The notes beneath the pieces are model-generated. The model ran no database searches, was not told the DNA's origin, and worked only from the letters and a program-made list of their open reading frames with translations. The position numbers and the translations under genes are program-made. 64,000 bases of DNA from Desulfocapsa sp. (lineage in GTDB: Bacteria > Desulfobacterota > Desulfobulbia > Desulfobulbales > Desulfocapsaceae): contig JAESPV010000037.1 in assembly GCA_016765495.1 (NCBI GenBank), positions 3,946 through 67,945 of the forward strand. Reading direction: 5' to 3'. Numbering within the stretch: position 1 is the stretch's first letter; each line of letters begins with the position of its first letter. Below, one piece after another: positions 1-64,000 of this stretch.

Positions 1-26
1 CCCCCCCCCTTAGAAGAGGTGCTCTT

Positions 27-671
27 TTGGATCAGATATTCTCTACTTATCTAAATGAATTAATAGCTGTCATTTCAATCACGATATTAACGATTGTGAC
101 CCCAGGACCAGATTTTGTGGTTGTCGTAAGAAATAGCTTAAGCCATTCTCGGCGATCAGGTGTGTACACCGCAATTGGTGTATCTGTAGCCGTATGGGTC
201 CACATCCTTTACACCCTCGCTGGTATAGGTTTGATTCTGTCGAAATCCATTATTCTATTCTCAATAGTAAAATATTTAGGTGCTGGTTATTTGGTTTATT
301 TAGGAGTCTGTTGCCTACGAAATAAATCCAGTGTACAAGAGACAGGGTACAAGAAAAATAGTAAGACAATCACAGATGCAAAATCATTTAAAATGGGTTT
401 CATAAACAATGCTTTAAACCCTAAAGCAACACTATTTTTCTTAAGCCTATTTACCCAACTCGTAAGCTCATCAACTCCAATTTCAATACAAGTCATATAT
501 GGAGCAATCGTTTCCATTTCTTGCTTAACCTGGTTTAGTCTTGTGGCAATTTTTCTGAACAGATCTGAAGTAAAAAAAGCATTTTTGAAAATGCAGAAAT
601 ATATTGAAAAAATTATGGGAGCTGTCCTTTTGTGTTTCGGACTTAAGGTTGCATTTTCAACAACAAACTAA
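27..671 (+). CDS. LysE/RhtB-family amino-acid exporter
   Basis: Predicted inner-membrane exporter of 214 residues for amino acids or derivatives such as homoserine lactones. The N-terminus carries the LysE/RhtB hallmark TIVTPGPDFVVVVRNSL followed by a basic, Ser/Arg-rich loop. About six hydrophobic segments follow, and NALNPKATLFFLSLF (about residues 130-145) is the second conserved family block. The length is normal for the family (about 205-215). The first usable start is TTG at 27. Because the window begins 26 bases upstream with a run of C, the true start could lie outside. The region is AT-rich compared with the genes downstream. Family assignment is firm; the substrate is unknown. Confidence 0.85.
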   Translation: MDQIFSTYLNELIAVISITILTIVTPGPDFVVVVRNSLSHSRRSGVYTAIGVSVAVWVHILYTLAGIGLILSKSIILFSIVKYLGAGYLVYLGVCCLRNKSSVQETGYKKNSKTITDAKSFKMGFINNALNPKATLFFLSLFTQLVSSSTPISIQVIYGAIVSISCLTWFSLVAIFLNRSEVKKAFLKMQKYIEKIMGAVLLCFGLKVAFSTTN

Positions 672-816
672 GACATAACGAATAAGTCAGCTATAATAAA
701 GGCAAATAAAAGGACAAGATCCTCCAAATATATTAACACAGTAATGGGTGACCCCATTTCACATTTGCATTTGTTCAATAACCAATTCAGTGCTACTTGT
801 GGGTAATAGACAGTCT

Positions 817-1003
817 TAGGAGCTTGTCCGAGAATGCCCTCTACGGAGTCTCGTGCCTCGCTTACCTGCCCAAACTCCTCAGAATTGTCAAAAAATAATA
901 CTCGCAATATCAAACATATGGCTGTGCTTATTTTTAGAAAATTCTTCGATTGTGAACAGGTAAGCGCAGACTCCGTAGATACCTATTCTCGGACAAGCTC
1001 CTA
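817..1003. mobile_element. 187-bp inverted-repeat element (MITE or IS remnant)
   Basis: A perfect 19-bp terminal inverted repeat (TAGGAGCTTGTCCGAGAAT at 817-835, its complement at 985-1003) bounds this element. The symmetry continues inwards imperfectly: TCTACGGAGTCT and CGCTTACCTG recur on both arms, with 7 extra bases on the left. The interior encodes nothing convincing. This is the form of a transposase-less MITE or the fused ends of a deleted insertion sequence. No clear target-site duplication is visible. The rest of the 672-1218 gap holds no gene that I can support. Confidence 0.7.
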
Positions 1004-1218
1004 GAGTTAATTATTGAATTCGAATTAAGCAACTTTACTCTTCCAATATACAAATAGTCTATGCATTGAGGTTTTTCTATCTGTATTTCCTGTTTGACTC
1101 TCGATTCACCTCAAGACTATATTCCTTCAAAATTGCTATTTTTTTTACGGTGCTTTCAATCATGATGCATCCATTTTGTCGCCACCCCAAACAAGACGAT
1201 TTGTGGAGATATGTAACG

Positions 1219-2574
1219 ATGAAAAAAAAATCTGTACTATTAACAGCTTTTATCCTGATTTTCTTATGCGCAACTGATCATACTTGGGCCCAAGAGTCCT
1301 TTCAGGTGATTGATACCGCACGGGTTGCGGCTATCAGAGAAAAGCCAGAATGGATCATTGTCGATACCCGGCTCAATGATGCATTTAACGGCTGGAAGCT
1401 GGATGGTGTTGTTCGTGGAGGCCACATTCAAGGAGCCGTGGATTTCTCTGCAAACTGGCTCAAAACAGATCATAAGAATCTGACAGCAGAGTTACAGGAC
1501 ATTCTGACCACCAAAAAAATAACGCCAGAAAAACATATTGTTCTGTATGATGCAAATGGCCAAGATGCAGAAAAAGTTGCGGGCTTTCTTCAAACGCAGG
1601 GGTTTTCGAAGCTCTACCTGTACGATGTGAAGCAATGGGCTGAAGATGCTGGCCTGCCAATGGAAAAATACGTAAATTATCAGTATATTGTTCCCGCCAT
1701 TATTGTGAAAGAGATTCTCGATGGCAAACAACCCGAGAGTTTTGCAGACAGCGCCCAGATAAAAATTATTGAAGCCAGCTGGGGAGAAGAAAAAACATCC
1801 TATAGTAAAGGCCACATTCCCAGCTCGTTTCATATTAATACAGATCGCATAGAACCGCCTACTACCAGTAAACCAGTCATGTGGATGCTTGCCGACCAGC
1901 AGACACTGACTACATTTGCCTTGGATTTTGGTTTTACTAAAAACGATACCGTCATTGTAACCAGTGAAGAACCTCTGGCGGCTTTCAGAGTCGCCACTGT
2001 TCTGCAATATATTGGCGTGAAAGACGTCAGAGTTCTGAATGGCGGCATACTGGCCTGGACAATGGCTGGCTACCAGCTTGAAACAAATCGTCACGATCCC
2101 ATTTCAGTAACCGATTTTGGCGGGCCTATTCCAGGAAACCCCGATGTCATTGACACAATGGAAGAAACGAAAGCGGGACTCCTCTCTCCTGAATCTTTTA
2201 CCTTGGTCGACAACCGTACCTGGCAGGAACATATCGGACAGAGCTCCGGCTATAGCTACCACAAGAGGAAAGGACGCATTCCTGGCGCGGTATTCGGTTA
2301 TGCAGGCAAGACAGACGCCTATGCAATGGATTACTACAGGAACCCCGACAAGACAATGAGGAATGCAGATGCCTTTCTCGCGCTCTGGCAGCAACAAGGA
2401 ATCGACACCACAAAACATCTGTCTTTTATGTGTGGGAGCGGTTGGCGAGCAGCTGAGGTTTACTATTACGCAACCGTCTATGGTCTAGCAGACATTGGCA
2501 TCTATAGTGATGGCTGGATCGGCTGGAGCAACAATGCATCAAACCCTATAATAACAGGCGTTCCCCAAAAATAG
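1219..2574 (+). CDS. ynjE: YnjE-like triple-rhodanese sulfurtransferase, exported
   Basis: Predicted periplasmic sulfurtransferase of 451 residues. I chose ATG 1219 because GGAG lies 10 nt upstream and it begins a clean signal peptide (MKKKSVLLTAF..., likely cleavage after HTWA); an upstream in-frame TTG at 1066 would bury this signal. Three rhodanese-like repeats cover about residues 28-140, 165-290 and 310-445. The first two have no Cys in the active-site loop (VLYDANGQ, VIVTSEEP). The third has CGSGWRA, the proper catalytic loop. Three domains with only the last one active is the layout of Escherichia coli YnjE. The sulfur donor and acceptor are unknown. A small membrane protein gene starts 1 nt after the stop. 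Confidence 0.85.
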   Translation: MKKKSVLLTAFILIFLCATDHTWAQESFQVIDTARVAAIREKPEWIIVDTRLNDAFNGWKLDGVVRGGHIQGAVDFSANWLKTDHKNLTAELQDILTTKKITPEKHIVLYDANGQDAEKVAGFLQTQGFSKLYLYDVKQWAEDAGLPMEKYVNYQYIVPAIIVKEILDGKQPESFADSAQIKIIEASWGEEKTSYSKGHIPSSFHINTDRIEPPTTSKPVMWMLADQQTLTTFALDFGFTKNDTVIVTSEEPLAAFRVATVLQYIGVKDVRVLNGGILAWTMAGYQLETNRHDPISVTDFGGPIPGNPDVIDTMEETKAGLLSPESFTLVDNRTWQEHIGQSSGYSYHKRKGRIPGAVFGYAGKTDAYAMDYYRNPDKTMRNADAFLALWQQQGIDTTKHLSFMCGSGWRAAEVYYYATVYGLADIGIYSDGWIGWSNNASNPIITGVPQK

Positions 2575-2575
2575 C

Positions 2576-2974
2576 ATGTGGGGAAAATCTAAATTCACCA
2601 CCATTGCAATACTGACTCTACAAATGCTTATGATACTTGCACTATTCGTACTCGAAATTCTCTCTGAGTACCGAGCCGGTGTCATGCAGCATCTCTATTA
2701 TCGTAAAGTACACTACCTGTCTACGCTCTACCAGAACAACAATATAATCTTCCACGTAATCGGTTTATCCGGTGGCCTGGTGTTTATCTGCGCTGTGAAC
2801 AAAGGCAAATGGAATTCAAACAAAGCATGGCACATGACCTGCGGTGTTGTTATGAGTTTGCTTTTCATGGCCGCTTATTTCTCGCCCTGGTTGAAGACAC
2901 TGAATGTGTATGCTTATTTGCTCATTGTTCTGGAGTGTTTTGTAATACTGGAAACAGTTGGTGCAGTGACATAA
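2576..2974 (+). CDS. small four-helix membrane protein
   Basis: Hypothetical 132-residue protein whose ATG lies one base after the ynjE-like stop, so it is almost certainly co-transcribed with it. Four hydrophobic segments are visible (about residues 8-26, 56-74, 85-103 and 109-128). The first loop carries YYRKVHYLSTLYQNN, with aromatic and basic residues. I recognise no family. The context suggests a membrane partner for the periplasmic sulfurtransferase, but that is inference only. Confidence 0.6.
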   Translation: MWGKSKFTTIAILTLQMLMILALFVLEILSEYRAGVMQHLYYRKVHYLSTLYQNNNIIFHVIGLSGGLVFICAVNKGKWNSNKAWHMTCGVVMSLLFMAAYFSPWLKTLNVYAYLLIVLECFVILETVGAVT

Positions 2975-3254
2975 CCAAACAGATTCGTAGATCTTTTTTA
3001 GAAAGTGTCTTTTCGACAATTAATCTGTATCCTCGGAACTTGCATGGGGTGTTGAAAGTACTTTTCTCGGCGTTGCAATCATGATCTTTTACATGGGGAC
3101 AATGGAGTCGTGGAAGAACCTTATCGACAATATCTCAATAAACTTCCTTGTAAGGTTTTCAAGAATACTTGTAAGTCTGGTTTGCACAAAAGTTATACTG
3201 TTATAAATGTTTCAGCAACCCCATGTGGCTAAAATGTAAAACAAATTGCTGCTC
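2975..3254. other. gap with a possible decayed coding scrap
   Basis: About 280 bases follow the membrane protein before the structured RNA-like segment. A short open frame at 3081-3206 (42 codons, starting MIFYMGTMESWKNLI) has protein-like composition, and the same frame reads open a little further upstream without an ATG. It may be the tail of a decayed membrane protein gene. No family is recognised and no ribosome site is visible. Confidence 0.25.
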
Positions 3255-3730
3255 GTGTTGAGCGAAATCCGGTACCTCGGGAACCCCCTAACCGTGATGA
3301 AATTGGCTAGTGTTACCCTGTGGGTGAGTGGCCGAAAGACTGACAAACCCCAGCTGCCTAAAACCTAGCCAGCAGGGCAGTGGTGAAACGTTGTCTGCAC
3401 TGGAAGGCAACAAACCCTAACCACTCACGGAAAGTGTTTAGGGGCATCACCGGGGGCTTGGGCCAGGGTATGTATTTACGGGGGTAACCCGGCAACTCGC
3501 GAGATCCAATGTCCACAGGACCCACTGCAGGGAAGGTGACACCGGATGCAGCGCAGGCGTTATGTGAATACGAACAAGTTACTGTTGCTTAGATTCAGAG
3601 AGGGTTGACAATGTCCAGCTACTCCTGCTCGGTATGAAGTGACGATTCGCCGTGAGTAGAATAGGTCTTTTGATTTATTCAGTAGGCCAATTTGTGCGTT
3701 GTCGTGAGCGGGAATGGAGTGCAGGCGTGG
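3255..3730 (+). mobile_element. probable group II intron, 5' ribozyme domains (remnant)
   Basis: A GC-rich, gene-free stretch with many purine-rich internal loops and short helices (GAGCGAAATCCGGTACC, TAACCGTGATG, GGTGACACCGGATGC). It has the texture of group II intron domains I-III. A GTGTTG motif at 3255 is a possible 5' end. The assignment is supported by a reverse-transcriptase start-like fragment in the same orientation at 4684-4764, where an intron-encoded protein would be expected in domain IV. Domains V and VI are not seen, so the intron is truncated and interrupted. The assignment rests on recognition of pattern and not on a covariance search. Confidence 0.45.
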
Positions 3731-3734
3731 ATCA

Positions 3735-3793
3735 CATAACAATCGCCTTCAATGGACGCTTCGCTGCGCACCACTGAGGCGGAACGTTGGGCG
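3735..3793 (+). other. attC-like recombination site (degenerate)
   Basis: The right end has GTTGGGC (3786-3792), which fits the GTTRRRY core of integron attC sites. The left end ACATAAC matches RYYYAAC at 6 of 7 positions. Between them, AATCGCC pairs roughly with GGCGGAA and CCTTCAATGG with CCACTGAGG around a CGCTTCGCTGCG loop, which resembles the bottom-strand hairpin of attC. It sits 24 bases upstream of a single short gene, as in a cassette array. No second attC is seen after that gene and no integrase is present. Confidence 0.45.
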
Positions 3794-3816
3794 TACAAAA
3801 GAGAGGATTGTCGATA

Positions 3817-4671
3817 ATGGCCAAATGGATTCTGCTTACAACTGCTGTCATCGGCGCAATAGCTGTTACTGCTGTTTTGATCGGGCAGATCCATGAGTCC
3901 TCAAGAGTCGAGCAAATGCTCACAACTCTAAGCGAGAGAGAGGCTCAGTCAGCGGGAGGGAGGGTCGACTTTTCATCATTTTCCAAACTGCCCCCCCCGG
4001 TTGTCCGTTATTTCCAACATGTTCTGAGCAATGGCCACAGTCTGATAAAAGTGGCGAGGTTACAGCAATCAGGTGTTCTGCGAACTAATACTGCTACTGA
4101 AAGTTGGTCGCCATTCACTGCAAGTCAAGTCGTAGCTCCACATTCAAATGCCTTTCTCTGGAACGCTAAGGTCGAGATGCCTTTGACCACACATGTACGT
4201 GTCCTTGACAGCTACATTGCCGGTATTGGCTCGGGCCGCGTAAGCCTCTTGTCTTCCTTCTGCATCGCATCGGCAGCAGGCACGCCAGAACTGAATTCTG
4301 GTGCATTGCACAGGTACTTGGCCGAGGCGGTTTGGTTTCCGACCGCCCTCTTGCCTCAGTCCGGAGTGGAGTGGAGTCCGCTGAATGATCACTCTGCACT
4401 TGCCACGCTAACCCACAAAGGAGTGACTGTGTCATTGGAATTTCGATTCAATGAAGTCGGAGAGGTTACGAGTATCTATAGTGTCGGCCGTTTCGGACGA
4501 TTTGACGGTGAATACAAGAAAGTCCCATGGCAGGGCCACTTTCTGGATTATCAATTCAAAGCCGGTATGCGCGTTCCTCTATATGGTGAGGTGGGCTGGT
4601 ACGATGATGGAAGTCTGCAAATGGTCTGGAAAGGACATATCATTGATGCGCAGTATGAGTTTGAATTGTAA
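3817..4671 (+). CDS. DUF6920/DUF6544 family protein
   Basis: Unknown-function protein of 284 residues. ATG 3817 is preceded by GAGAGGA and starts a single N-terminal hydrophobic segment (AKWILLTTAVIGAIAVTAVLI). The rest matches the family pattern that I know: LPPPVVRYFQHVL near residue 60, WSPFTASQ, an FLWNAKVEM block, YLAEAVWFPTALLP (about 170-185), and closing GMRVPLYGEVGWY and YEFEL. Family members occur often on mobile or accessory DNA. Here the gene lies between an attC-like site and a reverse-transcriptase scrap, so it seems to have entered a group II intron as a cassette. Its biochemical role is unknown. Confidence 0.75.
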   Translation: MAKWILLTTAVIGAIAVTAVLIGQIHESSRVEQMLTTLSEREAQSAGGRVDFSSFSKLPPPVVRYFQHVLSNGHSLIKVARLQQSGVLRTNTATESWSPFTASQVVAPHSNAFLWNAKVEMPLTTHVRVLDSYIAGIGSGRVSLLSSFCIASAAGTPELNSGALHRYLAEAVWFPTALLPQSGVEWSPLNDHSALATLTHKGVTVSLEFRFNEVGEVTSIYSVGRFGRFDGEYKKVPWQGHFLDYQFKAGMRVPLYGEVGWYDDGSLQMVWKGHIIDAQYEFEL

Positions 4672-4683
4672 GTCTGTGATCCG

Positions 4684-4764
4684 GTAAAACTGAGTGCAGG
4701 TTTCAAGGCGGTAAAGAAGAATGATGGGTCGCCAGGAATTGATGACGTAACGATCAAAGAAATC
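4684..4764 (+). pseudogene. group II intron reverse transcriptase, N-terminal fragment
   Basis: In one frame the DNA reads LSAGFKAVKKNDGSPGIDDV followed by TIKE. This matches the N-terminal block of group II intron reverse transcriptases (A..V+.NKG.PGIDG.T). The reading lacks a start codon and loses similarity after about 30 codons, so it is a remnant. It shares orientation with the putative intron RNA at 3255-3730. Nothing recognisable follows up to the end of dmeF at 4865. Confidence 0.6.
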
Positions 4765-4864
4765 ATAGATGTCCCCGTTTCTCTTTGTTTACAAAATGGC
4801 TGTCCGGATTGTTCTGGAATACTCAGTGTGTCCTCTTTATGAAAATGATGCTCTGTTTTTGTTT

Positions 4865-5800
4865 TTAATTGTGGCACACACAACTTTTATCCATGCAGCT
4901 ATGTGTTTCAATGGTGATATGATCCAAGTTGTGAATCTGGCTCAGGCGGCCACGATACTCCTCCGTTGAACGGGTACGGCCGGCAACCAGGGTGATCACC
5001 GCACCAAGGCTGTTTGAACTGAGTTTCCAAAGGTGGAGATCCACAATCTTGGTGTCATGATCACACTCCATAGCCGTTATGATGGCCTGTTTTTTCTCGT
5101 CATCCCGGTTTCCATCAAGCAGGATGAGTCCACTGGACTTGAGAAGGCCCCAGGCCCAGCTCCCGATAAGTATTCCTCCAACCAGTCCCATAACCGGGTC
5201 AAGAAAGACCAGGGCGAAATATTTTCCGGCCAGCAGGGCAATAATGGCTAAGACTGAGGTCAGGGCATCTGCCAGGACGTGGAGATAAGCTGCTTTGAGA
5301 TTGTAGTCATGCTGATGACCATGATGGTGATCATGATGATGCTCTCCGTCTCCACGGAGCATCCAGACGCTGAGTACATTAACCAGCAACCCGATGATGG
5401 CAACGATGATTGCCTCGTTAAAGCCAATATCCACCGGATTGAAAAAACGTATCGTGGATGCAACAAGCATATATATGGCAGTGGCACCCAAAAACAGGGC
5501 CGATGTGTACCCTGCCAGAATACCAAACTTCCCGGCACCAAAGCTGAAAATACTGCTCTTGCCATAACGCCTGGCCATGACATAGGCAAACCAGGTAATA
5601 CCAAGAGCCATGGCATGAGTGCCCATGTGCCAGCCATCCGCCAACAGAGCCATGGAACCAGTAATAATACCAGTGCTTATTTCCACCCCCATGGTAACAA
5701 CGGTGAGAATGATCACCGCCATGGTCTTTCGTTCATTGGCTTTACTGCACTTGTCAAAGACGTGCCTGTGACTCAGTTTTTGTCGAGTAAGAGTATGCAT
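4865..5800 (-). CDS. dmeF: CDF-family divalent metal efflux transporter (DmeF-like)
   Basis: Cation diffusion facilitator of 311 residues, predicted to export Co(II), Ni(II) or Zn(II) across the inner membrane in exchange for protons. TM2 contains the HxxxD-type site (LADGWHMGTHAMAL), and TM5 has the matching HVLADALTS. The loop between TM4 and TM5 is His-rich (HHHDHHHGHQHD, about residues 155-170), typical of DmeF/ZitB members. The N-terminal SHRHVF and ERKTMAVIILT resemble DmeF. I chose ATG 5800; a TTG at 5824 is also in frame, and neither has a good ribosome site. It lies 69 nt after the repressor gene and is probably co-transcribed. Confidence 0.8.
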   Translation of the reverse strand: MHTLTRQKLSHRHVFDKCSKANERKTMAVIILTVVTMGVEISTGIITGSMALLADGWHMGTHAMALGITWFAYVMARRYGKSSIFSFGAGKFGILAGYTSALFLGATAIYMLVASTIRFFNPVDIGFNEAIIVAIIGLLVNVLSVWMLRGDGEHHHDHHHGHQHDYNLKAAYLHVLADALTSVLAIIALLAGKYFALVFLDPVMGLVGGILIGSWAWGLLKSSGLILLDGNRDDEKKQAIITAMECDHDTKIVDLHLWKLSSNSLGAVITLVAGRTRSTEEYRGRLSQIHNLDHITIETHSCMDKSCVCHN

Positions 5801-5869
5801 AAATGTAATATCTGTAGGAATCAATTTATAGTGTTATTGGTGTATATAAAAAGCTACCCTTAACCTCTA

Positions 5870-6148
5870 CTACCGGATTTTCTTTAAGTGATCCATCAAC
5901 TCATCAATAAGCTGATCACGATTGTTGATATCCAGACTGGCGTTTTGCAGGCAACCCCGGATATGGTCTCCGACAATTTGTTGCCAGACACCCCGCAGAG
6001 CTCCGGAAACTGAGGTGATCTGGCGAAGCACATCAATACAGTCTTTGTCCTGTTCAACCATCTTACTCAGACCTTTTACCTGACCTTCGATCCTGTTTAA
6101 CCTTGTTATCAGGCGTTTTTTGTCCTGATCGGTGCCGCATAACCCCAT
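5870..6148 (-). CDS. dmeR: CsoR/RcnR-family metal-sensing repressor (DmeR-like)
   Basis: All-helical DNA-binding repressor of 92 residues. ATG 6148 has a perfect AAGGAGG 9 nt upstream. The family core RLNRIEGQVKGLSKMVEQDK is followed by the metal-site residues: Cys in DCIDVLRQ, His in GDHIRGCL and Cys two residues later. The W-x-H-C layout that would define the metal is not fully clear. In the family, metal binding releases DNA and derepresses an efflux gene, which fits the dmeF gene just downstream. A G-tract palindrome lies directly upstream (6174-6190). Confidence 0.85.
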   Translation of the reverse strand: MGLCGTDQDKKRLITRLNRIEGQVKGLSKMVEQDKDCIDVLRQITSVSGALRGVWQQIVGDHIRGCLQNASLDINNRDQLIDELMDHLKKIR

Positions 6149-6173
6149 GGTAAAGCCCTCCTTTTTATGGGTA

Positions 6174-6190
6174 ATAGGGGTATACCCTAT
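6174..6190 (-). promoter_or_regulatory. putative DmeR operator
   Basis: ATAGGGGTATACCCTAT is a near-perfect palindrome (one extra G) with its right edge 26 nt upstream of the repressor start. CsoR/RcnR proteins bind G/C-tract inverted repeats of this kind, so autoregulation of dmeRF is likely. The rest of the 6191-6456 stretch holds no gene that I can support. Confidence 0.6.
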
Positions 6191-6456
6191 CAGGTGTTGC
6201 GCAAAAGTCAAGAAGTTGGTTTGTTTTTTTGCCCCATCGGTCCAGTTTGTACTTATACATAACCGGATAATAATCGCGTTATCTTGGAAGAAATAAAGGG
6301 AGTAGTGGACATGTTGAAAGGCCGGTTAAAATCGGTAAAGAAGAGAGAATGAAAGATTTTTGTGGTGAAGACAGAGGGGAGGAGGCTATTTAATATTTGA
6401 AAGGAAAGTGGAGTCGCATATAAAGATTGTGGCGATGGAGGTTATGATGAAATATC

Positions 6457-6489
6457 TCCTTGGGCACCCATCTTATTGGGGCCCAAGGA
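6457..6489 (-). terminator. hairpin downstream of the chemoreceptor gene
   Basis: TCCTTGGGC pairs with GCCCAAGGA, and an inner CCCA/TGGG pair extends the stem to 13 bp with one bulge. It lies 17 nt after the MCP stop. There is no U-run, so it may act as a transcript-end stabiliser or a factor-dependent stop. Confidence 0.5.
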
Positions 6490-6506
6490 GGGTATTGAAG
6501 AGGTAC

Positions 6507-8192
6507 TCAAATCTCAAACTGTGCGACAAGCTTTTTGAGGAGGGCTGAAAGCTTTTCAAGGTCCTCGGCGCTGTTTTTGACCTTACCGCTACTGTTGGCA
6601 ATGCTGACTGCAGCTAAGTCGACTTCGTTAATATCTCTAGTGATTCCATCGGAAACGTCGGCGCTTGATGTGACATTTTCACTCACCTCTGAAATACTGT
6701 GGGATGCGAGGCTGATATTGCTTGAAATCTCACGGGTTGCCAGAGATTGTTGTTCTACAGATGAGGCAATAGTAGAAATAATCTGATTAATACTGTTGAT
6801 TACCTGGCCTATCTGCTCAATTTCTTCGATGGCACCAGAGGTGTCTTCTTGAATGTCAGAGATACGCTGGCTGATCTCAAGGGTTGCAGCTGAAGTTTGG
6901 TTGGCAAGTCCTTTTATCTCTGAGGCAACAACGGCAAATCCCTTGCCTGCTTCACCGGCTCTGGCCGCTTCGATAGTGGCATTGAGGGCGAGTAGATTGG
7001 TTTGTTTGGAAATTTCAGTAATAGCTTCCGTCACCTTGCCAATATTCTGTGCAGAAATACCAAGGTTTTTCATTTTCTTAGATGCATTTGTTGCCTCTTC
7101 AACGGCTTGTTCAGAAATATTTCTGGCGTTATCTGCGTTTGCCGAAATTGCATCGATTGTTGATGTCATCTCTTCGGTGGCGGCGGCAACCATGGTAATG
7201 TTGGCATTGGCTTCTTCCATCGAATTTGCAACCGATACCATGTTGGCGCTCATCTCTTTTGTTGATGCTGCAACAGTGTGGGATTTGTTTGTCATGTCAC
7301 TGGCACCAGTTGACATATCGGTTGAGAGGTCATTGAGTGAGGTTGAAGAGCTTTTGAGTACCTCAACCTGGCCTGCAATGTTTTTCACCATCTCATGGAG
7401 TTGACTGATAAAGGAGTTGAAGTTGGTTGCAAGTTCACCGATTTCATCTTGAGAACGCACCTCGGTTGAGACCGTTAAGTCTCCTTTAGCAGCCTCAGTA
7501 AAGCTTGTTCCAATTTTTCCAAGAGGGACAGCAACCATCTTTTTGAGAAGAAAGAAAATTGTTACGGTTAAGACAAGAATAACCGCGATCACAGAAAAAG
7601 AAGCACTGGTGAAGTAGGTTTTGTTTAGATTTTCAATGGTTGCAGATGCTTGATCTTTAGCATGTTCAAGGGCTGCAACAGAAAATCTGAAAAACAATAC
7701 ACCACCATGGGGATCGCTGGTTTTCCACGTCGGGTGGCAACGTATACAGTCAGGGGTAACTGGCTGAGGATGATAGATTCTGATATCTTTGTCATCCATC
7801 TGGTAGATCAGCTCGCTGCCGTTGCGAATTTGCTGAGCAATCTCAGCGGGTAGTCGTTGTGACAAGAATTGTTGTGCCGACGAATAGGTGACGAGCTCCT
7901 GGTAATCAAAGAGAGAGAATTCCAGTAAGCCGTCTATTATCCGTGCCTCCTTGAGGAGCCGGTCGAATTTTTCCATTTCACCACGGGTCAGTGAGCTAGC
8001 CACTGCGTTTGCGACAGAGTGGTAGAGATTTTTAGAAAAATCCTCTTCACGCTGGCTGAGTAGATCGATGTTGGCTTCGGATAGCTCATTAATCTGGTTT
8101 GATATTTGGTTGTGTTGAGCAATCTGGGCTGCAACAATAACAATAGTAACACAAGTCAGAAGTGCTAAGATTAGCTTAGTGTGTAGTCTCAT
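6507..8192 (-). CDS. methyl-accepting chemotaxis protein with periplasmic haem c motif
   Basis: Transmembrane chemoreceptor of 561 residues. TM1 is about residues 7-25. The periplasmic region (about 26-200) contains CIRCH near residues 147-151, a covalent haem c site. TM2 is about 202-222, followed by HAMP and a cytoplasmic signalling domain whose hairpin tip reads [20 protein letters not shown] near residue 395. There is no CheR-docking pentapeptide at the C-terminus. The layout resembles Tll0287-like (DUF3365) haem sensors. The ATG follows the hydrogenase small-subunit stop by 6 nt, with GGGAGAG as ribosome site, so the two are translationally linked. I infer that it reports the redox state or H2 level sensed by the hydrogenase. 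Confidence 0.9.
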
Positions 8193-8198
8193 TATTGT

Positions 8199-9122
8199 CT
8201 ACTCTCCCAGGTACTTAGACTCATTTTTACGGTAAAATAGAAAAGATTTTTTAAGGGCAAAAATCTCAGACGAGCAACCTACACAGGGAGCTCCCGCTTT
8301 GATGCAATTATTGGTGCCTCCGTTTCTGTCGCGTATGGTACAGTCCGCGTAGGTGATAACTCCAAGGCATCCAATTTTGAACAAGCATCCTTCTTCGGAA
8401 AAACTTTTGGCAAAGTTTTCACGTTCATAGTCGTAAAATCGTGGACAATTTTCGTGGATGGTTCGTTTAAAGAACATCAATGGTCTGGAATGCTTATCAA
8501 GTGGTGGTAGGCCGTATTTTGCAAGATAGGTCAGGCTGCCGACAAACCAATCCGGGTGGGTCGGGCATCCGGGAATATTGATCACGGTGGTGGATATTTT
8601 TTGTTGTTTGAGAAAGGTGGCAACGCTGATTGCGCCGGTAGGATTTCCTTCGGCTCCAGGGATCCCACCGAAGGCCGCACAGGTGCCAATTGCAATCACG
8701 TGGCTTGCTGTTTTAGCAGCTTCGCTGACCAGTTCGGTCATTGGTTTATGCCCCATCATGCACGCTTCGGGCATTCCCGCAGGAATACTCCCTTCAACCA
8801 CTAGAATATGTCCGCCAGCTTTAGACGTTTTTTCAACAATGTCCATGCAACGATCACCACTTGCGGCTGAAATGGTGTGGTGGAAAAGAAGAGACATATA
8901 CTGAGTGAGAAGTTCGGCAGGGTTCGGATGTTCTGAGTCAAGTAGTGAAATAGAACAGCCTGAACAGCTTTGGGCCTGTAACCATAAGACCTTGACCCGG
9001 CCAGTCGCCAAGTTTTCTAATGCCTGTGCAATATCGGGAATAGCGTTGGTACTCAGCCCCATAAGGACTGTCATTTTCGAACTGAGCTCGATGAATTGGC
9101 GTCGGGTGAATTTTGTTGTCAT
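8199..9122 (-). CDS. [NiFe] hydrogenase small subunit, Tat-exported
   Basis: Electron-transfer subunit of 307 residues with three iron-sulfur clusters. Start ATG 9122 has AGGAG 7 nt upstream and gives a Tat signal with RRQF at residues 7-10. The proximal cluster ligands are CSGC near residue 50, GTCAAFGG and GCPTHPDW. The distal and medial ligands are in HENCPR, CLFKIGCLG and the C-terminal NNCIKAGAPCVGC. The C-terminus has no membrane anchor, so the enzyme is a soluble periplasmic type or depends on another anchor. It follows the large-subunit gene (start 10 nt after that stop), the reverse of the usual small-large order. No cytochrome b, maturation protease or hyp genes are nearby. Confidence 0.92.
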   Translation of the reverse strand: MTTKFTRRQFIELSSKMTVLMGLSTNAIPDIAQALENLATGRVKVLWLQAQSCSGCSISLLDSEHPNPAELLTQYMSLLFHHTISAASGDRCMDIVEKTSKAGGHILVVEGSIPAGMPEACMMGHKPMTELVSEAAKTASHVIAIGTCAAFGGIPGAEGNPTGAISVATFLKQQKISTTVINIPGCPTHPDWFVGSLTYLAKYGLPPLDKHSRPLMFFKRTIHENCPRFYDYERENFAKSFSEEGCLFKIGCLGVITYADCTIRDRNGGTNNCIKAGAPCVGCSSEIFALKKSFLFYRKNESKYLGE

Positions 9123-9132
9123 AAGTACACTC

Positions 9133-10632
9133 CTAGTGAACTGCACAGGCTAGGCAAGGATCGAATGCTCTTACAATTCTTGCAGCTTCTAAAGGGTTCT
9201 TGGCATCAGCAACGGAGGTTCCTATAAGAGACTGTTCAACAGGGCCTGGAACGCCATTGTCATCCTTTGGAGAGCAGTTCCACGTTGTTGGGACAATGCA
9301 TTCATAGGTACTGATCTTTGAGTTTCTGATTTCCATCCAGTGACCAAGGGCACCACGAGGCGCTTCCGTGAGCCCAATACCTTCAGCAGAAGAGGTGATG
9401 TGAAAGTCGATGGCACTCGGTTGGCGTGGATCGAGCATGTCAATCCATCTTTCACAATGTTCTACGAGGATCTGCAATTCAAGAATGCGCGCGACATGTC
9501 GGCCCAGGCAGGAGTCGAGGTTGTGGAGGTCGAGTCCCGTCTTGTTAAGGAACGTATCTGTCACTGCTTGTACTTGTTTATTGCCATTGGTATAGCCAAC
9601 CATAATACGGGCAAGAGGGCCTACCTCCATGGGATGACCGTTGTAGCGCGGCGCCTTTATCCAGGAATATGCCCCGTGTTTATTTGGTTCCGGGGTGGTC
9701 TTGCTAAATCCTGAATCACTGGTGTATTTAGAGTATTTGACTTCTTCGGTGATCAAGTTGAGGTCAAGCTTTTGTGATTCTCCATCTATGAGAACACCTT
9801 CAGCAAAAAGAGGTGCTCCACCGTTTATGCTGTCATTAAAGACATCGAAGGTGAGGTAGTTGTTGCACCCTCTGCCTGTCGAAAGCAATTCCGGAAACTC
9901 ACCGGCCACCGCAAGCACATCTCCTGTGTACTCTTTCTGCAGGAATGTTTTGAGCTGGTCAAGCTTTGATCGACATTGGGCAATTTTCTTGTTTGTCACT
10001 TTTTCGGTCAGCCCACCAGGTACAACAGTTGCCATATGCGGCATTTTTCCGGCAAAAATTGCGATAAGTTGATGGGCCAAGGCGCGTATATCAAGAGCTG
10101 TGAAATAATTACGAAGGGCAGTAATGTTCACCTCTGGATCCTGTATATAGCGGCCTTCGTAACGGGGGAGAAAAGGAGCTGCCGGAAAGAGACTGTTTGA
10201 GTTGATCTCTTGCTGCACCCAAGCCTTAATGCCTTGGAGAAACTTGTCTTTACCTGAGTAGTTCAATATGCCAGTGATATCAACAAAGTCTAGAGCGGAG
10301 AGGTGATAGAAATGGGTGACATGGCTCTGGATGTAATTTGAGGCAAGCATAATATCTCGAATCAGCTTGCCATTCTCCGTTGGCTGGATACCGTATGCCT
10401 GTTCTTGGGCAAGAACCGATGCTATACCTTGGGAAACCGGGCAAACACCGCAAATACGTTGGGTGATTTGTTGGGCATCAAGTGGAGATCGGCCTTTAAG
10501 AATTTGTTCAAAGCCCCGGAACATTTCTCCGGAACACTTTGCATCCTTTACTCTGTTTCCTTCAACTTCAAGGCTCACCGCAAGATGGCCTTCAATACGT
10601 GTGAAGGGATCAATACTGATTTTCTTTGACAT
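9133..10632 (-). CDS. [NiFe] hydrogenase large subunit lacking the C-terminal processing peptide
   Basis: Catalytic subunit of 499 residues, binding the Ni-Fe(CN)2CO site. ATG 10632 is preceded by GGAGCAG. The N-terminus has the family start IDPFTRIEGHLAVSLEVEG. The L1 motif is RICGVCPVSQ, with Gln where many respiratory enzymes have His. The L2 motif DPCLACAVH ends exactly at the stop, so there is no extension for a HyaD/HynC-type protease to remove. Loss of this extension, and Gln in L1, are traits that I associate with regulatory, H2-sensing hydrogenases (HoxC/HupV). Here, unlike those, the partner carries a Tat signal. It is first in an operon with the small subunit and a chemoreceptor. 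Confidence 0.92.
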   Translation of the reverse strand: MSKKISIDPFTRIEGHLAVSLEVEGNRVKDAKCSGEMFRGFEQILKGRSPLDAQQITQRICGVCPVSQGIASVLAQEQAYGIQPTENGKLIRDIMLASNYIQSHVTHFYHLSALDFVDITGILNYSGKDKFLQGIKAWVQQEINSNSLFPAAPFLPRYEGRYIQDPEVNITALRNYFTALDIRALAHQLIAIFAGKMPHMATVVPGGLTEKVTNKKIAQCRSKLDQLKTFLQKEYTGDVLAVAGEFPELLSTGRGCNNYLTFDVFNDSINGGAPLFAEGVLIDGESQKLDLNLITEEVKYSKYTSDSGFSKTTPEPNKHGAYSWIKAPRYNGHPMEVGPLARIMVGYTNGNKQVQAVTDTFLNKTGLDLHNLDSCLGRHVARILELQILVEHCERWIDMLDPRQPSAIDFHITSSAEGIGLTEAPRGALGHWMEIRNSKISTYECIVPTTWNCSPKDDNGVPGPVEQSLIGTSVADAKNPLEAARIVRAFDPCLACAVH

Positions 10633-11054
10633 AGTTCTGCTCCAATGCTTGTTAAAGCTGTACGTCGCCAGTAAAAATGGCAATTGGTCAGGTGGGGGGG
10701 AGTGTAAAAAGTATATGTCAAGGGATCTGGATATAGCAAGGAAAAAAAATATTTATAAGTAGTCTCCGGTAAGGATTTGGAAAAATAGAGGAGAGATAGG
10801 AGAAAAATTTTATTTGTGTAAGTGGTTAAATATTACAAGGAGCACGTTTCTAAAAATCGTAAGACTTTTAGGTGGCAAAAGCTCACCACGTTGATATGTT
10901 ATTGCTTTTTTTATATATGCCGTCCCGCAGGTTGCGGTGTCGGATAGAATCAAGAGGCAGAGGGGGGGGCACTAGTGTTAGGGCCCCCCGCCTATCGTGT
11001 TCTTGGTGTCGGTGCTGTGCAGCAGGGAGTCGCCCTAACTAAACTGCTCGAAGG
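10633..11054. other. 422-bp gap between the hydrogenase and nickel/cobalt operons
   Basis: This contains the hydrogenase leader and the trailer of the metal uptake operon. I see no gene and no convincing sigma-54 (-24/-12) site. The only clear structure is a G/C hairpin at 10955-10993. Confidence 0.5.
10955..10993 (-). terminator. G/C hairpin after the nickel/cobalt uptake operon
   Basis: A run of eight G (10962-10969) faces a run of six C (10984-10989) across a loop containing ACTAGTGTTA, with GAGGC/GCCT-like flanks. It lies 60 nt after the DUF4198 gene stop. No U-run follows, so intrinsic termination is uncertain. Confidence 0.45.
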
Positions 11055-11834
11055 TTATTTGGATTGATACTCATCCAGATAGATCCACAGCACTGCGCCA
11101 AGCTCCACACCTTTGGCCTCGCCCTGGGGGTTCTTTAAGGTATAATCAGCCTCGTTCAAGGCGGAAAAACCCCACCAACCTCCTTTTGGACAGGCGAAGG
11201 TAAAGATGCCGTTGGCGTCTGCCTTGATCACCTGAGTGACGTGATAATCGCTGGGGGCGACAAGAGAGCCGTCCTGGTTATAGAATTCCACTTCCACCTC
11301 GGCATGGGGGACGAGTTTGCCATTCATCAACACCTTGCCGCTGAAACTGTTACCGGCGTAATTGCCAAAGGGCCTGAGCATAGGCACGATCTCAGTGGGC
11401 AGTCCCATAGGATCATCCCAGCCTTCATCAGCGCCAAAGGCGGCTACGATGGTCTTTGTGTAATGGATGATAGAGAGATCCTCTGCTGGTTCCCAGTAGG
11501 GCACAGGTTCCATGGCAAAATGATAGACCCCTGGTCGTTTTACTTGGTAGGTAGTCTGCCATGCCTTATGATCCATGACTTTGGTCTCTTTGAGTAAGGG
11601 CAGGAGATCCGTCCTTTTACCGTCTTTGATTACATAGAATTCTTCCGGCTTCGTCATCTCCATGCCAATATTCTCAAAGGGATGGGAAAAAGACAGGAAG
11701 AGTTCGACAGACTTTTTCTTTTGGGTGACGATATTTTCGGATGGTATCACCATACCGAAATGAGCCTCGGCTTGTCCGGAAGCGCCCAAAAGTAGGCCTG
11801 TTACACAACTGGTCATAATAATTTTTCGAATCAT
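11055..11834 (-). CDS. DUF4198 periplasmic component of Ni/Co uptake
   Basis: Exported 259-residue protein with a signal peptide (likely cleavage after GQAEA in TGLLLGASGQAEAHFG) that exposes an N-terminal His, followed by MVIPSENIV. Two beta-rich parts follow. The C-terminal half (GKVLMNGKLVPHAEVEVEFY, then ADANGIFTFACPKGGWWGFSAL) is the DUF4198/transthyretin-like carrier fold that accompanies NikM/CbiM nickel or cobalt ECF transporters (called NikK or NikL in different schemes). The gene overlaps the upstream gene by 4 nt and closes the operon. It probably captures metal in the periplasm; the exact role is inference. Confidence 0.75.
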   Translation of the reverse strand: MIRKIIMTSCVTGLLLGASGQAEAHFGMVIPSENIVTQKKKSVELFLSFSHPFENIGMEMTKPEEFYVIKDGKRTDLLPLLKETKVMDHKAWQTTYQVKRPGVYHFAMEPVPYWEPAEDLSIIHYTKTIVAAFGADEGWDDPMGLPTEIVPMLRPFGNYAGNSFSGKVLMNGKLVPHAEVEVEFYNQDGSLVAPSDYHVTQVIKADANGIFTFACPKGGWWGFSALNEADYTLKNPQGEAKGVELGAVLWIYLDEYQSK

Positions 11835-12463
11835 TTTTTTTCTCCTTTTCTTGATTTAAAGTATGTAATAATTCCTGCCAGGCCAAAGATGTAACCGATG
11901 CCGCCGAGGATGTCCTGCAGGCTGGGGCCCTGGTTTTTACTTTCGACCAGCATGCGCTTGAGGGGACTAAGTTTTTTATCCAAGACCTCTTCTACTACAC
12001 GGCGAATAAGCTCTTCGTCCGAGGTACTGTGTTTTGTCGTCATGCTTGCCGGGGCTACCTCACCAACGCTCTGTTGCTCACTGCTCAAGATGGGTTCATC
12101 TTCTCCGTCTCCCAGATACTCTGCGGCCTCCAGGAACCATTCGCCACGATGCCCCTCGCCGACATTGATGATAATCCGTAGATCCAGATGCTCTTTTTGA
12201 GCCTCCTCTGGGATCGGGAAGCGAAATAGCCCTTTGTCGTCAGTGCGACAGGTGGATAGCAGTTTGTCACTAGCCGCATCCTGAACAATGATTTCTGAAT
12301 CTTTGGCAGGCCGGCCACCGCTAAAAGCCGTTTCTCCGACAATAGAATTGCCTTCAGCATAGGCAAAAATCCGCACCTTGTGAGCCTGTGAGATCGACGG
12401 CAGAAGACAAAAGACAGAAGCTAGTAGACAGAAGGTTATGAATGTTTTTTTTAGTAGCGACAT
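11831..12463 (-). CDS. NikL/CbiL-like membrane-anchored Ni/Co uptake component
   Basis: This 210-residue protein has a signal peptide (cleavage near SISQAHK) that leaves His near the mature N-terminus. A transthyretin-like beta domain (FSGGRPAKDSEIIVQD ... DDKGLFRFPIPEE) covers about residues 28-100. A charged, Glu-rich linker (about 115-175) and a C-terminal membrane helix (ILGGIGYIFGLAGIITYF) end in basic residues. This domain order matches the NikL/CbiL-type accessory subunits that replace NikN/CbiN in nickel-cobalt ECF transporters. It lies 2 nt after the cbiM stop, in the same operon. Confidence 0.75.
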   Translation of the reverse strand: MSLLKKTFITFCLLASVFCLLPSISQAHKVRIFAYAEGNSIVGETAFSGGRPAKDSEIIVQDAASDKLLSTCRTDDKGLFRFPIPEEAQKEHLDLRIIINVGEGHRGEWFLEAAEYLGDGEDEPILSSEQQSVGEVAPASMTTKHSTSDEELIRRVVEEVLDKKLSPLKRMLVESKNQGPSLQDILGGIGYIFGLAGIITYFKSRKGEKK

Positions 12464-12465
12464 TT

Positions 12466-13071
12466 CTAACTCCGAGGTTCTAATTGTAGTATTTCCGGTT
12501 TAACCCGGGCCAGGAAAGAGACGGTGAACATAGTAATAAAGCCCTCTATGATCATCACCGGCAGATGGGCAGCCATGATAATTTTGGCTGTAGTCAAGAA
12601 ACCTGTATCCGACAGGGCCAGAGCCAGAGCCATGAGCAGGGATGCCAGGAAGACTGAAAGAAATCCCCCGATAAATCCAGCTGCAGACCGGTATTGAGGC
12701 CGCTTTAGCCAAGGTCGCAACAGGTAGAAACAGAGCAGGGCTGGAAATGCCATGTTGAAGGTGTTAACTCCCAGCACCACGATGCCGCCGTACTGGAAAA
12801 TGATAGCCTGAAGTAACAGGGCTATAAGGATTGCTGGGAAGCAGGCCCAACCCAGCACCACGCCGAGCAGGCCATTAAGGACCAGGTGGACACTGCCAGG
12901 TCCCAGGGGGACATGGATGAGGGCGGCTACAAAAAAGGTGGCCGCCATGATGGCCACCCCCATAATCCGATCATAATCAAGCCTCTTTAGACCAATGGCG
13001 GTACCTACTACAGTCAAGGCTCCACCACTGATCAATACTGGAGCCGATAATATACCTTCTGAGATGTGCAT
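12466..13071 (-). CDS. cbiM: CbiM/NikM-type nickel/cobalt ECF transporter S component
   Basis: Substrate-specific membrane component of 201 residues. It starts MHISEGIL, where Met-His at the N-terminus is the family's metal-binding loop (the amino group and His2 coordinate the ion). Further family blocks are HVPLGPGSVHLVLNGLLG and GVNTFNMAFPAL, with about six helices. The ATPase and T components (CbiO/NikO, CbiQ/NikQ) are not in this window. A NikR-like inverted repeat lies about 150 nt upstream and a [NiFe] hydrogenase operon about 2 kb downstream, so nickel is the more likely substrate. Cobalt remains possible because of the corrinoid operon directly upstream. Confidence 0.85.
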   Translation of the reverse strand: MHISEGILSAPVLISGGALTVVGTAIGLKRLDYDRIMGVAIMAATFFVAALIHVPLGPGSVHLVLNGLLGVVLGWACFPAILIALLLQAIIFQYGGIVVLGVNTFNMAFPALLCFYLLRPWLKRPQYRSAAGFIGGFLSVFLASLLMALALALSDTGFLTTAKIIMAAHLPVMIIEGFITMFTVSFLARVKPEILQLEPRS

Positions 13072-13092
13072 AAGCCTAATCCTAATCCTACG

Positions 13093-13200
13093 TTACAAGT
13101 TTACAATTCGCGTTACCGGCAGATGGAAAACTGCTCTGGCCTTAACCCGGAGACTAATAATCTCCATGCAGTTGTCGTAGTCCATGTGATCATGGGTGGG
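13093..13200 (-). pseudogene. NikR C-terminal domain remnant
   Basis: The frame upstream of cbiM reads PTHDHMDYDNCMEIISLRVK and then ARAV before ending at TAA. His-x-His-(5)-Cys, with H-M-D-Y-D-N-C-M-E-I-I, is the nickel-binding core of NikR (HxHLDHDNCLEV). The N-terminal ribbon-helix-helix and the His further upstream are absent, and the tail after about 20 matching residues has drifted. I read it as a decayed nikR beside its own target site. A 30-residue peptide from ATG 13185 could still be made, but no ribosome site is visible. Confidence 0.5.
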
Positions 13201-13220
13201 GAGTTGATATGGCGTTATTT

Positions 13221-13247
13221 GTAACACGTGTCTAAAAAAAGTGTTAC
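13221..13247 (-). promoter_or_regulatory. NikR-like operator upstream of cbiM
   Basis: GTAACAC-N13-GTGTTAC is a perfect 7-bp inverted repeat. The half-sites are those that I recall for the NikR signal of metal-reducing deltaproteobacteria, although the order that I recall is GTGTTAC first. Its position 150 nt upstream of cbiM, next to a nikR remnant, fits nickel-dependent control. No clean -10/-35 pair was found. Confidence 0.55.
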
Positions 13248-13332
13248 CAGAACATTGTTTCTAATTTCTGTCAAGAAAAAATCATCCAATGCAAAAGGGG
13301 CAGGGAAGAATGGAAAAAAAGATACTCAAATA

Positions 13333-14055
13333 CTATTGCAACTGAAAGCGGATCGGAACCTGAACCCACATCTCTTGTGGCCTGCCACCAATGGTGCCAG
13401 CGTTAAAACGCCAGTTTCGCACAGCCTTTATTGCGGCCTTATCCAATACAGAATGACCACTGGAAAGGACAATTCGGAGTTCCTTCACCCTGCCATGGTC
13501 ATCAATAAGAGTTTCCAGTAAGACAACTCCTTCAAGGCCGCGGCGCCGGGCCAGACGCGGGTATTTCGGGGGTGGGTTGACTTGATAGAGTGGCGTCGCC
13601 TGTTGGATGATATGGGCGGCAGTATCGGTCTTGGAGTTTTTTTGTTCTTCGCTAATCTCGGTCTGGAGCGGGGGCTGATCTTCGGGGACGATTTTTTGTT
13701 TTTGAATCGGTTGGGGTTTGGGAGCAGGTTGAACAACTGGACTTGTAACCGGTCGAAGTTCAGGCTGTTTTGGTTTTGGTTTTGGTTTGGGCTTGAGATT
13801 GGGTTTAGGTTCAGGCCTGGGCCTGGGCAGTGGTTGCGGAACAACCTCTTTCTTTGTTACGATTTCTTTCTCTGGCTCAACGTTTGGTACTACCTCCTTA
13901 ACAGCCGGCGTTGCCCCCAAAGAAACAACAATCCGTTGCACTGCCAAAGGGGCTGGCAAGATTGTTTTGTCACTGGTTATCGGCCAGCAGAGAATAATCG
14001 TGTGCAGGCTTAGAGTGGTTATTCCGGCCAAGAAGAGACGCCATGTTCTGCTCAT
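13333..14055 (-). CDS. tonB: TonB energy-transducing protein
   Basis: Periplasm-spanning protein of 240 residues that couples the proton motive force to outer-membrane receptors. An N-terminal membrane helix (about residues 8-25) leads to a long Pro/Lys-rich rod (repeated KPKPKPK and PRPRPEP, about 70-130). The C-terminal TonB domain (about 155-240) contains YPRLARRRGLEGVVLLE and a closing AVRNWRFNAG block. It overlaps exbD by 4 nt (ATGA). The gene set sits in the corrinoid operon and most likely energises the receptor at 25376-27418. Confidence 0.9.
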   Translation of the reverse strand: MSRTWRLFLAGITTLSLHTIILCWPITSDKTILPAPLAVQRIVVSLGATPAVKEVVPNVEPEKEIVTKKEVVPQPLPRPRPEPKPNLKPKPKPKPKQPELRPVTSPVVQPAPKPQPIQKQKIVPEDQPPLQTEISEEQKNSKTDTAAHIIQQATPLYQVNPPPKYPRLARRRGLEGVVLLETLIDDHGRVKELRIVLSSGHSVLDKAAIKAVRNWRFNAGTIGGRPQEMWVQVPIRFQLQ

Positions 14056-14507
14056 GGATTTACAGCATCCGGACTCTCAAAACCTTGCTTAGCAGCTACA
14101 GCCTGAAGAGAAATCTTACTCAGACCAGCCTCTTTAACACAGTCCATCACCTTAAATAACTCTTGATAAGAAACAGATTTGTCGGCGAATATCTGAACCT
14201 CCGGCTCTTTAGTACCCATGGTTTTCAATTTTATATCGTGCAGTCTTTCAACCAATCTGGCTAAAGAAACAGATTCTTCTCCAATAAAAATCAGTACTTC
14301 CGAGTTATTGTCTTGTATGGTGACACTGATGGCTTCCTGGATTTCCAGGGTAGCACTGCTTGAACTGGGCAGATCCACGACTTGCCCATAATGGACGGCC
14401 ATGGAAAGCATGGCATAGATAAAAAAGACCAGTAGGAGAAAGACAACATCAATAAGAGGCATCACCTCTATCCGTGCAGGTGAGAGCGGTTTATGGTTGA
14501 GCTTCAT
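14052..14507 (-). CDS. exbD: ExbD/TolR biopolymer transport protein
   Basis: Membrane protein of 151 residues that forms the proton path with ExbB. The single N-terminal helix holds the essential Asp (PLIDVVFLLLVFFIYAML, about residues 17-34). The periplasmic domain ends with the usual VSYQELFKVMDCVKEAGL and SLQAV blocks. It overlaps exbB and tonB by 4 nt on each side, so the three are translationally coupled. Confidence 0.9.
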   Translation of the reverse strand: MKLNHKPLSPARIEVMPLIDVVFLLLVFFIYAMLSMAVHYGQVVDLPSSSSATLEIQEAISVTIQDNNSEVLIFIGEESVSLARLVERLHDIKLKTMGTKEPEVQIFADKSVSYQELFKVMDCVKEAGLSKISLQAVAAKQGFESPDAVNP

Positions 14508-15121
14508 TTTTCCCCTGACCGGACTTTTTGGTAAACCACCTCCAAACTGGTGGCATATTTTTCCATGACATGAATGGCGTCTTCGATTCTGCTCTTGAAA
14601 TAGTTATAGGGAAAGACGGTGGTGATGGAGATCCCAAGGCCTGTGGCCGTGGTAATCAGCGCCTGGGCAATACCACTGGTAACCAGTTTTGGATCGGCAA
14701 TACCGCCAGCGCCCAGCATTTCGAATGAGGAAATAATTCCCAGCACCGTACCAAAGATGCCAAGCAGTGGGGCAACGGTGATCATGGTGTCGAGCACGGT
14801 CATATATTGGGACATTTTTTTGACCATGTGCCGGGCCTCGGCCTCCATGGCCTTAGCCATATCGTAGTTGCGATGCAGGATGCCGACATTGAGCATACGG
14901 ATGACATGATCGGTACACCCTAGGGTTTTTTCCTTGATTTGCAGCCAGTCTCCGCTTTCGGCCAGGGTGAGCACTTCGTCCATCAATATGCGATTCCGTC
15001 TTTTTTTAACCTGCGCCCAGAACAGGATTCGTTCAATAATGATGCATAGCACCACCATGGAACAGGCCAGCAACGGCCACATGACAGGCCCACCGCTTTG
15101 CATTATTTCATAAAGTCTCAT
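14504..15121 (-). CDS. exbB: ExbB/TolQ/MotA proton channel protein
   Basis: Three-helix proton channel of 205 residues. ATG 15121 overlaps the preceding gene's TGA (ATGA); a longer in-frame extension upstream lies inside that gene and is not used. The start MRLYEIMQSGGPVMWPLLACS gives the first helix. The cytoplasmic loop and the signature LLGIFGTVLGIISSFEMLG (about residues 120-140) plus ALITTATGLGISI are typical of ExbB. It functions with ExbD and TonB directly downstream. Confidence 0.9.
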   Translation of the reverse strand: MRLYEIMQSGGPVMWPLLACSMVVLCIIIERILFWAQVKKRRNRILMDEVLTLAESGDWLQIKEKTLGCTDHVIRMLNVGILHRNYDMAKAMEAEARHMVKKMSQYMTVLDTMITVAPLLGIFGTVLGIISSFEMLGAGGIADPKLVTSGIAQALITTATGLGISITTVFPYNYFKSRIEDAIHVMEKYATSLEVVYQKVRSGEK

Positions 15122-15990
15122 TGAGCTCTTCCTGTGGTAAGTTCTGGATGAATCAAACCGGCAATAATCCGGAGAGTATGGGCAAAGGTTGCGGGAGAGG
15201 GGCTGCACACAAGATCTGGATTGATTACATGCACTCGATCCTCCTGCACCGCTTTTATAACGGAAATGCGCTGCCAATTCTTTTTCTCATCCGCCGCAAT
15301 GCCTGACTCACTGCCCATAATGGCGATGATAATCACGTCAGGATTTTCGCCAATAACTTTTTCTATACCGGTGGTGCCGCTCTTTTGTTCCGCGAGAATA
15401 TTGATGCCACCGGCCAGGACGATAAAATCATGGGTAAATGAATTTGTCACCGCCCCAAACAGGGGCTGGGAACCAACCTGGAGAAAGACTTTTTTCTTTG
15501 TCAGCGGAAAAACCTTTTTTTGTACTTTCGCCACCTCGACCTGAGCCTGATAGACTATGGCCCTGGCTCGATCTTCCAGTCCCAATAACTCACCCAGGCG
15601 AATAAACTCATTGCAAATCTCTTTAAAAGAGGCAGTGCGTTTAAAACGGACCACCTTTATCCCCACGGCCTGTAACTGTCGAACCTGTTCAGGTTTGGTC
15701 AGAGCGGTGGCCAACACCAGGTCGGGGTGCTGGCTGATAATCTTCTCAATGGAGACCTGCATGACCGAGCCTATTTTTTCCTTATGTCTGGCTGCCTCAG
15801 GCCGTACGCAATAGTTGGTGTTGGCAACCAGGCGGTCGCCAGCCTCCAGTAAAAAGACATTTTCGGTATTGATTGGGCCGAGTGAGACGATGCGCCTGGG
15901 GAACTCTTTCGCATACGCTTGACCGCTCAACAAAAAGAGGTAGCTGATGAGGAACCACAGGCTCAATAATTTAGATAGGGTCATTATCAA
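15118..15990 (-). CDS. BtuF-like periplasmic binding protein
   Basis: Exported solute-binding protein of 290 residues from the BtuF/FhuD class, with a signal peptide ending near SGQAYA. The two-lobed fold is shown by RRIVSLGPINTENVFLLEAGD (residues about 31-50), the YCVRPEAARHKEKIG loop, the long helix around residues 125-150, and PDVIIIAIMG in the second lobe. The context (TonB system, CbiK, CobN-like, CbiZ) points to corrinoid or another cobalt/tetrapyrrole ligand. No ABC permease or ATPase follows, so it may deliver to the operon's own enzymes. It overlaps cbiK by 4 nt. Confidence 0.75.
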   Translation of the reverse strand: MIMTLSKLLSLWFLISYLFLLSGQAYAKEFPRRIVSLGPINTENVFLLEAGDRLVANTNYCVRPEAARHKEKIGSVMQVSIEKIISQHPDLVLATALTKPEQVRQLQAVGIKVVRFKRTASFKEICNEFIRLGELLGLEDRARAIVYQAQVEVAKVQKKVFPLTKKKVFLQVGSQPLFGAVTNSFTHDFIVLAGGINILAEQKSGTTGIEKVIGENPDVIIIAIMGSESGIAADEKKNWQRISVIKAVQEDRVHVINPDLVCSPSPATFAHTLRIIAGLIHPELTTGRAQ

Positions 15991-16835
15991 TAGTACCTGG
16001 CCAGGCTCAGGCTCCTTTTGAGTCTCTCCATGAAGAAAGTGTTGATCTCCGGATAATAGGCCAGTCCTTTGAAAAAGTTTTTGCCGTTATGGTTAATGGT
16101 GGCGCATTCCACGGAAAAACCCATCTCTTCCAAGGACGTCCGCCAACTATTTTCGTCACCCATGAGATCCTCTTCTGCATGCAAACCGGCCAGATACATC
16201 ATTGGGATGATCTTTATTTTGTTGTACTGGCTTAAACGATGATGCTTTATGCGTGTCAGCACCGCCTCGTGATCTGGCACGCCTTCGACACTGGCAGCCA
16301 TGACATTGAGATAGAGGTCGGCCACCATCCTTTCCAGCCCCAGGTAGACAATGTTCACCGGATCAGCGGTGAGGGGCGTGCCGTGGAGGGCCAGGATGTT
16401 CAAACCCTCATCGGGATGCAGAAATTCTGTCTCAACTACGGCCAGGGTCTCTCGCACAAAATCCCAGCGGTGGAGCAGGGGTTCGCTTAAAAGTACCCGC
16501 AGGCCTGGGAAATACGCGCAGGTTTCCTGCAGTTGCTGGTATTCGGTGCCCGGAAAGATGTGGAGCGGCTGGACCACTGCTTTGCGAAATCCCTGGGACT
16601 CTACCTTGGCCAAGGTCTCCTGTAGGCCTGGCAGTCCCATTTTTTTACGGATGATTTCTGAGGTGTAGGCCCAGAAAATATTGTGCTCAGGAAAGCTGGC
16701 CGTCACCTTTTTTCTGAAGATGTCCAGGGCTTCCCCGGCCTTGGAACTGGAGCCAAAAGCAGCAATAATGACAGCTGGTTTCTCCTCAAGTTTCGGGAGC
16801 CGCATCTTGCGGCCTATATATCCGTGCTGGTGCAT
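15987..16835 (-). CDS. cbiK: CbiK-like anaerobic sirohydrochlorin cobaltochelatase
   Basis: Chelatase of 282 residues that in the family inserts Co(II) into sirohydrochlorin at the start of anaerobic B12 synthesis. Evidence: AVIIAAFGSSSKAGEALDIF at the start of the fold, the VVQPLHIFPGTEYQQL block, a catalytic His in ILALHGTP (about residue 175), and a second in YLAGLHAEEDLMG (about 224), where typical enzymes read AGDHA. There is no signal peptide, so it is predicted to be cytoplasmic, unlike the periplasmic CbiK of some Desulfovibrio. The start may be ATG 16835 or 16805. It lies 75 nt after the CobN-like gene. The metal could also be nickel or iron. Confidence 0.82.
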   Translation of the reverse strand: MHQHGYIGRKMRLPKLEEKPAVIIAAFGSSSKAGEALDIFRKKVTASFPEHNIFWAYTSEIIRKKMGLPGLQETLAKVESQGFRKAVVQPLHIFPGTEYQQLQETCAYFPGLRVLLSEPLLHRWDFVRETLAVVETEFLHPDEGLNILALHGTPLTADPVNIVYLGLERMVADLYLNVMAASVEGVPDHEAVLTRIKHHRLSQYNKIKIIPMMYLAGLHAEEDLMGDENSWRTSLEEMGFSVECATINHNGKNFFKGLAYYPEINTFFMERLKRSLSLARYY

Positions 16836-16910
16836 GTTGTCCTCTTTTTGTGATTCTTTTTAAAGTGAAATTCCATAGCCAGATCAAGCTGACCACGTAG
16901 CTCGTCACCA

Positions 16911-19900
16911 CTAATTCTCTCCTCTTGCCCTGGCTCCATAAGCAGCCAGGGCAATGATCAGCAGCACCACAAGCCCTGCCAGCCATTCCACTCCGGAGGA
17001 GGTGACTTCGGTGGATTCGTCCTGGCTTGTCATTTTTTCCATCTTGTAGCCCTCGATCTGAGTCTCGGCATCTGCATCGGCCTTGTCTTGTTGCTCCAGC
17101 ACTTTTGTGTTCTTTTGGGACTGCTGATCTGGAGATGCACTTTGCTCACTTGGAGCAGTGAGCTGTTTTTGCAGTTTTTTACGGTCAGTCACCTGTTTTG
17201 CCAGGGACTTCTGAGCCGCCTGCTCAATGGCCAGTTTGAACTTCTCCACCATCTCCGGGCTCATGACACCGGGCAGAGAAATGATGGAGACCACCATCTG
17301 GTTTAACAGGGGGTTGTTGCAGGTATGCTCGCAGCAGGCCACCCCTTTTTCCACCACGCTTACGGCATATTCCACTGCCAGTTTTTGCTGAACTTTGTCG
17401 TCCGCCTGCCAGTAGCCTTTACGAACGGTTTCCAGCATGCGAGCCGTGATTGACTGATAGGACCAGGGGTTGGCCTGATCAAAAAACTTCTTTAATTCCA
17501 GGCCATACTTGTCCTCCACATAGACCTCATAAGACTGCTGCCACTTGGCGGCATCCACCTTTTCCGGGGTGGTCATCTGCCACCCCCAGAGATATTCAAC
17601 AAAATGGGCCATCTCCCTGGCCCCGGCATACTCTTCCTTCTGCATGCCTTTAATCCACTTAGGATTGAGATAGCGGCTCCGCATCTCCCGACCCAGGGTC
17701 TTGGCCATATCCTCTACACCCACCTGGCCCGGTTTCTGCTGCTGGGTTATGAGGGTTTCAGGGGTGGCCCCGGACTCAAGGCGAACCGCCATGGATAGCC
17801 CACCCAGATATTGAAAAACGTCATCATTATCAAGGAGACCATAGATATTGGATGAACGGGAATGCAGGGTGACATCCACTTCGGCCAGATTGGCTTGAAG
17901 AAGCTTTTTGGCCGGAACCGCCCACCGCCCTTCACCAAAGGCAAATCCCATCCTGTTTTCAAAAACATCAACAACCTCTCGCTCCTCCTGCCAGATGCCG
18001 GAACCAGAGGCCATCTCACCCACCCCGGTTCCGTAGGAACCAGGTTTTTCGGAGAAAATGCGTAAACGGCTAAGCTCCTCGGCCTCCTGCTCATTCATAC
18101 CGTCGGCCACAAGCTTCATCTTGATGCGGGCACTGTTGACCAGCAGGAGATTGCTGATATCCGTCTGGCGCATGGCGAGCTGCACGGCCTGGTCGATGAA
18201 CTCCATCTTGTCGGGGAATAAATCCCGATAAAGACCGGAGGCATTGATCATGACATCAATACGGGGCCGGCCAAGCTGGCTGGCTGGAATAACTTCCATC
18301 CCTTTGACCCTGTTGCTCTTTGTCCAACGAGGTTTGATCCCCATGAGAGAGAGAATGGTGGACTCGTTAACCCCTTCATTACGCATGGTCTCAGTGGCCC
18401 AGAGAACAACGGCCACCTTGGCTGGATACTTCTGGTGCTTAGTTAGATGATTTTCAATGATCTCGTCTGCCGCCTTCTTGCCAAGTTTCCAGGCCGCCGG
18501 GCTTGGCAGCTTCTGGGGGTTGAAGCCATAGAAACTACGTCCGGTTGGCAGGGCATTGGGGTTACGGATGGGGTCATTGCCCTCGCCGGGTCGGACATAC
18601 CGACCTTCCAAGCCAGCTAGCAGAGCCGTGATTTCAGCAGGACCGGAGCCGCTGATTCTGCTCTTTATCTCCTTTTGCTTTTCCGCAGGATTCCATCGAA
18701 CCACGGCCTGAGCCATATCAGCAATCTCCCGGTCGCCGGGACTCTTGCCAAAGCTGTGCATGCCGTAAGGCATGAGGTTTTCTCGAATCTCCTCAAGATA
18801 GTGGCCAAGGAGATGGATCTGCTCATTGTCCGAAACCTTGTGTTGGTGGCTATGATCCCCAATTTCATGTTCATGGGTATGACCAGGGTCATTGGCAATA
18901 TCGGCCAGAATCCCGGTCTGCTCAGCCAGGGTCATGATTTCTTCATATTTTAATTGGGCGGTGGTAGATTTGCGGGATTTGGCCCGTTTAAATTCATTGA
19001 TAAGCTCGTTCATCCTGCCATACTCTTCATGCAAACCGGCCTCTTTGAGCATGGGGGTGAGGTGAGAAATAATGACCGCACGACCCCGCCGCTTTGCCTG
19101 AATTCCCTCCCCCACATCATCTACAATATAGGGATAGATATTTGGAATATGACCAAGGAGTACCTCGGGCGGGCAGGAGGCCGACAGCCCCGCCTGTTTT
19201 CCCGGTGTCCATTCATAAGTGGAATGAGTACCGAGATGAATCATGGCATCGGCTCTGAAACCATGATTCAGCCAGAGATAGACGGCCAGGTATTGATGGT
19301 GGGGGTAGAGGGTGGTGTCGTGGTAGAGCTTCATGGGGTCATCACCCCATCCACGGGCTGGTTCGGGTAACAGGATGAGCTTGCCAATGGTGACGGCAGG
19401 AATAATGAAATCCGAACCATCTTTCATGATGGCGGAATCCTCCGGACTGCCCCATTGTTCGATGACTCTGGCCTGAAAATTTTCGGGAAGTCTGCTAAAC
19501 CACAGTTTGTATTGATCCATTGGCAAGCGCACCACCTGCGAGGATCGCAGAAGACCATCGAGTTCTCCCGGAGCCCAGGAACCGATATTTCGCCCCGAGG
19601 TCATAATGAGCTTCTTTATTTCCTGTTCCGTGGGAATGTCACCTACCTTATAACCAGCTTTTGCCATGGCGGTGATTATCTGCGTAAGGGATCGAAAGAC
19701 ATTGAGATAGCTGGCGCCGATATTCTGCTTGCCCTGATGATGGTTATAGAACATGATAGCTACCTTCTTTTTATCGTTGGCCAGGGCCTGCAAATCGGCG
19801 AGTTTGTGGATACGGGCCATGAGCAGGTCAATATTCTCAGGAATCGGTTCCTTACGATAGTATTGTTTGCCATTTTCAGGATCGCTGAACTGTACCTTGG

Positions 19901-20864
19901 CGGCCAGGGGAGTAGGCTCAATGAGACCGGAGATCTCCGGGGTGGCGATGGACCAGGCCACCTCACTGCCACTGATACCAACAGGGCTCCTGCGCCACTC
20001 ATCCAGGGTATCGCCATAAAGATTGATTATATTGAAGATGGGGACATTGAGTTTCCACAGATCCTCGGCAAGTTCGGCAGTCAGCCCTGAGTAAAACTTC
20101 AGGGAAAAGGCCAGAATGATGTCCACCCGTGAGCCGTCCTTTTTATCCAACAGGAATCGTTCAATGGTTTCCTGGTCCCGGCCAAAACAGGGCAGGACAT
20201 TGAACCCCTCCGCCTCCAGTCTGGAAATAAGGGTCTTGACCGGTTTCTGCTGACCAGGGGTAAGCGAGGAAGAGAAGAAGAGCAGGCCAATCTCTGGCCG
20301 GTGGCGATCATAATCAGCCCTGCTTTGTTGCCAGTTCTGAAACTGCTCAACAGTTGCGAATATCTGCTCGGCCTCGGGATGGTAAATGCCCATCTCCGCT
20401 TTTTTAAGCACCGCCCCATACGCAATGGTTTGGTCAAAATGACGATTAGCCACCAGCTTCAACATGTTGATGATATTGTCTTTACTGATATGAGCATAAT
20501 ACTCCGCAACCTGCTCATCAAAAATCAGTCCCAGTTTTCTAAGCCGTTCATCATCGGTTGAACCACGCAGGGCGTAAATGGTTTTATTCTGTAAACTAAT
20601 TTTGGCGGTGAGATACTCCTCCAAATCACGTCCCATGACATCTACGACAATTACCTTGGCCTGGTCGATCTCCCGGCGCAGGGATTCACCACCGGGAGCC
20701 AGTTCACCCGCGGCAATGACCTCGATGTCAACTGCCAGGTCAAGACCTGCCAGCGCCTTCCCAGCCAGGTATGAATTGTTGTCGAGCACCAGCAGGATCA
20801 GATCCGCAGCCTTGGCCTGCATGGGCAACAGAACAAAGGCGAGCAGGAGCAAAAAAACTTTCAT
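16911..20864 (-). CDS. exported, membrane-anchored CobN/HmuS-like chelatase-family protein
   Basis: This 1317-residue protein belongs to the CobN/ChlH large-subunit family. It begins with a signal peptide (MKVFLLLLAFVLLPMQAKA) and ends with a C-terminal helix (WLAGLVVLLIIALAAYGARA) and basic tail, so the body should face the periplasm. Family blocks include MFYNHHQGKQNIGASYLNVF, IHLGTHSTYEWTPGKQAGLS (about residue 530) and GTGVGEMASGSGIWQEE. A His-rich insert (HTHEHEIGDHSHQH) lies near residues 658-672, and a Gln/Lys-rich linker precedes the anchor. There is no ATP and there are no CobS/CobT partners in that compartment. The same set with MotA, DUF2149 and DUF2162 is hmuSTUV in Bacteroidota, where HmuS acts in haem demetallation. 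Here a cobalamin riboswitch suggests a corrinoid or cobalt substrate. Confidence 0.85.
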   Translation of the reverse strand: MKVFLLLLAFVLLPMQAKAADLILLVLDNNSYLAGKALAGLDLAVDIEVIAAGELAPGGESLRREIDQAKVIVVDVMGRDLEEYLTAKISLQNKTIYALRGSTDDERLRKLGLIFDEQVAEYYAHISKDNIINMLKLVANRHFDQTIAYGAVLKKAEMGIYHPEAEQIFATVEQFQNWQQSRADYDRHRPEIGLLFFSSSLTPGQQKPVKTLISRLEAEGFNVLPCFGRDQETIERFLLDKKDGSRVDIILAFSLKFYSGLTAELAEDLWKLNVPIFNIINLYGDTLDEWRRSPVGISGSEVAWSIATPEISGLIEPTPLAAKVQFSDPENGKQYYRKEPIPENIDLLMARIHKLADLQALANDKKKVAIMFYNHHQGKQNIGASYLNVFRSLTQIITAMAKAGYKVGDIPTEQEIKKLIMTSGRNIGSWAPGELDGLLRSSQVVRLPMDQYKLWFSRLPENFQARVIEQWGSPEDSAIMKDGSDFIIPAVTIGKLILLPEPARGWGDDPMKLYHDTTLYPHHQYLAVYLWLNHGFRADAMIHLGTHSTYEWTPGKQAGLSASCPPEVLLGHIPNIYPYIVDDVGEGIQAKRRGRAVIISHLTPMLKEAGLHEEYGRMNELINEFKRAKSRKSTTAQLKYEEIMTLAEQTGILADIANDPGHTHEHEIGDHSHQHKVSDNEQIHLLGHYLEEIRENLMPYGMHSFGKSPGDREIADMAQAVVRWNPAEKQKEIKSRISGSGPAEITALLAGLEGRYVRPGEGNDPIRNPNALPTGRSFYGFNPQKLPSPAAWKLGKKAADEIIENHLTKHQKYPAKVAVVLWATETMRNEGVNESTILSLMGIKPRWTKSNRVKGMEVIPASQLGRPRIDVMINASGLYRDLFPDKMEFIDQAVQLAMRQTDISNLLLVNSARIKMKLVADGMNEQEAEELSRLRIFSEKPGSYGTGVGEMASGSGIWQEEREVVDVFENRMGFAFGEGRWAVPAKKLLQANLAEVDVTLHSRSSNIYGLLDNDDVFQYLGGLSMAVRLESGATPETLITQQQKPGQVGVEDMAKTLGREMRSRYLNPKWIKGMQKEEYAGAREMAHFVEYLWGWQMTTPEKVDAAKWQQSYEVYVEDKYGLELKKFFDQANPWSYQSITARMLETVRKGYWQADDKVQQKLAVEYAVSVVEKGVACCEHTCNNPLLNQMVVSIISLPGVMSPEMVEKFKLAIEQAAQKSLAKQVTDRKKLQKQLTAPSEQSASPDQQSQKNTKVLEQQDKADADAETQIEGYKMEKMTSQDESTEVTSSGVEWLAGLVVLLIIALAAYGARARGEN

Positions 20865-20876
20865 AGTATATCCTTG

Positions 20877-21650
20877 TCACGCCGCTTCGTGTTGAATTTG
20901 CAGGCTTTTCGCCACTGTCATCAGGTTGCTATCGTGGCAATTCATAATGACTGCATCAAGACCTGCCTCAGCAAGGAGGGGCAACAGCCGGCAATGAAAG
21001 GCTGAACGATCTGCTTTGGCAAGACAAACAGAGCTGTTACTGAGCCCGATTATGGTTTTAAGGGCTGGTGAGGTAAGTTCACCGAGCAGATAAATAGTCT
21101 CAAGGAGCATGTCAATATCAGGCAAACCTGCACTAAGGCTCCAGCTTGCAGGGTCAGGCCGACAGCAGATGACAGGATCGATATAGAGTTGGGTTAAAGG
21201 CAAACCTGTTTGGTTGGCGGTATCAATAACCTGGTTTGCCAACAGTAAGCGATCATCAACATTAGCTGGTACCAGGTGGTCGCTTACCAGTAAGACCACC
21301 AGGTTGGCAGAGAAGTATTTGGCTGTCTCCATGGCCTTGGTAAGGGACGTGGAACTTGCGGTAACAGCATTGATGGTAGCAGTTCCTGTGTGAATTTCCA
21401 AGGCTCGTTGTTGTTGTAAAACATGGCTGGAAAGCAGGAGAGGTATATTGATCGCACCCTGAATTGTTTCCACCAGCCAGGGGGTGAGTCGTCCTAATTT
21501 TTTACTGCTGCCAAGATTGACAACAAGGGCAGTCGCTCCAGCATCGACCTGAGCAACGGCAATTTTGGTGAGACTTGCCTGGTCCAGTGTCTCGATGGCT
21601 TGAATAAATGACTGATTCATGGGGTGTAAGTCTTCGCCGATAATTTCCAT
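20877..21650 (-). CDS. pterin-binding (DHPS/MeTr-like) methyltransferase homologue
   Basis: A 257-residue TIM-barrel protein, predicted cytoplasmic, with AAGGAAG upstream of ATG 21650. It resembles the pterin-binding fold of dihydropteroate synthase and of methyltetrahydrofolate:corrinoid methyltransferases. Family-like blocks are AQVDAGATALVVNLGS (strand/helix 1, about residues 33-48), TATINAVTASSTS, LYIDPVICCRPDP (about 160) and TIIGLSNSSVCL (about 205). MeTr family enzymes move methyl groups to the cobalt of corrinoids, which suits this operon. No separate corrinoid protein is nearby. It lies 12 nt before the CobN-like gene. The exact reaction is unknown. Confidence 0.7.
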   Translation of the reverse strand: MEIIGEDLHPMNQSFIQAIETLDQASLTKIAVAQVDAGATALVVNLGSSKKLGRLTPWLVETIQGAINIPLLLSSHVLQQQRALEIHTGTATINAVTASSTSLTKAMETAKYFSANLVVLLVSDHLVPANVDDRLLLANQVIDTANQTGLPLTQLYIDPVICCRPDPASWSLSAGLPDIDMLLETIYLLGELTSPALKTIIGLSNSSVCLAKADRSAFHCRLLPLLAEAGLDAVIMNCHDSNLMTVAKSLQIQHEAA

Positions 21651-21722
21651 GGTATTCTTCCTTTTGGTTTTGTAAAGGTTTCCGGTGGAATGGCAAAATT
21701 ACCATGCCGGAGCGATAAATTA

Positions 21723-23729
21723 TCATCTATCGTTGTGCCTGGCACTTTTGGCCAGATCATGTTGTCTGGTTGCCTTGGCAAGCAGTCCATTCATTCCCAG
21801 ATTCAGAACAGTTGGCAGTTGCAGATCTATAATGGCAAACTCACCACCGACAATGGCTTGGCACCAGACATTCACACTGCTTAAATCCGTAATAAGGCCC
21901 TTTTCATAATCGTCAGAGATTGCCATGATTGCCTGTATGAAATTGGCATGCTGATCTTGTAAGAGTAGGTTTTCCAATGTTCTGTGCAGTGTGACCTGTC
22001 CACCATATCGTTTGCTGATGTTAAAGAGGCTTATTTTGCGATCTTTGAGGCGTTGAAACACAGACCGTCCGCTTTTCACTCCGTTTTGGAGGTGGCTCGC
22101 CTGCTGTACACCCTCATAAACAGCCCTTGCCATGAGTTCCCCCATTTTGGTATGACCACCGCTGGAATCAATGGAAACTCCGCTCCCCTCTACCACAATG
22201 ATATTGTCTGTACCCGTGCCAGTGGCCTGGTTGAGTGCAGAGGAGTAGCTTGAGCGGATATCCATATCCTGCAGGGCCGCGGTCTTGCCTTCAGTGGCAG
22301 AGATGATAGCCCGGGTCATAGCTCTAGGGCTTAATTTCATATTACTCATCAGCAGAATATTGATGGTGCCGGGTTTCTTCGGGGTGACAGGTTGTTCAGG
22401 TTCATAAAAGCTGCCACTATCAGCTCCCATTCGCACCGCATTACTCTGTACTCCAGCGGTAACAAGGGCTGTGACCGTCATCTCCTTATAGGATTTCCGA
22501 ACCACGGCCAGGTTGTCCATGTTGGCTCCGGTAAAAAGCATGGCGGTGGATTCCGGGGCAAGACCTAAAACCTGTTGAGTGCTTTGGCGCAAGGCATTCA
22601 AGCCCTGCTTATGGCCTAGACCCCAGGCAGGTGGAGGGAAATAATGGTTGGCCACCGTGGTGATACCTGTCCGTTGGCCTTCCAGGGTGGAGACCACTGT
22701 CATAGCTTTGTTAAAGTGGATAGCCACGGTCTTATTTCGAAAATCTTTTATGTCACTGTCGATAAGCTCGGCGGTTTCAACATAGTCAAGATTCAGGGCT
22801 AATGGCCTGCGGCTCACCACCTGCTCAGGCAGGACAAAATTGGCTGGCTTGGCAAACTCCTGGCCATACAGCCTGGCCGAAAGCCAGGAAACAAAATAGC
22901 CGGAATGGGTGGCAGCACGGCAGGTCAAAGCGCAGGGGAAGAACATTATATTGTTGTTTTTAACGGCGTCCACCTCGCGCCATCCCGGCTGATTCAGGAT
23001 GCCTATGGTCTGGCGGTCGTCACCGCATCCGTAAAGCACTTGAGGGTTAAAGTTACGCCATTGGTCAAGCTCAACCGGGATGATATTACCGGTTTTGCCA
23101 AACTGCGGGGCAATACCACCGGCAGCACGAATATAGTCATTCTGAAAAGAATCATCGCCAGGCGCCATGATCTTATCCCGACCCATGAGCCGCATAACCC
23201 TTTTGCGCTTTTCGGTGGGGATTTTGGCTACCTTGGCTTCGATGACTTTAAGGTGCCGTTTTTCTTTGGCAATAATCGCAGTAGCTTCATCCTGTCTGTT
23301 AAAGATACGGCCAAGAAGCTCGATATGGTCAAAGGCTTCAGCGATTGATTGTGCAGATAAGTTCACCAGGACAACCTGTCCCTGAAATGTTGGAAGCACC
23401 TCTTTTTGCAAGCCGGCATAAAAGATGATATCTGGATTGAGAGCCGCAACCCTGTTCATGTCAGGACTGAAAAATCCACCGATAATCGCCTTTCCCGCAG
23501 CCTCAGGCGGCAGGAGTGAATGGTAGGTAAGACCAACAACCGACTCGTCCGCTCCGAGACGCAGAAGGATCTCGGTGACCGATGGCACGAGAGAGACAAC
23601 CCGCCTGGGCTGCGCAGTCAAACTGATCTCTGTGCCGCTGGAATCAGTAAAGGTTATGGACTGGCCGGCCTGCAAAGTTCCGAACGGGAACAATAAAAGC
23701 ATTATGAAGAATATGTTGAGTAGTTTCAT
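21723..23729 (-). CDS. exported BtuF-CbiZ fusion (binding protein plus cobinamide amidohydrolase)
   Basis: A 668-residue protein with a signal peptide ending near TLQAG. Residues about 25-285 form a BtuF-type binding domain (RRVVSLVPSVTEILLRLGAD, then ALNPDIIFYAGLQ). Residues about 310-545 match CbiZ adenosylcobinamide amidohydrolase: the AIHFNKAMTVVSTLEGQRTG opening, MLFTGANMDNLAVV, ALVTAGVQSNAVRMGADSG and the later VVEGSGV block. About 120 C-terminal residues are unassigned. CbiZ normally works in the cytoplasm, cutting the nucleotide-loop amide so that imported corrinoids can be rebuilt. Here the signal peptide puts it outside, joined to a corrinoid binder. It overlaps the DUF2149 gene by 4 nt. 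Confidence 0.85.
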   Translation of the reverse strand: MKLLNIFFIMLLLFPFGTLQAGQSITFTDSSGTEISLTAQPRRVVSLVPSVTEILLRLGADESVVGLTYHSLLPPEAAGKAIIGGFFSPDMNRVAALNPDIIFYAGLQKEVLPTFQGQVVLVNLSAQSIAEAFDHIELLGRIFNRQDEATAIIAKEKRHLKVIEAKVAKIPTEKRKRVMRLMGRDKIMAPGDDSFQNDYIRAAGGIAPQFGKTGNIIPVELDQWRNFNPQVLYGCGDDRQTIGILNQPGWREVDAVKNNNIMFFPCALTCRAATHSGYFVSWLSARLYGQEFAKPANFVLPEQVVSRRPLALNLDYVETAELIDSDIKDFRNKTVAIHFNKAMTVVSTLEGQRTGITTVANHYFPPPAWGLGHKQGLNALRQSTQQVLGLAPESTAMLFTGANMDNLAVVRKSYKEMTVTALVTAGVQSNAVRMGADSGSFYEPEQPVTPKKPGTINILLMSNMKLSPRAMTRAIISATEGKTAALQDMDIRSSYSSALNQATGTGTDNIIVVEGSGVSIDSSGGHTKMGELMARAVYEGVQQASHLQNGVKSGRSVFQRLKDRKISLFNISKRYGGQVTLHRTLENLLLQDQHANFIQAIMAISDDYEKGLITDLSSVNVWCQAIVGGEFAIIDLQLPTVLNLGMNGLLAKATRQHDLAKSARHNDR

Positions 23730-24067
23730 TGTGTCTCCGGTACATAGACCATGGATCCATCGGCTAAACGATAGGCAGTTCCTAAGCGTTCACCCATGCC
23801 TTTGGCCTTTTCTTTAGTGACCCTCATGGCCTCGATTTTTTTGCCCTTCTTGGTGATAATTTCCATCTCACCGCTGGCCGATCGTTTTATGATGGTCAAC
23901 TCTGAGTCTTCCTGGAGGAGATCTTCCAGGTGAAAAGCACCAAAGAGGGCCAGGAGCAGGCCAACGATAAAGACCAGGCCCAGATCAAAGAGGTTGGCCA
24001 CCCCTGCCAGGGGATCGTTATCCGACAGCCCGGCCCCCCGGTTCTGATTATGATGGAAATATTTCAC
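23726..24067 (-). CDS. DUF2149 protein (HmuU-like, ExbD-like layout)
   Basis: A 113-residue protein with one N-terminal membrane helix (NLFDLGLVFIVGLLLALFG, about residues 26-45) preceded by DPLAGVA, and a charged periplasmic domain of about 65 residues ending in DGSMVYVPET. An Asp at the start of the helix, with a proton-channel partner encoded next door (MotA/ExbB-like, 1-nt overlap), recalls ExbD/TolR. DUF2149 members travel with CobN-like, MotA-like and DUF2162 genes. Probably part of a proton-driven motor acting on the CobN-like protein; this is inferred. Confidence 0.75.
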   Translation of the reverse strand: MKYFHHNQNRGAGLSDNDPLAGVANLFDLGLVFIVGLLLALFGAFHLEDLLQEDSELTIIKRSASGEMEIITKKGKKIEAMRVTKEKAKGMGERLGTAYRLADGSMVYVPETQ

Positions 24068-24669
24068 TATTCGCCTCCGTCCGTTGTCAACAGCTCGGCG
24101 GCCAGAGTCATGTTTTTAATATCTTCCTCAATCCAGCGCCGCTGGATGGTGAAGAAGCAATAACTGATTATTCCCAGAGCCATGCCCACCACCGTGGTGG
24201 TGAAGGCGATGACCAAGTCGCCGGAAAGCCGGGTGAGGTCACCCTGGCCCAGAGCAGCAAGGCCGGTTCCCATGGGAATAAGGGTGCCGATAAGGCCAAG
24301 GCCTGGGCCGATACGGATGAGCATCTTCAAGCGATCCAGGGATTTCCAGAGTCGATGTTCGTTTTCCCGCAGCAGATTCAAGATCGTGACTTCCTTGGCG
24401 CAGTTGTCTTTTAGAACCAGAAGCTCCTTGGTAAAGGATTGAACCGAATCAGGAAAATCGGTAAAGGTGTGATTTTCTAAGGATGCAACGACATTTATTT
24501 GCCTTGGCAACCGACTGCGGCGCAACCCGCGACCAACAAAATTCCCACTGTAAATCACCATCCAGACGGTGAGCAAGGCCAGCAGCACCAGCACCGGAGC
24601 CAACAGAGATGAGGCCGTTAGGTAGATAAAAGATTTCAACAAGGCCATTAGGTCCATGATGTTCTCCAA
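24067..24669 (-). CDS. MotA/TolQ/ExbB-family proton channel (HmuT-like)
   Basis: A 200-residue inner-membrane protein. The first helix is about residues 15-40. A cytoplasmic region of about 70 residues follows, then two helices carrying LIRIGPGLGLIGTLIPMGTG (about 116-135) and DLVIAFTTTVVGMALGIISY (about 150-170), the ExbB/MotA signature. This is the operon's second proton channel; the ExbB at 14504-15121 pairs with a normal ExbD/TonB. This copy neighbours DUF2149 and DUF2162 instead, as in hmuSTUV. It overlaps the DUF2162 gene by 22 nt. Confidence 0.82.
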   Translation of the reverse strand: MENIMDLMALLKSFIYLTASSLLAPVLVLLALLTVWMVIYSGNFVGRGLRRSRLPRQINVVASLENHTFTDFPDSVQSFTKELLVLKDNCAKEVTILNLLRENEHRLWKSLDRLKMLIRIGPGLGLIGTLIPMGTGLAALGQGDLTRLSGDLVIAFTTTVVGMALGIISYCFFTIQRRWIEEDIKNMTLAAELLTTDGGE

Positions 24670-25373
24670 AATGATTTGATAAAGCTGATCGTAAAAATCA
24701 AACTCATTGCAGCTAAAAGAAGGGGCAGTTGGCTGCTCGCCATGGTGGCAGTGCTCATGCTCAGGCGGTAGATGCGCGCCATGTCGGCAAACTGGGGAAC
24801 CACGGCTAAGGTAACGAGAAAATAGAGGGCAGCCAGAACCATGATGGTACCCAGTCCATGTTCAGCATTTGTACCTTTGCTAAAAAAAGCAAGGATAAGG
24901 GCGCTGAACAGACTAATGCTGATAAAACCTGTCCCCAGCCAGGGAAAGAGCCATGGCTCATCCGGCAGCAGACGGTGCAGGAAACTGCTGGAAAGCACAA
25001 TGACCGAAAAACAGAGCGGACACGGCAAAGTCAGCAACAGCCAGCCGTGGCTTCTGGTTTTTGAATCATCCCTTTTTTTAAGCAGAGCCATTCCCCAGAT
25101 CAAGAGCAGACCGGCCAGGATGAAATGGATGGTCATACCGTTTTTGAAGAACAGCATCACCGTATCCAGACGCGCAAGGAAATTGACCTGGCTGACCAGT
25201 ACCCAGGCCAGCCAGAACAGAAGTCCATAACAAACCATGAAACCGAGGCAGACCATTGTCCTTCCAGCCAGTCCAGCCTGCTGTCGCCATAGATAGGAAA
25301 GTCCGGCCCCGCTTTTAAAGGCAAAGATGCCTAAGGAAAAGACGAGGCCGAGAATGAGTGACTTAAGCTCCAT
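24648..25373 (-). CDS. DUF2162 multi-pass membrane protein (HmuV-like)
   Basis: A 241-residue integral membrane protein with about six or seven helices. A Cys-Pro-Leu-Cys motif (LLTLPCPLCFSVIVLSS, about residues 115-131) sits at the edge of a helix and could bind metal or haem-like ligands. The family is known to me only by its association with CobN-like, MotA-like and DUF2149 genes in bacteria and methanogenic archaea. It begins 2 nt after the receptor stop. The function is unknown; it may be a membrane conduit for the metal or the tetrapyrrole. Confidence 0.72.
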   Translation of the reverse strand: MELKSLILGLVFSLGIFAFKSGAGLSYLWRQQAGLAGRTMVCLGFMVCYGLLFWLAWVLVSQVNFLARLDTVMLFFKNGMTIHFILAGLLLIWGMALLKKRDDSKTRSHGWLLLTLPCPLCFSVIVLSSSFLHRLLPDEPWLFPWLGTGFISISLFSALILAFFSKGTNAEHGLGTIMVLAALYFLVTLAVVPQFADMARIYRLSMSTATMASSQLPLLLAAMSLIFTISFIKSFWRTSWT

Positions 25374-25375
25374 GC

Positions 25376-27418
25376 CTAAAAGCTGTAACGATAGCTGACA
25401 AAGAACGATTGGCCAGGCTTAGGAAAACCCTTCTTCTCGTAATAATCTTTGTCAAAGATATTGTCGGCCTTGAAGATGACGCGGTGATGATCCAGGAAGG
25501 TGTAGCCCACCATCAGGTCAACCACGGTAAAAGAGGGATACTCCACCTCAGGGTAGCCAGCGGCGTTCCAGTCGGTATCTTTCATCCTGCCCTGATTGCG
25601 CACATGGAGTTTACCGTTAAAGGCACCGTCATCATATTGAACGCCGTAGTTCACCGTGTACTTGGCGACGTTATGGATATCCTTCATGGTTCCGTCCGTC
25701 TGTTCCTCTTCTGCCTTGAACATGTGGGTGGAATTAACAAAGAGGGAAAGTGAACGATCCCAATTCAGCGGTGCGCCGATGTCAAAGGACAACATGGTCT
25801 CTAAGCCTTCCATCTCTGCACTGAGGCTATTTTCATAGGTGGTGATGTTTCCACGTGTTGCCCAACTGATTTTGTCATCCACGTCGGTGTGGAAATAGGT
25901 GAGGTCAAGAGAAAGTCCCCAGTTCTGCTTATCGTATCCAACTCCAAGGTCATAGGACAGAGAGGTCTCTGGGTCGAGATTGGCGTTGCCACGGGTTATC
26001 ATGGTTGTGCCGCCAACATTGGTTTCAGAGTAACCGGCGAGCTGCCCGGCATTTGGTGGAACAAAGGCCTGGCCAATGGTGGAGTGGAGGCGAATACCTT
26101 GTTCGAAACGATAATTGAGCCCTGCTCTGGGACTGAAGGTTGAAAATGTTTCGGAGTTCGGCGTAAAATCAGTTTTGTATGGAGTGGATAGAGTTTCCAC
26201 ATCAAAGGCATCATAGCGGCCACCTGCCGTGGCAGTGAGCCGTTTATCCATGAAACGCCAGACTGTTTCCAGATAGCCTCCCCAGTTTTCTCTGGATTCA
26301 TCGGGGGACCAGGGTGCCTTTCTGCTGCTGTCCAGATTGTAACTACGGCTCTCCTTGTTAATGTCCTGGTAGTCAATACCGGTGATGATGCTATGCTGAT
26401 TCCAGCGATATTCATTTTTAATTTGCAGACCAAGCCAGTCTATATCCGAATCATAGCTCTGGTACGGGGCAACCTGGGTTGTGGTAAACCAGCCAGTATA
26501 ATGTCTGTACGTTTCCTGTGTCTCATTGGTTTTGTAGACCGTGAAACTGAGTTGGTTTTTTTCGCCTATTTCTCCAGTCACTGTGAAATCCAGACCGTAA
26601 CGATCAATGTCCTTGTGACCGGATTTATCATCACCTGCAAAGGTGTCGCCAGGAGTCTCGATATCGCGGCCCTGATAAATATCTGCACTGGTATCCAGTC
26701 GCCAATTTTCTCCTAGGTTTGCACCTAGGCGGAGGTTAGCATTTTGTGTCTGGTAGCTGGTGTTGGAGCGGGTCTCTCCATTACCCATCTTGAAATCATC
26801 GGCTTGATCAAAGCGACGGGCTGAGATATCAAAATCGAACCTGTCGCCAAGGCCGCCACCTAAGCTGGCCTTCTGAAAGTTGGTCTCAAAAGAACCAAAA
26901 CCAGCCTCGGCCATTCCGGTGAGCTCTTCTGTGTTCTTCCTGGTGATAATGTTGACCACACCACCCATGGCCTCGCCGCCATAGAGGGAGGAGGCCGGGC
27001 CTTTCAGGACTTCGATGCGCTCGATATTGTCTGAGAGGATGGTGGCAAGGTTGGTGGCCCCGGCTGGGCGGCCATTAATGAGAACTAATGAATGTTTGGT
27101 GATGCCGGAGAATTCCGGACGAAAACCACGAATACCAATACCTGCCAAGGCTCCGGGATATTCAATAACCCCAATGGATGAATTTTTCTTAAGCTGTTCG
27201 GTGAGGGTGTAGGCTACAGTTTCTTCAATGGTCTGCCTGTTGATTAGTTCAACCTTCGCCGGTACATTTTTAATGCCTTCTGCGCTTCTTGTGGCTGTGA
27301 CCACCACCTCTTCCAAGGTGGTTGCTTTGTTGTCTTTTGTTCTTTCTTCCGCGGCAACAGCCAGACTTGCTGAACCAAGAAGAGCTAAGGCAATACCTGA
27401 GCGGATTATCTTTCTCAT
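25376..27418 (-). CDS. TonB-dependent outer-membrane receptor, BtuB-like
   Basis: A 680-residue outer-membrane beta-barrel importer. It has a signal peptide (cleavage near SLAVAAEE), a Ton box TLEEVVVTATR at about residues 34-44, and a plug domain (VPAKVELINRQTIEE, IGIRGFRPEFSGITK, IERIEVLKGPASSLYGGEAM, GGVVNIITRK). The 22-strand barrel ends in VSYRYSF with the terminal Phe. GGAGATG precedes the ATG. As the first gene after a cobalamin riboswitch, its ligand is very probably a corrinoid. ExbB, ExbD and TonB to drive it are encoded in the same operon. Confidence 0.88.
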   Translation of the reverse strand: MRKIIRSGIALALLGSASLAVAAEERTKDNKATTLEEVVVTATRSAEGIKNVPAKVELINRQTIEETVAYTLTEQLKKNSSIGVIEYPGALAGIGIRGFRPEFSGITKHSLVLINGRPAGATNLATILSDNIERIEVLKGPASSLYGGEAMGGVVNIITRKNTEELTGMAEAGFGSFETNFQKASLGGGLGDRFDFDISARRFDQADDFKMGNGETRSNTSYQTQNANLRLGANLGENWRLDTSADIYQGRDIETPGDTFAGDDKSGHKDIDRYGLDFTVTGEIGEKNQLSFTVYKTNETQETYRHYTGWFTTTQVAPYQSYDSDIDWLGLQIKNEYRWNQHSIITGIDYQDINKESRSYNLDSSRKAPWSPDESRENWGGYLETVWRFMDKRLTATAGGRYDAFDVETLSTPYKTDFTPNSETFSTFSPRAGLNYRFEQGIRLHSTIGQAFVPPNAGQLAGYSETNVGGTTMITRGNANLDPETSLSYDLGVGYDKQNWGLSLDLTYFHTDVDDKISWATRGNITTYENSLSAEMEGLETMLSFDIGAPLNWDRSLSLFVNSTHMFKAEEEQTDGTMKDIHNVAKYTVNYGVQYDDGAFNGKLHVRNQGRMKDTDWNAAGYPEVEYPSFTVVDLMVGYTFLDHHRVIFKADNIFDKDYYEKKGFPKPGQSFFVSYRYSF

Positions 27419-27467
27419 TTCTACATCTCCTAGTTTGAAAAAATTCAGGTCCGGAGATGCTTAAAAA

Positions 27468-27515
27468 AAAAAGCAAAAAAAATCCCCGAACCAATATGAT
27501 ATTGATCCGAGGATT
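27468..27515 (-). terminator. intrinsic terminator in the riboswitch leader
   Basis: On the minus strand AATCC-CG-CAATAT pairs with ATATTG-CG-GGATT (27481-27515), and a run of U (A-run at 27473-27480 on the plus strand) follows. It sits between the cobalamin riboswitch and the receptor gene, so it is probably the switch's off-state terminator. A second, shorter hairpin, AAAGTC/GACTTT at 27618-27635, also followed by U residues, lies nearer the aptamer and could do the same job. Confidence 0.75.
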
Positions 27516-27647
27516 CCCTGATTTTTCCACGAATTGAATGCTCTCCCTTGTCCACGAAGATAAGCGTATCCCTGCTCAGGCCATTTCTCCAGCCCGGCAG
27601 GTTATGAAAAAGGCAAAAAAGTCGATCAAGACTTTCCCCCCCTTCAT

Positions 27648-27822
27648 AAATAATTTCAGACAGGTCTTCTGACTTTCGGATCAGTCTACTTACTGCGTCT
27701 TCCCACATAAAAAAAATGCAGTGACATCATGCAGTGTTCGTCCCCGATTACAGCGGCGGGCCCGTTCCGGATTTTCACCGGATTCCCTATTAAGCTCTAT
27801 TACAAGCATCTAAAACGTGTGA
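27648..27822 (-). promoter_or_regulatory. cobalamin (B12) riboswitch
   Basis: On the minus strand the leader contains the conserved blocks GGGAATCCGGTGAAAATCCGG, then CCCGCCGCTGTAAT, CACTGCATGATGTCACTG, GGGAAGACGCAGTAAG and the B12 box AAAGTCAGAAGACCTGTC, all in order and normally spaced. This is a full aptamer. It should repress the downstream receptor and corrinoid operon when adenosyl- or other cobalamin is plentiful. End positions are approximate. Confidence 0.93.
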
Positions 27823-28336
27823 CGAATATAGCTTTGGAGATAATAAAAGTCAAGCAGGGAAAAAATGAATAGGTGCTGCCTAAGGAACGGGAGCTAAATA
27901 ACCTGAATACGGGACATTGTTACGGGCCAGTTGATTAACAACGTCGATTTGAGGTGGACAATCATGTCAAATAACAGGTTCCACCCACAACCATTTTTTA
28001 TTCAACTTGTAACATTGCTCTAACCAATTTCAAACAATTCACTTGTATTTTTCCTGTCTGATCAAAGAGTTCTGTAGAAAATGATTGTTAGGATTCAGGA
28101 GTCGTTGACCATTGGCTGTTGCGAGATATCCGTGATGTAAATTGAATGTCGAATGTCGAATGTCGATGGATGAAGGAAGAGCTATGCAGTGATCCCCGTT
28201 CATTATTCGTAACTTTATTGGATTGCACTCCACACGTGTAAGTAGCGAGCAACGCAGAAGACAGCAAAAAAAAAGCATTACTTTGTTCAAGTTTTTTGCT
28301 GTACGTATCTAAACAAAACAGATTGGGAGTTGTGTT
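27823..28336. repeat. intergenic stretch with repeat copies upstream of the phytase-like gene
   Basis: There is no gene here. It holds a sequence, GGAACGGGAGCTAAATAAC (from 27881), that recurs with changes at 31145; a segment (27994-28064) that recurs at 53077-53147; and three tandem copies of GAATGTC (28144-28164). AAAATGATTGT at 28078 recurs near 31219. The riboswitch promoter should also lie in the left part, but I cannot pick a convincing -10/-35. Confidence 0.55.
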
Positions 28337-31063
28337 ATGAGCAAGACGTTTACAGGAACATCAGTGGCATTTTCGGTTTTATTGTTTGCCAGTTTGGGGT
28401 GTGTAACGAACAATGCCGCCATAGCATCGGAAAACGGGGGGAATGTTCTCATGGTTGGTGCGACGAAGCCCATGGAAAAATTAAATTTCACTCTTGGAAG
28501 TGTCACCTTTGCAAATGGTTTTACACTTGAAGCAAATTGGGGACTGGGAAGTGGTGCTACGCATAAAGTTGGAGATGATGCCAATACTTTTTACACACTG
28601 ACTGACCGTGGTGTCAATATTAAGTGCACGGATGATGAAAAAATCATAGGTATGGAAATTTGTAAAAAAGGCAAAATATTTCCATTTCCCTCGTTTGCAC
28701 CATCAATTATAAAATTTGTTCTGGACGGCAGCAATATCACGGTTAAAGAAGTCATCTCACTAAAAGACAGGGATGGTAAGCCAATCAGCGGTATTTCCAA
28801 TCCTCTTTCAAACTTTACGGAACGTGCATACGATATCCATGGCAATACGATTGCCTATGATCCAAATGGTGTTGACACTGAAGCGATTGCCGCTCTAAGT
28901 GATGGTACATTTTGGTTAAGTGAAGAGTATGCTCCAAGTCTTATCCATGTGGAGGCAGATGGTAAAATTATCAAACGTCTTGTACCCAAGGGATTGGCGG
29001 AAGAATTGAAAAATGCAAACTATTCCGTACGTGGTGATCTGCCAGAGATCTTAAAACTCCGTCATGCCAATCGGGGCATAGAATCATTGGCTGTGAGTCG
29101 AGATGAAAAAACACTCTACTTCATTATGCAGAGTCCTCTTAATAATCCTGACTACGGCAAGACACGGTATGTGAGACTTTATGCGATGAATATTGAAAAT
29201 CCAAGCGATATCAAAGAATACAGGTATCAACTTGATCTCCCGGATACTTTTAATAAAGACAATGAATCCAGGCCAAGAAAACAAAAAGACGTTAAAGTTT
29301 CAGAGATGATTGTGATGAAAGGCGGCACTCTGATGATACTGGAGAGAATTTCGAAAACAACAAAACTCTATCAAGTTGACTTGTCTGAAGAAACCCCAAT
29401 AAATTCATTGCAATCAGCAACTCTTGAACAAGGGGAAATGCCAACTGTAAAAAAAATAAAGTTGTTTGACACAGATCTTGAGGGTGGATATCCGGGTAAA
29501 ATTGAAGGGATTGCTGATTTGGGGGACGATAGGTATCTTCTTATTAATGATAATGATTTTGGTATCAAGGGGGCTGATACCGTTGTTAAAATAGTTACAA
29601 TTGATCCCGAGAAAAAACTGTATAAAAAACACGTTGCCGGTCGAGTTGTATTTTTTGATGTGGATGGGAATTTTGTAAAAGAGGTGAAAGTTGGGATATT
29701 GCCTGACATGGTAAAGTTTAGTCATGATGGGAAAAAGGTGGTTGTTGCCAATGAGGGTGAACCTGTGGGTGATGAAGACCTGAAGGATGTTGTTTATGAT
29801 CCCTATGGTTCAATCAGCATCATTGATACAGCTACCTATCAAGTAAAAGAGATTGATTTTAAAAAGATCACAACTGCTCCGGCAGGATGTAAAATCAAAA
29901 AGAATGCTGAAATTGCGAGAGATTTTGAGCCTGAATATGTGACGATTAGTGAAGATGACAAGATAGCCTGGGTATCCTTGCAGGAAAACAATGCCATTGC
30001 AAAAATAGATCTTGAAAACGAGCGTTTGAGTTCTGTGTTTGGACTTGGATTTAAAGACTTATCGCTTGCCGGCAATGGGCTCGATTACAGGAAGGATGGT
30101 ATCTTAAATATTGAAAACACCCCGGTGGGCGTATATGGAATGTATCAACCAGATACCATAGTTTCATATGCCGTGGGCGGGAAAAATTACTTTGTCACTG
30201 CCAATGAGGGAGATGATAGAGACGATTTTTATAAAGAGACGGTTAAGGCTTCCCAATTAACACATAGCTCAATACCTGATATCGGCAAGTTGCGCGTTAA
30301 TCCAGATCTTGGTGATGCAGATGGTGATGGTGACTATGAAAAACTCTATTCACATGGGACAAGGTCATTTTCCATATGGAGTGAAGATGGTGATTTGATT
30401 TTTGATAGTGGCGATGCATTTGCGCAAACGGTTGCCAAAAGATTTCCCAACCAGTTTAACACTCGTGATAAAAAAGGTAAATGGAAAGGGTTGGATGAGA
30501 GATCGGAGAAAAAAGGTGTTGAGCCTGAAGCATTGACACTTAAGAAGATAGGTGGAAAAACGTTTGCCTATATCGGGCTTGAAAAGCAGGGCGGCTTTTT
30601 AGTCTATGATATCACACACCCCGCAAACCCTGTGCAGGTTGAGTATAATAATGACATTGATTACAATGTTAACGCCAAAGACAGCGATATGTTAAGAACG
30701 ATTGATGATATCGGGCCAGAGGGGATGGTGGCATTTACACAAGATGGAAAAGATTACCTGGTTATTGCCAATGAAGTAAGTGGGACAGTGTCGCTGTATC
30801 AACTTGCAAGTGATGGTAAGGCCAGCAAACAGAAGACATATTATACAGGCGTTTATGGGAAGTCAGCAGCTGAAATTGTGGATTACGATGCTTCGAGTAA
30901 GAGATTATTTTTCACTGATGCTTCCAGTAATGCCGTAATCGTTTTGGATGCAGCAAGTATGAGTAAGGTAAAAACAATTGATCTTACGCCATATGGCACA
31001 GGTGTTAATAGTGTTTCTGTGCATAATGGCAGGATTGCGGTTGCTGTGGAGCGAAAAGAGTAA
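28337..31063 (+). CDS. secreted esterase-like phytase plus choice-of-anchor I beta-propeller protein
   Basis: An exported 908-residue protein; LLFASLGC near residue 22 could be a lipobox or part of a signal peptide. Residues about 40-430 match the esterase-like-activity-of-phytase family (TLTDRGVN, GVDTEAIAALSDGTFWLSEE, NRGIESLAVSRD, GKIEGIADLGDDRYLLINDN). Residues about 435-908 match the choice-of-anchor I propeller (GRVVFFDVDGNFVKEVKVG, MVKFSHDGKKVVVANEGEP, VTANEGDDRDD, GVEPEALTL). The block that normally opens this propeller (AAEIVDYDASSKRLFF to SVHNGRIAVAVE) is instead its last 65 residues. Likely a periplasmic or surface phosphoester enzyme; the substrate is unknown. Confidence 0.75.
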   Translation: MSKTFTGTSVAFSVLLFASLGCVTNNAAIASENGGNVLMVGATKPMEKLNFTLGSVTFANGFTLEANWGLGSGATHKVGDDANTFYTLTDRGVNIKCTDDEKIIGMEICKKGKIFPFPSFAPSIIKFVLDGSNITVKEVISLKDRDGKPISGISNPLSNFTERAYDIHGNTIAYDPNGVDTEAIAALSDGTFWLSEEYAPSLIHVEADGKIIKRLVPKGLAEELKNANYSVRGDLPEILKLRHANRGIESLAVSRDEKTLYFIMQSPLNNPDYGKTRYVRLYAMNIENPSDIKEYRYQLDLPDTFNKDNESRPRKQKDVKVSEMIVMKGGTLMILERISKTTKLYQVDLSEETPINSLQSATLEQGEMPTVKKIKLFDTDLEGGYPGKIEGIADLGDDRYLLINDNDFGIKGADTVVKIVTIDPEKKLYKKHVAGRVVFFDVDGNFVKEVKVGILPDMVKFSHDGKKVVVANEGEPVGDEDLKDVVYDPYGSISIIDTATYQVKEIDFKKITTAPAGCKIKKNAEIARDFEPEYVTISEDDKIAWVSLQENNAIAKIDLENERLSSVFGLGFKDLSLAGNGLDYRKDGILNIENTPVGVYGMYQPDTIVSYAVGGKNYFVTANEGDDRDDFYKETVKASQLTHSSIPDIGKLRVNPDLGDADGDGDYEKLYSHGTRSFSIWSEDGDLIFDSGDAFAQTVAKRFPNQFNTRDKKGKWKGLDERSEKKGVEPEALTLKKIGGKTFAYIGLEKQGGFLVYDITHPANPVQVEYNNDIDYNVNAKDSDMLRTIDDIGPEGMVAFTQDGKDYLVIANEVSGTVSLYQLASDGKASKQKTYYTGVYGKSAAEIVDYDASSKRLFFTDASSNAVIVLDAASMSKVKTIDLTPYGTGVNSVSVHNGRIAVAVERKE

Positions 31064-31144
31064 AATGTACTGGTTCGTTTGAAATTCAAACAGGTAAGTG
31101 CCGCTATTGATCAAAGGTGAGTACTGATTACGAAACCACCTTGG

Positions 31145-31213
31145 GGAACGGGAGTTAAATAACTTGAACAATAAATTAACGTTGATTTGTTCAAGTTATT
31201 TAGAGTACGTTCC
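31145..31213. repeat. 69-bp inverted-repeat hairpin element
   Basis: Perfect 15-bp arms (AAATAACTTGAACAA at 31157-31171 and its complement at 31187-31201), extended by GGAACG/CGTTCC at the outer ends. The left arm resembles the sequence at 27881, and the outer right GTACGTTCCTTAT recurs near 34722. It could end transcription of the phytase-like gene, but it has the form of a dispersed small repeat. Confidence 0.6.
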
Positions 31214-31317
31214 TTATCAGAAAATGATTGTCAAAGCATCCTTAAAAAAAGGTACTTTCCGTTCAGGCACTACCTGGAAGTATAGCTTCCTCCTGGAGTG
31301 GTAGTGTTGTTTGATAA

Positions 31318-33045
31318 ATGAAAAACAGCATATCTTCCCCCCAAATAGCGGCAGCAGCAATTGCCGGATATGAAAACCTGACAGCCTGGGCTGATCTCCT
31401 TGACCGTATCAACGTTTTTCCTGTGGCGGATGGTGATACCGGGATGAATCTGCGGGTCAGTCTTGCACCTCTGCGGGAATGCGGTACAAACCTGGAAGCG
31501 GCGATAGCTCAACTCGCCTTAACTGGTCGTGGCAATTCCGGTAATATTGCTGTGGCCTTTTTCCGGGAGTTTTTGCATCCCATGGAAAACGGATTTGCCG
31601 GAGCGGCCCAAAAGGGCAGGGAACAGGCATGGAAGGCAATAGGTAATCCTTCTCACGGAACCATGCTTGAGGTCTTCGATGTACTCTGTTTGTTGTTTTT
31701 GGAGGAAAGAGAAGCAGCTCTCGACTATGTAACGGTTAGAGATCACATGCAAAAAGCAGTGCTGTCCACGGAAAAGCAGTTGTCGGAGCTTTCCGATGCC
31801 GGGGTTGTTGATGCCGGGGCTTTGGGAATGTTCTGTTTTTTTGATGGTTTCTTTGGGGAACTTACCGGACAAAAGGCAGCCATTTGTCCAGTAACTGAGC
31901 TGTTTGCTAATACTCTTTGTATCAACGCTTCATTTCGTCCACCGGACTCAGAAGAATATTGTGTGGAGGCTCGTCTTGCAACTGATGGTGACCAGGGTGA
32001 ACTTCTTGGCACAATAGCAAATCTTGGTAACAGTGTTGTAGTTGTTCCAGGCGATTCCTGTGTAAAAGTACATATCCACACCAGAAGCCCTGAACAGTTA
32101 CGAGATAAACTTTCTCTGCTTGGCAATGTGCGGGACTGGTCAGATGAGGCCATGGGTTCAATGATTGGAGAGGGAACCCGGAAGAGTTTCGTCCAAAACC
32201 GTGTCAGGATAATGAGTGATGCAGCAGGATCAATTCCTCTGGAACTTGCCCGCATATATGGGATCATTTTGCTGGATAGTTATATTCTGACCCATGATCT
32301 GGCAAAACCCGAAAGCCTGTTTTCGCCTGAACAACTCTATATCCTAATGAAAAACGGGACGCGTGTGACCACAGCTCAGGCATCCACCCATGAACGACAT
32401 CTTCATTATCAGGCAGGCCTCCATCAGTATGAAAAGGTGTTGTATCTTTGTACTGGTTCCGCTTTTACCGGGAATTTTTCAATCGCTGTGGATTGGCAGA
32501 AGGAGAATGATTCTGATACTCAGTTTGCAGTGATTGATACGGGTGCCGCATCAGGAAGGCTTGGTGTGATTGCCCTGCTTACCGCTCGCCATGCTGAGAC
32601 GGGTGCAAGTGCAGAAGATGTTAAAGAGTATGCAGAAAAACTCACCCGGCAGGCTGAAGAGTATGTCTTTATACATGAATTGAAACATTTGGTGGCTGGT
32701 GGGCGTGTATCTAAAGCAAAAGGGTTCTTTGGAGATCTTTTGCATATGAAACCTGTGATCAGCCCCGGTTTTGAAGGGGTGCGCAAAATCGCTGTGGTAC
32801 GAACCCGGGAAGGTCAGCTTGATTTTGCCTGTGCCAGGATTGAGCACCATGCTGATGCTTCGTTGTTTGTGCTGCTCCAATATACAGATAATAAAGACTG
32901 GTTGCGGGAGGTAGTTGAGCCGCAAATTCGCAGACATGTACCAGAGGCAGAGATTCTGCTGGTACCTCTTTCACTTACATCGGGTGTTCATATGGGGCCT
33001 GGAGCCTGGAGTATTGCCTTTGCAGCATGTGCAGAGGCAGCATGA
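31318..33045 (+). CDS. DAK2-DegV fusion protein (fatty-acid-binding kinase type)
   Basis: A 575-residue protein. The N-terminal DAK2/DhaL domain (about residues 8-200) carries INVFPVADGDTGMNL with its Asp cluster, LTGRGNSGNIAV and DAGVVDAGALGMF. The C-terminal DegV domain (about 290-570) has IMSDAAGSIPLELARIYGI, ALLTARHAE and HLVAGGRVSKAKGFFGDLLH. DegV proteins bind fatty acids and present them to DAK2-type FakA kinases. Here donor and kinase-like parts are one chain. It overlaps the glycosyltransferase gene by 4 nt, and acyltransferase and FadL genes follow, so a role in acyl-chain handling fits. Confidence 0.85.
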   Translation: MKNSISSPQIAAAAIAGYENLTAWADLLDRINVFPVADGDTGMNLRVSLAPLRECGTNLEAAIAQLALTGRGNSGNIAVAFFREFLHPMENGFAGAAQKGREQAWKAIGNPSHGTMLEVFDVLCLLFLEEREAALDYVTVRDHMQKAVLSTEKQLSELSDAGVVDAGALGMFCFFDGFFGELTGQKAAICPVTELFANTLCINASFRPPDSEEYCVEARLATDGDQGELLGTIANLGNSVVVVPGDSCVKVHIHTRSPEQLRDKLSLLGNVRDWSDEAMGSMIGEGTRKSFVQNRVRIMSDAAGSIPLELARIYGIILLDSYILTHDLAKPESLFSPEQLYILMKNGTRVTTAQASTHERHLHYQAGLHQYEKVLYLCTGSAFTGNFSIAVDWQKENDSDTQFAVIDTGAASGRLGVIALLTARHAETGASAEDVKEYAEKLTRQAEEYVFIHELKHLVAGGRVSKAKGFFGDLLHMKPVISPGFEGVRKIAVVRTREGQLDFACARIEHHADASLFVLLQYTDNKDWLREVVEPQIRRHVPEAEILLVPLSLTSGVHMGPGAWSIAFAACAEAA

Positions 33046-33755
33046 TGAATCGCAGCAAAGTTGCTATCGTTATTCCGGCATATAACCATGGAACCCGTAT
33101 CAGCGATGTCGTGCGGGATGCGACAGCTCTAGGCTATCCTGTGTTTGTTGTGGATGATGGATCAACTGACAGAACGGCTGAAATGCTCTCTTCCATGGAA
33201 GGTGTTACCGTACTCACTCATACACAAAATTTGGGAAAGGGTGCAGCTTTACGGACAGGTTTCAAGGCGGCGGCCGAGTCCTTTTGCTGGGCTGTAACAC
33301 TTGATGCAGACGGACAGCATAAACCTGAGGATATCGAAAATCTCCTTAACGCTGTGAAAGGTGCCAGTCGCCCCATTGTTGTAGGAGTACGTCAGGGAAT
33401 GGATGGGGGAAATGTCCCCTGGACCTCCAGATTTGGCAGAGGTTTCTCTAACTTCTGGGTATGGGCATCCGGTGGCCCGCAGGTACATGATTCACAGTCT
33501 GGTTTTAGATTGTATCCTTTGCCGGAAGCACTTGCGCTAAATGTCCGTGCTTTACGTTTTCAGTATGAAGTGGAAATTCTTGTAATCGCAAATCAAAAAG
33601 GCATTCCAGTTGTTCAGGCTCCGGTACAGGTGGTTTACCAGAAGGGGAAGGAGCGTATTTCTCACTTTCACCCCTGGAAAGATTTTTTAAGAAACGCTGT
33701 GACATTCAGCCGACTTATTCTAAAGCGTATCTTTTTCTATAGCAGACGGAAATAA
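33042..33755 (+). CDS. family 2 glycosyltransferase
   Basis: A 237-residue GT-A enzyme with no membrane helix. ATG 33042 overlaps the preceding TGA. VAIVIPAYNHGTRISDVV, FVVDDGSTDRT and the DXD motif in VTLDADGQH (about residue 93) are clear, and QSGFRLYP is the acceptor-side block. It resembles dolichol-phosphate-mannose-synthase-like transferases. The following acyltransferase gene starts 2 nt later, so a glycolipid product is plausible. Sugar and acceptor are unknown. Confidence 0.85.
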   Translation: MMNRSKVAIVIPAYNHGTRISDVVRDATALGYPVFVVDDGSTDRTAEMLSSMEGVTVLTHTQNLGKGAALRTGFKAAAESFCWAVTLDADGQHKPEDIENLLNAVKGASRPIVVGVRQGMDGGNVPWTSRFGRGFSNFWVWASGGPQVHDSQSGFRLYPLPEALALNVRALRFQYEVEILVIANQKGIPVVQAPVQVVYQKGKERISHFHPWKDFLRNAVTFSRLILKRIFFYSRRK

Positions 33756-33757
33756 AA

Positions 33758-34627
33758 TTGAAAGGACTTTGGTACATATTCCTTGAAAGAATACCGGGAA
33801 GCCTGGGTTCCTGGATATTTTTCATTGCGTCTAAAGGTATTGCTGCCGGATATTTCCTTTTTTCAAAGAACGTGAAGGAAAGCCGTCGCTTTTATCGTCT
33901 CCTCTATCCTGAAAAAAGCAGTTTTCACCACAGATTGTGTACTTTTCGTCAGTATCAGAATTTTACCACCATCCATTATGATCGTTTTCTTGCAGGCAAA
34001 GGCATGAAAACAGTTTTTCAATCAGATGGGTGGGAAAAACTGGAGTTAGTACAACATCATAAAGGTGCAATTCTGCTCATGTCTCACTTGGGGAACTGGG
34101 AGATTGCTGCCCGCCTTTTGAGGCAGCAGAAAACTCAATCGAGCATTCTTCTGTATATGGGCATTAAAGAAAAAGAGGGTGTGGAGGCTCTACAAAAAGA
34201 ACAACTGAAGGATTCCGGAGTGAAGATAATAGGTGTCCCGCGGGATGGTGGCTCACCATTTGACGCATTGGAGGGTATTCGATTTTTACAGGATGGTGGA
34301 ATTGTGTCCATGACAGGTGATATCATCTGGCGCAGTGATCAACGCAGTATCCAGGTGAATTTTATGGGGAGAAAAGCAGTGCTTCCCCAAGCGCCTTATA
34401 TTTTTGCTCTGGTGTCTGGTGCTCCAATATTGTGCTTTTTCAGTTTCCGGGTTGGGAAGAATAAATATACGTTTCGTTTTGCGGAACCCATTTATATTCA
34501 CCCGGAAAATAGAAAAGACCGGACAAGGCTTATACAGGAAGCTGCTCAGCAATATGCTGATTTATTGGAGGGAGAGCTTCGTGCTCATTCCTTGCAATGG
34601 TATCATTTTGATCGTTTTGTCCTGTAG
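33758..34627 (+). CDS. LpxL/HtrB-family lysophospholipid acyltransferase
   Basis: A 289-residue membrane-associated acyltransferase that starts with TTG 33758 just after the glycosyltransferase. The catalytic HX4E motif is SHLGNWE (about residue 110). VPRDGGSPFDALEGIRFLQDG and VSMTGDIIW follow the family pattern of LpxL/PatA. An N-terminal hydrophobic segment anchors it to the inner membrane. With the glycosyltransferase and DAK2-DegV genes it probably builds or remodels an acylated glycolipid. Confidence 0.82.
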   Translation: MKGLWYIFLERIPGSLGSWIFFIASKGIAAGYFLFSKNVKESRRFYRLLYPEKSSFHHRLCTFRQYQNFTTIHYDRFLAGKGMKTVFQSDGWEKLELVQHHKGAILLMSHLGNWEIAARLLRQQKTQSSILLYMGIKEKEGVEALQKEQLKDSGVKIIGVPRDGGSPFDALEGIRFLQDGGIVSMTGDIIWRSDQRSIQVNFMGRKAVLPQAPYIFALVSGAPILCFFSFRVGKNKYTFRFAEPIYIHPENRKDRTRLIQEAAQQYADLLEGELRAHSLQWYHFDRFVL

Positions 34628-34658
34628 CAGGTCTTCTACAGCCCATTCAATGAGAAGC

Positions 34659-34685
34659 GTATTCGGTATGTCAGTTACCGAATAC
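34659..34685. terminator. hairpin between convergent genes
   Basis: GTATTCGGTA pairs perfectly with TACCGAATAC around a 7-nt loop. It lies between the acyltransferase (+) and FadL-like (-) stops. A second small hairpin, GAGCATTATGCTC, follows at about 34698. There is no U-run. Confidence 0.5.
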
Positions 34686-34730
34686 CTTCTGCCCACAGAG
34701 CATTATGCTCAAGTGATTTCGGTACGTTCC

Positions 34731-35957
34731 TTATCTAAACTTCCACTGCAATCCGCATGAGACAATCCAGATATCTTTTTCGTAGGTTATTCCCTGTGCG
34801 TCTGTTTTTTCCATATAGAATACTTTGCTGGCTCCCATGGTGAAGTCAAGGGTTTCTGTCGGGCTCCAGACGCCACCCATGCCGACTGTGTGAGCATCAA
34901 GTTTTGCCTCTTCCGGAAGGCTGATGATTTGATCAATGTCTACTTTAAGATTTGAGTAGAGATAGCCGGCACTGACCATCCATTCCCTGTTGAACCGGTA
35001 TTCCGCAGATGCACCTAAGTCATAACTGTTTCCAGCACCATCAAAATCTGTCTCCCAAGTGGCTTCTTTCTCCAGGTAGTAGATAAAGTTGGCATCTACT
35101 TTGAGGTTGTCCGTGATTTTGTAGGATGCGCCTATTCCAAGCAGGGCAGGGATATCCTCACGCTCTTCTCGACCATCTTGATATCCCATAAGTGCCAGCA
35201 AATCTGCTCCTTGCCGTACATCAAGCTCAAAGTTCAGTTTAGTGGCTGTTTCAAAACGAAGGCCAATGTTCCATTGCTCATTTGGGCTGATATTTACACC
35301 AAAAATTCCTCCCCAGCCATCGGCCTCATCTCGTAACTCGGTTACTGCATTCCCAAATACCGGAAGTCCGTCGGCACTGAGTGTATATTTTTTATACGCT
35401 GAGACATAACGGAGCCCGGCGGATACCGAGAACATACTGTTTATTTCATATGCTCCACCAATTGTATATCCGCTATAGATACTTTCTGCCTCTACCCGCT
35501 GCGGAAAGGTGCCGGCAACAGAGAAAGGTACACCAAGAAGGGTGTTGATTATTGTAATAGACCTGGCGTTTCCGTTTTGAAAATCAACTTTTCCACCACC
35601 TCCAACAAGAGACGCTGTGAGGTAACCAGCCCATTTGTCTTCTTTGTGGATGGCAAAAAAACCGGGAACAATGGAACTTATATCCTGATCCAGTTGTCCA
35701 ACACCTGGAATAGAGTTGGAATAGTCTTTGGCTAAGTATTGAATATCTAATTTAAGATATTTTCCGGTTTTCATTTTCATTATCCCGGCGGGATTGTGTA
35801 CAGCAATGTCGGCATAGTCTGTTGCTGCCTGCCTGTTCAAGGTTCTGAAATAATCAGAACTTGAATTCTGTTTGTTGATGATTCCTCCAGCTAAGATCGG
35901 GGTGGCAACGAGTCCTAACAGGCCTGCCAGGGGAAGAGTGAGTAAGTGCTTTTTCAT
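34731..35957 (-). CDS. FadL/OmpP1-family outer-membrane transporter
   Basis: A 408-residue outer-membrane barrel for long-chain fatty acids or other hydrophobic molecules. ATG 35957 begins a signal peptide (MKKHLLTLPLAGLLGLVATP, cleavage near ILAGG). The N-terminal hatch includes DYFRTLNRQAATDYADIAVH and the family's NPAG (about residues 60-66). The C-terminus ends in LQWKFR; family members usually end in an aromatic residue before the last position, as here. It faces the DAK2-DegV/acyltransferase genes and may import their substrate. Confidence 0.85.
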   Translation of the reverse strand: MKKHLLTLPLAGLLGLVATPILAGGIINKQNSSSDYFRTLNRQAATDYADIAVHNPAGIMKMKTGKYLKLDIQYLAKDYSNSIPGVGQLDQDISSIVPGFFAIHKEDKWAGYLTASLVGGGGKVDFQNGNARSITIINTLLGVPFSVAGTFPQRVEAESIYSGYTIGGAYEINSMFSVSAGLRYVSAYKKYTLSADGLPVFGNAVTELRDEADGWGGIFGVNISPNEQWNIGLRFETATKLNFELDVRQGADLLALMGYQDGREEREDIPALLGIGASYKITDNLKVDANFIYYLEKEATWETDFDGAGNSYDLGASAEYRFNREWMVSAGYLYSNLKVDIDQIISLPEEAKLDAHTVGMGGVWSPTETLDFTMGASKVFYMEKTDAQGITYEKDIWIVSCGLQWKFR

Positions 35958-36513
35958 GGTGGAGTATCTCGGATAAGGGTTACGGGAGAACATAGTGCCC
36001 TGTGGGCAGAAGTTATCAGCTATTAGTGTTTGGTAAGTGATATAAGAAGAATTACCAGGGAAATTTTAATTTTTCGATACATCAAAATGCTTATACTCTG
36101 CCGATCTATTTACAGATCCGATGGGTGTTAAGATGCAAATAGTATAATGCTATGTATTTTCCCCCAAAAAAAGAGGAAGGCTTAACGTCTTTTTTGACGA
36201 TTATTCTTGTTCTATTTGATTATTAAAACAAATTGTTCTGTTGGCTAAGTATGGGGTGATACATGAGAGTGTCCCCCATTGGGGACGTTCTGTTAATTTG
36301 GTCGGGTTTAGCTTTCAAATTAACAACGATAACCTACACTAAAAAAATAAGGCTGTAAAGAGGCACTAAGGCCCAAACACCAGTGATGAACTGGGGAACG
36401 TACATCTGAAAAGTCACCATTTCGTGAGCACCTGCAACAAAAGAGTTTCTTGAATCTCTTTTGTTTACGCAGTGAGTCGTTACGCAATATATAAGAAGGT
36501 GCAAACAAGGGGG
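35958..36513. other. 556-bp gap with hairpins only
   Basis: No gene is supported. There are a GTCCCCC/GGGGAC hairpin near 36271-36286 and a CAAAAGAG/CTCTTTTG hairpin at 36438-36463. The second lies downstream of the histidine kinase stop and may end its transcript. GGGGAACGTAC near 36402 recalls the ends of the repeats at 31145 and 34722. Confidence 0.4.
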
Positions 36514-38484
36514 TCAACGCAGCACACTTTTAACTGTGCGCCCGAGTAGCTCGATTGAGTAGGGCTTTTTTATAAATTCATTTGCCCCAAGTTGCAGGGT
36601 CGCTTTAACGTCATTGCTTTCAGAAAAACCACTGACGATTATGGCTTTCTGTCCGGGATGCAGCTCACTTATTTCTTTATAAGTCTGGTATCCATTTAGA
36701 CCTGGTTCCATAAGCATATCAAGAAGTACCAGATCAACAGAATGATTTTGGAGATAGATAATGGCGTTTTCACCACTTTCTGCTGTTTGAACCGTATAAC
36801 CAAGTTTTGTGAGAATGTTATTGCTGATATCTCGTTGCAGTTTCTCGTCATCCACCACCAGGATGCTTGCAGTTCCCCGTAAATCCTCTGCCTCATTTTC
36901 TGTAATAGTTATCTTTTCTTTTGTGGTAACGGGGAGGTAGACGGTGAATGTGGTGCCGTTGTCATTGCTTGTGACATCAACAGTACCCTTATGTTCCAGC
37001 ACAGAATTCCAGACCACAGCCAGGCCTAGCCCCGTTCCGCTTCTGCCCATTACTTTTTTGGTGTAAAATGGTTCGAAAATATGCTGCAGGGAATCAGCGG
37101 GTATACCGGGGCCGCTGTCGCTTACCTGCAGTAGAATGTAGTCACCTTTTTCCAGCATAGAAATTTCAGTATTCCGGGTGGTTAGGTGTTTTGTGGTGGT
37201 TGAGAGAGTAATGCTTCCCTTTATTTCAATGGCTTCGAAGGCGTTGTTTACCAGATTCATCAAAACCTTCTGGATGTGAACAGGAGAACATTTGCAGTTT
37301 GGCAAATGAGCCTCAAGGTTCAGGGACATTGAAATTTTCGGGTAGAGAGATTCCTGTTCCTGATATTCAGGAGAGGAAAGATAGCTGTTGATCAGATCGT
37401 TGACGCAAACAATCTCGTACTGACTAGCTACGTTACGGGCAACGGTAAGAAGATCTGTTACCACCGCAGCTGCTCTCAGCCCCGATTCCCGGATTGTCTG
37501 AATGGGCCCTCTCAGCTTGCTGTCCTCAGGTAAATCCATAAGAAGCAATTCAGGATAACTGATTATTCCTGAGAGGATATTGTTGAGGTCATGGGCAACC
37601 CCACCCGCCATAAGGCCTAAGGACTCCATCTTCTGGTGTCGTACCAGTTGTGCTTGAATCTGCCTTTTTTCCTCTTCAGCCTGTATTCGTTCATTCATTT
37701 CCCGGGTGATGTTAAAGTTTGCTGTCACAAGTTGTGATGTTCGTTCCATCACTCTTTCTTCCAGGATACTTCGGGCATGCTTCACTCGTTCCCGTTCTTC
37801 ACGGAGTAGTGTTTTCATGAAAAAATCACGACGGGCATAATATTCTATGAAATAGCAGGAAATCATTCCTATTAGATTGGATCCAATAAAGAAAAAATTA
37901 TTATTAATGAGAATGAGGGCAGGTGTTTCTACTATGCTAATGGCAGCATATTCATAGAGAACGATGAGACAAAAGCAGGTGGCACTTGCCCAGATAAAGC
38001 GTAGTTTCGTGCTTGTGTATATGACCATGAAAATGAGGATTAACCCGGCATAATAGGAATAACTCACTGGAGGGGGTGCAAGAACGATCATCATTACAAC
38101 ACCAGCTCCGGCCAGAAAACCCAGGCTGCTAAGGATAGGCTGCATTACTTTTTTAAACAGCACAGAGAATGAAAAGAAAAAGACCCCCAGTGCTAATGGG
38201 CAGAAAATTGCGTAACGAAACAGCCAGAAAGCAACTTTTTCTTCAGGAACGAGATAAACATCAAGAATGCCAAAGAGGCCATAAATCAGAGAAGCAGCTA
38301 AACAGACAATACGGACTACGGTGAGTGAACCACGGAAATAGTCGTCAAGAAATGCGCTTTCGAGATGACTCTGTTTTTTACGGAAAGCAAGGGTGATGGG
38401 ATGCAGATGCATCTTTTCAGCGTTTTCAAAAGGATCGTTGCTTGGCTCAGTCTGTGTTTCCGGGGGAAGCGGTGAAGGAGTCAC
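36514..38484 (-). CDS. hybrid sensor histidine kinase with C-terminal receiver
   Basis: A 656-residue membrane kinase. Six hydrophobic segments occupy about residues 50-215. A coiled coil (about 220-290) leads to HisKA with the phospho-His in GLMAGGVAHDLNNILSG (about 300). HATPase follows (NLVNNAFEAI; DSGPGIP; GRSGTGLGLAVV, about 395-510). The C-terminal receiver (about 535-655) has ILVVDDEKL, the phospho-acceptor Asp in LVLLDMLMEPG, and the switch Lys in FIKKPYS. No DNA-binding output is attached, and no partner regulator is encoded beside it. The membrane part resembles no ligand domain that I know. It shares direction with the cNMP-binding methyltransferase 62 nt upstream. Confidence 0.88.
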   Translation of the reverse strand: MTPSPLPPETQTEPSNDPFENAEKMHLHPITLAFRKKQSHLESAFLDDYFRGSLTVVRIVCLAASLIYGLFGILDVYLVPEEKVAFWLFRYAIFCPLALGVFFFSFSVLFKKVMQPILSSLGFLAGAGVVMMIVLAPPPVSYSYYAGLILIFMVIYTSTKLRFIWASATCFCLIVLYEYAAISIVETPALILINNNFFFIGSNLIGMISCYFIEYYARRDFFMKTLLREERERVKHARSILEERVMERTSQLVTANFNITREMNERIQAEEEKRQIQAQLVRHQKMESLGLMAGGVAHDLNNILSGIISYPELLLMDLPEDSKLRGPIQTIRESGLRAAAVVTDLLTVARNVASQYEIVCVNDLINSYLSSPEYQEQESLYPKISMSLNLEAHLPNCKCSPVHIQKVLMNLVNNAFEAIEIKGSITLSTTTKHLTTRNTEISMLEKGDYILLQVSDSGPGIPADSLQHIFEPFYTKKVMGRSGTGLGLAVVWNSVLEHKGTVDVTSNDNGTTFTVYLPVTTKEKITITENEAEDLRGTASILVVDDEKLQRDISNNILTKLGYTVQTAESGENAIIYLQNHSVDLVLLDMLMEPGLNGYQTYKEISELHPGQKAIIVSGFSESNDVKATLQLGANEFIKKPYSIELLGRTVKSVLR

Positions 38485-38545
38485 AATTGGTTTTTCCTTT
38501 ATGAAGGTTGCTGGGATTACACAATAGAGTCATTGTGCTGCTGCG

Positions 38546-40072
38546 TCAGTGTTTATGCGCCAAAACAAAAAGATTCACTTTTTCCGGTTCTTCAAGAATT
38601 GTCACATCTCCTCCGAATTTGGTGTCCTTAAACAACTCCTTTAGCTCTTCCCTGGTTCGATAAATCAGCTTCCAGTGCAGTAGATGGTCCATAAAAAGCA
38701 TATCTTTGTGTGGGGCAAAGTTCCCTATTAGCAGAGAACCTCCCGGTTTCAGATGTTCATGGCATTTGTCCACCAGTTTGCAAAATAAACGTGGTTCCAG
38801 ATAATCAAAAAGTCCGGCTGAATAAATCAGGTCTTTGGTACCGATGTTATGACTGACTTTGCCCAGTGCCCATTTAACCAGGTTTTCACTCATGTATCGT
38901 ACAGAAGCATTATGAGGAATAGTATTAACGTTCTGGTTTGAATATTGCAACGCTTCAGGATCAATGTCAATGCAGAGGGCGTCAATTCTTTCTGTATATT
39001 CGCATTCCCGAAGGAAATCAAATAATTCACGGCATGGCCCACAGGCAAGATTCATAACAGAAAAAGATTTGTTTTTATCAAGACGTTGTTTTGATAAATG
39101 GTGCAGCTGATCCTTCATCAATATACGGCGACCTCGTATTGCCTCCATACTCTGAAGCTGTAAGCCCCAACCGTCGATGAGGATACCGATCTTGCCGTCA
39201 CCCTTTGGGGTATTCTGGTAGATGTGTTCCATCATCAGGAAATCGCCTGCATAGCCCTTTGGCTTGTAATAGGCCCGTTCTGCAAAACGACTTCGCATGA
39301 GATAGGGAAATATTTCCTTGAAGACAAACCCCCACATGTGGTCCTTATCTTCCTTATTCGACATCGATTCGCTGAAGCTGCTCAGGCCGTTGTTCAAGGT
39401 GTCCAGTACCTTGTAGCCCTGTTTGAGGTACTGTTTTGGGATGTCATCTTCAACAACTGCCTGCAAGGTGTGGGTCAGGTCGTAGAGTTGTGATTTTATA
39501 GATTCAACATTCTGGTTGACCTGTCGCCATGGTTTTGATCGAAGGAGAGAGTCGGGCAGAATCTTTGTCTTTTCATACTGGCGCTTTCGGTTGGTGAGAG
39601 ATGCCGCAAAAGCAGTCAATGGTTCATGTTCTTCCAGGATCTTTCTGAATCTCACACAGATGTCCCTTGTGAGAAAGAGCATGAATGAAGCAAAAAGAAG
39701 AGGCTCATTCTGTCGTAACTGGTCCATTACCTGTTGATTGAATATGTGGATGTTGGATTGCCCCATTGCCGTAATATCGCGAGTTCTGAAACCTTGGTCA
39801 AAGAAGCCGATTTCTCCAAAAAAAGAGCCTGCACCAATGATGGCTACAGTAATTTTTGTTCCTTTTGTAGTGTAGGAGACCTCCACTGTTCCTTTGGCAA
39901 TATAATAAAAAGAATGGGCATCATCGCCGCGTAACAGTATCGTCTCACCAGGCTTACAGCTAAAGGGTTTTGCAAAGGGCAGAGCCCTGTTTTTGAACTC
40001 TGTGTGAAACATGTCAGATTTGTTTGTTATTGGATCGGTGGGCAGATCTTCGGAGGGAGATGAAGCTTTCAT
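38546..40072 (-). CDS. cyclic-nucleotide-binding domain fused to SAM methyltransferase
   Basis: A 508-residue soluble protein. Residues about 30-150 form a cNMP-binding/Crp-like sensor domain (GETILLRGDDAHSFYYIAKG, then GSFFGEIGFFD). Residues about 250-505 form a class I methyltransferase: RSRFAERAYYKPKGYAGD, then MNLACGPCRELFDF (SAM-binding, about 345) and DALCIDIDPEAL. The YYKPKGYAGD block recalls proteins annotated as PhcB-type makers of 3-hydroxy fatty acid methyl ester signals. ATG 40072 was chosen over an in-frame TTG 15 nt upstream. It is divergent from an ACP/ketosynthase cluster, which could supply an acyl substrate. This role is inferred. Confidence 0.8.
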   Translation of the reverse strand: MKASSPSEDLPTDPITNKSDMFHTEFKNRALPFAKPFSCKPGETILLRGDDAHSFYYIAKGTVEVSYTTKGTKITVAIIGAGSFFGEIGFFDQGFRTRDITAMGQSNIHIFNQQVMDQLRQNEPLLFASFMLFLTRDICVRFRKILEEHEPLTAFAASLTNRKRQYEKTKILPDSLLRSKPWRQVNQNVESIKSQLYDLTHTLQAVVEDDIPKQYLKQGYKVLDTLNNGLSSFSESMSNKEDKDHMWGFVFKEIFPYLMRSRFAERAYYKPKGYAGDFLMMEHIYQNTPKGDGKIGILIDGWGLQLQSMEAIRGRRILMKDQLHHLSKQRLDKNKSFSVMNLACGPCRELFDFLRECEYTERIDALCIDIDPEALQYSNQNVNTIPHNASVRYMSENLVKWALGKVSHNIGTKDLIYSAGLFDYLEPRLFCKLVDKCHEHLKPGGSLLIGNFAPHKDMLFMDHLLHWKLIYRTREELKELFKDTKFGGDVTILEEPEKVNLFVLAHKH

Positions 40073-40428
40073 AGTGAATATTCCCAATTGTGTTTTTTTG
40101 AGTTAAGCGTAGACTTTGACAGAATTTGGTGAAGATCTTTTTTTTATCCCTCAAGAGGATACTGAAAAGAGCACCAGTATACCGTTCATCACCGATGTTA
40201 TCTCGTACAAATATTTAATGAGAATCTTCTCTTATGATAGCAAAGGGATGGGAGAAGTTCAAGCTTGTCGGGAGTTATTCTTGGGTTTGGTTCAGCGTAT
40301 CTTTGTTTTGATTTGGTGTTGTTGCGTGTCTGGGTGTATTCTGCACTGTTCATTTTCTTGAAAACTGTGTAGTATCGGGACTCATTTTTTTTATTTTCAA
40401 TCTTTTAATTCTTCCAGGCCTCAGCCCC
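40073..40428. other. 356-bp divergent promoter region
   Basis: It separates the methyltransferase (-) from the ACP cluster (+) and must hold both promoters. The sequence is AT-rich near both genes. I see no gene, operator palindrome or riboswitch that I can name. Confidence 0.4.
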
Positions 40429-40686
40429 ATGACAAGAGATGAACTGCAGGAAAAGATAGTAGCAATTTTAGTAGATGAATTTGAATTCGAGAATCCGGGT
40501 CTCACGGATAATCTTCGTGATGATCACGGATTTGACAGTATTGATGCCATTGAACTTCTGGCCAAAATTGAAGAAATGATCGGTTTTCAGATTTCACGCA
40601 AAGAAAAAGAAAAGGCCATGAGTATTCGTACCATCAATGATATTCTTGACTATATTGAAACCATTCAGGCTGCCCATAAAAGCTAA
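40429..40686 (+). CDS. acyl carrier protein
   Basis: An 85-residue acidic four-helix protein with the phosphopantetheine Ser in HGFDSIDAIELLAKIEE (about residue 37). It carries growing acyl chains for the ketosynthase that starts 13 nt downstream. It is not the housekeeping acpP, because that gene usually sits with fabD/fabG/fabF and reads DSLD. It begins a six-gene cluster, so it is probably a dedicated carrier for a special lipid. Confidence 0.85.
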   Translation: MTRDELQEKIVAILVDEFEFENPGLTDNLRDDHGFDSIDAIELLAKIEEMIGFQISRKEKEKAMSIRTINDILDYIETIQAAHKS

Positions 40687-40699
40687 TCGGTGATTGTGC

Positions 40700-41938
40700 A
40701 TGGAAAGACGAGTTGTTATCACTGCCTGCTCTGCAATCACCCCCATCGGCTATGGGAAAGATGCTATTGTAGAAAGTCTCAGGACGGGTAAATCCGGTGT
40801 GAAATCGCTCCGTGATGATGGTTTGCTCAGCCAGCGGATTCACTCCAAAGTCTTTGGCACCGTTGATTATCCCATTGATTACGGTTTTGTGCGTAAAGAC
40901 ACAAAAACCATGGGGCCTGTTGCCTATTACGCCTGCAAGGTGGCGGGCGATGTACTGGAAGAATCGGGGCTGAGCCAGGATTTTATACGTTCTGGTCGCC
41001 TGGGGGTCTCATTTGGTTCCACCCACGGCAGTCCCACGGTACAGCGTAATATCTACAAGACTTTTTTCAACGAAGATAAATCAAAATTTTCTGCCATTGG
41101 TGCCGTGGATTATTTGAAATCCATGGTGCATACCACAGCCGTAAATATCACCAGAATGTTTGGTATTACCGGCAGGGTGGTTGCCTCGTCTACGGCCTGC
41201 ACCACCTCGAGTCAATCCATTGGGTATGCTTATGAGATGGTAAAATTTGGCATGCAGGATGCCATGATTGCCGGAGGTGCCGATGAGTATGACACCACAA
41301 CGGTTGCTGTCTTTGATAATCTACTCGCCTGTTCAGTTGATTACAATGATACTCCTAAGCGTACTCCGCGCCCCTTTGATAGTAGTCGTGATGGTCTGGT
41401 TGTGGGTGAAGGCGGGGCAGCAGTACTTCTTGAAGAGTACGAGCATGCGCATGCACGCGGTGCAACAATATTGGGTGAAGTGATCGGTTTTGCCTGTAAT
41501 AATAATGGTGGTGATCTGATTCTTCCAAATCTTACCGGAATTACAACTACCCTGCAGCTGGCACTTGATGATGCAAAGATACAGCCTGCAGATATTGATT
41601 TTATTTCCGCCCATGCAACGGCTACCAAGATGGGTGATGTTATAGAGTCTCAGGCCATTGCTGAGGTGTATGGCAACAAGCCCTGGGTGATCGGGCTGAA
41701 AAGTTATATGGGGCATACCATGGGAACCTGTGGTGCCATTGAAATAATTTTAAGTTTATACATGATGGAACAGGGGTTTCTTGCACCTACCCTTAACCTT
41801 GAAGATGTGGATGAACGCTGTGCCATGCTTCGTCATGTTCGTGAAGTAACTGAGACCGAAACCAGGACTGCTGCCATTCAGAATTTTGCCTTTGGTGGGG
41901 TTAATACCTGCCTGATTATCACAGATGGCCGGAAATAA
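40700..41938 (+). CDS. beta-ketoacyl-ACP synthase (FabF-like)
   Basis: A 412-residue condensing enzyme. The catalytic triad is intact: Cys in SSTACTTSSQSIG (about residue 165), His in SAHATATKMGD (about 305) and His in KSYMGHTMGTCGAIE (about 340). ATG 40700 was chosen over an in-frame TTG 6 nt upstream. It starts 13 nt after the ACP gene and overlaps the acyltransferase gene by 14 nt. It would extend acyl chains on the dedicated ACP. No ketoreductase, dehydratase or enoyl reductase is present, so those must be shared with the cell's fatty acid synthase. Confidence 0.88.
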   Translation: MERRVVITACSAITPIGYGKDAIVESLRTGKSGVKSLRDDGLLSQRIHSKVFGTVDYPIDYGFVRKDTKTMGPVAYYACKVAGDVLEESGLSQDFIRSGRLGVSFGSTHGSPTVQRNIYKTFFNEDKSKFSAIGAVDYLKSMVHTTAVNITRMFGITGRVVASSTACTTSSQSIGYAYEMVKFGMQDAMIAGGADEYDTTTVAVFDNLLACSVDYNDTPKRTPRPFDSSRDGLVVGEGGAAVLLEEYEHAHARGATILGEVIGFACNNNGGDLILPNLTGITTTLQLALDDAKIQPADIDFISAHATATKMGDVIESQAIAEVYGNKPWVIGLKSYMGHTMGTCGAIEIILSLYMMEQGFLAPTLNLEDVDERCAMLRHVREVTETETRTAAIQNFAFGGVNTCLIITDGRK

Positions 41939-42698
41939 CCCAAAGGCTGGCTTTGTTGACAGGCTGAGCGATTTTGTGGTGACCTTAATCTGCTGGGTCT
42001 ATTTTGTTTTTGCCTTCCTGTTTTTCTTCTCTTTTTTCTATATTGCCGCCTTTTTCTTTTTTAAGAATCGGGAGCAGGCCTTTCAGTACATTGACCATCT
42101 GTTTTTTAAAGGTTTTTTGTGGCTGCTTCGTGTGTTAGCCCCTCGGCATAAGTGGGATATTGATTCTGAAATTTGTACTCTTCGCGGCTCCATCATTATT
42201 TGCAACCATCTGTCCTACCTTGATCCGCTCATTTTTATTTCTCTGTGGACCAGACAAAAAACCATCGTTAAGACGAAATTCTTTCATGCACCCATCTTTG
42301 GCTGGCTTATAAAAGTTTCAGGGTATCTGCCCTCAACCACAGAAGGTGTACATGCAAAAAGGATGATTGAACAGGTGGAAAGTATGGGTGAGTTTTTGAA
42401 AAATGGAGGGAATCTCTTTGTTTTTCCTGAAGGTACCCGGAATCCTGATGGAGACCTTGGCGATTTTCACAAAGGAGTTTTTAAGATTGGTCGCATGTGC
42501 AAATGTCCCATCCATGTGTTACATCTTAGCAACACAGATAAGCTGTTCATGCCGGGAACGTTTTTCTTTAACACAAGAGTGCATAATCGTATCAGGATGA
42601 AAATCATTGGCTGTACCTGGGCTGCAATCGGTAAGGAAACAGTCTCTGCCAAAGAACTTGAAAAAGAAGTGCTCCAGATATTTGAAACTACACTCTAA
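41925..42698 (+). CDS. PlsC-like 1-acyl-glycerol-3-phosphate acyltransferase
   Basis: A 257-residue membrane acyltransferase with a strongly hydrophobic, Phe-rich N-terminus (about residues 15-45). The catalytic HX4D motif is NHLSYLD (about 95), and FPEGTRNPDGD (about 168) is the second family motif. It overlaps the ketosynthase and probably transfers the acyl chain made by the ACP/ketosynthase pair to a glycerol- or other alcohol-based acceptor. Confidence 0.85.
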   Translation: MAGNNPKAGFVDRLSDFVVTLICWVYFVFAFLFFFSFFYIAAFFFFKNREQAFQYIDHLFFKGFLWLLRVLAPRHKWDIDSEICTLRGSIIICNHLSYLDPLIFISLWTRQKTIVKTKFFHAPIFGWLIKVSGYLPSTTEGVHAKRMIEQVESMGEFLKNGGNLFVFPEGTRNPDGDLGDFHKGVFKIGRMCKCPIHVLHLSNTDKLFMPGTFFFNTRVHNRIRMKIIGCTWAAIGKETVSAKELEKEVLQIFETTL

Positions 42699-42705
42699 GC
42701 GGGTA

Positions 42706-42795
42706 ATGGGCAAATATGGATGCGACGGACGATTGAAACAGGAAATTGAACGGCTGGAACGAATGAATACATTTAATGATCTTGAGGGATATTGA
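42706..42795 (+). CDS. 29-residue peptide, possible radical SAM substrate
   Basis: A short open frame, MGKYGCDGRLKQEIERLERM followed by nine residues ending in EGY, fills the 110-nt space between the acyltransferase and the radical SAM gene (stop 13 nt before the latter). A plausible ribosome site (AAGCGGG) overlaps the upstream stop. The composition is protein-like: a Gly/Cys-containing head, then an amphipathic charged helix. Alternatives are a leader peptide, a small regulatory protein or chance. No family is recognised. Confidence 0.45.
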   Translation: MGKYGCDGRLKQEIERLERMNTFNDLEGY

Positions 42796-42808
42796 TATCT
42801 AGAGGTAT

Positions 42809-43855
42809 ATGCAGTTATATAATCTTGAGTTTACAGAAGAAGAAATTAAAAAAGCAGTGGCCGGAGACAGGTTACTGTCCATAGAAATAGAGTTTAGCCG
42901 TATCTGCAATTTTCGCTGCTCATACTGTTATGTGCCTGAGAAAAAAGAGTGTAAAGGTGAACTTTCCACGGATGAAATCAAGAATGTAATTGTGCAGGCA
43001 AAGGAGCTTGGTGCCAGAAAAATTATTATTCTGGGTGGCGAACCAAGTATTTACCCTCATCTTCCTGAAATGCTGAAGTTTATTGATAGTCATGGTTTTG
43101 AAATTGAAATGTTTACCAATGGAACCGGAGTGAACGCTGAGCTTGCACAGCTCCTGGCAGCATTAAAAGTCAGGCTTGTTCTGAAACTGAACTCACGTAA
43201 CAGAGCAGTTCAAGATCGTCTGGCTGGAAAAGAGGGTGCCTACGATATCATTCAAACAGCTTTTGCTCACTTAAAGGATGCCGGATATCCATCGGATGAT
43301 CTTTTTCTTGCCCTCTCAACCATAATTTGTCAGCCCAACTTTGATGAATTGGTCGATATGTGGAAATGGGTTCGTGAACAAAAAATAGAACCCTACTTTG
43401 AAGTAATTACTCCGCAGGAAAATGCCCTTGATAATCTCTGGCTTTCTGTTGATTCCATTAAATTAAAAGAGCTGTTCGCTGAACTCTCCCGAATAGATCA
43501 GAACCTATACGGACGGGACTGGGAACCACAACCACCTTTGGTTGGGAATAAATGTATGCGACATCAGGTATCCTGTCTGGTAACTGCCACCGGTGAGGTG
43601 ATGCCCTGTGTTGGTGTGACCATTCCACTTGATAACATACGAAATAACACACTTGCTTATATTCTTAAAAACAGTGAAGTTGTGCAAAATTTAAAGAACT
43701 ATCGGGAGATGATTAAAGGTGAATGCCGGGATTGCGATAAAGCTGCAGAATGTTATGGTTGCCGGGGAGCTGCCTATCAGCTCACCGGTGATTATCTGGC
43801 ATCGGATCCAACCTGCTGGCGTAATCAGAGAAAAACAGGGAGTGAACAGGAGTGA
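42809..43855 (+). CDS. radical SAM/SPASM protein
   Basis: A 348-residue enzyme. The radical SAM 4Fe-4S motif is CNFRCSYC (about residues 31-38). IILGGEPSIYPHLPEM follows as the SAM-binding GGE motif. A C-terminal SPASM-type Cys cluster (CMRHQVSC, PCVGVTIPL, ECRDCDKAAECYGCRGAAYQ, TCW) binds auxiliary clusters. SPASM enzymes mainly modify peptides, but some act on small metabolites or lipids. It is flanked by a 29-residue peptide gene and a phytoene-desaturase-like gene (4-nt overlap). The substrate is unknown. Confidence 0.88.
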   Translation: MQLYNLEFTEEEIKKAVAGDRLLSIEIEFSRICNFRCSYCYVPEKKECKGELSTDEIKNVIVQAKELGARKIIILGGEPSIYPHLPEMLKFIDSHGFEIEMFTNGTGVNAELAQLLAALKVRLVLKLNSRNRAVQDRLAGKEGAYDIIQTAFAHLKDAGYPSDDLFLALSTIICQPNFDELVDMWKWVREQKIEPYFEVITPQENALDNLWLSVDSIKLKELFAELSRIDQNLYGRDWEPQPPLVGNKCMRHQVSCLVTATGEVMPCVGVTIPLDNIRNNTLAYILKNSEVVQNLKNYREMIKGECRDCDKAAECYGCRGAAYQLTGDYLASDPTCWRNQRKTGSEQE

Positions 43856-45330
43856 GCGCCATCCCTGAAAAGGTAATTATCGTCGGCTCTGGAGTTGGTG
43901 GTTTAAGTATAGCAATAATTCTTGCCGGACTTGGGTACGATGTTACTGTTCTTGAAAAAAACAGGCAGCCGGGAGGTTTGCTGCGCAGCTATACACGTGA
44001 CGGGATAGAATGTGCGACTGGAGTGCATTATCTGGGATCACTCGATAAGGGACAGGTTCTCAGAAAATTCTTTGATTATCTTGGAATAACAGATGCTATT
44101 CCTGTTTCACGTATGGGGGCAAGTGGTGTCATTGATCGGTATCTATTCGATTCTCCAAATACCCAGCCCTTCCAGTTTGATTTACCTGCTGGTTTTGACG
44201 CCTATGAAAAGAATCTGAAAAAAGTTTTTCCTGCAGAACAAACAATCATAGAAAAAATCCTTGCATCAATACGTAAGACTTCCAAACAGCTGCATGCGCT
44301 TGATTATTTGTATGCCTCAGATAATGACTTCTCTCTTCTTGACCAGGACGAACCGTACGGAGACATTCTGGATCAGCTTGGCTGTTCCTCACGCCTGCGA
44401 AGCGTACTGGCCATTCCGTCGTCCTGGATTGGAGTACCCGTTGCAGATTGTCCGGTGTATTTTCATAATATGGCTCTTGCCTCCTATCTTTCCTCATCCT
44501 GGCGTTTGGAACAGAGCGGGACTGATATGGCAGCTGTTCTGGTGAATCGCCTGAAGGATTTGGGCGGGAAAGTTGTTACATCCGCTGAAGTGGATAAAAT
44601 TCTTGTTCATTCACGGGTTGTAAGTGGTGTGCAGTTAAAAACCGGTAAATGTGTGACTGGCTCAATTGTGATCGCAGCTATTCACCCTCAAGTAGTTTTG
44701 AAAATGTTGCCCACTGGAGCAGTGAAACCATCGTACAAAAATCGGATTACCAAAATAAAAAACACCCACTCTATTTTTACAGTTCATGCCCGGATTGATG
44801 CAGATTCTCATCCTGAAATCCCCCATAATATATTTCAAGTGGAAACGGATAAAAAGGGCAATATAAAAGATCTGAGATACTACCAGTTTAGAAAAAGTGA
44901 GAAAAAAAACATAACACTGTTATCCATTCTTACTTCGGGCAATGATCCGTTATGGATCCCTTGGAAGGATACTTTAACAGGGCATCGTGGCCGTGGGTAT
45001 CGAGAAGTAAAAAAAAATTATGCGGAAAAACTTCTTCATGAGGCAGAAGAATTATTTGGCTCTTTCAAGGATTTAAAAATATTGGACGTTTCTACTCCAT
45101 TGACCATACGTGACTGGGTACACAGCCCGGATGGCAGTGCCTATGGAGTGCTACGTTCCTCAAGTCAGACGTTGGGCACAGCATTGCTTAACCGTACTGC
45201 GGTAGAAGGTCTGTATCTTGCCGGACAAAACATCCTTGCACCTGGCTTGATTGGTACTATTATGGGATCGTTCAGCACTGTTAAGCTGATTCTCGGGCCT
45301 GATGCATTTCGGGAAAAAATACGTCTGTAG
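43852..45330 (+). CDS. phytoene-desaturase-like FAD oxidoreductase
   Basis: A 492-residue flavoprotein. The N-terminal dinucleotide fold is VIIVGSGVGGLSIAIILAGL, ending with the Glu of VLEKN, and GGLLRSYTRDGIECATGVHY is the next family block. The C-terminus has the FAD-ribose motif GLYLAGQNILAPGLIGTIMG (about residues 455-475). Start GTG 43852 overlaps the radical SAM stop (GTGA). The family covers carotenoid desaturases/isomerases and all-trans-retinol saturase-like enzymes. No phytoene synthase is present, so the substrate may be an unsaturated acyl or polyene chain. Confidence 0.82.
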   Translation: MSAIPEKVIIVGSGVGGLSIAIILAGLGYDVTVLEKNRQPGGLLRSYTRDGIECATGVHYLGSLDKGQVLRKFFDYLGITDAIPVSRMGASGVIDRYLFDSPNTQPFQFDLPAGFDAYEKNLKKVFPAEQTIIEKILASIRKTSKQLHALDYLYASDNDFSLLDQDEPYGDILDQLGCSSRLRSVLAIPSSWIGVPVADCPVYFHNMALASYLSSSWRLEQSGTDMAAVLVNRLKDLGGKVVTSAEVDKILVHSRVVSGVQLKTGKCVTGSIVIAAIHPQVVLKMLPTGAVKPSYKNRITKIKNTHSIFTVHARIDADSHPEIPHNIFQVETDKKGNIKDLRYYQFRKSEKKNITLLSILTSGNDPLWIPWKDTLTGHRGRGYREVKKNYAEKLLHEAEELFGSFKDLKILDVSTPLTIRDWVHSPDGSAYGVLRSSSQTLGTALLNRTAVEGLYLAGQNILAPGLIGTIMGSFSTVKLILGPDAFREKIRL

Positions 45331-45341
45331 GAACAGCAATT

Positions 45342-45890
45342 ATGGGACAAATTCTTCTTTTTATTTTTGGCTCCATTTTTTTTCTTTATGTTTCCAGGCG
45401 CTCATTGCTTAATCCCGGGAGCCATGGGTTTTATCGGTTTTTTGTTTTTGAGGGTATTTTGACACTTCTTCTGTTGAATCATCCGTACTGGTTCCGCGAT
45501 CCTTTTTCTGCCGTCCATCTTGTTTCCTGGCTGCTGTTGAGTATTTCCATCTACTGTATTATCCATTCGCTTCTCATGCTGAAAAAACAGGGTGGGTATG
45601 CAGAGCGCGAGGACATGCCCGAAAATTTTTCCTTTGAAAATACAGTTCATGTTGTGGACGAAGGCTTGTATCGCTATATCCGTCATCCGATGTATGGCTC
45701 TTTGCTGTTTCTTGGCTGGGGAGCATTTTTAAAAAATATTACCCCATTAACTTTTGGTCTGGTTTTGTTTGTGACTGGATTCCTCATTGTTGTTGCCAAG
45801 GTGGAGGAACGTGAAAATATCCGCTTTTTCGGTGCTGATTATGAGGCATATATGAAACGGAGCAGGATGTTTATTCCGTGGATTCTGTAG
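45342..45890 (+). CDS. isoprenylcysteine carboxyl methyltransferase-like membrane protein
   Basis: A 182-residue protein with five hydrophobic segments and the ICMT/PEMT signature GLYRYIRHPMYGSLLFLGWG (about residues 108-127), then the EERENIRFFGADYEAYMKRS block. Such bacterial enzymes methylate carboxyl groups, phospholipids or other membrane molecules using SAM. It is last in the ACP-to-here cluster, 11 nt after the oxidoreductase, and may cap the product. Confidence 0.82.
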   Translation: MGQILLFIFGSIFFLYVSRRSLLNPGSHGFYRFFVFEGILTLLLLNHPYWFRDPFSAVHLVSWLLLSISIYCIIHSLLMLKKQGGYAEREDMPENFSFENTVHVVDEGLYRYIRHPMYGSLLFLGWGAFLKNITPLTFGLVLFVTGFLIVVAKVEERENIRFFGADYEAYMKRSRMFIPWIL

Positions 45891-45911
45891 AGGATGGAGA
45901 TGAAAAAAAAT

Positions 45912-45958
45912 AATTCTGCTACTGATCATAGGCCTTTGAGGCGTGGATTAGCAGAATT
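45912..45958 (+). terminator. hairpin ending the lipid-type cluster
   Basis: AATTCTGCTA (45912-45921) pairs perfectly with TAGCAGAATT (45949-45958), with GCC/GGC inside the loop. It follows the last cluster gene by 21 nt and is preceded by an A-run. It is followed by TTGAAAA and not by a long U-run. Confidence 0.55.
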
Positions 45959-46062
45959 TGAAAATCATGACTTCTGTAAATCCGCATGTTATAGAGGAAT
46001 GGTATAACAGCGATTAATCACTTGCCTATGGTAATTCAACTCACCACAACAAGGAGAATCGA

Positions 46063-46467
46063 ATGAAAATTTTCAAGCATCATAAATCCGTAATTTGTAC
46101 ACTTTTATTTGTCTTTATGGCAGGCATTGCATTTGCACAGGACCCAACAATCATTGTTGAAAATGCTTATCAGGATATTTTAGGCAGAAAAGCTGATAAG
46201 GCCGGGATGCGTGAGTTTCGCAGTAAAATTATAGATCAGGGCTGGACGGAAAAACACGTACGGAATGCCTTGCGCCAGAGCCCTGAGTTTAATCAGTCTA
46301 GTGCTGATGCAATTATTAAACGTGCCTATGAAGATATTCTGGGCAGGGAACCAGACCGGAATGGCAAGGAACTGTATCGAAAAAAAATTACAGAACATAA
46401 CTGGACTGAAAAACAGGTGCGCGATAACTTACGTTTAAGCCAGGAATACAAAAACAAGCATAACTAA
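46063..46467 (+). CDS. secreted protein with two DUF4214-like repeats
   Basis: A 134-residue exported protein with a signal peptide (cleavage near AGIAFAQ) and AAGGAGA before ATG 46063. Two repeats of about 50 residues follow: AYQDILGRKADKAGMREF and AYEDILGREPDRNGKELY, each continuing W-TEK-VR-LR-SPE/SQE. The ILGR-x-x-D-x-x-G pattern is DUF4214, found in secreted and surface-layer proteins. The gene stands alone before the O-acetylation cluster. Function unknown. Confidence 0.7.
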   Translation: MKIFKHHKSVICTLLFVFMAGIAFAQDPTIIVENAYQDILGRKADKAGMREFRSKIIDQGWTEKHVRNALRQSPEFNQSSADAIIKRAYEDILGREPDRNGKELYRKKITEHNWTEKQVRDNLRLSQEYKNKHN

Positions 46468-46588
46468 CAACCTGCCTCTTTTTACGTAACGAGCAGACCA
46501 GAATCAGGTTTGCTCGTCAGAGTATTCTTCGTGTTTTATTTAAAATTGCTTTTACATTTTGTCCATCGTCATCCTCAGGGAGAGTATC

Positions 46589-48730
46589 ATGTGGGTTCAA
46601 GCTCATCTTACAGTGAAAAAAATAATATTTGCCCCATCATCCTGTAGAGTGTTTAAAAGGGCAGGGGGAGTTCTTCTACAAATATGTCTGGTCTTTTTAG
46701 TGTCTGCCTGTAGCAATGAGCAGGAACAGGAACCTGTTCCGGTTCAGACAGTCTCCACTCTCCATCAGTTTATCGGATCGCATTCCCGATTGGTTTGGGC
46801 ACAGGATGTTTCCGATAATAAGGATGTTGGTGCAAAAGGCCAACAGCTTCGTTTGCTGGGATACGACTCTGAAGATGAGAAAGGTGAACGGGTTATTCTA
46901 GCCGGGCCGGACAACTTTTTTAGACCATTAATAAGTCCTTCGGGACAGCAGGTTATTTTTTCCGATTTTCGTCAGCGTAAGGTTTATGCTGTAGATTGGT
47001 CTGGAGAAAATTTTCATTTTTTAACCAGAGGCCGGGCCCTCGCTGTATTGCAGGATCCAGACGATGGTATTGAATGGATATACGTTGGCAGGGAAGCAAG
47101 TAGTGATATGGAAGGCCCGGGATCGCAGAAGCTTTATCGGGTTCAACTTGGAAATCCCGGCATAGAGGAGCTGGTATGGGATAAAGCTCCCTTTGGTGAG
47201 GCAGTACACGTTTCCGGTGATGGCCGTCATTTTTCGGCAGAAGCTGCCCGGGCTGCCTGTGTTTTAGTTGATATTGAGAAGCAAACAGCTCAGCGCCAGG
47301 GGAAAGGATGCTGGCCGGCAGTCGCTCCTGATCAATCCCAGCGCTTCTGGTTTTTTGATGGTGCTCATAGAAACCTTGAGATGGTTGATACGCGTCAGGG
47401 AACCCGAAATCGAATTTACCTTGCCAATGCGCCGGGGATTGATGGCCATGAGGTGTATCATCCCCGCTGGAGCAATCATCCCCGTTATATGGTTATGACA
47501 GGTCCTTATGTTATACGTCAGGGGGGAAATAATATTCGTGGAGGTGGCGGCGCGGTCGAAATATATGTGGGTCGTTTTAATGAGGACTACAGTGACATGG
47601 AGGCATGGTTCCAGGTAAGTTCAAACGAACGGGCTGACTTTTTCCCCGATCTCTGGATTGCAGGAGGTGAAAAATCGAACTTTGAAAAAAAAATGATAGA
47701 AAAACCCTCCAATCAGGAAGCGATTGCCCTACAGAATTCTTCCTGGCCGATTGTTAATGAGAATCTGTTATTTGCCTGGATGAATGTGGCCGCTGATAAC
47801 AAATGGATAAGTCCGGCAGGAAAAGTCTACCAAGCAGAAATTATTACCGAGGGAATGGCACGGTTTGGATTGAATTATCAGATGCGTCTTGATTCAGGTT
47901 GGTACCTTGCCAACCGTTCGCCTCAACCGGAACCCAGTGAATATAGTGACAGCAAAAGCATTTTTCTTGAATTTGTCATAAGCCTGCCGGTTAAGCAGAA
48001 GCATAGCAATGGTTATGTGCTGGCACTGGGAGTGGAACAGGGCAATCAATCCATTCTCCGGATTGAGCAGCATGTATTGATTTTGGAGGAAAGAAGAAAG
48101 GGACAAGAGGTGGAGAGTATCCGACTTGGTCAGCTATCTCCTGGGCAATCTCATATTATGCTGGATATTTCGCCTTCCAAGGTGATTTTTTCGGTTAATA
48201 ATGGTGATGCAAAGACATATAAACGAACAAACTCTGAAATAATTTCATGGCCTATTATAATGGGAGATTTCGGGTCTCAAAAACAATCTGGCTGGGACGG
48301 CTTACTGGAACGAGTCGCACTTTATACCAGGGCATTGAGTAAGCAGGAAATGGAGGAGACAGCTCAGTTGTTTGTACATGAACAACAAACTAATGTTGCT
48401 CTTCAGCCCATTATAGTTAAAGCTGAATTGGTCTCAGTATCCTCTATCCCCACACCTGAAGATATTCTCCCCTATCGTCGTGGACTTGTTGTGAATGAAT
48501 ATCGTATAGTTGAGCTTATACAGGGGAAGATGCAGGATAAAGAAATTCTGGTTGCACAGTGGGCCATTTTAAATGGAAAAAGGCTACCTGAAGCAACTTC
48601 TCGAATTGTTGGTGAGGTGTATGACTTACATCTGGATGCTTTCGAGAATAGACCGGAACTGGAAGGTGAACGTTTGTCCATGGAATCTGATAATCTTTTG
48701 TTGACAATGTATTATGATCTAGGTCCCTGA
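46589..48730 (+). CDS. large lipoprotein with propeller-like and LamG-like parts
   Basis: A 713-residue protein. ATG 46589 has GGGAGAG 7 nt upstream and gives a long basic N-terminus with a lipobox LVSACS (Cys near residue 42). Residues about 90-400 show repeated WD/TolB-like motifs (LISPSGQQVIFSDFRQRK, VYAVDWSGENFHF). Residues about 470-610 resemble a concanavalin/LamG jelly roll, with GWDGLLERVALYTRALSKQE as its typical last strand. A small C-terminal domain follows. It precedes AlgI/AlgJ-type genes by 58 nt, so it may hold or sense the polysaccharide to be acetylated. Confidence 0.65.
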   Translation: MWVQAHLTVKKIIFAPSSCRVFKRAGGVLLQICLVFLVSACSNEQEQEPVPVQTVSTLHQFIGSHSRLVWAQDVSDNKDVGAKGQQLRLLGYDSEDEKGERVILAGPDNFFRPLISPSGQQVIFSDFRQRKVYAVDWSGENFHFLTRGRALAVLQDPDDGIEWIYVGREASSDMEGPGSQKLYRVQLGNPGIEELVWDKAPFGEAVHVSGDGRHFSAEAARAACVLVDIEKQTAQRQGKGCWPAVAPDQSQRFWFFDGAHRNLEMVDTRQGTRNRIYLANAPGIDGHEVYHPRWSNHPRYMVMTGPYVIRQGGNNIRGGGGAVEIYVGRFNEDYSDMEAWFQVSSNERADFFPDLWIAGGEKSNFEKKMIEKPSNQEAIALQNSSWPIVNENLLFAWMNVAADNKWISPAGKVYQAEIITEGMARFGLNYQMRLDSGWYLANRSPQPEPSEYSDSKSIFLEFVISLPVKQKHSNGYVLALGVEQGNQSILRIEQHVLILEERRKGQEVESIRLGQLSPGQSHIMLDISPSKVIFSVNNGDAKTYKRTNSEIISWPIIMGDFGSQKQSGWDGLLERVALYTRALSKQEMEETAQLFVHEQQTNVALQPIIVKAELVSVSSIPTPEDILPYRRGLVVNEYRIVELIQGKMQDKEILVAQWAILNGKRLPEATSRIVGEVYDLHLDAFENRPELEGERLSMESDNLLLTMYYDLGP

Positions 48731-48788
48731 TGTTCAAAACAAAAAACAAAAAACAAAAAAATAAAACAAAACAGAAATAGTTATTCTC

Positions 48789-50243
48789 ATGGTTTTTAGC
48801 TCCTACCTGTTTTTATTCTATTATCTTCCAGTGGCATTGCTGGTGTATTATCTCACGCCACGGTCGGGAAAACATCTTATGCTGGCACTTGTCAGCTATG
48901 CATTTTACGGATGGTCAAATCCTTCTTTTGTCTGTCTTCTTCTTTTTTCAACGCTTGTCGATTATTGCTGCGGCCTGGTCATTGCCGGGATTTCTCCATG
49001 GTCAACAGAGCCGGAACCTCTTCTAGATCCCGCTGGATCGCGTTCCCGCAAACAGCGTCTGGCTCTTGTTCTCTCCATAGTGACCAACCTCTCCCTGCTT
49101 GGATTTTTCAAATATTTTAATTTTTCCACCGGATCCTGGGACGCAATGATGGTAGCATTGGGACAGGGAAGCTGGACTCTGGATCTGGCTTTGCAGGTGA
49201 CTCTGCCGCTCGGCATCAGTTTTTACACATTTCAATCGATGAGTTACACCATTGATGTATATCGTGGTCATGCCAGGCCATTAAAGAATCTCACCAGTTT
49301 TGCCTGCTATGTTTCAATGTTTCCCCAACTGGTGGCAGGTCCGATTATTCGATATGCAGAGGTGGCCGAACAGCTTCGCACACGTTCCCATACCGTGACT
49401 AAGTTTGCCAGAGGGGCGGCGTTTTTATGTGTTGGCCTTGCAAAAAAAATCTGGTTGGCAAATCCTGCAGGTAAAATTGCAGATGTTGCATTTTCTGCGG
49501 ATGTTCTCACAGTGTTTGATGCATGGTACGGTGTCATCGCCTATGCCTTCCAAATCTATTTTGATTTCAGTGCCTATTCAGATATGGCCATTGGGATTGG
49601 ACTGATGCTGGGCTTTGTATATCCTAAGAATTTTAATTCACCCTATCGCGCCGTTTCAATAACTGACTTTTGGAGACGATGGCATATTTCCCTCTCTTCC
49701 TGGCTGCGTGATTATCTGTATATTCCTCTCGGTGGAAATCGTAAAGGGGAGATGCGAAATTGTGCAAATATTATGACCGTTATGTTGATTGGTGGACTCT
49801 GGCATGGTGCGTCATGGAACTTTGTCATATGGGGAGGGCTTCATGGAATTTTTCTTTTGGGTGAGCGTTTGTGGGGGAAAAGAAGTGTGTGTCGAAGTCT
49901 ACCTCATTTTTTACAGGTTGCCTTCACCTTTTGTTTATTACTGATTACCTGGGTCTTTTTTCGGGCTGCAACGCTTAGCGATGCAATACAATATTTGCGT
50001 AGTATGTTTGGAGTTGCTGTACAGGAACCGGGAACACTTTTAGTGGCAGGTATTATATATCAGCCGTTTTATATTGTTATGATGATTGTTGCTGCCGGTG
50101 TTATCTGGGGTGGGCCGCAAACATGGGATTGGACAAGAACTCTCACTCCAGTCAAACTCATACTTTGTCTGCTTCTGTTTGTTTTCTCCGTCATGCTGCT
50201 CACTGCACAGGCCTATAACCCATTTATCTATTTCATCTTCTGA
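48789..50243 (+). CDS. algI: AlgI-like MBOAT O-acyltransferase
   Basis: A 484-residue multi-pass membrane protein of the MBOAT family that moves acetyl groups across the inner membrane for polysaccharide O-acetylation. FSSYLFLFYYLPVALLVYYL at the start, TLPLGISFYTFQSMSYTIDVYRG (about residues 137-159), NFNSPYRAVSITDFWRRWHI and the catalytic His region GGLWHGASWNFVIWGGLHGI (about 336-355) are all typical. It is followed 2 nt later by an AlgJ-like gene. Confidence 0.92.
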   Translation: MVFSSYLFLFYYLPVALLVYYLTPRSGKHLMLALVSYAFYGWSNPSFVCLLLFSTLVDYCCGLVIAGISPWSTEPEPLLDPAGSRSRKQRLALVLSIVTNLSLLGFFKYFNFSTGSWDAMMVALGQGSWTLDLALQVTLPLGISFYTFQSMSYTIDVYRGHARPLKNLTSFACYVSMFPQLVAGPIIRYAEVAEQLRTRSHTVTKFARGAAFLCVGLAKKIWLANPAGKIADVAFSADVLTVFDAWYGVIAYAFQIYFDFSAYSDMAIGIGLMLGFVYPKNFNSPYRAVSITDFWRRWHISLSSWLRDYLYIPLGGNRKGEMRNCANIMTVMLIGGLWHGASWNFVIWGGLHGIFLLGERLWGKRSVCRSLPHFLQVAFTFCLLLITWVFFRAATLSDAIQYLRSMFGVAVQEPGTLLVAGIIYQPFYIVMMIVAAGVIWGGPQTWDWTRTLTPVKLILCLLLFVFSVMLLTAQAYNPFIYFIF

Positions 50244-50245
50244 TC

Positions 50246-51949
50246 ATGAGCCAAATCGAAACCAGCAAAATGTGGATATCCAGAGAACAGCAGGCTCGTG
50301 ATGAAGTAGGAGTTACGAAGATTCATCCTACAGCGGCGACCTTATTTGTATCCTTCTTTCTGTTAATGCTTTCCGGTGTATTTGTTGTTGATCACTTGGT
50401 GGAGTGGAACAGGCTTGGAAAAGATGCTTCACTCTCAGCGTTATCTTCGCTTGAGGGCGTTGGCAGTTTGCAGGTAGTTATTTCAGAGATGCGGCAGCAG
50501 GACTTTAAGGCATCTTCCTGGATTACTGCTAACCGGAAAGTGCTGGCACATATTCATGAAATCGAAGATACCATCGAAGAGCAGGGCGCAGTTGCCGCAT
50601 GGTTGCGGCCATGGTCACAAAGTGGCTTGCTTTTTTTCGGAGTTGGCAATGAAAAAGTGTATCCTGGAAAAGAATCCTGGCTTTTTTATCGACCTGATAT
50701 TGATTACATAACAGGGGCGGGATTTTTAGATCCACTACAGTTGCAACAACGAGTCGATCAGACGGTTGAATGGGAAACACCTCCCCAACCTGACCCCTTA
50801 CCTGCTTTGATTGATTTGCATCAGCAGCTTGCTGATCGGGGAATCAAATTATTACTTGTCCCTGTTCCGGTAAAACCGGAAATCATGGCGAAACAGTTTA
50901 CTTCCCGTCTGAATGATGCTCAAGTGATACAAAACTCTTCCTATAAACTCTTTGTCAATCAGTTGACTGAGGCCGGTGTCTGGGTTGCGGATGTGGCTGC
51001 TTGGCTGGATGAATACAAAGAAGAAACTAAAAAATCACCGTTTCTTCAAACAGATACTCACTGGACACCTTCTGCAATGCAATGGGTGACTCGTATGGTT
51101 TCGAAAGAGTTAAATCAGCAGATAAGCTGGAGTGGTGGTGTTCCTCTTCAAAAAACGACGGAAATACCTGTTACGAATCAAGGTGATATTGCAGCCATGC
51201 TTGATCTGTATTCCCCATACCCTTCTGAAACTGTATCCACCCTGCAAGTGACTTATGCCGATGGTTCAATTTGGAAGGCAAATGAGGCCGCTGAAGTACT
51301 TGTACTTGGTGACAGTTTTACTAATATCTTTTCACTTGATGCAATGGGATGGGGGGAATCTGGTGGATTTGTGGAGCATTTGAGCTATCGTCTGGATCAA
51401 CCAATTGATAGAATTGTTAGAAATGATCAGGGATCCTTTGCAACCCGCCAGATCCTATCTCGGGAACTGGCAAGAGGAAGAGATCGATTGGCTGGTAAAA
51501 AAGTGGTTGTGTATCAGTTTGCCAGTAGAGAACTTATGTTTGGTGATTGGCCCTGTTTTCCTCTTGAACTGAAGCTCCCGCCCCCTTCAAATTTTCTCTC
51601 ACTGGCCTCGAGCGAACTCAAACAGGTCACAGGTGTTGTCAGGGAAGTGTCAAAAGTTCCACGACCGGGTAGTGTTCCTTATCGGGATCATGTAGTATCA
51701 ATACACTTGGTTGATATTACGACTAAGGAAAATCCCGAATTGTTTTCTCAAGCAGTGGTATTCCTGCAGAGTATGACAAATAATGTCTGGGAAAGGGCGG
51801 CACGATTGCGGGCAGGAGATGAGATTCATCTGAAGTTGAGGAGTTGGAATGACATGGCGCGGGAAAAAGATGGCCTGAATCGCAGTGAACTTGATTCTCT
51901 GGATTTGCAGCTGCAGGAACCGGTCTGGGGAGAATTGTTGGAGGAATGA
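50246..51949 (+). CDS. AlgJ/AlgX-like SGNH acetyltransferase (first copy)
   Basis: A 567-residue protein anchored by one N-terminal helix (about residues 30-52), with a periplasmic SGNH/AlgJ domain. Evidence: KVYPGKESWLFYRPDIDYI, a LIDLHQQLADRGIKLLLVPV strand-helix, the DTHWTP block (about 272) and LVLGDSFTNIFS (about 355), which supplies the nucleophile Ser after GD. A long C-terminal extension (about 450-567) is not in standard AlgJ. With AlgI it should transfer acetyl to an exopolysaccharide. The next gene is a second, shorter homologue. Confidence 0.85.
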   Translation: MSQIETSKMWISREQQARDEVGVTKIHPTAATLFVSFFLLMLSGVFVVDHLVEWNRLGKDASLSALSSLEGVGSLQVVISEMRQQDFKASSWITANRKVLAHIHEIEDTIEEQGAVAAWLRPWSQSGLLFFGVGNEKVYPGKESWLFYRPDIDYITGAGFLDPLQLQQRVDQTVEWETPPQPDPLPALIDLHQQLADRGIKLLLVPVPVKPEIMAKQFTSRLNDAQVIQNSSYKLFVNQLTEAGVWVADVAAWLDEYKEETKKSPFLQTDTHWTPSAMQWVTRMVSKELNQQISWSGGVPLQKTTEIPVTNQGDIAAMLDLYSPYPSETVSTLQVTYADGSIWKANEAAEVLVLGDSFTNIFSLDAMGWGESGGFVEHLSYRLDQPIDRIVRNDQGSFATRQILSRELARGRDRLAGKKVVVYQFASRELMFGDWPCFPLELKLPPPSNFLSLASSELKQVTGVVREVSKVPRPGSVPYRDHVVSIHLVDITTKENPELFSQAVVFLQSMTNNVWERAARLRAGDEIHLKLRSWNDMAREKDGLNRSELDSLDLQLQEPVWGELLEE

Positions 51950-51950
51950 T

Positions 51951-52952
51951 ATGAATATACAAAAAGTATTGTGTAGTGGCGGATGCTTTTTTTTGCTGCT
52001 TTTGATCAGCTTGTTGTCCTTGAAACCGGGAATAGCGGCTCAAACCGGGGCATCTTCACAAGTCGTTGCCGGAACTGAGGGATGGCTGTTTCTTAAAAAG
52101 GAGTTACGATTTCTAAATGTCGGCTCCTTTTGGGCAGAACATGCAGATACTGCAAGTCAGGCAAGACGAGCGGATGCGAAGGATCCGACTCCTGCCATTG
52201 TTGCTTTTCATCGGGCACTGGCGGAAAAAGGTGTCACACTGTTACTTGTACCGGTTCCTCCTAAGGCATTACTCTATTCCGAGCATGTGCCCGTTGCTGA
52301 GAAGGGTGAAAATTGGGGAGAATCCCTTGATAGTTATTATAAAATACTGCGCGAACAAGGGGTGCAGGTTCTCGATCTGCGGGAAGGATTGTTGAATGCC
52401 AAGGCCAGCCAGGAACAACCTGTTTATTGCCGTGAAGATACCCATTGGTCAGGTTTTGGCGTCACGGTGGCAGCAGATTTGATATCTGAACAGATAAAAA
52501 AAATGTTGCCGGGTGCTGATAAAACCTACATGGAAAAATGGAATACCATTCAGATCAGTGGTGATTTGCGAAAGATGGTGGGAGAGAAACAGGGAAACAC
52601 GGAAACAATTATTATCAGAGGCATTTCTGATGAAAAGGGGCAGCCGCCTCAGGTTGACCCTTTCAGCCCTCTACTTGTTCTTGGAGACAGCCATGTACTT
52701 GTATTTCATGAAGGCGGAGATATGCATGCCAGAGGAGCCGGTATCACCGATCAGTTGGCATTTTCGTTAGCAATGCCCATGGATGTTATTGGTGTCCGGG
52801 GTTCAGGAGCCACACCTGCCAGGCTGAACCTGTATCGAAAAGCTCAACGTACTCCTGAATACTGGAAGGGGAAAAAAGTTGTGGTCTGGTGTTTTGCTGC
52901 CCGCGAATTCACTGAGACAGATGGCTGGCGAATTATACCCATAGAGCCATGA
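51951..52952 (+). CDS. AlgJ/AlgX-like SGNH acetyltransferase (second copy)
   Basis: A 333-residue exported protein. ATG 51951 follows the previous TGA by 1 nt and starts a signal peptide (LLLLISLLSLKPGIAAQ). The domain follows the same order as the upstream homologue: VAGTEGWLFLKKELRFLN, FHRALAEKGVTLLLVPVPPK, REDTHWSGFGV (about residue 165) and LLVLGDSHVLVFHEGGD (about 242) with GDS and a nearby His. Two paralogues beside one AlgI may act on different positions, or one may bind polymer as AlgX does. Confidence 0.85.
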   Translation: MNIQKVLCSGGCFFLLLLISLLSLKPGIAAQTGASSQVVAGTEGWLFLKKELRFLNVGSFWAEHADTASQARRADAKDPTPAIVAFHRALAEKGVTLLLVPVPPKALLYSEHVPVAEKGENWGESLDSYYKILREQGVQVLDLREGLLNAKASQEQPVYCREDTHWSGFGVTVAADLISEQIKKMLPGADKTYMEKWNTIQISGDLRKMVGEKQGNTETIIIRGISDEKGQPPQVDPFSPLLVLGDSHVLVFHEGGDMHARGAGITDQLAFSLAMPMDVIGVRGSGATPARLNLYRKAQRTPEYWKGKKVVVWCFAAREFTETDGWRIIPIEP

Positions 52953-53378
52953 TATTCTGTGTTTTTCTCCCCACTTTTACCATCAGGCGTAAAAGTGACC
53001 ATGTCAGGAAGATCACCGACATTGGCTGAATCCTGCTGTTAAAATAGTAATACCTTTCAAACAACTTTCTCATCAATTTTTATTCAACTTGTAACCTTAC
53101 GCTAATCAATTTCAAACAATCCACCTGTATTTTCTCTGTCTGAATCACCATTTAAGAGTGAGCAACGTTTCTCTCCTGATCGGTCGATAATCAGCAAAGT
53201 GCTGTTTTGACCGGTCGTGGAGATGTTAGGCAACCCCATTGATGGTACGACGTTATTAGGCGCTGCAACCCAGTGGGGTGTGGACTCGCAGACCAGATTT
53301 TTGCAGAGTGCAGCAAGCACCCGCACACCCGGATTCTGGTTTTTCCATATTTGTAATAATCAAAAAGGATAAAAGACG
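52953..53378. other. 426-bp gap: terminator hairpin and dispersed repeat
   Basis: CACTTTTAC (52972-52980) pairs with GTAAAAGTG (52989-52997), a likely terminator after the acetylation operon. The segment 53077-53147 repeats 27994-28064 with few changes. The remainder has no gene that I can support. Confidence 0.55.
53077..53147. repeat. dispersed 71-bp repeat, copy 2
   Basis: The sequence starting TTTTTATTCAACTTGTAAC and continuing through AATTTCAAACAAT to TGTCTGA matches 27994-28064 at roughly 85-90 percent of positions by eye. Both copies lie in gene-free DNA upstream of a plus-strand gene. Promoter-bearing or mobile repeat origin is unknown. Confidence 0.6.
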
Positions 53379-54146
53379 ATGCATACGACAACACAGCTCA
53401 AGCGGCCACCAAAAAACAGTACCACAAAACTTGAAGTCAAGATGATCAGTAAGGCCTTTACCCTGCATAACCGTAATTCCATAAATGTTGCAGGATTTTC
53501 AGAGGTTAGTTTTTCTGTAAATCCGGGGAGCCTGTTGGCTCTAACCGGATCCTGCAGTGTTGGAAAGTCCTCCATCCTGAAAGCAATATTTCGTGCCTGT
53601 CTTATTGATTCCGGGAGTATTTTGTTTCATCGGCGTAACGGGGGCGTGGTGGATCTGGCTCGCTGCTCTGAAAGCAGGCTGTTACATCTTCGTCGACGAG
53701 AGATTGGCCTTGTCAGCAGGTTTCTGACGATTTCGCCTCGTGTTACAGCATTGCAGGCGGTTGCTGCCCCTCTTGTTGAGTTGGGTGAGGATGAGCAGGC
53801 ATCTCTTTTTCTGGCCGGAAGGATGCTTGATCTGCTGGGTATCGGGGAGGAGCTGTTTCATGTTTCACCGCTCACTTTTTCCGGTGGAGAAAGACAGCTC
53901 GTTAATATCGCCCGCGGTGTCATTGCACCGAAAGAACTGATTCTACTGGATGAACCGCTGATATCCCTGGACGATGAGAGTTCGGATCTGGTTCTCAATC
54001 TATTGCAGGGCTTGAAAAAGAAGAATATTGCAATGATCGCTATTTTTCATGACAAAGTTGGAATGGACCAAATCGCCGATAACACATACGAGGTTTGCCG
54101 AGGAGTGTTTCCGACAACGGTGGAAGCACAGTGGGAGGCAGCATGA
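53379..54146 (+). CDS. phnL: PhnL-like ABC-type ATP-binding protein
   Basis: A 255-residue ATPase of the carbon-phosphorus lyase accessory family. After a short variable N-terminus it reads MISKAFTLHNRNSINVAGFS like PhnL. Walker A is GSCSVGKS (about residue 65), VSRFLTISPRVTALQAV matches the PhnL Q-loop region, the signature is FSGGERQLVNIARG, Walker B is ILLDEPLISLDDES, and the switch is FHDKVG. No other phn gene (phnGHIJKM) is in the window and no permease follows. It may serve a phosphonate or choline-phosphate pathway together with the phosphatase downstream. Confidence 0.8.
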   Translation: MHTTTQLKRPPKNSTTKLEVKMISKAFTLHNRNSINVAGFSEVSFSVNPGSLLALTGSCSVGKSSILKAIFRACLIDSGSILFHRRNGGVVDLARCSESRLLHLRRREIGLVSRFLTISPRVTALQAVAAPLVELGEDEQASLFLAGRMLDLLGIGEELFHVSPLTFSGGERQLVNIARGVIAPKELILLDEPLISLDDESSDLVLNLLQGLKKKNIAMIAIFHDKVGMDQIADNTYEVCRGVFPTTVEAQWEAA

Positions 54147-54430
54147 TTTGTTCCTTCTCCGTTCAGCGTTTGATCAAATATTAATACTATACAAACAGAA
54201 TCGTAACATTTGTATACTAGTTTTACGGCAACAATTAATCAGGCATCTTCGTGCCATTTGCCACACAATCTCTGCTTCGACTTAAGTTACATAGCGCCAC
54301 TGTTATCACCCCAATCTGAAGCAGAACCGGTACGAAGAATTGAGACACACTATTGCGTCACTTTAACATTGAAACGACACCATCTTTTTTTAAACTGAAA
54401 ATGAATTCTTCTTAGTGTTGGATATTTGAT

Positions 54431-54604
54431 ATGGTATATGTATGTCTCTTTTTTTTAATGCTATTCCTGGCAGGAGTTGTCGTATTTTTTTTTCTTTCCT
54501 TGCGTGGAGGGCGGCTTCCCGCAAATGCACAACTTCTCGTTGATGCATGGAAGCTCATCTCCGATAAGAGGTGTCCAATTGATTCTCCCTCAGACCGGCG
54601 GTAA
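54431..54604 (+). CDS. 57-residue single-helix membrane protein
   Basis: An open frame that ends 2 nt before the phosphatase ATG. MVYVCLFFLMLFLAGVVVFF forms one membrane helix, and a soluble tail (RGGRLPANAQLLVDAW, then basic residues) of about 35 residues follows. Composition and tight spacing support a real gene. No ribosome site is obvious and no family is recognised. The 284 bases before it (54147-54430) contain nothing that I can name. Confidence 0.45.
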   Translation: MVYVCLFFLMLFLAGVVVFFFLSLRGGRLPANAQLLVDAWKLISDKRCPIDSPSDRR

Positions 54605-54606
54605 AT

Positions 54607-55731
54607 ATGTCTAAAATGTGCTTTCAACAGGATTTTGTCACAAGTGCACCTGCTCCCTCAATAGTGAGTGAGTATTCTGCTTTCCCCAGACTGCAGTCTA
54701 GAAACTGGGAACCGGGAAATCGCTCGACACTGAATAACTTACTAAAATATCACAGTGAATTACCCCATGATGATACCAAGGTGGCAGTCTTTGATTTTGA
54801 TAACACCTCTCTTTTTGGTGACGTGGGAAAGACTGTCTTCCGATATCAGCTTGACAATCTCCTTTTTCGTCTGTCTCCCCAGGGATTCGCGAATCTTTTT
54901 CCAGATTATAGTGGAACAGTTGGCAACAGACCTTACCAGGTAATAAAAAATCGCATTATTTCCCTTTATGAAGCACTATGGCCCTTTATCTCTTCGAATC
55001 GTCGAGATATTGCGCTGGTATTGTCAAAGTATCAGGAATTTTATGTGCTGCTTCCCTGGTATTGCGAGGCCTCCCGTCAGGAACAAGAGCTGGGGCCGGA
55101 ATACTCTCTGACATTTCTTGCACGGCTTCTTAGCGGATACACCACCGATGAAGTGGAGTATATCAGTTGCATGGCTTTTATGGGTGCACTGGAAGAGCCC
55201 ATCGGTAAGCAGAGGAGGATAGTACACTGCAAAGATCCGATTGGTTTTCTCGAATCCTGTCAAGCGACCGGACTTCGAGTCCAACCTGAGATTGCAGACC
55301 TGATGAAGCAGCTGAGATTAGTGGGACTGGACTGTTCCATTGTGTCTGCAAGCAACGAATGGGTCGTAAAGGCGGCAGTTACATTTTTTGGTCTCCCTGT
55401 TGATGAGGAAAATGTTTTTGGTATTCGTGTACGGTTAAATGAAAGAGAAGTGCTCAGTCAAGAACTTCCCGACAATTATCCGGTCACCTATCGGCATGGA
55501 AAGGTCTCAGTAATAAATACGTTTTTGAAAAAACAGCCAGTTCTTGTTGCCGGCGATGCGGTAACTGATTTTGAAATGTTGACGATGGACCAGGTTTCTG
55601 TACGGCTTCTTATAAATCATAACAAGTCTGGGATTATCAGTAGTTTGTATAATGATCCAGAAATACTTTTGCAGGGAATTGATAAAACAACAGGTTCTTT
55701 CCGGCCCCACACAGAAACTTTGGAAAGATAA
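54607..55731 (+). CDS. HAD-superfamily phosphatase (phosphorylcholine-phosphatase-like)
   Basis: A 374-residue cytoplasmic phosphatase. Motif I is AVFDFDNTSLFGD (about residue 61), with VGKTVFRYQLDNLLFRLSP just after it, an arrangement that I associate with phosphorylcholine/phosphoserine-type HAD enzymes. Motif II is CSIVSASNEWVVKAA (about 240), and the motif III/IV region is KVSVINTFLKKQPVLVAGDAVTDFEML (about 297-323), with the GDAVTD acid pair. The substrate is not certain. It follows a 57-residue membrane peptide and an orphan phnL, which hints at an organophosphorus pathway. Confidence 0.72.
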   Translation: MSKMCFQQDFVTSAPAPSIVSEYSAFPRLQSRNWEPGNRSTLNNLLKYHSELPHDDTKVAVFDFDNTSLFGDVGKTVFRYQLDNLLFRLSPQGFANLFPDYSGTVGNRPYQVIKNRIISLYEALWPFISSNRRDIALVLSKYQEFYVLLPWYCEASRQEQELGPEYSLTFLARLLSGYTTDEVEYISCMAFMGALEEPIGKQRRIVHCKDPIGFLESCQATGLRVQPEIADLMKQLRLVGLDCSIVSASNEWVVKAAVTFFGLPVDEENVFGIRVRLNEREVLSQELPDNYPVTYRHGKVSVINTFLKKQPVLVAGDAVTDFEMLTMDQVSVRLLINHNKSGIISSLYNDPEILLQGIDKTTGSFRPHTETLER

Positions 55732-56060
55732 CCGTGAGTATATCTTGCCATGGTTCCTGTGGCTGCCTTATTTGATAGTAATTATCTGGTGGAAAAATAT
55801 GAGATTGCTCGGATAAATGAAAATCATACAATCAAACGATTTGTGACTCATACAGAAAATAAAAAAACTATCAGGAAAAGCAGTCGAGCGTATAAAAAAT
55901 CATTCCTTCCTTAGTTTTCCCGTTATAATCCAAAATGTTAAGACATGGCAAAAAAACGTGGTTTTGGAATGCGATTTTTGTCATTAATAAGTAATAATTC
56001 AAAGTACTGATTTTGCATTATTGCAATTATTACCAAACAATTAAATTAATCAATCACGAC
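55732..56060. other. 329-bp AT-rich gap
   Basis: The AT content rises sharply towards the Cj0069-like gene. No gene, hairpin with U-run, or known regulatory motif is evident. The composition change may mark the edge of an imported segment. Confidence 0.4.
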
Positions 56061-57110
56061 ATGAAAAAACACGTTATCATTTTTGAAGCAGAAGGCGGAA
56101 CGGACAAATGGATTGATGGACACCGTAAAGATACCATGCCCATTATAAATGCATTAAGATCCAAAGGTTGGGACGCAGAAGTTATCTATTTTAGAGATGA
56201 GTGGAAAGACGTCATTTATGATTATGCTTTAGAAAAAGCGGACGGTTATGTAAGCCGTATTAATCCTGGAAGTTTACCGGATGGAGAAAAAATATATTTT
56301 GAAACTCTGACAAAATTATCTGAAGCAGGATTAACAGGTATGTCAACTCCAGATGAGATGATTAATTTTGGAGCAAAAGATGCTTTGGTCAAATTGGCCT
56401 CTACTGATTTAGTCCCAGACGATACATTCGCTTATTATACGATAGAAGAATTTAAAAACACTTTTCCTTCTAGCATTTCGCATAGAGAACGTGTACTGAA
56501 ACAGAACCGTGGTTCTACAGGTTCAGGTATTTGGCGTGTTGTTGTGGAAGATGAAAGACCTTATAATGCTGGAGATTCTCTGCCTTTAGACACCAAGCTA
56601 AAATGTACAGAAGCCGTTGATAACCACGTTGAACACACGACATTGGGCGAATTTATGACTTTCTGCGAACAGTACATAGTTGGAGATAATGGTATGTTAG
56701 TTGACATGCCCTTTATGCCGCGTATTAAAGAAGGTGAAATTCGTATATTAATGGTAGGTGCTAATCCTATTTTTGTAGTTCATAAAAAACCTGCCGATGG
56801 AGCTGATAATTTTTCTGCTACGTTATTTTCTGGAGCCGTATATAGATATGATAATCCAGAAAAATGGCCAGCATTGGTATCTATGTTAGTCGACTCGTTA
56901 CCGCTGATTAGTGAAAAAATTGGCGGTTTGAACATTCCATTAATTTGGACAGGAGATTTTATGCTGGATTGGGATGAAAATAAAGAAGATAAATATGTGT
57001 TGGGGGAAATAAACTGTTCGTGTGTTGGATTTACGAGTCATTTAGATAGAGGAATTCAAGTAGTAGTAGCTGATGAAATAATTCGTATGGTTACTAAGTC
57101 ACATAGCTAA
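56061..57110 (+). CDS. Cj0069-family protein (ATP-grasp-like)
   Basis: A 349-residue protein beginning MKKHVIIFEAEGGTDKWIDG, which matches the family annotated after Campylobacter Cj0069. The layout suggests an ATP-grasp ligase: an N-terminal Rossmann-like part (residues about 1-110), VLKQNRGSTGSGIWRV (about 150, nucleotide-binding) and EGEIRILMVG, closing with LGEINCSCVGFTSHLD (about 320, metal-binding Glu/Asn). Codons are strongly AT-biased compared with neighbours, and there is no Shine-Dalgarno before ATG 56061, both suggesting transfer from an AT-rich donor. The reaction is unknown. Confidence 0.7.
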   Translation: MKKHVIIFEAEGGTDKWIDGHRKDTMPIINALRSKGWDAEVIYFRDEWKDVIYDYALEKADGYVSRINPGSLPDGEKIYFETLTKLSEAGLTGMSTPDEMINFGAKDALVKLASTDLVPDDTFAYYTIEEFKNTFPSSISHRERVLKQNRGSTGSGIWRVVVEDERPYNAGDSLPLDTKLKCTEAVDNHVEHTTLGEFMTFCEQYIVGDNGMLVDMPFMPRIKEGEIRILMVGANPIFVVHKKPADGADNFSATLFSGAVYRYDNPEKWPALVSMLVDSLPLISEKIGGLNIPLIWTGDFMLDWDENKEDKYVLGEINCSCVGFTSHLDRGIQVVVADEIIRMVTKSHS

Positions 57111-57188
57111 CCACATCCAAATACAGAACATAGCTGTAACGCAATTCCTGCAAAAAAAATCTCTCAGCTATCCAGTGAGTAGTTACAA

Positions 57189-57560
57189 TTAGAGTACTGC
57201 TTCAAAACAGTTGGGGAGATGATTTATATCTGTGTCTCCACCCGATTGTAACAGGATAGATATAACATCGAATCGTATTGGCTGATCGTGAAGCTTGTTT
57301 CTTGTGATATAATCCAGTGCTACCCGGCTGATTTGTGCCTGTTTTGTGAGCGTGACCGATTCATAGGGCTGACCAAAGCGAAGACTTTTTCTGGTTTTAA
57401 CTTCAATAAAGACCAAACATTGCCCATCTTGAGCTATAATATCAATTTCTCCGGTTTTTTTCCTGTAGTTTCGAACGCGAATCGTTAGGCCCTTCTTTTT
57501 AAGATAGTCGACAGCAAGGTCTTCACCCTGTGCACCAAGTTTTATTCTGGATTTAGACAA
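57189..57560 (-). CDS. yraN: YraN/UPF0102 family nuclease-like protein
   Basis: A 123-residue protein of the restriction-endonuclease-like fold. LGAQGEDLAVDYLKKKGLTI (start), KTGEIDIIAQDGQCLVFIEVKTR (catalytic D-(x)n-ExK at about residues 39-57) and VALDYI match the family. It overlaps rnhB by 8 nt. The rplS-rnhB-yraN order is widely conserved. The role is probably in DNA processing or repair but is not established. Confidence 0.92.
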   Translation of the reverse strand: MSKSRIKLGAQGEDLAVDYLKKKGLTIRVRNYRKKTGEIDIIAQDGQCLVFIEVKTRKSLRFGQPYESVTLTKQAQISRVALDYITRNKLHDQPIRFDVISILLQSGGDTDINHLPNCFEAVL

Positions 57561-58242
57561 ATTCTTTTACTCCTCTAAAGCTCAGGCGATGATGGGGGCA
57601 GATACCGTGAGTTTCTACAGCATGGCGATGTTCTTTTGTGGGGTAACCCTGGTTTTGTTTGAAATTGTATTGTGGATACTTATCATGCAGTTTTGCCATA
57701 ATTCTGTCACGAGTCACTTTTGCAATTATGGAAGCAGCCGCAATGGATGCAGAACGTCCTTCTCCTTTTATTAATGGTTGTTGGGCAATTCTCATACGAA
57801 CCGGGAACTTTCCATCTACAAGGAGAAAATCGGGTGCAAAATAGTTTTTCTTAAGTGTGTTTACCCCGCGTTTCATAGCAAGAAGTGATGCTTGCAGGAT
57901 ATTAATCTTATCTATGATTTTATGTGATACGATGCCAATGCCAATGTGTGCAGGGATCTCATGGAGAAGATCAAAGAGTAGCTGGCGTTTTTTAGGGGAG
58001 AGTTTTTTGGAGTCCAGGAAAAGGGAGTGATGGCAGTTATCAGGAAGTACAACAGCTGCGGCAACAACAGGTCCTGCAAGGGGACCTCTGCCAACCTCGT
58101 CGAGACCTGCAACAACAGAGTATCCCTGTTGTTGCAGGTTACGTTCGAGAAAAAAATTATCCTCTTGTGGAGGATCAAACAGCGATGAAATGTTTTTCGT
58201 ATGCTGTTTTTGTAATTTTTTTTGTCTGTTCTTAACGGACAA
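57553..58242 (-). CDS. rnhB: ribonuclease HII
   Basis: Removes ribonucleotides from DNA:RNA hybrids. The conserved [20 protein letters not shown] carries the DE pair, [11 protein letters not shown] and VDGKFPV follow, and [13 protein letters not shown] with the late [10 protein letters not shown] complete the active site. The frame has no ATG between rplS and the domain. I place the start at TTG 58242 (229 residues), overlapping the rplS stop by 11 nt. The open frame extends much further back inside rplS, which is not used. Confidence 0.9.
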
Positions 58243-58585
58243 GACCGCGCTCGCGGATACGTGCTGCTTTACCTCGACGATCACGAAGATAATAGAGACG
58301 AGAACGCCGAACACGCCCACGGCTGACAACCTCAATCTTCTCAATACGTGGATTATGAAGTGCAAATGTTTTCTCGACTCCAACACCGTGGGATATTTTG
58401 CGAACGGTATAAGAAGCACCCATATTTGCTTTTTTACGCTTAATGACCACGCCCTGGAAAATCTGGACACGTTCTTTAGCTCCCTCAATGATGCGGATGT
58501 ACACTTTTATGGTGTCACCTGGACGAAAATCAGGATGATCCTGACGCATCTGTTCCATTTCAATTCTGTCAATTATTGTACTCAT
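58232..58585 (-). CDS. rplS: 50S ribosomal protein L19
   Basis: A 117-residue ribosomal protein at the 30S-50S interface. [20 protein letters not shown], the [20 protein letters not shown] block, [10 protein letters not shown] and [20 protein letters not shown] match L19 throughout and the length is normal. It is part of the rpsP-to-yraN translation cluster. Confidence 0.97.
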
Positions 58586-58661
58586 AATAGTTCCCGTGGT
58601 TTATCGGTTATGCCGCTTCAGGCGGCGCCATATTTTTTTTATTATTAATCTCACAAACGTT

Positions 58662-59228
58662 TCATGCACTAAGCAGTCGGTCAAGGATAATCGAAACTGC
58701 CGAACGTACAGAAAGATGATTATATCCAGTATTTGCTCCAACAGGTGGAAGGCAGTAATTTGTCATTTCCATAACCTGTGGTGCCAATCCGTGTGCGGTA
58801 CCAAAGATCAGGAGAATTGCCTCCTTCTCGTTAATTTTAGCACGAACATCACTGTAGCTTAACGTTTTTTCCTGCACCTTGGCACTGGTACCGATAAGTT
58901 GTGGTACCTGGTTGCGTTTTTTTGTAATCAGCTTGATAACAGTATCCAGGCTGTCCGCAAGCTGTACAAGCTCAAGGGCTTCTTTCCGAGCAGGGTTTCG
59001 ACTGGCTCCATGTCCGGTTATCCAATGATCCAGAATCTCTGTGACCAGCATTTGCTGATCTTCATAGGGCGTTACAATATAATAGTTGTCAACGCCATAT
59101 GTTCTACCAGCCCGTGCAATATCATGGATATCAAGATTGGTTACAGCAGAACCAATGATTTCTCCGGTTGCATTGACAACAGGGTGGTGAACAAGAACGA
59201 TATCTAACCCACTTATGCTTGAATTCAT
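58662..59228 (-). CDS. SPOUT-type RNA methyltransferase (PF09936-like)
   Basis: A 188-residue protein. VLVHHPVVNATGEIIGSAVT at the start, HDIARAGRTYGVDNYYIVTP, and ILLIFGTAHGLAPQVME followed by GYNHLSVRSAVSIILDRL form the trefoil-knot SAM-binding pattern of a small SPOUT family that is commonly encoded between trmD and rplS in deltaproteobacteria. It overlaps trmD by 4 nt. The target RNA position is unknown. Confidence 0.85.
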   Translation of the reverse strand: MNSSISGLDIVLVHHPVVNATGEIIGSAVTNLDIHDIARAGRTYGVDNYYIVTPYEDQQMLVTEILDHWITGHGASRNPARKEALELVQLADSLDTVIKLITKKRNQVPQLIGTSAKVQEKTLSYSDVRAKINEKEAILLIFGTAHGLAPQVMEMTNYCLPPVGANTGYNHLSVRSAVSIILDRLLSA

Positions 59229-59995
59229 GGTCCAGTGTGTAACGTAGTTGTTCGTATCTGATCAAACAACTGATGTTTTTTCAGAAGCTTAACCTCATCC
59301 TTACTAAAAGAACCATACTCTTGAGCAATAAGATCTGGTCGACGTGCAAGAGTCCTTCTGACGGATTCCAGAAAACGATATTGCTCTATCCTGGCATGGT
59401 CTCCTGAAAGAAGAACTTGAGGGATTTCAACGCCCTCAAAAGTTCTTGGCCGGGTATATTGGGGATGTTTCAGTAATTTCCTGCTGAATGTGTCTTTCTC
59501 AGCAGAATCTGAACAACCTAAAACACCAGGCAAAACTCTGGTCACTGAATCAACAATGATCATGGCAGCAAGTTCTCCGCCGGTGAGAATGTAGTCACCA
59601 ATGGATATTTCGTCATCTACGTTGGCATCGATCAACCGCTTGTCAACGCCTTCATATCTACCACATATCAGAATGAGATGTTCCTTACTGCTTAATTCCT
59701 GAACAACTTTTTGATTGTACTGTCTGCCCTGCGGGCTGAGCAGCACAACATGTCCGGAGCTGTTTTTTACTTTGACAGAGTCAATCGCAGCTTTGAGCGG
59801 CTCGGGTTTCATGACCATCCCTTCACCTCCGCCAAATGGCCGGTCATCGGTCATGGAGTGCTTGTCTGTCGCAAAATCCCGGATATTGGTGATTGCTATA
59901 TGAACCTGACCCGCTTCCTTTGCCCGTCGAATAATGGCTTCATTCAAAGGCGAATCAAGAAGATCAGGAAAAATAGTTAGTATGTCAAATATCAC
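59225..59995 (-). CDS. trmD: tRNA (guanine-37-N1)-methyltransferase TrmD
   Basis: A 256-residue SPOUT enzyme that makes m1G37 in tRNA to hold reading frame. FDILTIFPDLLDSPL, DDRPFGGGEGMVMKPEPL (about residues 50-67), LICGRYEGVDKRL and the knot SIGDYILTGGELAAMIIVD are all present. It begins 6 nt after the rimM stop. Confidence 0.97.
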   Translation of the reverse strand: MIFDILTIFPDLLDSPLNEAIIRRAKEAGQVHIAITNIRDFATDKHSMTDDRPFGGGEGMVMKPEPLKAAIDSVKVKNSSGHVVLLSPQGRQYNQKVVQELSSKEHLILICGRYEGVDKRLIDANVDDEISIGDYILTGGELAAMIIVDSVTRVLPGVLGCSDSAEKDTFSRKLLKHPQYTRPRTFEGVEIPQVLLSGDHARIEQYRFLESVRRTLARRPDLIAQEYGSFSKDEVKLLKKHQLFDQIRTTTLHTGP

Positions 59996-60001
59996 GGGGT
60001 T

Positions 60002-60559
60002 TTACCCCTTCGCACTGTCGTCGGAGTTTATCTCAAGAAGTCCGGGGGGCGGTGCGATGGTTAAACATGTCTTAGCCCTTTCTGTAATAATGCCTGGGAT
60101 AAGAGGTATCATCACTTCACTTTTTCCATTCTTTACAACAATAATATCCTGCATCCCGTTGTTAAAGAAAGACTCAACTGTGCCCACAAGATCCCCGGCT
60201 TCGGTTTTAACCTGAAGCCCTTCAAGTTCGTGAAGATAGAACGTATCACTGTCAAGTTCGGGGAGAGCATCTTTTTGTACCAGCACCCCGAAACCGCACA
60301 GTTTCTCGGCATCGTTTCTGTCATTAACACCTTTGAACTGTACGATTGCTTCTTTGTTGCCGGGGCGTGATCGTACAACCTCCAAAAGAGGCGAGAGCTC
60401 ACCCTGCCTTGAAACGAGAAACAATTTTCTGTGTTGTGTAATACTCAGTGCTTGACCAGAAAAGGCATAAAGCTTCAACTCACCTTTAATGCCGTGAGCC
60501 TTGCTTACTTTTGCTATTAAAACGAACTTTTCTGTGTCAAAAAGAAAGGTGTCTGCCAT
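60002..60559 (-). CDS. rimM: 16S rRNA processing protein RimM
   Basis: A 185-residue 30S maturation factor. The N-terminal barrel reads VLIAKVSKAHGIKGELKLYA, and the C-terminal PRC-barrel has LHELEGLQVKTEAGDLVGTV and MIPLIPGIITE. It lies between khpA and trmD, its usual place. Confidence 0.95.
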   Translation of the reverse strand: MADTFLFDTEKFVLIAKVSKAHGIKGELKLYAFSGQALSITQHRKLFLVSRQGELSPLLEVVRSRPGNKEAIVQFKGVNDRNDAEKLCGFGVLVQKDALPELDSDTFYLHELEGLQVKTEAGDLVGTVESFFNNGMQDIIVVKNGKSEVMIPLIPGIITERAKTCLTIAPPPGLLEINSDDSAKG

Positions 60560-60570
60560 TTTTCCGGGAG

Positions 60571-60801
60571 TTACTCCAAGATATTAAGGCGGGACATTTT
60601 ATCTTCCTTACCTGCAACAGCAGAAAGCAGGGAGCGCATGGCCCTTGCTGTTCTGCCCTGTTTACCGATCACCTTGCCAAGATCATCTTTGGAAACAGCC
60701 AGATCAACCAGAATGGTGTCATCTTCTTCAGTGACAGTCACCTGCACATCATCGGGATTATCAACCAATGATGTGGCGATAAAAGTGATCAGTTCCTGCA
60801 T
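60571..60801 (-). CDS. khpA: KH-domain RNA-binding protein KhpA
   Basis: A 76-residue single KH domain. LAVSKDDLGKVIGKQGRTAR holds the GxxG loop (GKQG) that binds RNA, followed by AMRSLLSAVA. It is encoded between rpsP and rimM (8 nt after rpsP), as in many bacteria. Confidence 0.93.
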   Translation of the reverse strand: MQELITFIATSLVDNPDDVQVTVTEEDDTILVDLAVSKDDLGKVIGKQGRTARAMRSLLSAVAGKEDKMSRLNILE

Positions 60802-60808
60802 AATGATA

Positions 60809-61054
60809 TTACTCGACCGTTGGAGCTTTCTTAAGAATATTCTTTACTGTTGTTGTGGGCAATGCCCCTCTGCCAAGCCAGTCTTCGAGTTTGTTGTTAT
60901 CAACTTTTACTACAACTGGATCTTTTAAAGGATCGTAGGTTCCGATCACATCAAGAAATTTTCCGTCACGTGCCCGTTCTGCATCAGCAACAACGATTCG
61001 GTAAAATGGTTTTTTCTTTCTGCCAAGTCTTGTTAAACGAATTCTAACTGCCAT
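60809..61054 (-). CDS. rpsP: 30S ribosomal protein S16
   Basis: An 81-residue protein. ATG 61054 starts AVRIRLTRLGRKKKPFYRIV, the S16 hallmark; an upstream in-frame ATG at 61099 would add 15 unrelated residues. FLDVIGTYDPLKDP and the closing GRGALPTTTVKNILKK fit. It begins the cluster running to yraN. Confidence 0.96.
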   Translation of the reverse strand: MAVRIRLTRLGRKKKPFYRIVVADAERARDGKFLDVIGTYDPLKDPVVVKVDNNKLEDWLGRGALPTTTVKNILKKAPTVE

Positions 61055-61172
61055 TCCAGATATATCCTCAGGTTTTGTTGGAGCACTTACTCTCCCCATA
61101 AATCAGGCTTTATGCCTGCGTATTCAGCAGTAATTGCTGAAAATATCTTCTAAAAAAACAAACAAATAAATA

Positions 61173-62525
61173 TTATCTTCGCATGCCTTTCGGCATTTTT
61201 CTTCGCTTTTTACCAGGTACAAGTCCTGGCTTTCCGCGCATCTTTTTCATCATCTTCAGCATGGCCGAATAACTTTTAATAACCCGGTTCACTTCCGTCA
61301 CAGTAGTACCGGAACCTGCAGCAATACGCTTTCTCCGGCTTGCATTGATAATGATATAATTTTTACGTTCCTTTTTGGTCATGGAGCGGATAATGGCCTC
61401 TGTTTTGGCCAGTTCCTTTTCATCCGGTTTAGGAGCGTCTTTTAATTGTTTCAGCTTGTTGATTCCAGGAATCATCCCCATAATCTGATCGAGTGAACCC
61501 ATTTTTTTGATCTGTTGAATCTGACCAAGAAAATCTTCCAGGGTAAAGGTTGACTGCCGCAGTTTTTTTGCGAGCTTATCAGCCTCTTTTTTATCAACTA
61601 CTGCCTCAGCTTTCTCAATAAGTGTGAGTACATCACCCATACCAAGAATTCTGGAAGCAACACGATCCGGGTGGAAGATTTCCAGGGCATCAAGTGCTTC
61701 ACCAACACCAATAAATTTAATTGGCTTGCCGGTAATACTTTTAATAGAAAGGGCGGCACCGCCTCGGGCATCACCTTCCATTTTTGTCAGCACAACACCA
61801 CTGATTTCAAGATCCTGATTGAATTTATCCGCAACCGTAACAGCATCCTGTCCAGTCATGGAATCTGCAACAAAAAGAATTTCGGAAAGCTGGATGGCAC
61901 TTTGAATTTCTTTCAACTCACCCATGAGTTCGTCATCAACGTGCAGTCTACCCGCAGTATCAAATATCAGGGTGTCATAACCGTTCTCAGCTGCAGCAAG
62001 CATGGCCTGCCGGCAGATTTCAACCGGTTTCATGTCTGTGGTTGAAGGATGAACAGGGACATCAAGGCTTTTGCCCAACACCTGCAGCTGATCAATGGCA
62101 GCGGGGCGGTAAATATCGGCAGGGACGAGGTAAGGTTTTCTTCCTTTTTCCTTTAACATCCTGGCAAGTTTTCCGGATGTGGTTGTTTTACCAGATCCTT
62201 GTAGGCCTGCCATCATGATGGTTACAGGTTGTTTTCCATCAAGACGAATCTGCTCAGTCGTACCACCGAGGAGTTCCACCAGTTCATCGTGTACTATCTT
62301 AATAACCTGTTGCCCTGGAGAAAGACTTTTTGTCACTTCCAGACCAACAGCCTTTTCACTTACCTTGGCAATAAAACTTTTAACAACCTGAAAGTTAACA
62401 TCTGCCTCAAGAAGTGCCATGCGCACTTCACGCATGGAATCTTTGATATTGTCTTCAGTAAGTTTACCGGTACCACGAAGTTTTTTGAAGACTTCTTCAA
62501 GCCGGTCTGTCAGATTGTTAAACAT
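61173..62525 (-). CDS. ffh: signal recognition particle protein Ffh
   Basis: A 450-residue SRP GTPase that targets nascent membrane proteins. The N domain is at about residues 1-90. The G domain has MMAGLQGSGKTTTSGKLA (G1), DTAGRLHVDDELM (G3), LTKMEGDARGGAALS (G4) and GVGEALDALEIFHPDR. The C-terminal Met-rich M domain contains GMIPGINKLKQ and MKKMRGKPGLVPGKKRR. It is complete and lies just upstream of rpsP. Confidence 0.97.
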   Translation of the reverse strand: MFNNLTDRLEEVFKKLRGTGKLTEDNIKDSMREVRMALLEADVNFQVVKSFIAKVSEKAVGLEVTKSLSPGQQVIKIVHDELVELLGGTTEQIRLDGKQPVTIMMAGLQGSGKTTTSGKLARMLKEKGRKPYLVPADIYRPAAIDQLQVLGKSLDVPVHPSTTDMKPVEICRQAMLAAAENGYDTLIFDTAGRLHVDDELMGELKEIQSAIQLSEILFVADSMTGQDAVTVADKFNQDLEISGVVLTKMEGDARGGAALSIKSITGKPIKFIGVGEALDALEIFHPDRVASRILGMGDVLTLIEKAEAVVDKKEADKLAKKLRQSTFTLEDFLGQIQQIKKMGSLDQIMGMIPGINKLKQLKDAPKPDEKELAKTEAIIRSMTKKERKNYIIINASRRKRIAAGSGTTVTEVNRVIKSYSAMLKMMKKMRGKPGLVPGKKRRKMPKGMRR

Positions 62526-62766
62526 ATTAGTTTCTTTGCCTTATTTTTATCGAGACAAGCTGTAATCAGTTGTTAAAGATAATTTTTTGCAGCTATATAA
62601 AGGAATAAAAATGTTCCCATCGTGTGTTTACACATCAAAATACAGTCGAAAAACAAAGAAAAATACTTAATAAACAATCTTCTGTCAAGCTGCGAACGAT
62701 TTTGATCCAAAAAAAATGGATATTTTTGATGTTAGCAGGGTAAAAAAAGAGTATTTCGAAAGATTT

Positions 62767-63678
62767 TCAGGATGTGGAGTTGTGAGATCGATCGCCAAAA
62801 AGACCGATTAATTTTTCTATTTTATCAGCTATTCGTATAATTGCAATTGCTGCAGGAGCTTCAGGCGACAGTTCACACACAGGCATGTATGCTCTCAGTG
62901 CATCTTGTATTGCAGCATCTTCCGGGATTTCTCCAAGTTGTGGAATGTCAATGCCAAGGTATTTTGCTACAAGTTGTTTGAGTTTAGTCTTATTCACCCT
63001 GGCATTTGGTGTGTCTCGATTGATCACCAGTAATGGATGGAAATAGTGTAAAGAACGCTGAGCTTTTGCTTTAGCACCTTCCTGCGTTTTTTCTGCCAGT
63101 TCAAAAACTTCAGTCAAGGTTGAGAAAGTATGTTTTCTGAGCATATGACCAACCTCGCTATTTGTAAGAAAGCTTCCAAGAACCTTCCGTATGGTCGCAA
63201 GTTGTAAAAAACTGTATAAATCAATTATCGATGTGGGTTCCGGCATTGTGACACAAAGCTGGATGTCACTGAACATAAAGAAATCAAGTGCATGGTAACT
63301 TGTCCCAGCGCCAACATCCATGAGTATCACATCAGCGTCGAGTGCAGATATTGCACGAAGGAGACGCTGTTTTTCCTGGAAGGACATGTTTGCTGTCTGG
63401 AGAGTACTTCCGGTTCCTGGGATAATTTGTAATCCATAGAACGAATAAAACGTATGCACAACTTCTGTGAGTGAATCAACTTTTCTATTTAAAAAATCTG
63501 TGAGTGAATGTTTTGGCTCAAAGAGGCCAAACAGAAGGTGGATATCAGCACCCCCAATATCAAGGTCGACCAGGCACACCTTTTTTCCTTTTTTTGCTAG
63601 TAAGAGGGCGAGATTACATAGCAGTGTGGTTTTTCCAGTGCCTCCTTTTCCTGATCCCATTGAAATTGTAACTGCCAT
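62767..63678 (-). CDS. MinD/FlhG-like P-loop ATPase
   Basis: A 303-residue ParA/MinD-family ATPase. ATG 63678 starts MAVTISMGSGKGGTGKTTLL, giving the deviant Walker A (KGGTGKTT) at the N-terminus; an upstream in-frame ATG lies inside the preceding gene. Switch motifs are VCLVDLDIGGADIHLLFG and ILMDVGAGTSYHALDFF. The family sets positions of flagella, division sites or other structures. The C-terminal 100 residues are less typical, and there is no clear amphipathic membrane tail. No flhF or flagellar gene is in view, so the cargo is unknown. Confidence 0.85.
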   Translation of the reverse strand: MAVTISMGSGKGGTGKTTLLCNLALLLAKKGKKVCLVDLDIGGADIHLLFGLFEPKHSLTDFLNRKVDSLTEVVHTFYSFYGLQIIPGTGSTLQTANMSFQEKQRLLRAISALDADVILMDVGAGTSYHALDFFMFSDIQLCVTMPEPTSIIDLYSFLQLATIRKVLGSFLTNSEVGHMLRKHTFSTLTEVFELAEKTQEGAKAKAQRSLHYFHPLLVINRDTPNARVNKTKLKQLVAKYLGIDIPQLGEIPEDAAIQDALRAYMPVCELSPEAPAAIAIIRIADKIEKLIGLFGDRSHNSTS

Positions 63679-63701
63679 AGTATTAATAGTTGTCCAAGTG
63701 T

Positions 63702-64000
63702 TTACTTCTTTTTTTTGCGTTTTTTGCGAATGGTGTAGATGAGATTTGCCGACTTGAGGATTGTTTGGAGTTCTGTCTGGGATGTACCAGGACCACTCCA
63801 TAGCTGCCAGCCCTCTTTAGAGCGTAAAACTATTTTACCATTTTCAACTGTAATTATTGCCTCTGCAAGTAAGTCATATGGTATAGGTGCCTCCTGTACT
63901 TGCTTAGGATCAGCGGACTTTTTGTGTTGGACGCAGGAGGAGCATAGGCTCGTGGTGTTGTTCCCAAAGAGATTCAGAACTCCTCCGCAGTCTTTACAAA
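63702..64000 (-). CDS. partial zinc-ribbon protein, C-terminal end
   Basis: The last ~98 codons of a gene entering from beyond the window. It starts with CKDCGGVLNLFG and LCSSC, a four-Cys zinc ribbon. A domain with LLAEAIITVENGKIVLRSKE and GWQLW follows, ending in a Lys/Arg run and stop TAA 63702-63704. It lies 23 nt before the MinD-like gene in the same direction. The family is not recognised; it may be a regulator or partner of the ATPase. Confidence 0.6.
   Translation of the reverse strand, partial: CKDCGGVLNLFGNNTTSLCSSCVQHKKSADPKQVQEAPIPYDLLAEAIITVENGKIVLRSKEGWQLWSGPGTSQTELQTILKSANLIYTIRKKRKKKK

Follow-up and report, generated by a model that had tools for sequence, protein, structure and literature searches.

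A cobalamin-riboswitch operon of Desulfocapsa with a CobN-family protein probably placed in the cell envelope

The class I chelatases CobNST and ChlHID are ATP-driven, and a CobN relative, HmuS, was reportedly found in 2025 to be able to run backwards on haem. The window (the whole stretch of DNA analysed here, 64,000 nucleotides from Desulfocapsa sp.) carries a CobN-family gene downstream of a cobalamin riboswitch. This raises the question of whether its product handles haem or corrinoids, in which compartment, and with what energy. The features, in order along the strand, are:

27642..27828, minus strand: cobalamin riboswitch RF00174 (114.1 bits, E 7.5e-28, model 1-189, full length)
25376..27418, minus strand: TonB-dependent receptor, 680 aa, plug and beta-barrel
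24648..25373, minus strand: DUF2162 membrane protein (T subunit), PCPLC at 117-121 (PF09930, 119 bits)
24067..24669, minus strand: MotA/ExbB-like proton-channel protein (U subunit; PF01618, 46 bits)
23726..24067, minus strand: DUF2149 protein (V subunit), ExbD-like, one transmembrane segment with Asp28 at its start (PF09919, 107 bits)
21723..23729, minus strand: fusion of signal-like N-terminus, BtuF-like domain and CbiZ (PF01497, 67.8 bits; PF01955, 182 bits)
20877..21650, minus strand: pterin-binding, CH3-H4folate:corrinoid methyltransferase-like protein (PF00809, 29.3 bits; PRK07535, 125 bits, under cut-off)
16911..20864, minus strand: CobN-family protein (BtuS type), 1317 aa, tail motif ACCEHTCNNP (PF02514, 1085.7 bits)
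15987..16835, minus strand: CbiK-type class II chelatase (PF06180, 131 bits)
15118..15990, minus strand: second BtuF-like periplasmic binding protein (PF01497, 103.8 bits)
14504..15277, minus strand: ExbB (PF01618, 104 bits; true start probably ~15121, by eye)
14052..14507, minus strand: ExbD (PF02472, 88.5 bits)
13333..14055, minus strand: TonB (PF03544, 90.6 bits)
12466..13071, minus strand: CbiM, cobalt uptake component (PF01891, 202.5 bits), which comes next after TonB, with 261 bases between them

The 114-bit riboswitch is followed on its strand by no fewer than 12 tightly packed genes. A sequence-only reading had placed a complete cobalamin riboswitch at the head of the operon and had listed MotA/ExbB-like, DUF2149 and DUF2162 proteins as companions of the CobN-like protein. 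Both points were borne out, by the full-length model match and by same-strand Pfam matches. New here are the methyltransferase-like gene, the extension of the gene run to TonB, and the fusion of CbiZ to a binding protein with a signal-like N-terminus. The host is a relative of sulfate reducers. No CobS/CobT or ChlI/ChlD partner was found among the operon genes.

The CobN-family protein begins with a hydrophobic segment that ends in AKA-A, and a second hydrophobic stretch, 1290-1308, lies near its C-terminus (hydropathy only). As a control, hydropathy was scored in 75 CobN-family proteins (67 exported-type and 8 cytosolic rows). The C-terminal stretch separated the classes, at 1.55 or more in 67/67 exported-type rows and 0.45 or less in 8/8 cytosolic rows. 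We regard the predicted C-terminal anchor, present in 0/8 cytosolic rows, as firm. It sets the protein apart from CobN of the aerobic B12 pathway, which is cytosolic and unanchored. N-terminal values of at least 1.4 were found in 62/67 exported-type rows but also in 3/8 cytosolic ones; the exported-type rows below 1.4 were L008 (cut by contig), L066, L067, L074, L112 (frames look over-long). The sequence-only reading had given the protein both a signal peptide and an anchor. The anchor was clean in the controls, whereas the signal peptide, read by eye, is no better than signal-like. Together, both ends support the envelope location proposed earlier. Hydropathy also indicated a hydrophobic N-terminus on the BtuF-CbiZ fusion and none on the methyltransferase-like protein; CbiK had no signal-like N-terminus.

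A tree of 73 CobN proteins, with no ChlH among them, placed the protein in a 31-row clade (SH-aLRT 100). A riboswitch was present in 26 of its 26 decidable loci, five being undecidable. HmuS of haem systems formed a separate clade, and none of three HmuS-clade loci scanned (L130 and L131 among them) had a cobalamin riboswitch. The linkage to B12 rather than haem suggested earlier is supported by this distribution. The extracytoplasmic-type CobN group as a whole comprised 65 rows (SH-aLRT 99). The name BtuS is said to go back to a 2003 paper. In the available text of PMC6460266, which gives the definition second-hand, BtuS is a third type of CobN-related protein, apart from CobN and ChlH. Our protein is likewise a CobN-family member apart from CobN, exported-type and within the 65-row group, in a tree that holds no ChlH.

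DUF2149 occurred in 42 of 395 genomes of the phylum. The 41 loci read, from 38 genomes, had a same-strand upstream riboswitch in 26 cases and none in 4, and 11 were cut by contig ends. Its placement goes beyond chance. In 24/25 sampled riboswitch-bearing relatives the riboswitch lay within ~310 bases of the gene that opens the set, or overlapped the over-long start of that gene; the exception, at 4 kb, was L089. A pattern of always haem-regulated close homologues, which the sequence-only reading had set against itself, was not seen: those tested were linked to B12 riboswitches, not to haem. Of 61 tabulated loci, among which L011 and L069 are one and the same contig, 23 had long BtuF-CbiZ relatives and 22 had CbiK.

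The locus resembles HmuS/HmuTUV, the haem de-chelatase system of Bacteroidota (PDB 9D26), in its CobN-family protein, in export and anchoring, and in its MotA-like and DUF2149 partners; HmuS 9d26, whose defining activity is the NADH-dependent conversion of haem to PPIX, was also the nearest solved relative (517.7 bits). His547 aligns with HmuS His538 (HLGTHS here, HFG(T/A)HG in HmuS), and the nearly invariant Met77 occupies the site of HmuS Met79, a haem ligand. Replacement of His538 by Ala abolishes turnover in HmuS, according to the available part of PMC12583661. His547, Asp1014 and Asp1015 were invariant in 30/30 sequences. Unlike HmuS, this protein has no His at the site of the haem ligand His254, which falls within AFSLKFYS. 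It has LLDNDDVFQYLGG where HmuS shows LSLDHxxEFMGG with His1209 and Glu1212; the named HmuS proteins L093, L130 and L131 carry LSLDHVYEFMGG at that block. The methionine-rich domain IV insertion is absent too, with 43 residues against ~240 in HmuS between two aligned blocks. The stretch 652-692 holds eight His and no Met. This His-rich loop was rejected as a family feature, being shared by only four other exported-type rows (L003, L004, L005, L014).

The residue at the His1209 position is Asp, as in true CobN, an inserter, and this counts against cobalt removal. The protein shares the CobN-Mg_chel family, the HxGxH motif and the Asp-Asp motif with CobNST/ChlHID class I chelatases, and Asp-Asp at this site is the motif of solved CobN chelatases. 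BtuS could therefore be a periplasmic cobaltochelatase that charges imported metal-poor or metal-free corrinoids, the proton motor replacing CobS/CobT. S-U-V genes also lie near cobalamin riboswitches in L111-L114, L116 and L117, with CbiA/CobB-, CobO- and CbiB-type genes near in those examined. A comparable idea was put forward for chlorobial CobN (PMC8620254, available text). On the other side, CbiA and CobO act in the cytoplasm and BtuS outside, CbiC (de novo corrin synthesis) was found in 37/42 genomes, and many loci carry CbiK, which inserts cobalt early. Metal-free corrinoids are scarce in nature, and we consider metal insertion improbable.

The ligand was approached through the accompanying proteins. 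CbiZ, an adenosylcobinamide amidohydrolase domain, scored well over its cut-off (182 vs 27 bits). The receptor ranked TonB-hemin (260.9 bits) above TonB-siderophor (179.1) and TonB-B12 (177.3), all NCBIfam models under cut-off; its best solved relatives were Cir (78.4 bits) and BtuB (77.7), with PhuR at 57.7. CbiK was closest to haem-binding FetB (9b86, 90.7 bits) and to 2xvx (89.6 bits). The receptor and BtuF sequences do not settle the ligand. Regulation, CbiZ, CbiK and BtuF had all been read as pointing to corrinoid or cobalt; riboswitch and CbiZ do so, CbiK is nearest FetB, and the BtuF sequences are undecided. A haem de-chelatase with HmuS function that merely fell under B12 control would fit HmuS as top solved match, TonB-hemin as top receptor model and the FetB-like CbiK. 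It is nevertheless very unlikely in view of the missing HmuS residues and Met-rich insert, the separate HmuS clade, and the CbiZ fusion and riboswitch found here. The corrinoid or cobalt reading is better supported than haem.

As to energy, the MotA-like protein matched an ExbB alignment (profile, E 1.8e-9). Asp28 of DUF2149, an ExbD-type Asp, was conserved in 44/44 aligned sequences, and PF09919 weakly matched ExbD/TolR-type proteins in register. Against the local ExbD alignment the match was in register over 18 columns only (P 0.033), and the AF2 model of DUF2149 was too poor for a fold search (pLDDT 61). The likeness of HmuV to ExbD has been stated before (available text of PMC10100974). 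These data support MotA-DUF2149 as a second ExbB/ExbD-like pair beside the ExbB-ExbD-TonB of the operon. The pair might instead only power the outer-membrane receptor, the role assigned to HmuU/HmuV in the accessible parts of PMC12583661 and PMC10100974. This is highly improbable for our set: ExbB, ExbD and TonB lie on the same strand beside MotA-DUF2149 in 12 loci, this one included, so U and V are probably not the TonB motor. Moreover, matches to both PF09919 and PF02514 occur in the control genome, that of Methanosarcina acetivorans, and this archaeon has no TonB-type outer membrane.

The T subunit departs from the haem systems. The earlier equation of the gene set with hmuSTUV is valid for its S, U and V members; HmuT of two named haem loci had no Pfam match to DUF2162. 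Pro117, Cys118, Pro119 and Cys121 of DUF2162 were conserved in 34/34 aligned sequences (the degenerate L075 copy left out). PCPxC in DUF2162 and CC(D/E)HTC in the CobN tail occurred together in 38 of 60 rows, neither in 22, and one alone in 0. However, 21 of the 22 simply have no DUF2162, and no more than three independent changes underlie the co-occurrence (sign test p 0.25; three pairs put significance out of reach). L075, within the clade of this locus, has neither motif. A metal relay between the two was ranked over a pure thiol-redox relay, since L113-L117 show GHT and no Cys there (in 4/5 another His follows) and two of four HmuS sequences (L130, L131) have no tail Cys. An AF2 model of DUF2162 from 11 sequences (pLDDT 75.5, pTM 0.69) gave no Foldseek match at E ≤ 0.001, CcdA ranking sixth (E 0.46). 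Similarity to MFS-type transporter halves (VIA-align, best Z 9.4) was dismissed, since helical bundles give such matches too readily. The UreH-like protein in the T slot of a Runella [NiFe]-hydrogenase cluster weakly matched NicO/DsbD_2; hhalign found no similarity between it and DUF2162.

We tentatively favour, at somewhat less than an even chance, a B12-riboswitch-controlled envelope system for an exogenous corrinoid or cobalt-tetrapyrrole, in which BtuS acts on the metal centre. Its starting points are the gene set, regulation, membrane anchor, conserved residues and co-occurring motifs. From these we infer the ligand, the proton coupling, the metal hand-over and all chemistry, demetallation included. 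The TonB receptor, powered by the ExbB-ExbD-TonB of the operon, would carry the compound to the periplasm, where BtuF-CbiZ would bind it and CbiZ trim the nucleotide loop. Anchored periplasmic BtuS would then take the tetrapyrrole into its chelatase cleft and most likely remove or exchange cobalt, by analogy with its relative HmuS, which removes haem iron. The inner-membrane MotA-DUF2149 pair may provide the energy instead of AAA+ ATPases. DUF2162 could accept the metal from the CC(D/E)HTC tail at its PCPxC site and pass it into the cell, where CbiK can use it.

Several points count against this reading. Co-corrins are very inert, and no enzyme is known to take cobalt out of a corrin. CbiZ points to salvage rather than stripping of the ring. 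The haem-leaning matches of receptor, BtuS and CbiK weigh against it, as do the four sampled loci that carry the set without a riboswitch. FecCD, present in 15/18 genomes and absent in 3/18, indicates that another corrinoid import route may usually exist. BtuS might alternatively be a periplasmic tetrapyrrole carrier moved by MotA-DUF2149, with DUF2162 as an inner-membrane corrinoid permease replacing BtuCD and no metal chemistry at all. The near-complete genomes G054, G242 and G341, which have the riboswitch-headed set and no FecCD match, would fit a carrier, as would an operon with BtuF domains and no BtuC or BtuD, and a CbiZ that leaves the ring intact. The invariant chelatase-type residues, the retention of FecCD in most genomes, and the weak Runella matches, which would suit metal ions, speak against it. 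We consider a carrier possible but rather doubtful.

The idea put forward in the sequence-only reading has in part been published. We take BtuS1 and a riboswitch-headed hmu-like operon, both of Bacteroides fragilis, to be the same locus. BtuS1, CobN-like and predicted to be exported, was studied for haem iron use (PMC6460266), and the hmu-like operon lies behind a cobalamin riboswitch (PMC10100974). Neither paper, in its available text, speaks of a CbiZ fusion, of CbiK or of a DUF2162 motif. CobN of the Trichlorobacter (Geobacter) lovleyi plasmid pSZ77 is likewise published (PMC3403914); the accessible part names neither DUF2149/DUF2162 partners nor export. This protein (L091) has the same set with riboswitches, 40.6% identity over 93% and a place in the same 43-row clade. 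Unlike our locus, it showed no CbiZ fusion or CbiK. Handling of the cobalt of B12-type molecules outside the cytoplasm, the proposed job of this protein, is hinted at by only a few earlier genome papers, as far as a partial search of open-licence literature goes.

The data indicate a B12-linked branch of HmuS-type machinery in roughly one in ten of the genomes sampled from the phylum. The differences from HmuS, namely DUF2162 with PCPxC as T subunit, the CC(D/E)HTC tail, the B12 riboswitch, CbiZ and the altered residues, set the branch apart, and the residue differences make metal choice and direction testable. The set also points to unassigned jobs, MotA-DUF2149 driving a chelatase instead of TonB and DUF2162 serving as partner of the CobN tail. 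A more specific proposal, which we regard as unlikely, is a proton-motive-force-driven corrinoid de-cobaltase. An ExbBD-like motor would stand in for AAA+ and a Cys/His tail would relay metal to CPxC. Such a machine would belong to a broader family whose members are adapted to iron (HmuSTUV), cobalt (this set) and perhaps nickel (the Runella set). If metal is removed, the step, for which no enzyme acting on corrinoids is known, would open another way to scavenge cobalt. Elsewhere in the family, the split CobN of L124-L127 has Walker-A genes nearby that read like ChlI, judged by pattern and eye only.

The gene set comprises the CobN-family protein BtuS (1317 aa; 16911-20864, minus strand), a MotA/ExbB-like protein (U), a DUF2149 protein (V) and a DUF2162 protein (T). 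Loci compared with the window carry L-numbers and genomes G-numbers. A complete cobalamin riboswitch had been claimed to head the operon, and a full-length match was indeed found upstream of a tight gene run:

27828-27642, minus strand: cobalamin riboswitch, full length, 114.1 bits
27418-13333, minus strand: genes in the order TonB-dependent receptor, DUF2162, MotA/ExbB-like, DUF2149, BtuF-CbiZ fusion, pterin-binding methyltransferase-like, CobN, CbiK, second BtuF, ExbB, ExbD, TonB

A CbiM gene lies 261 bases past the TonB end. The genome has five cobalamin riboswitches besides that of the operon, and PF02514 matches only one of its genes, the window CobN. The methyltransferase-like gene (corrinoid type; 20877-21650) sits between CbiZ and CobN; among the loci, it was present only in the window and L011/L069. 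Just beyond the operon, adjoining CbiM, the stretch 8199-12463 encodes [NiFe] hydrogenase subunits, a DUF4198 protein and a small protein with a hydrophobic N-terminus.

A profile search of 395 genomes from the window's phylum (probably Desulfobacterota, judging by its near relatives) detected DUF2149 above the cut-off in 42, including the window's own, and 40 of these also had a PF02514 match. We read 41 loci: the window and 40 places from 37 genomes. G012, G043, G072 and G136 were left out, G012 having a riboswitch by coordinates that is not in the counts. After individual rescanning of doubtful loci, a same-strand riboswitch was present upstream of the set in 26 of the 41 loci. Four had none despite upstream sequence being present (L058, L061, L078, L080), and in 11 the contig ends before the upstream region. 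Outside the window, 24 of these 25 riboswitches lay within ~310 bases of the first gene or overlapped its over-long start; in the exception, L089, the distance was 4 kb. All nine near relatives with a contig reaching upstream had it (L003-L007, L010-L012, L014), L008, L009 and L013 being cut by contig ends. Two cobalamin riboswitches occurred near one set in L075, L079, L081, L091 and L129 (tandem) and in L116 (opposite strands).

The companions that the sequence-only reading had assigned to CobN, a MotA/ExbB-like protein, DUF2149 and DUF2162, do travel with it across the tabulated loci.

Table. Genes accompanying the set in 61 loci (matches above 40 bits, same strand as the set). The counts take in the named loci L091-L096; L011 is the L069 contig, and two loci come from one genome for L052/L054, L053/L061, L058/L059, L084/L128 and L083/L129.
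Receptor: 48 of 61
DUF2162: 47 of 61
MotA: 55 of 61
DUF2149: 55 of 61
CobN: 56 of 61
CbiK: 22 of 61
ExbB: 14 of 61
ExbD: 13 of 61
TonB: 14 of 61
BtuF/CbiZ: 26 of 61

Long relatives of the entire fusion (at least 540 aa and at least 895 bits) made up 23 of the 26 BtuF/CbiZ matches. To our knowledge, CbiZ acts on corrinoids only, and it is therefore the strongest single pointer to the ligand class. Counted in set-bearing genomes only, CbiC, indicative of corrin ring synthesis, was found in 37 of the 42 with DUF2149, and a FecCD match was absent from three of the 18 examined. A B12-regulated envelope system acting on a corrinoid or cobalt-tetrapyrrole is the best supported reading, and we consider the corrinoid or cobalt link itself quite probable. 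That regulation, CbiZ, CbiK and BtuF all point this way was proposed earlier, and the 26 of 41 riboswitch-headed loci and the 23 long BtuF-CbiZ relatives support the corrinoid reading.

Haem was weighed through the residues that define HmuS, the haem de-chelatase of Bacteroidota (partners HmuTUV), as listed in the available part of PMC12583661. HmuS (PDB 9D26) was the best solved match of the window CobN (517.7 bits), ahead of CobN (465) and ChlH (421). HmuS His538, Met79 and Asp1208 correspond to window His547 (invariant, 30/30), Met77 and Asp1014. Judged by these residues, the window CobN is kin to HmuS, yet it falls outside HmuS proper, because it has no His at the His254 site, Asp1015 (invariant, 30/30) in place of His1209, Gln1018 in place of Glu1212, and no methionine-rich insert. 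Its Asp-Asp at the 1208/1209 site is the state in solved CobN proteins. Export and sites of P. gingivalis HmuS are covered in the accessible part of PMC13227078. A His-rich loop at residues ~662-675 (8 His in 652-692) was, among exported-type (extracytoplasmic) rows, common only to the window, L003, L004, L005 and L014.

CobN, BtuF-CbiZ and BtuF of the window have hydrophobic, signal-like N-termini. Of the signal peptide and C-terminal anchor claimed for CobN, the anchor held cleanly: the C-terminal stretch (residues 1290-1308 in the window) divided 67/67 exported-type from 8/8 cytosolic proteins among 75 CobN-family members. The signal peptide is only likely, because N-terminal hydrophobicity at the same threshold, reached by 62/67 exported-type and 3/8 cytosolic proteins, does not separate them cleanly.

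A quick IQ-TREE phylogeny without bootstrap was built from 73 CobN-family proteins with motif columns removed; it has long end branches (L092, L094, L123), and many of its rows are compositionally biased. L108, highly divergent and lacking the HxGxH motif, and the duplicate L069 were left out. The 65 extracytoplasmic-type rows grouped together (SH-aLRT 99), separate from the cytosolic rows. On the question of haem-linked versus B12-riboswitch-linked clades, HmuS formed its own clade of three named, HmuY-adjacent Bacteroidota inside this group. The window's 31-row clade (SH-aLRT 100) had 26 riboswitch-linked rows, none without and five undecidable. The larger 43-row clade that contains it (SH-aLRT 97) had 33 linked, three not (L058, L080, Runella L092) and seven undecidable. 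Also inside the extracytoplasmic group were a clade L113-L117, whose neighbouring genes are B12-related, and one of 12 rows that carry DDPF/DHPF and mostly lack a riboswitch. Riboswitch linkage clusters on the tree but does not go back to one origin, since the label changed 13 times against a shuffled mean of 24.3 (0/500 shuffles as low), and seven times among decided rows only.

CobN with DDPF or DHPF stood beside TonB receptors in L102-L107, L109, L110, L078 and L095, all without a cobalamin riboswitch. In L124-L127, a cytosolic-type CobN is split into ~800- and ~500-aa genes adjoining BtuF-like, ABC- and AAA+-type genes (by pattern and eye); these genomes also encode the exported type.

U aligned with ExbB by profile (E 1.8e-9). 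V has one transmembrane segment, and Asp28 is present in all 44 sequences aligned; it falls in register with the Asp of ExbD, the match being weak elsewhere. PF09919 weakly matched proteins reading as ordinary ExbD/TolR (L097-L101), which suggests common descent of DUF2149 and ExbD/TolR; the likeness of HmuV to ExbD is already stated in the part of PMC10100974 available. HmuU/V are drawn as powering the outer-membrane receptor in the portions seen of PMC12583661 and PMC10100974. The window U/V appears to differ in role: it is unlikely to be the TonB motor, because ExbB, ExbD and TonB share its strand in 12 loci, including the window. We infer that U/V drives BtuS.

A PCP(V/L)C lies buried in DUF2162, and its CobN partner carries an ACC(D/E)HTCNNP-type motif on the periplasmic side, close to the C-terminus. 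Among 60 tree rows, 38 had both motifs, 22 neither and none one alone, and 21 of the 22 had no DUF2162 at all (L131 by reading HmuT only). Thirteen rows were left out: eight cytosolic, four with the T gene off the contig (L008, L057, L060, L128) and L094, an exported type without DUF2162 and CC.HTC that would have counted as neither. The coupling rests on three independent changes, all concordant, too few for the sign test to be informative (p 0.25). Most instructive was L075, from the window's clade, whose CobN tail has only C-x4-C and whose genome has no FecCD match:

L075, 10908-11588: degenerate DUF2162 without PCPxC
L075, 4006-7905: CobN without CC.HTC

Other tails were SCGHTTCDHP in Runella, GSGHTxxxH in four of L113-L117, C-x4-C in HmuS 9D26 and L093, and without Cys in L130 and L131. 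Such variation among relatives fits a binding site adapted to the particular metal better than an invariant redox pair.

On Runella slithyformis plasmid pRUNSL01 (L092, 4596-12630), receptor, MotA, DUF2149 and CobN lie among hypA, hypB, hypF, hypC, hypD, hypE and hydrogenase, a [NiFe] maturation cluster. The DUF2162 slot holds a protein annotated as urease accessory, with DsbD_2 and NicO matches (E 1e-4) under the cut-offs. This one locus is a lead to a possible nickel version of the set. Should the slot protein be a nickel importer, metal import would be the task of the third membrane subunit in these sets, and the CobN-like protein would release the metal. Metal removal or exchange is a tentative choice of chemistry, at somewhat under even chances; a carrier-only model and an insertion model are possible alternatives.

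In the available parts of the sources, riboswitch-headed hmu-like operons of Bacteroides are described with a suggested cobalamin role (PMC10100974), and CobN of Trichlorobacter lovleyi plasmid pSZ77 (L091) is judged to be linked to cobalamin, its role not known, without CobS/T (PMC3403914). BtuS appears as a third CobN type (a 2003 paper as quoted in PMC6460266), with copies in Methanosarcina (PMC10846266); PMC8620254 and PMC7689651 give background. Among the open-licence papers searched, the accessible portions yielded no account of DUF2162/DUF2149 with a B12-linked CobN, none of a BtuF-CbiZ fusion belonging to such a set, and none of the paired DUF2162/CobN motifs.

A second sample comprised 398 genomes from the phylum to which G395 belongs, the source of L004 (Mariprofundaceae). 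DUF2149 was detected in 16, and 16 stretches from 15 of these were examined. None of the 16 had a DUF2162 match, and 10 were without a cobalamin riboswitch. The other six had one on the same strand as the set (L111-L114, L116, L117), although that upstream of CobN in L114 scored only 33.5 bits. In these six, CobN-MotA-DUF2149 without DUF2162 lay close to the riboswitches, and the neighbours, where tested, were CbiA/CobB-, CobO-, nitroreductase- and CbiB-type genes. In L113 and L116, a membrane protein of 189-224 aa with no Pfam match is encoded shortly after the riboswitch.
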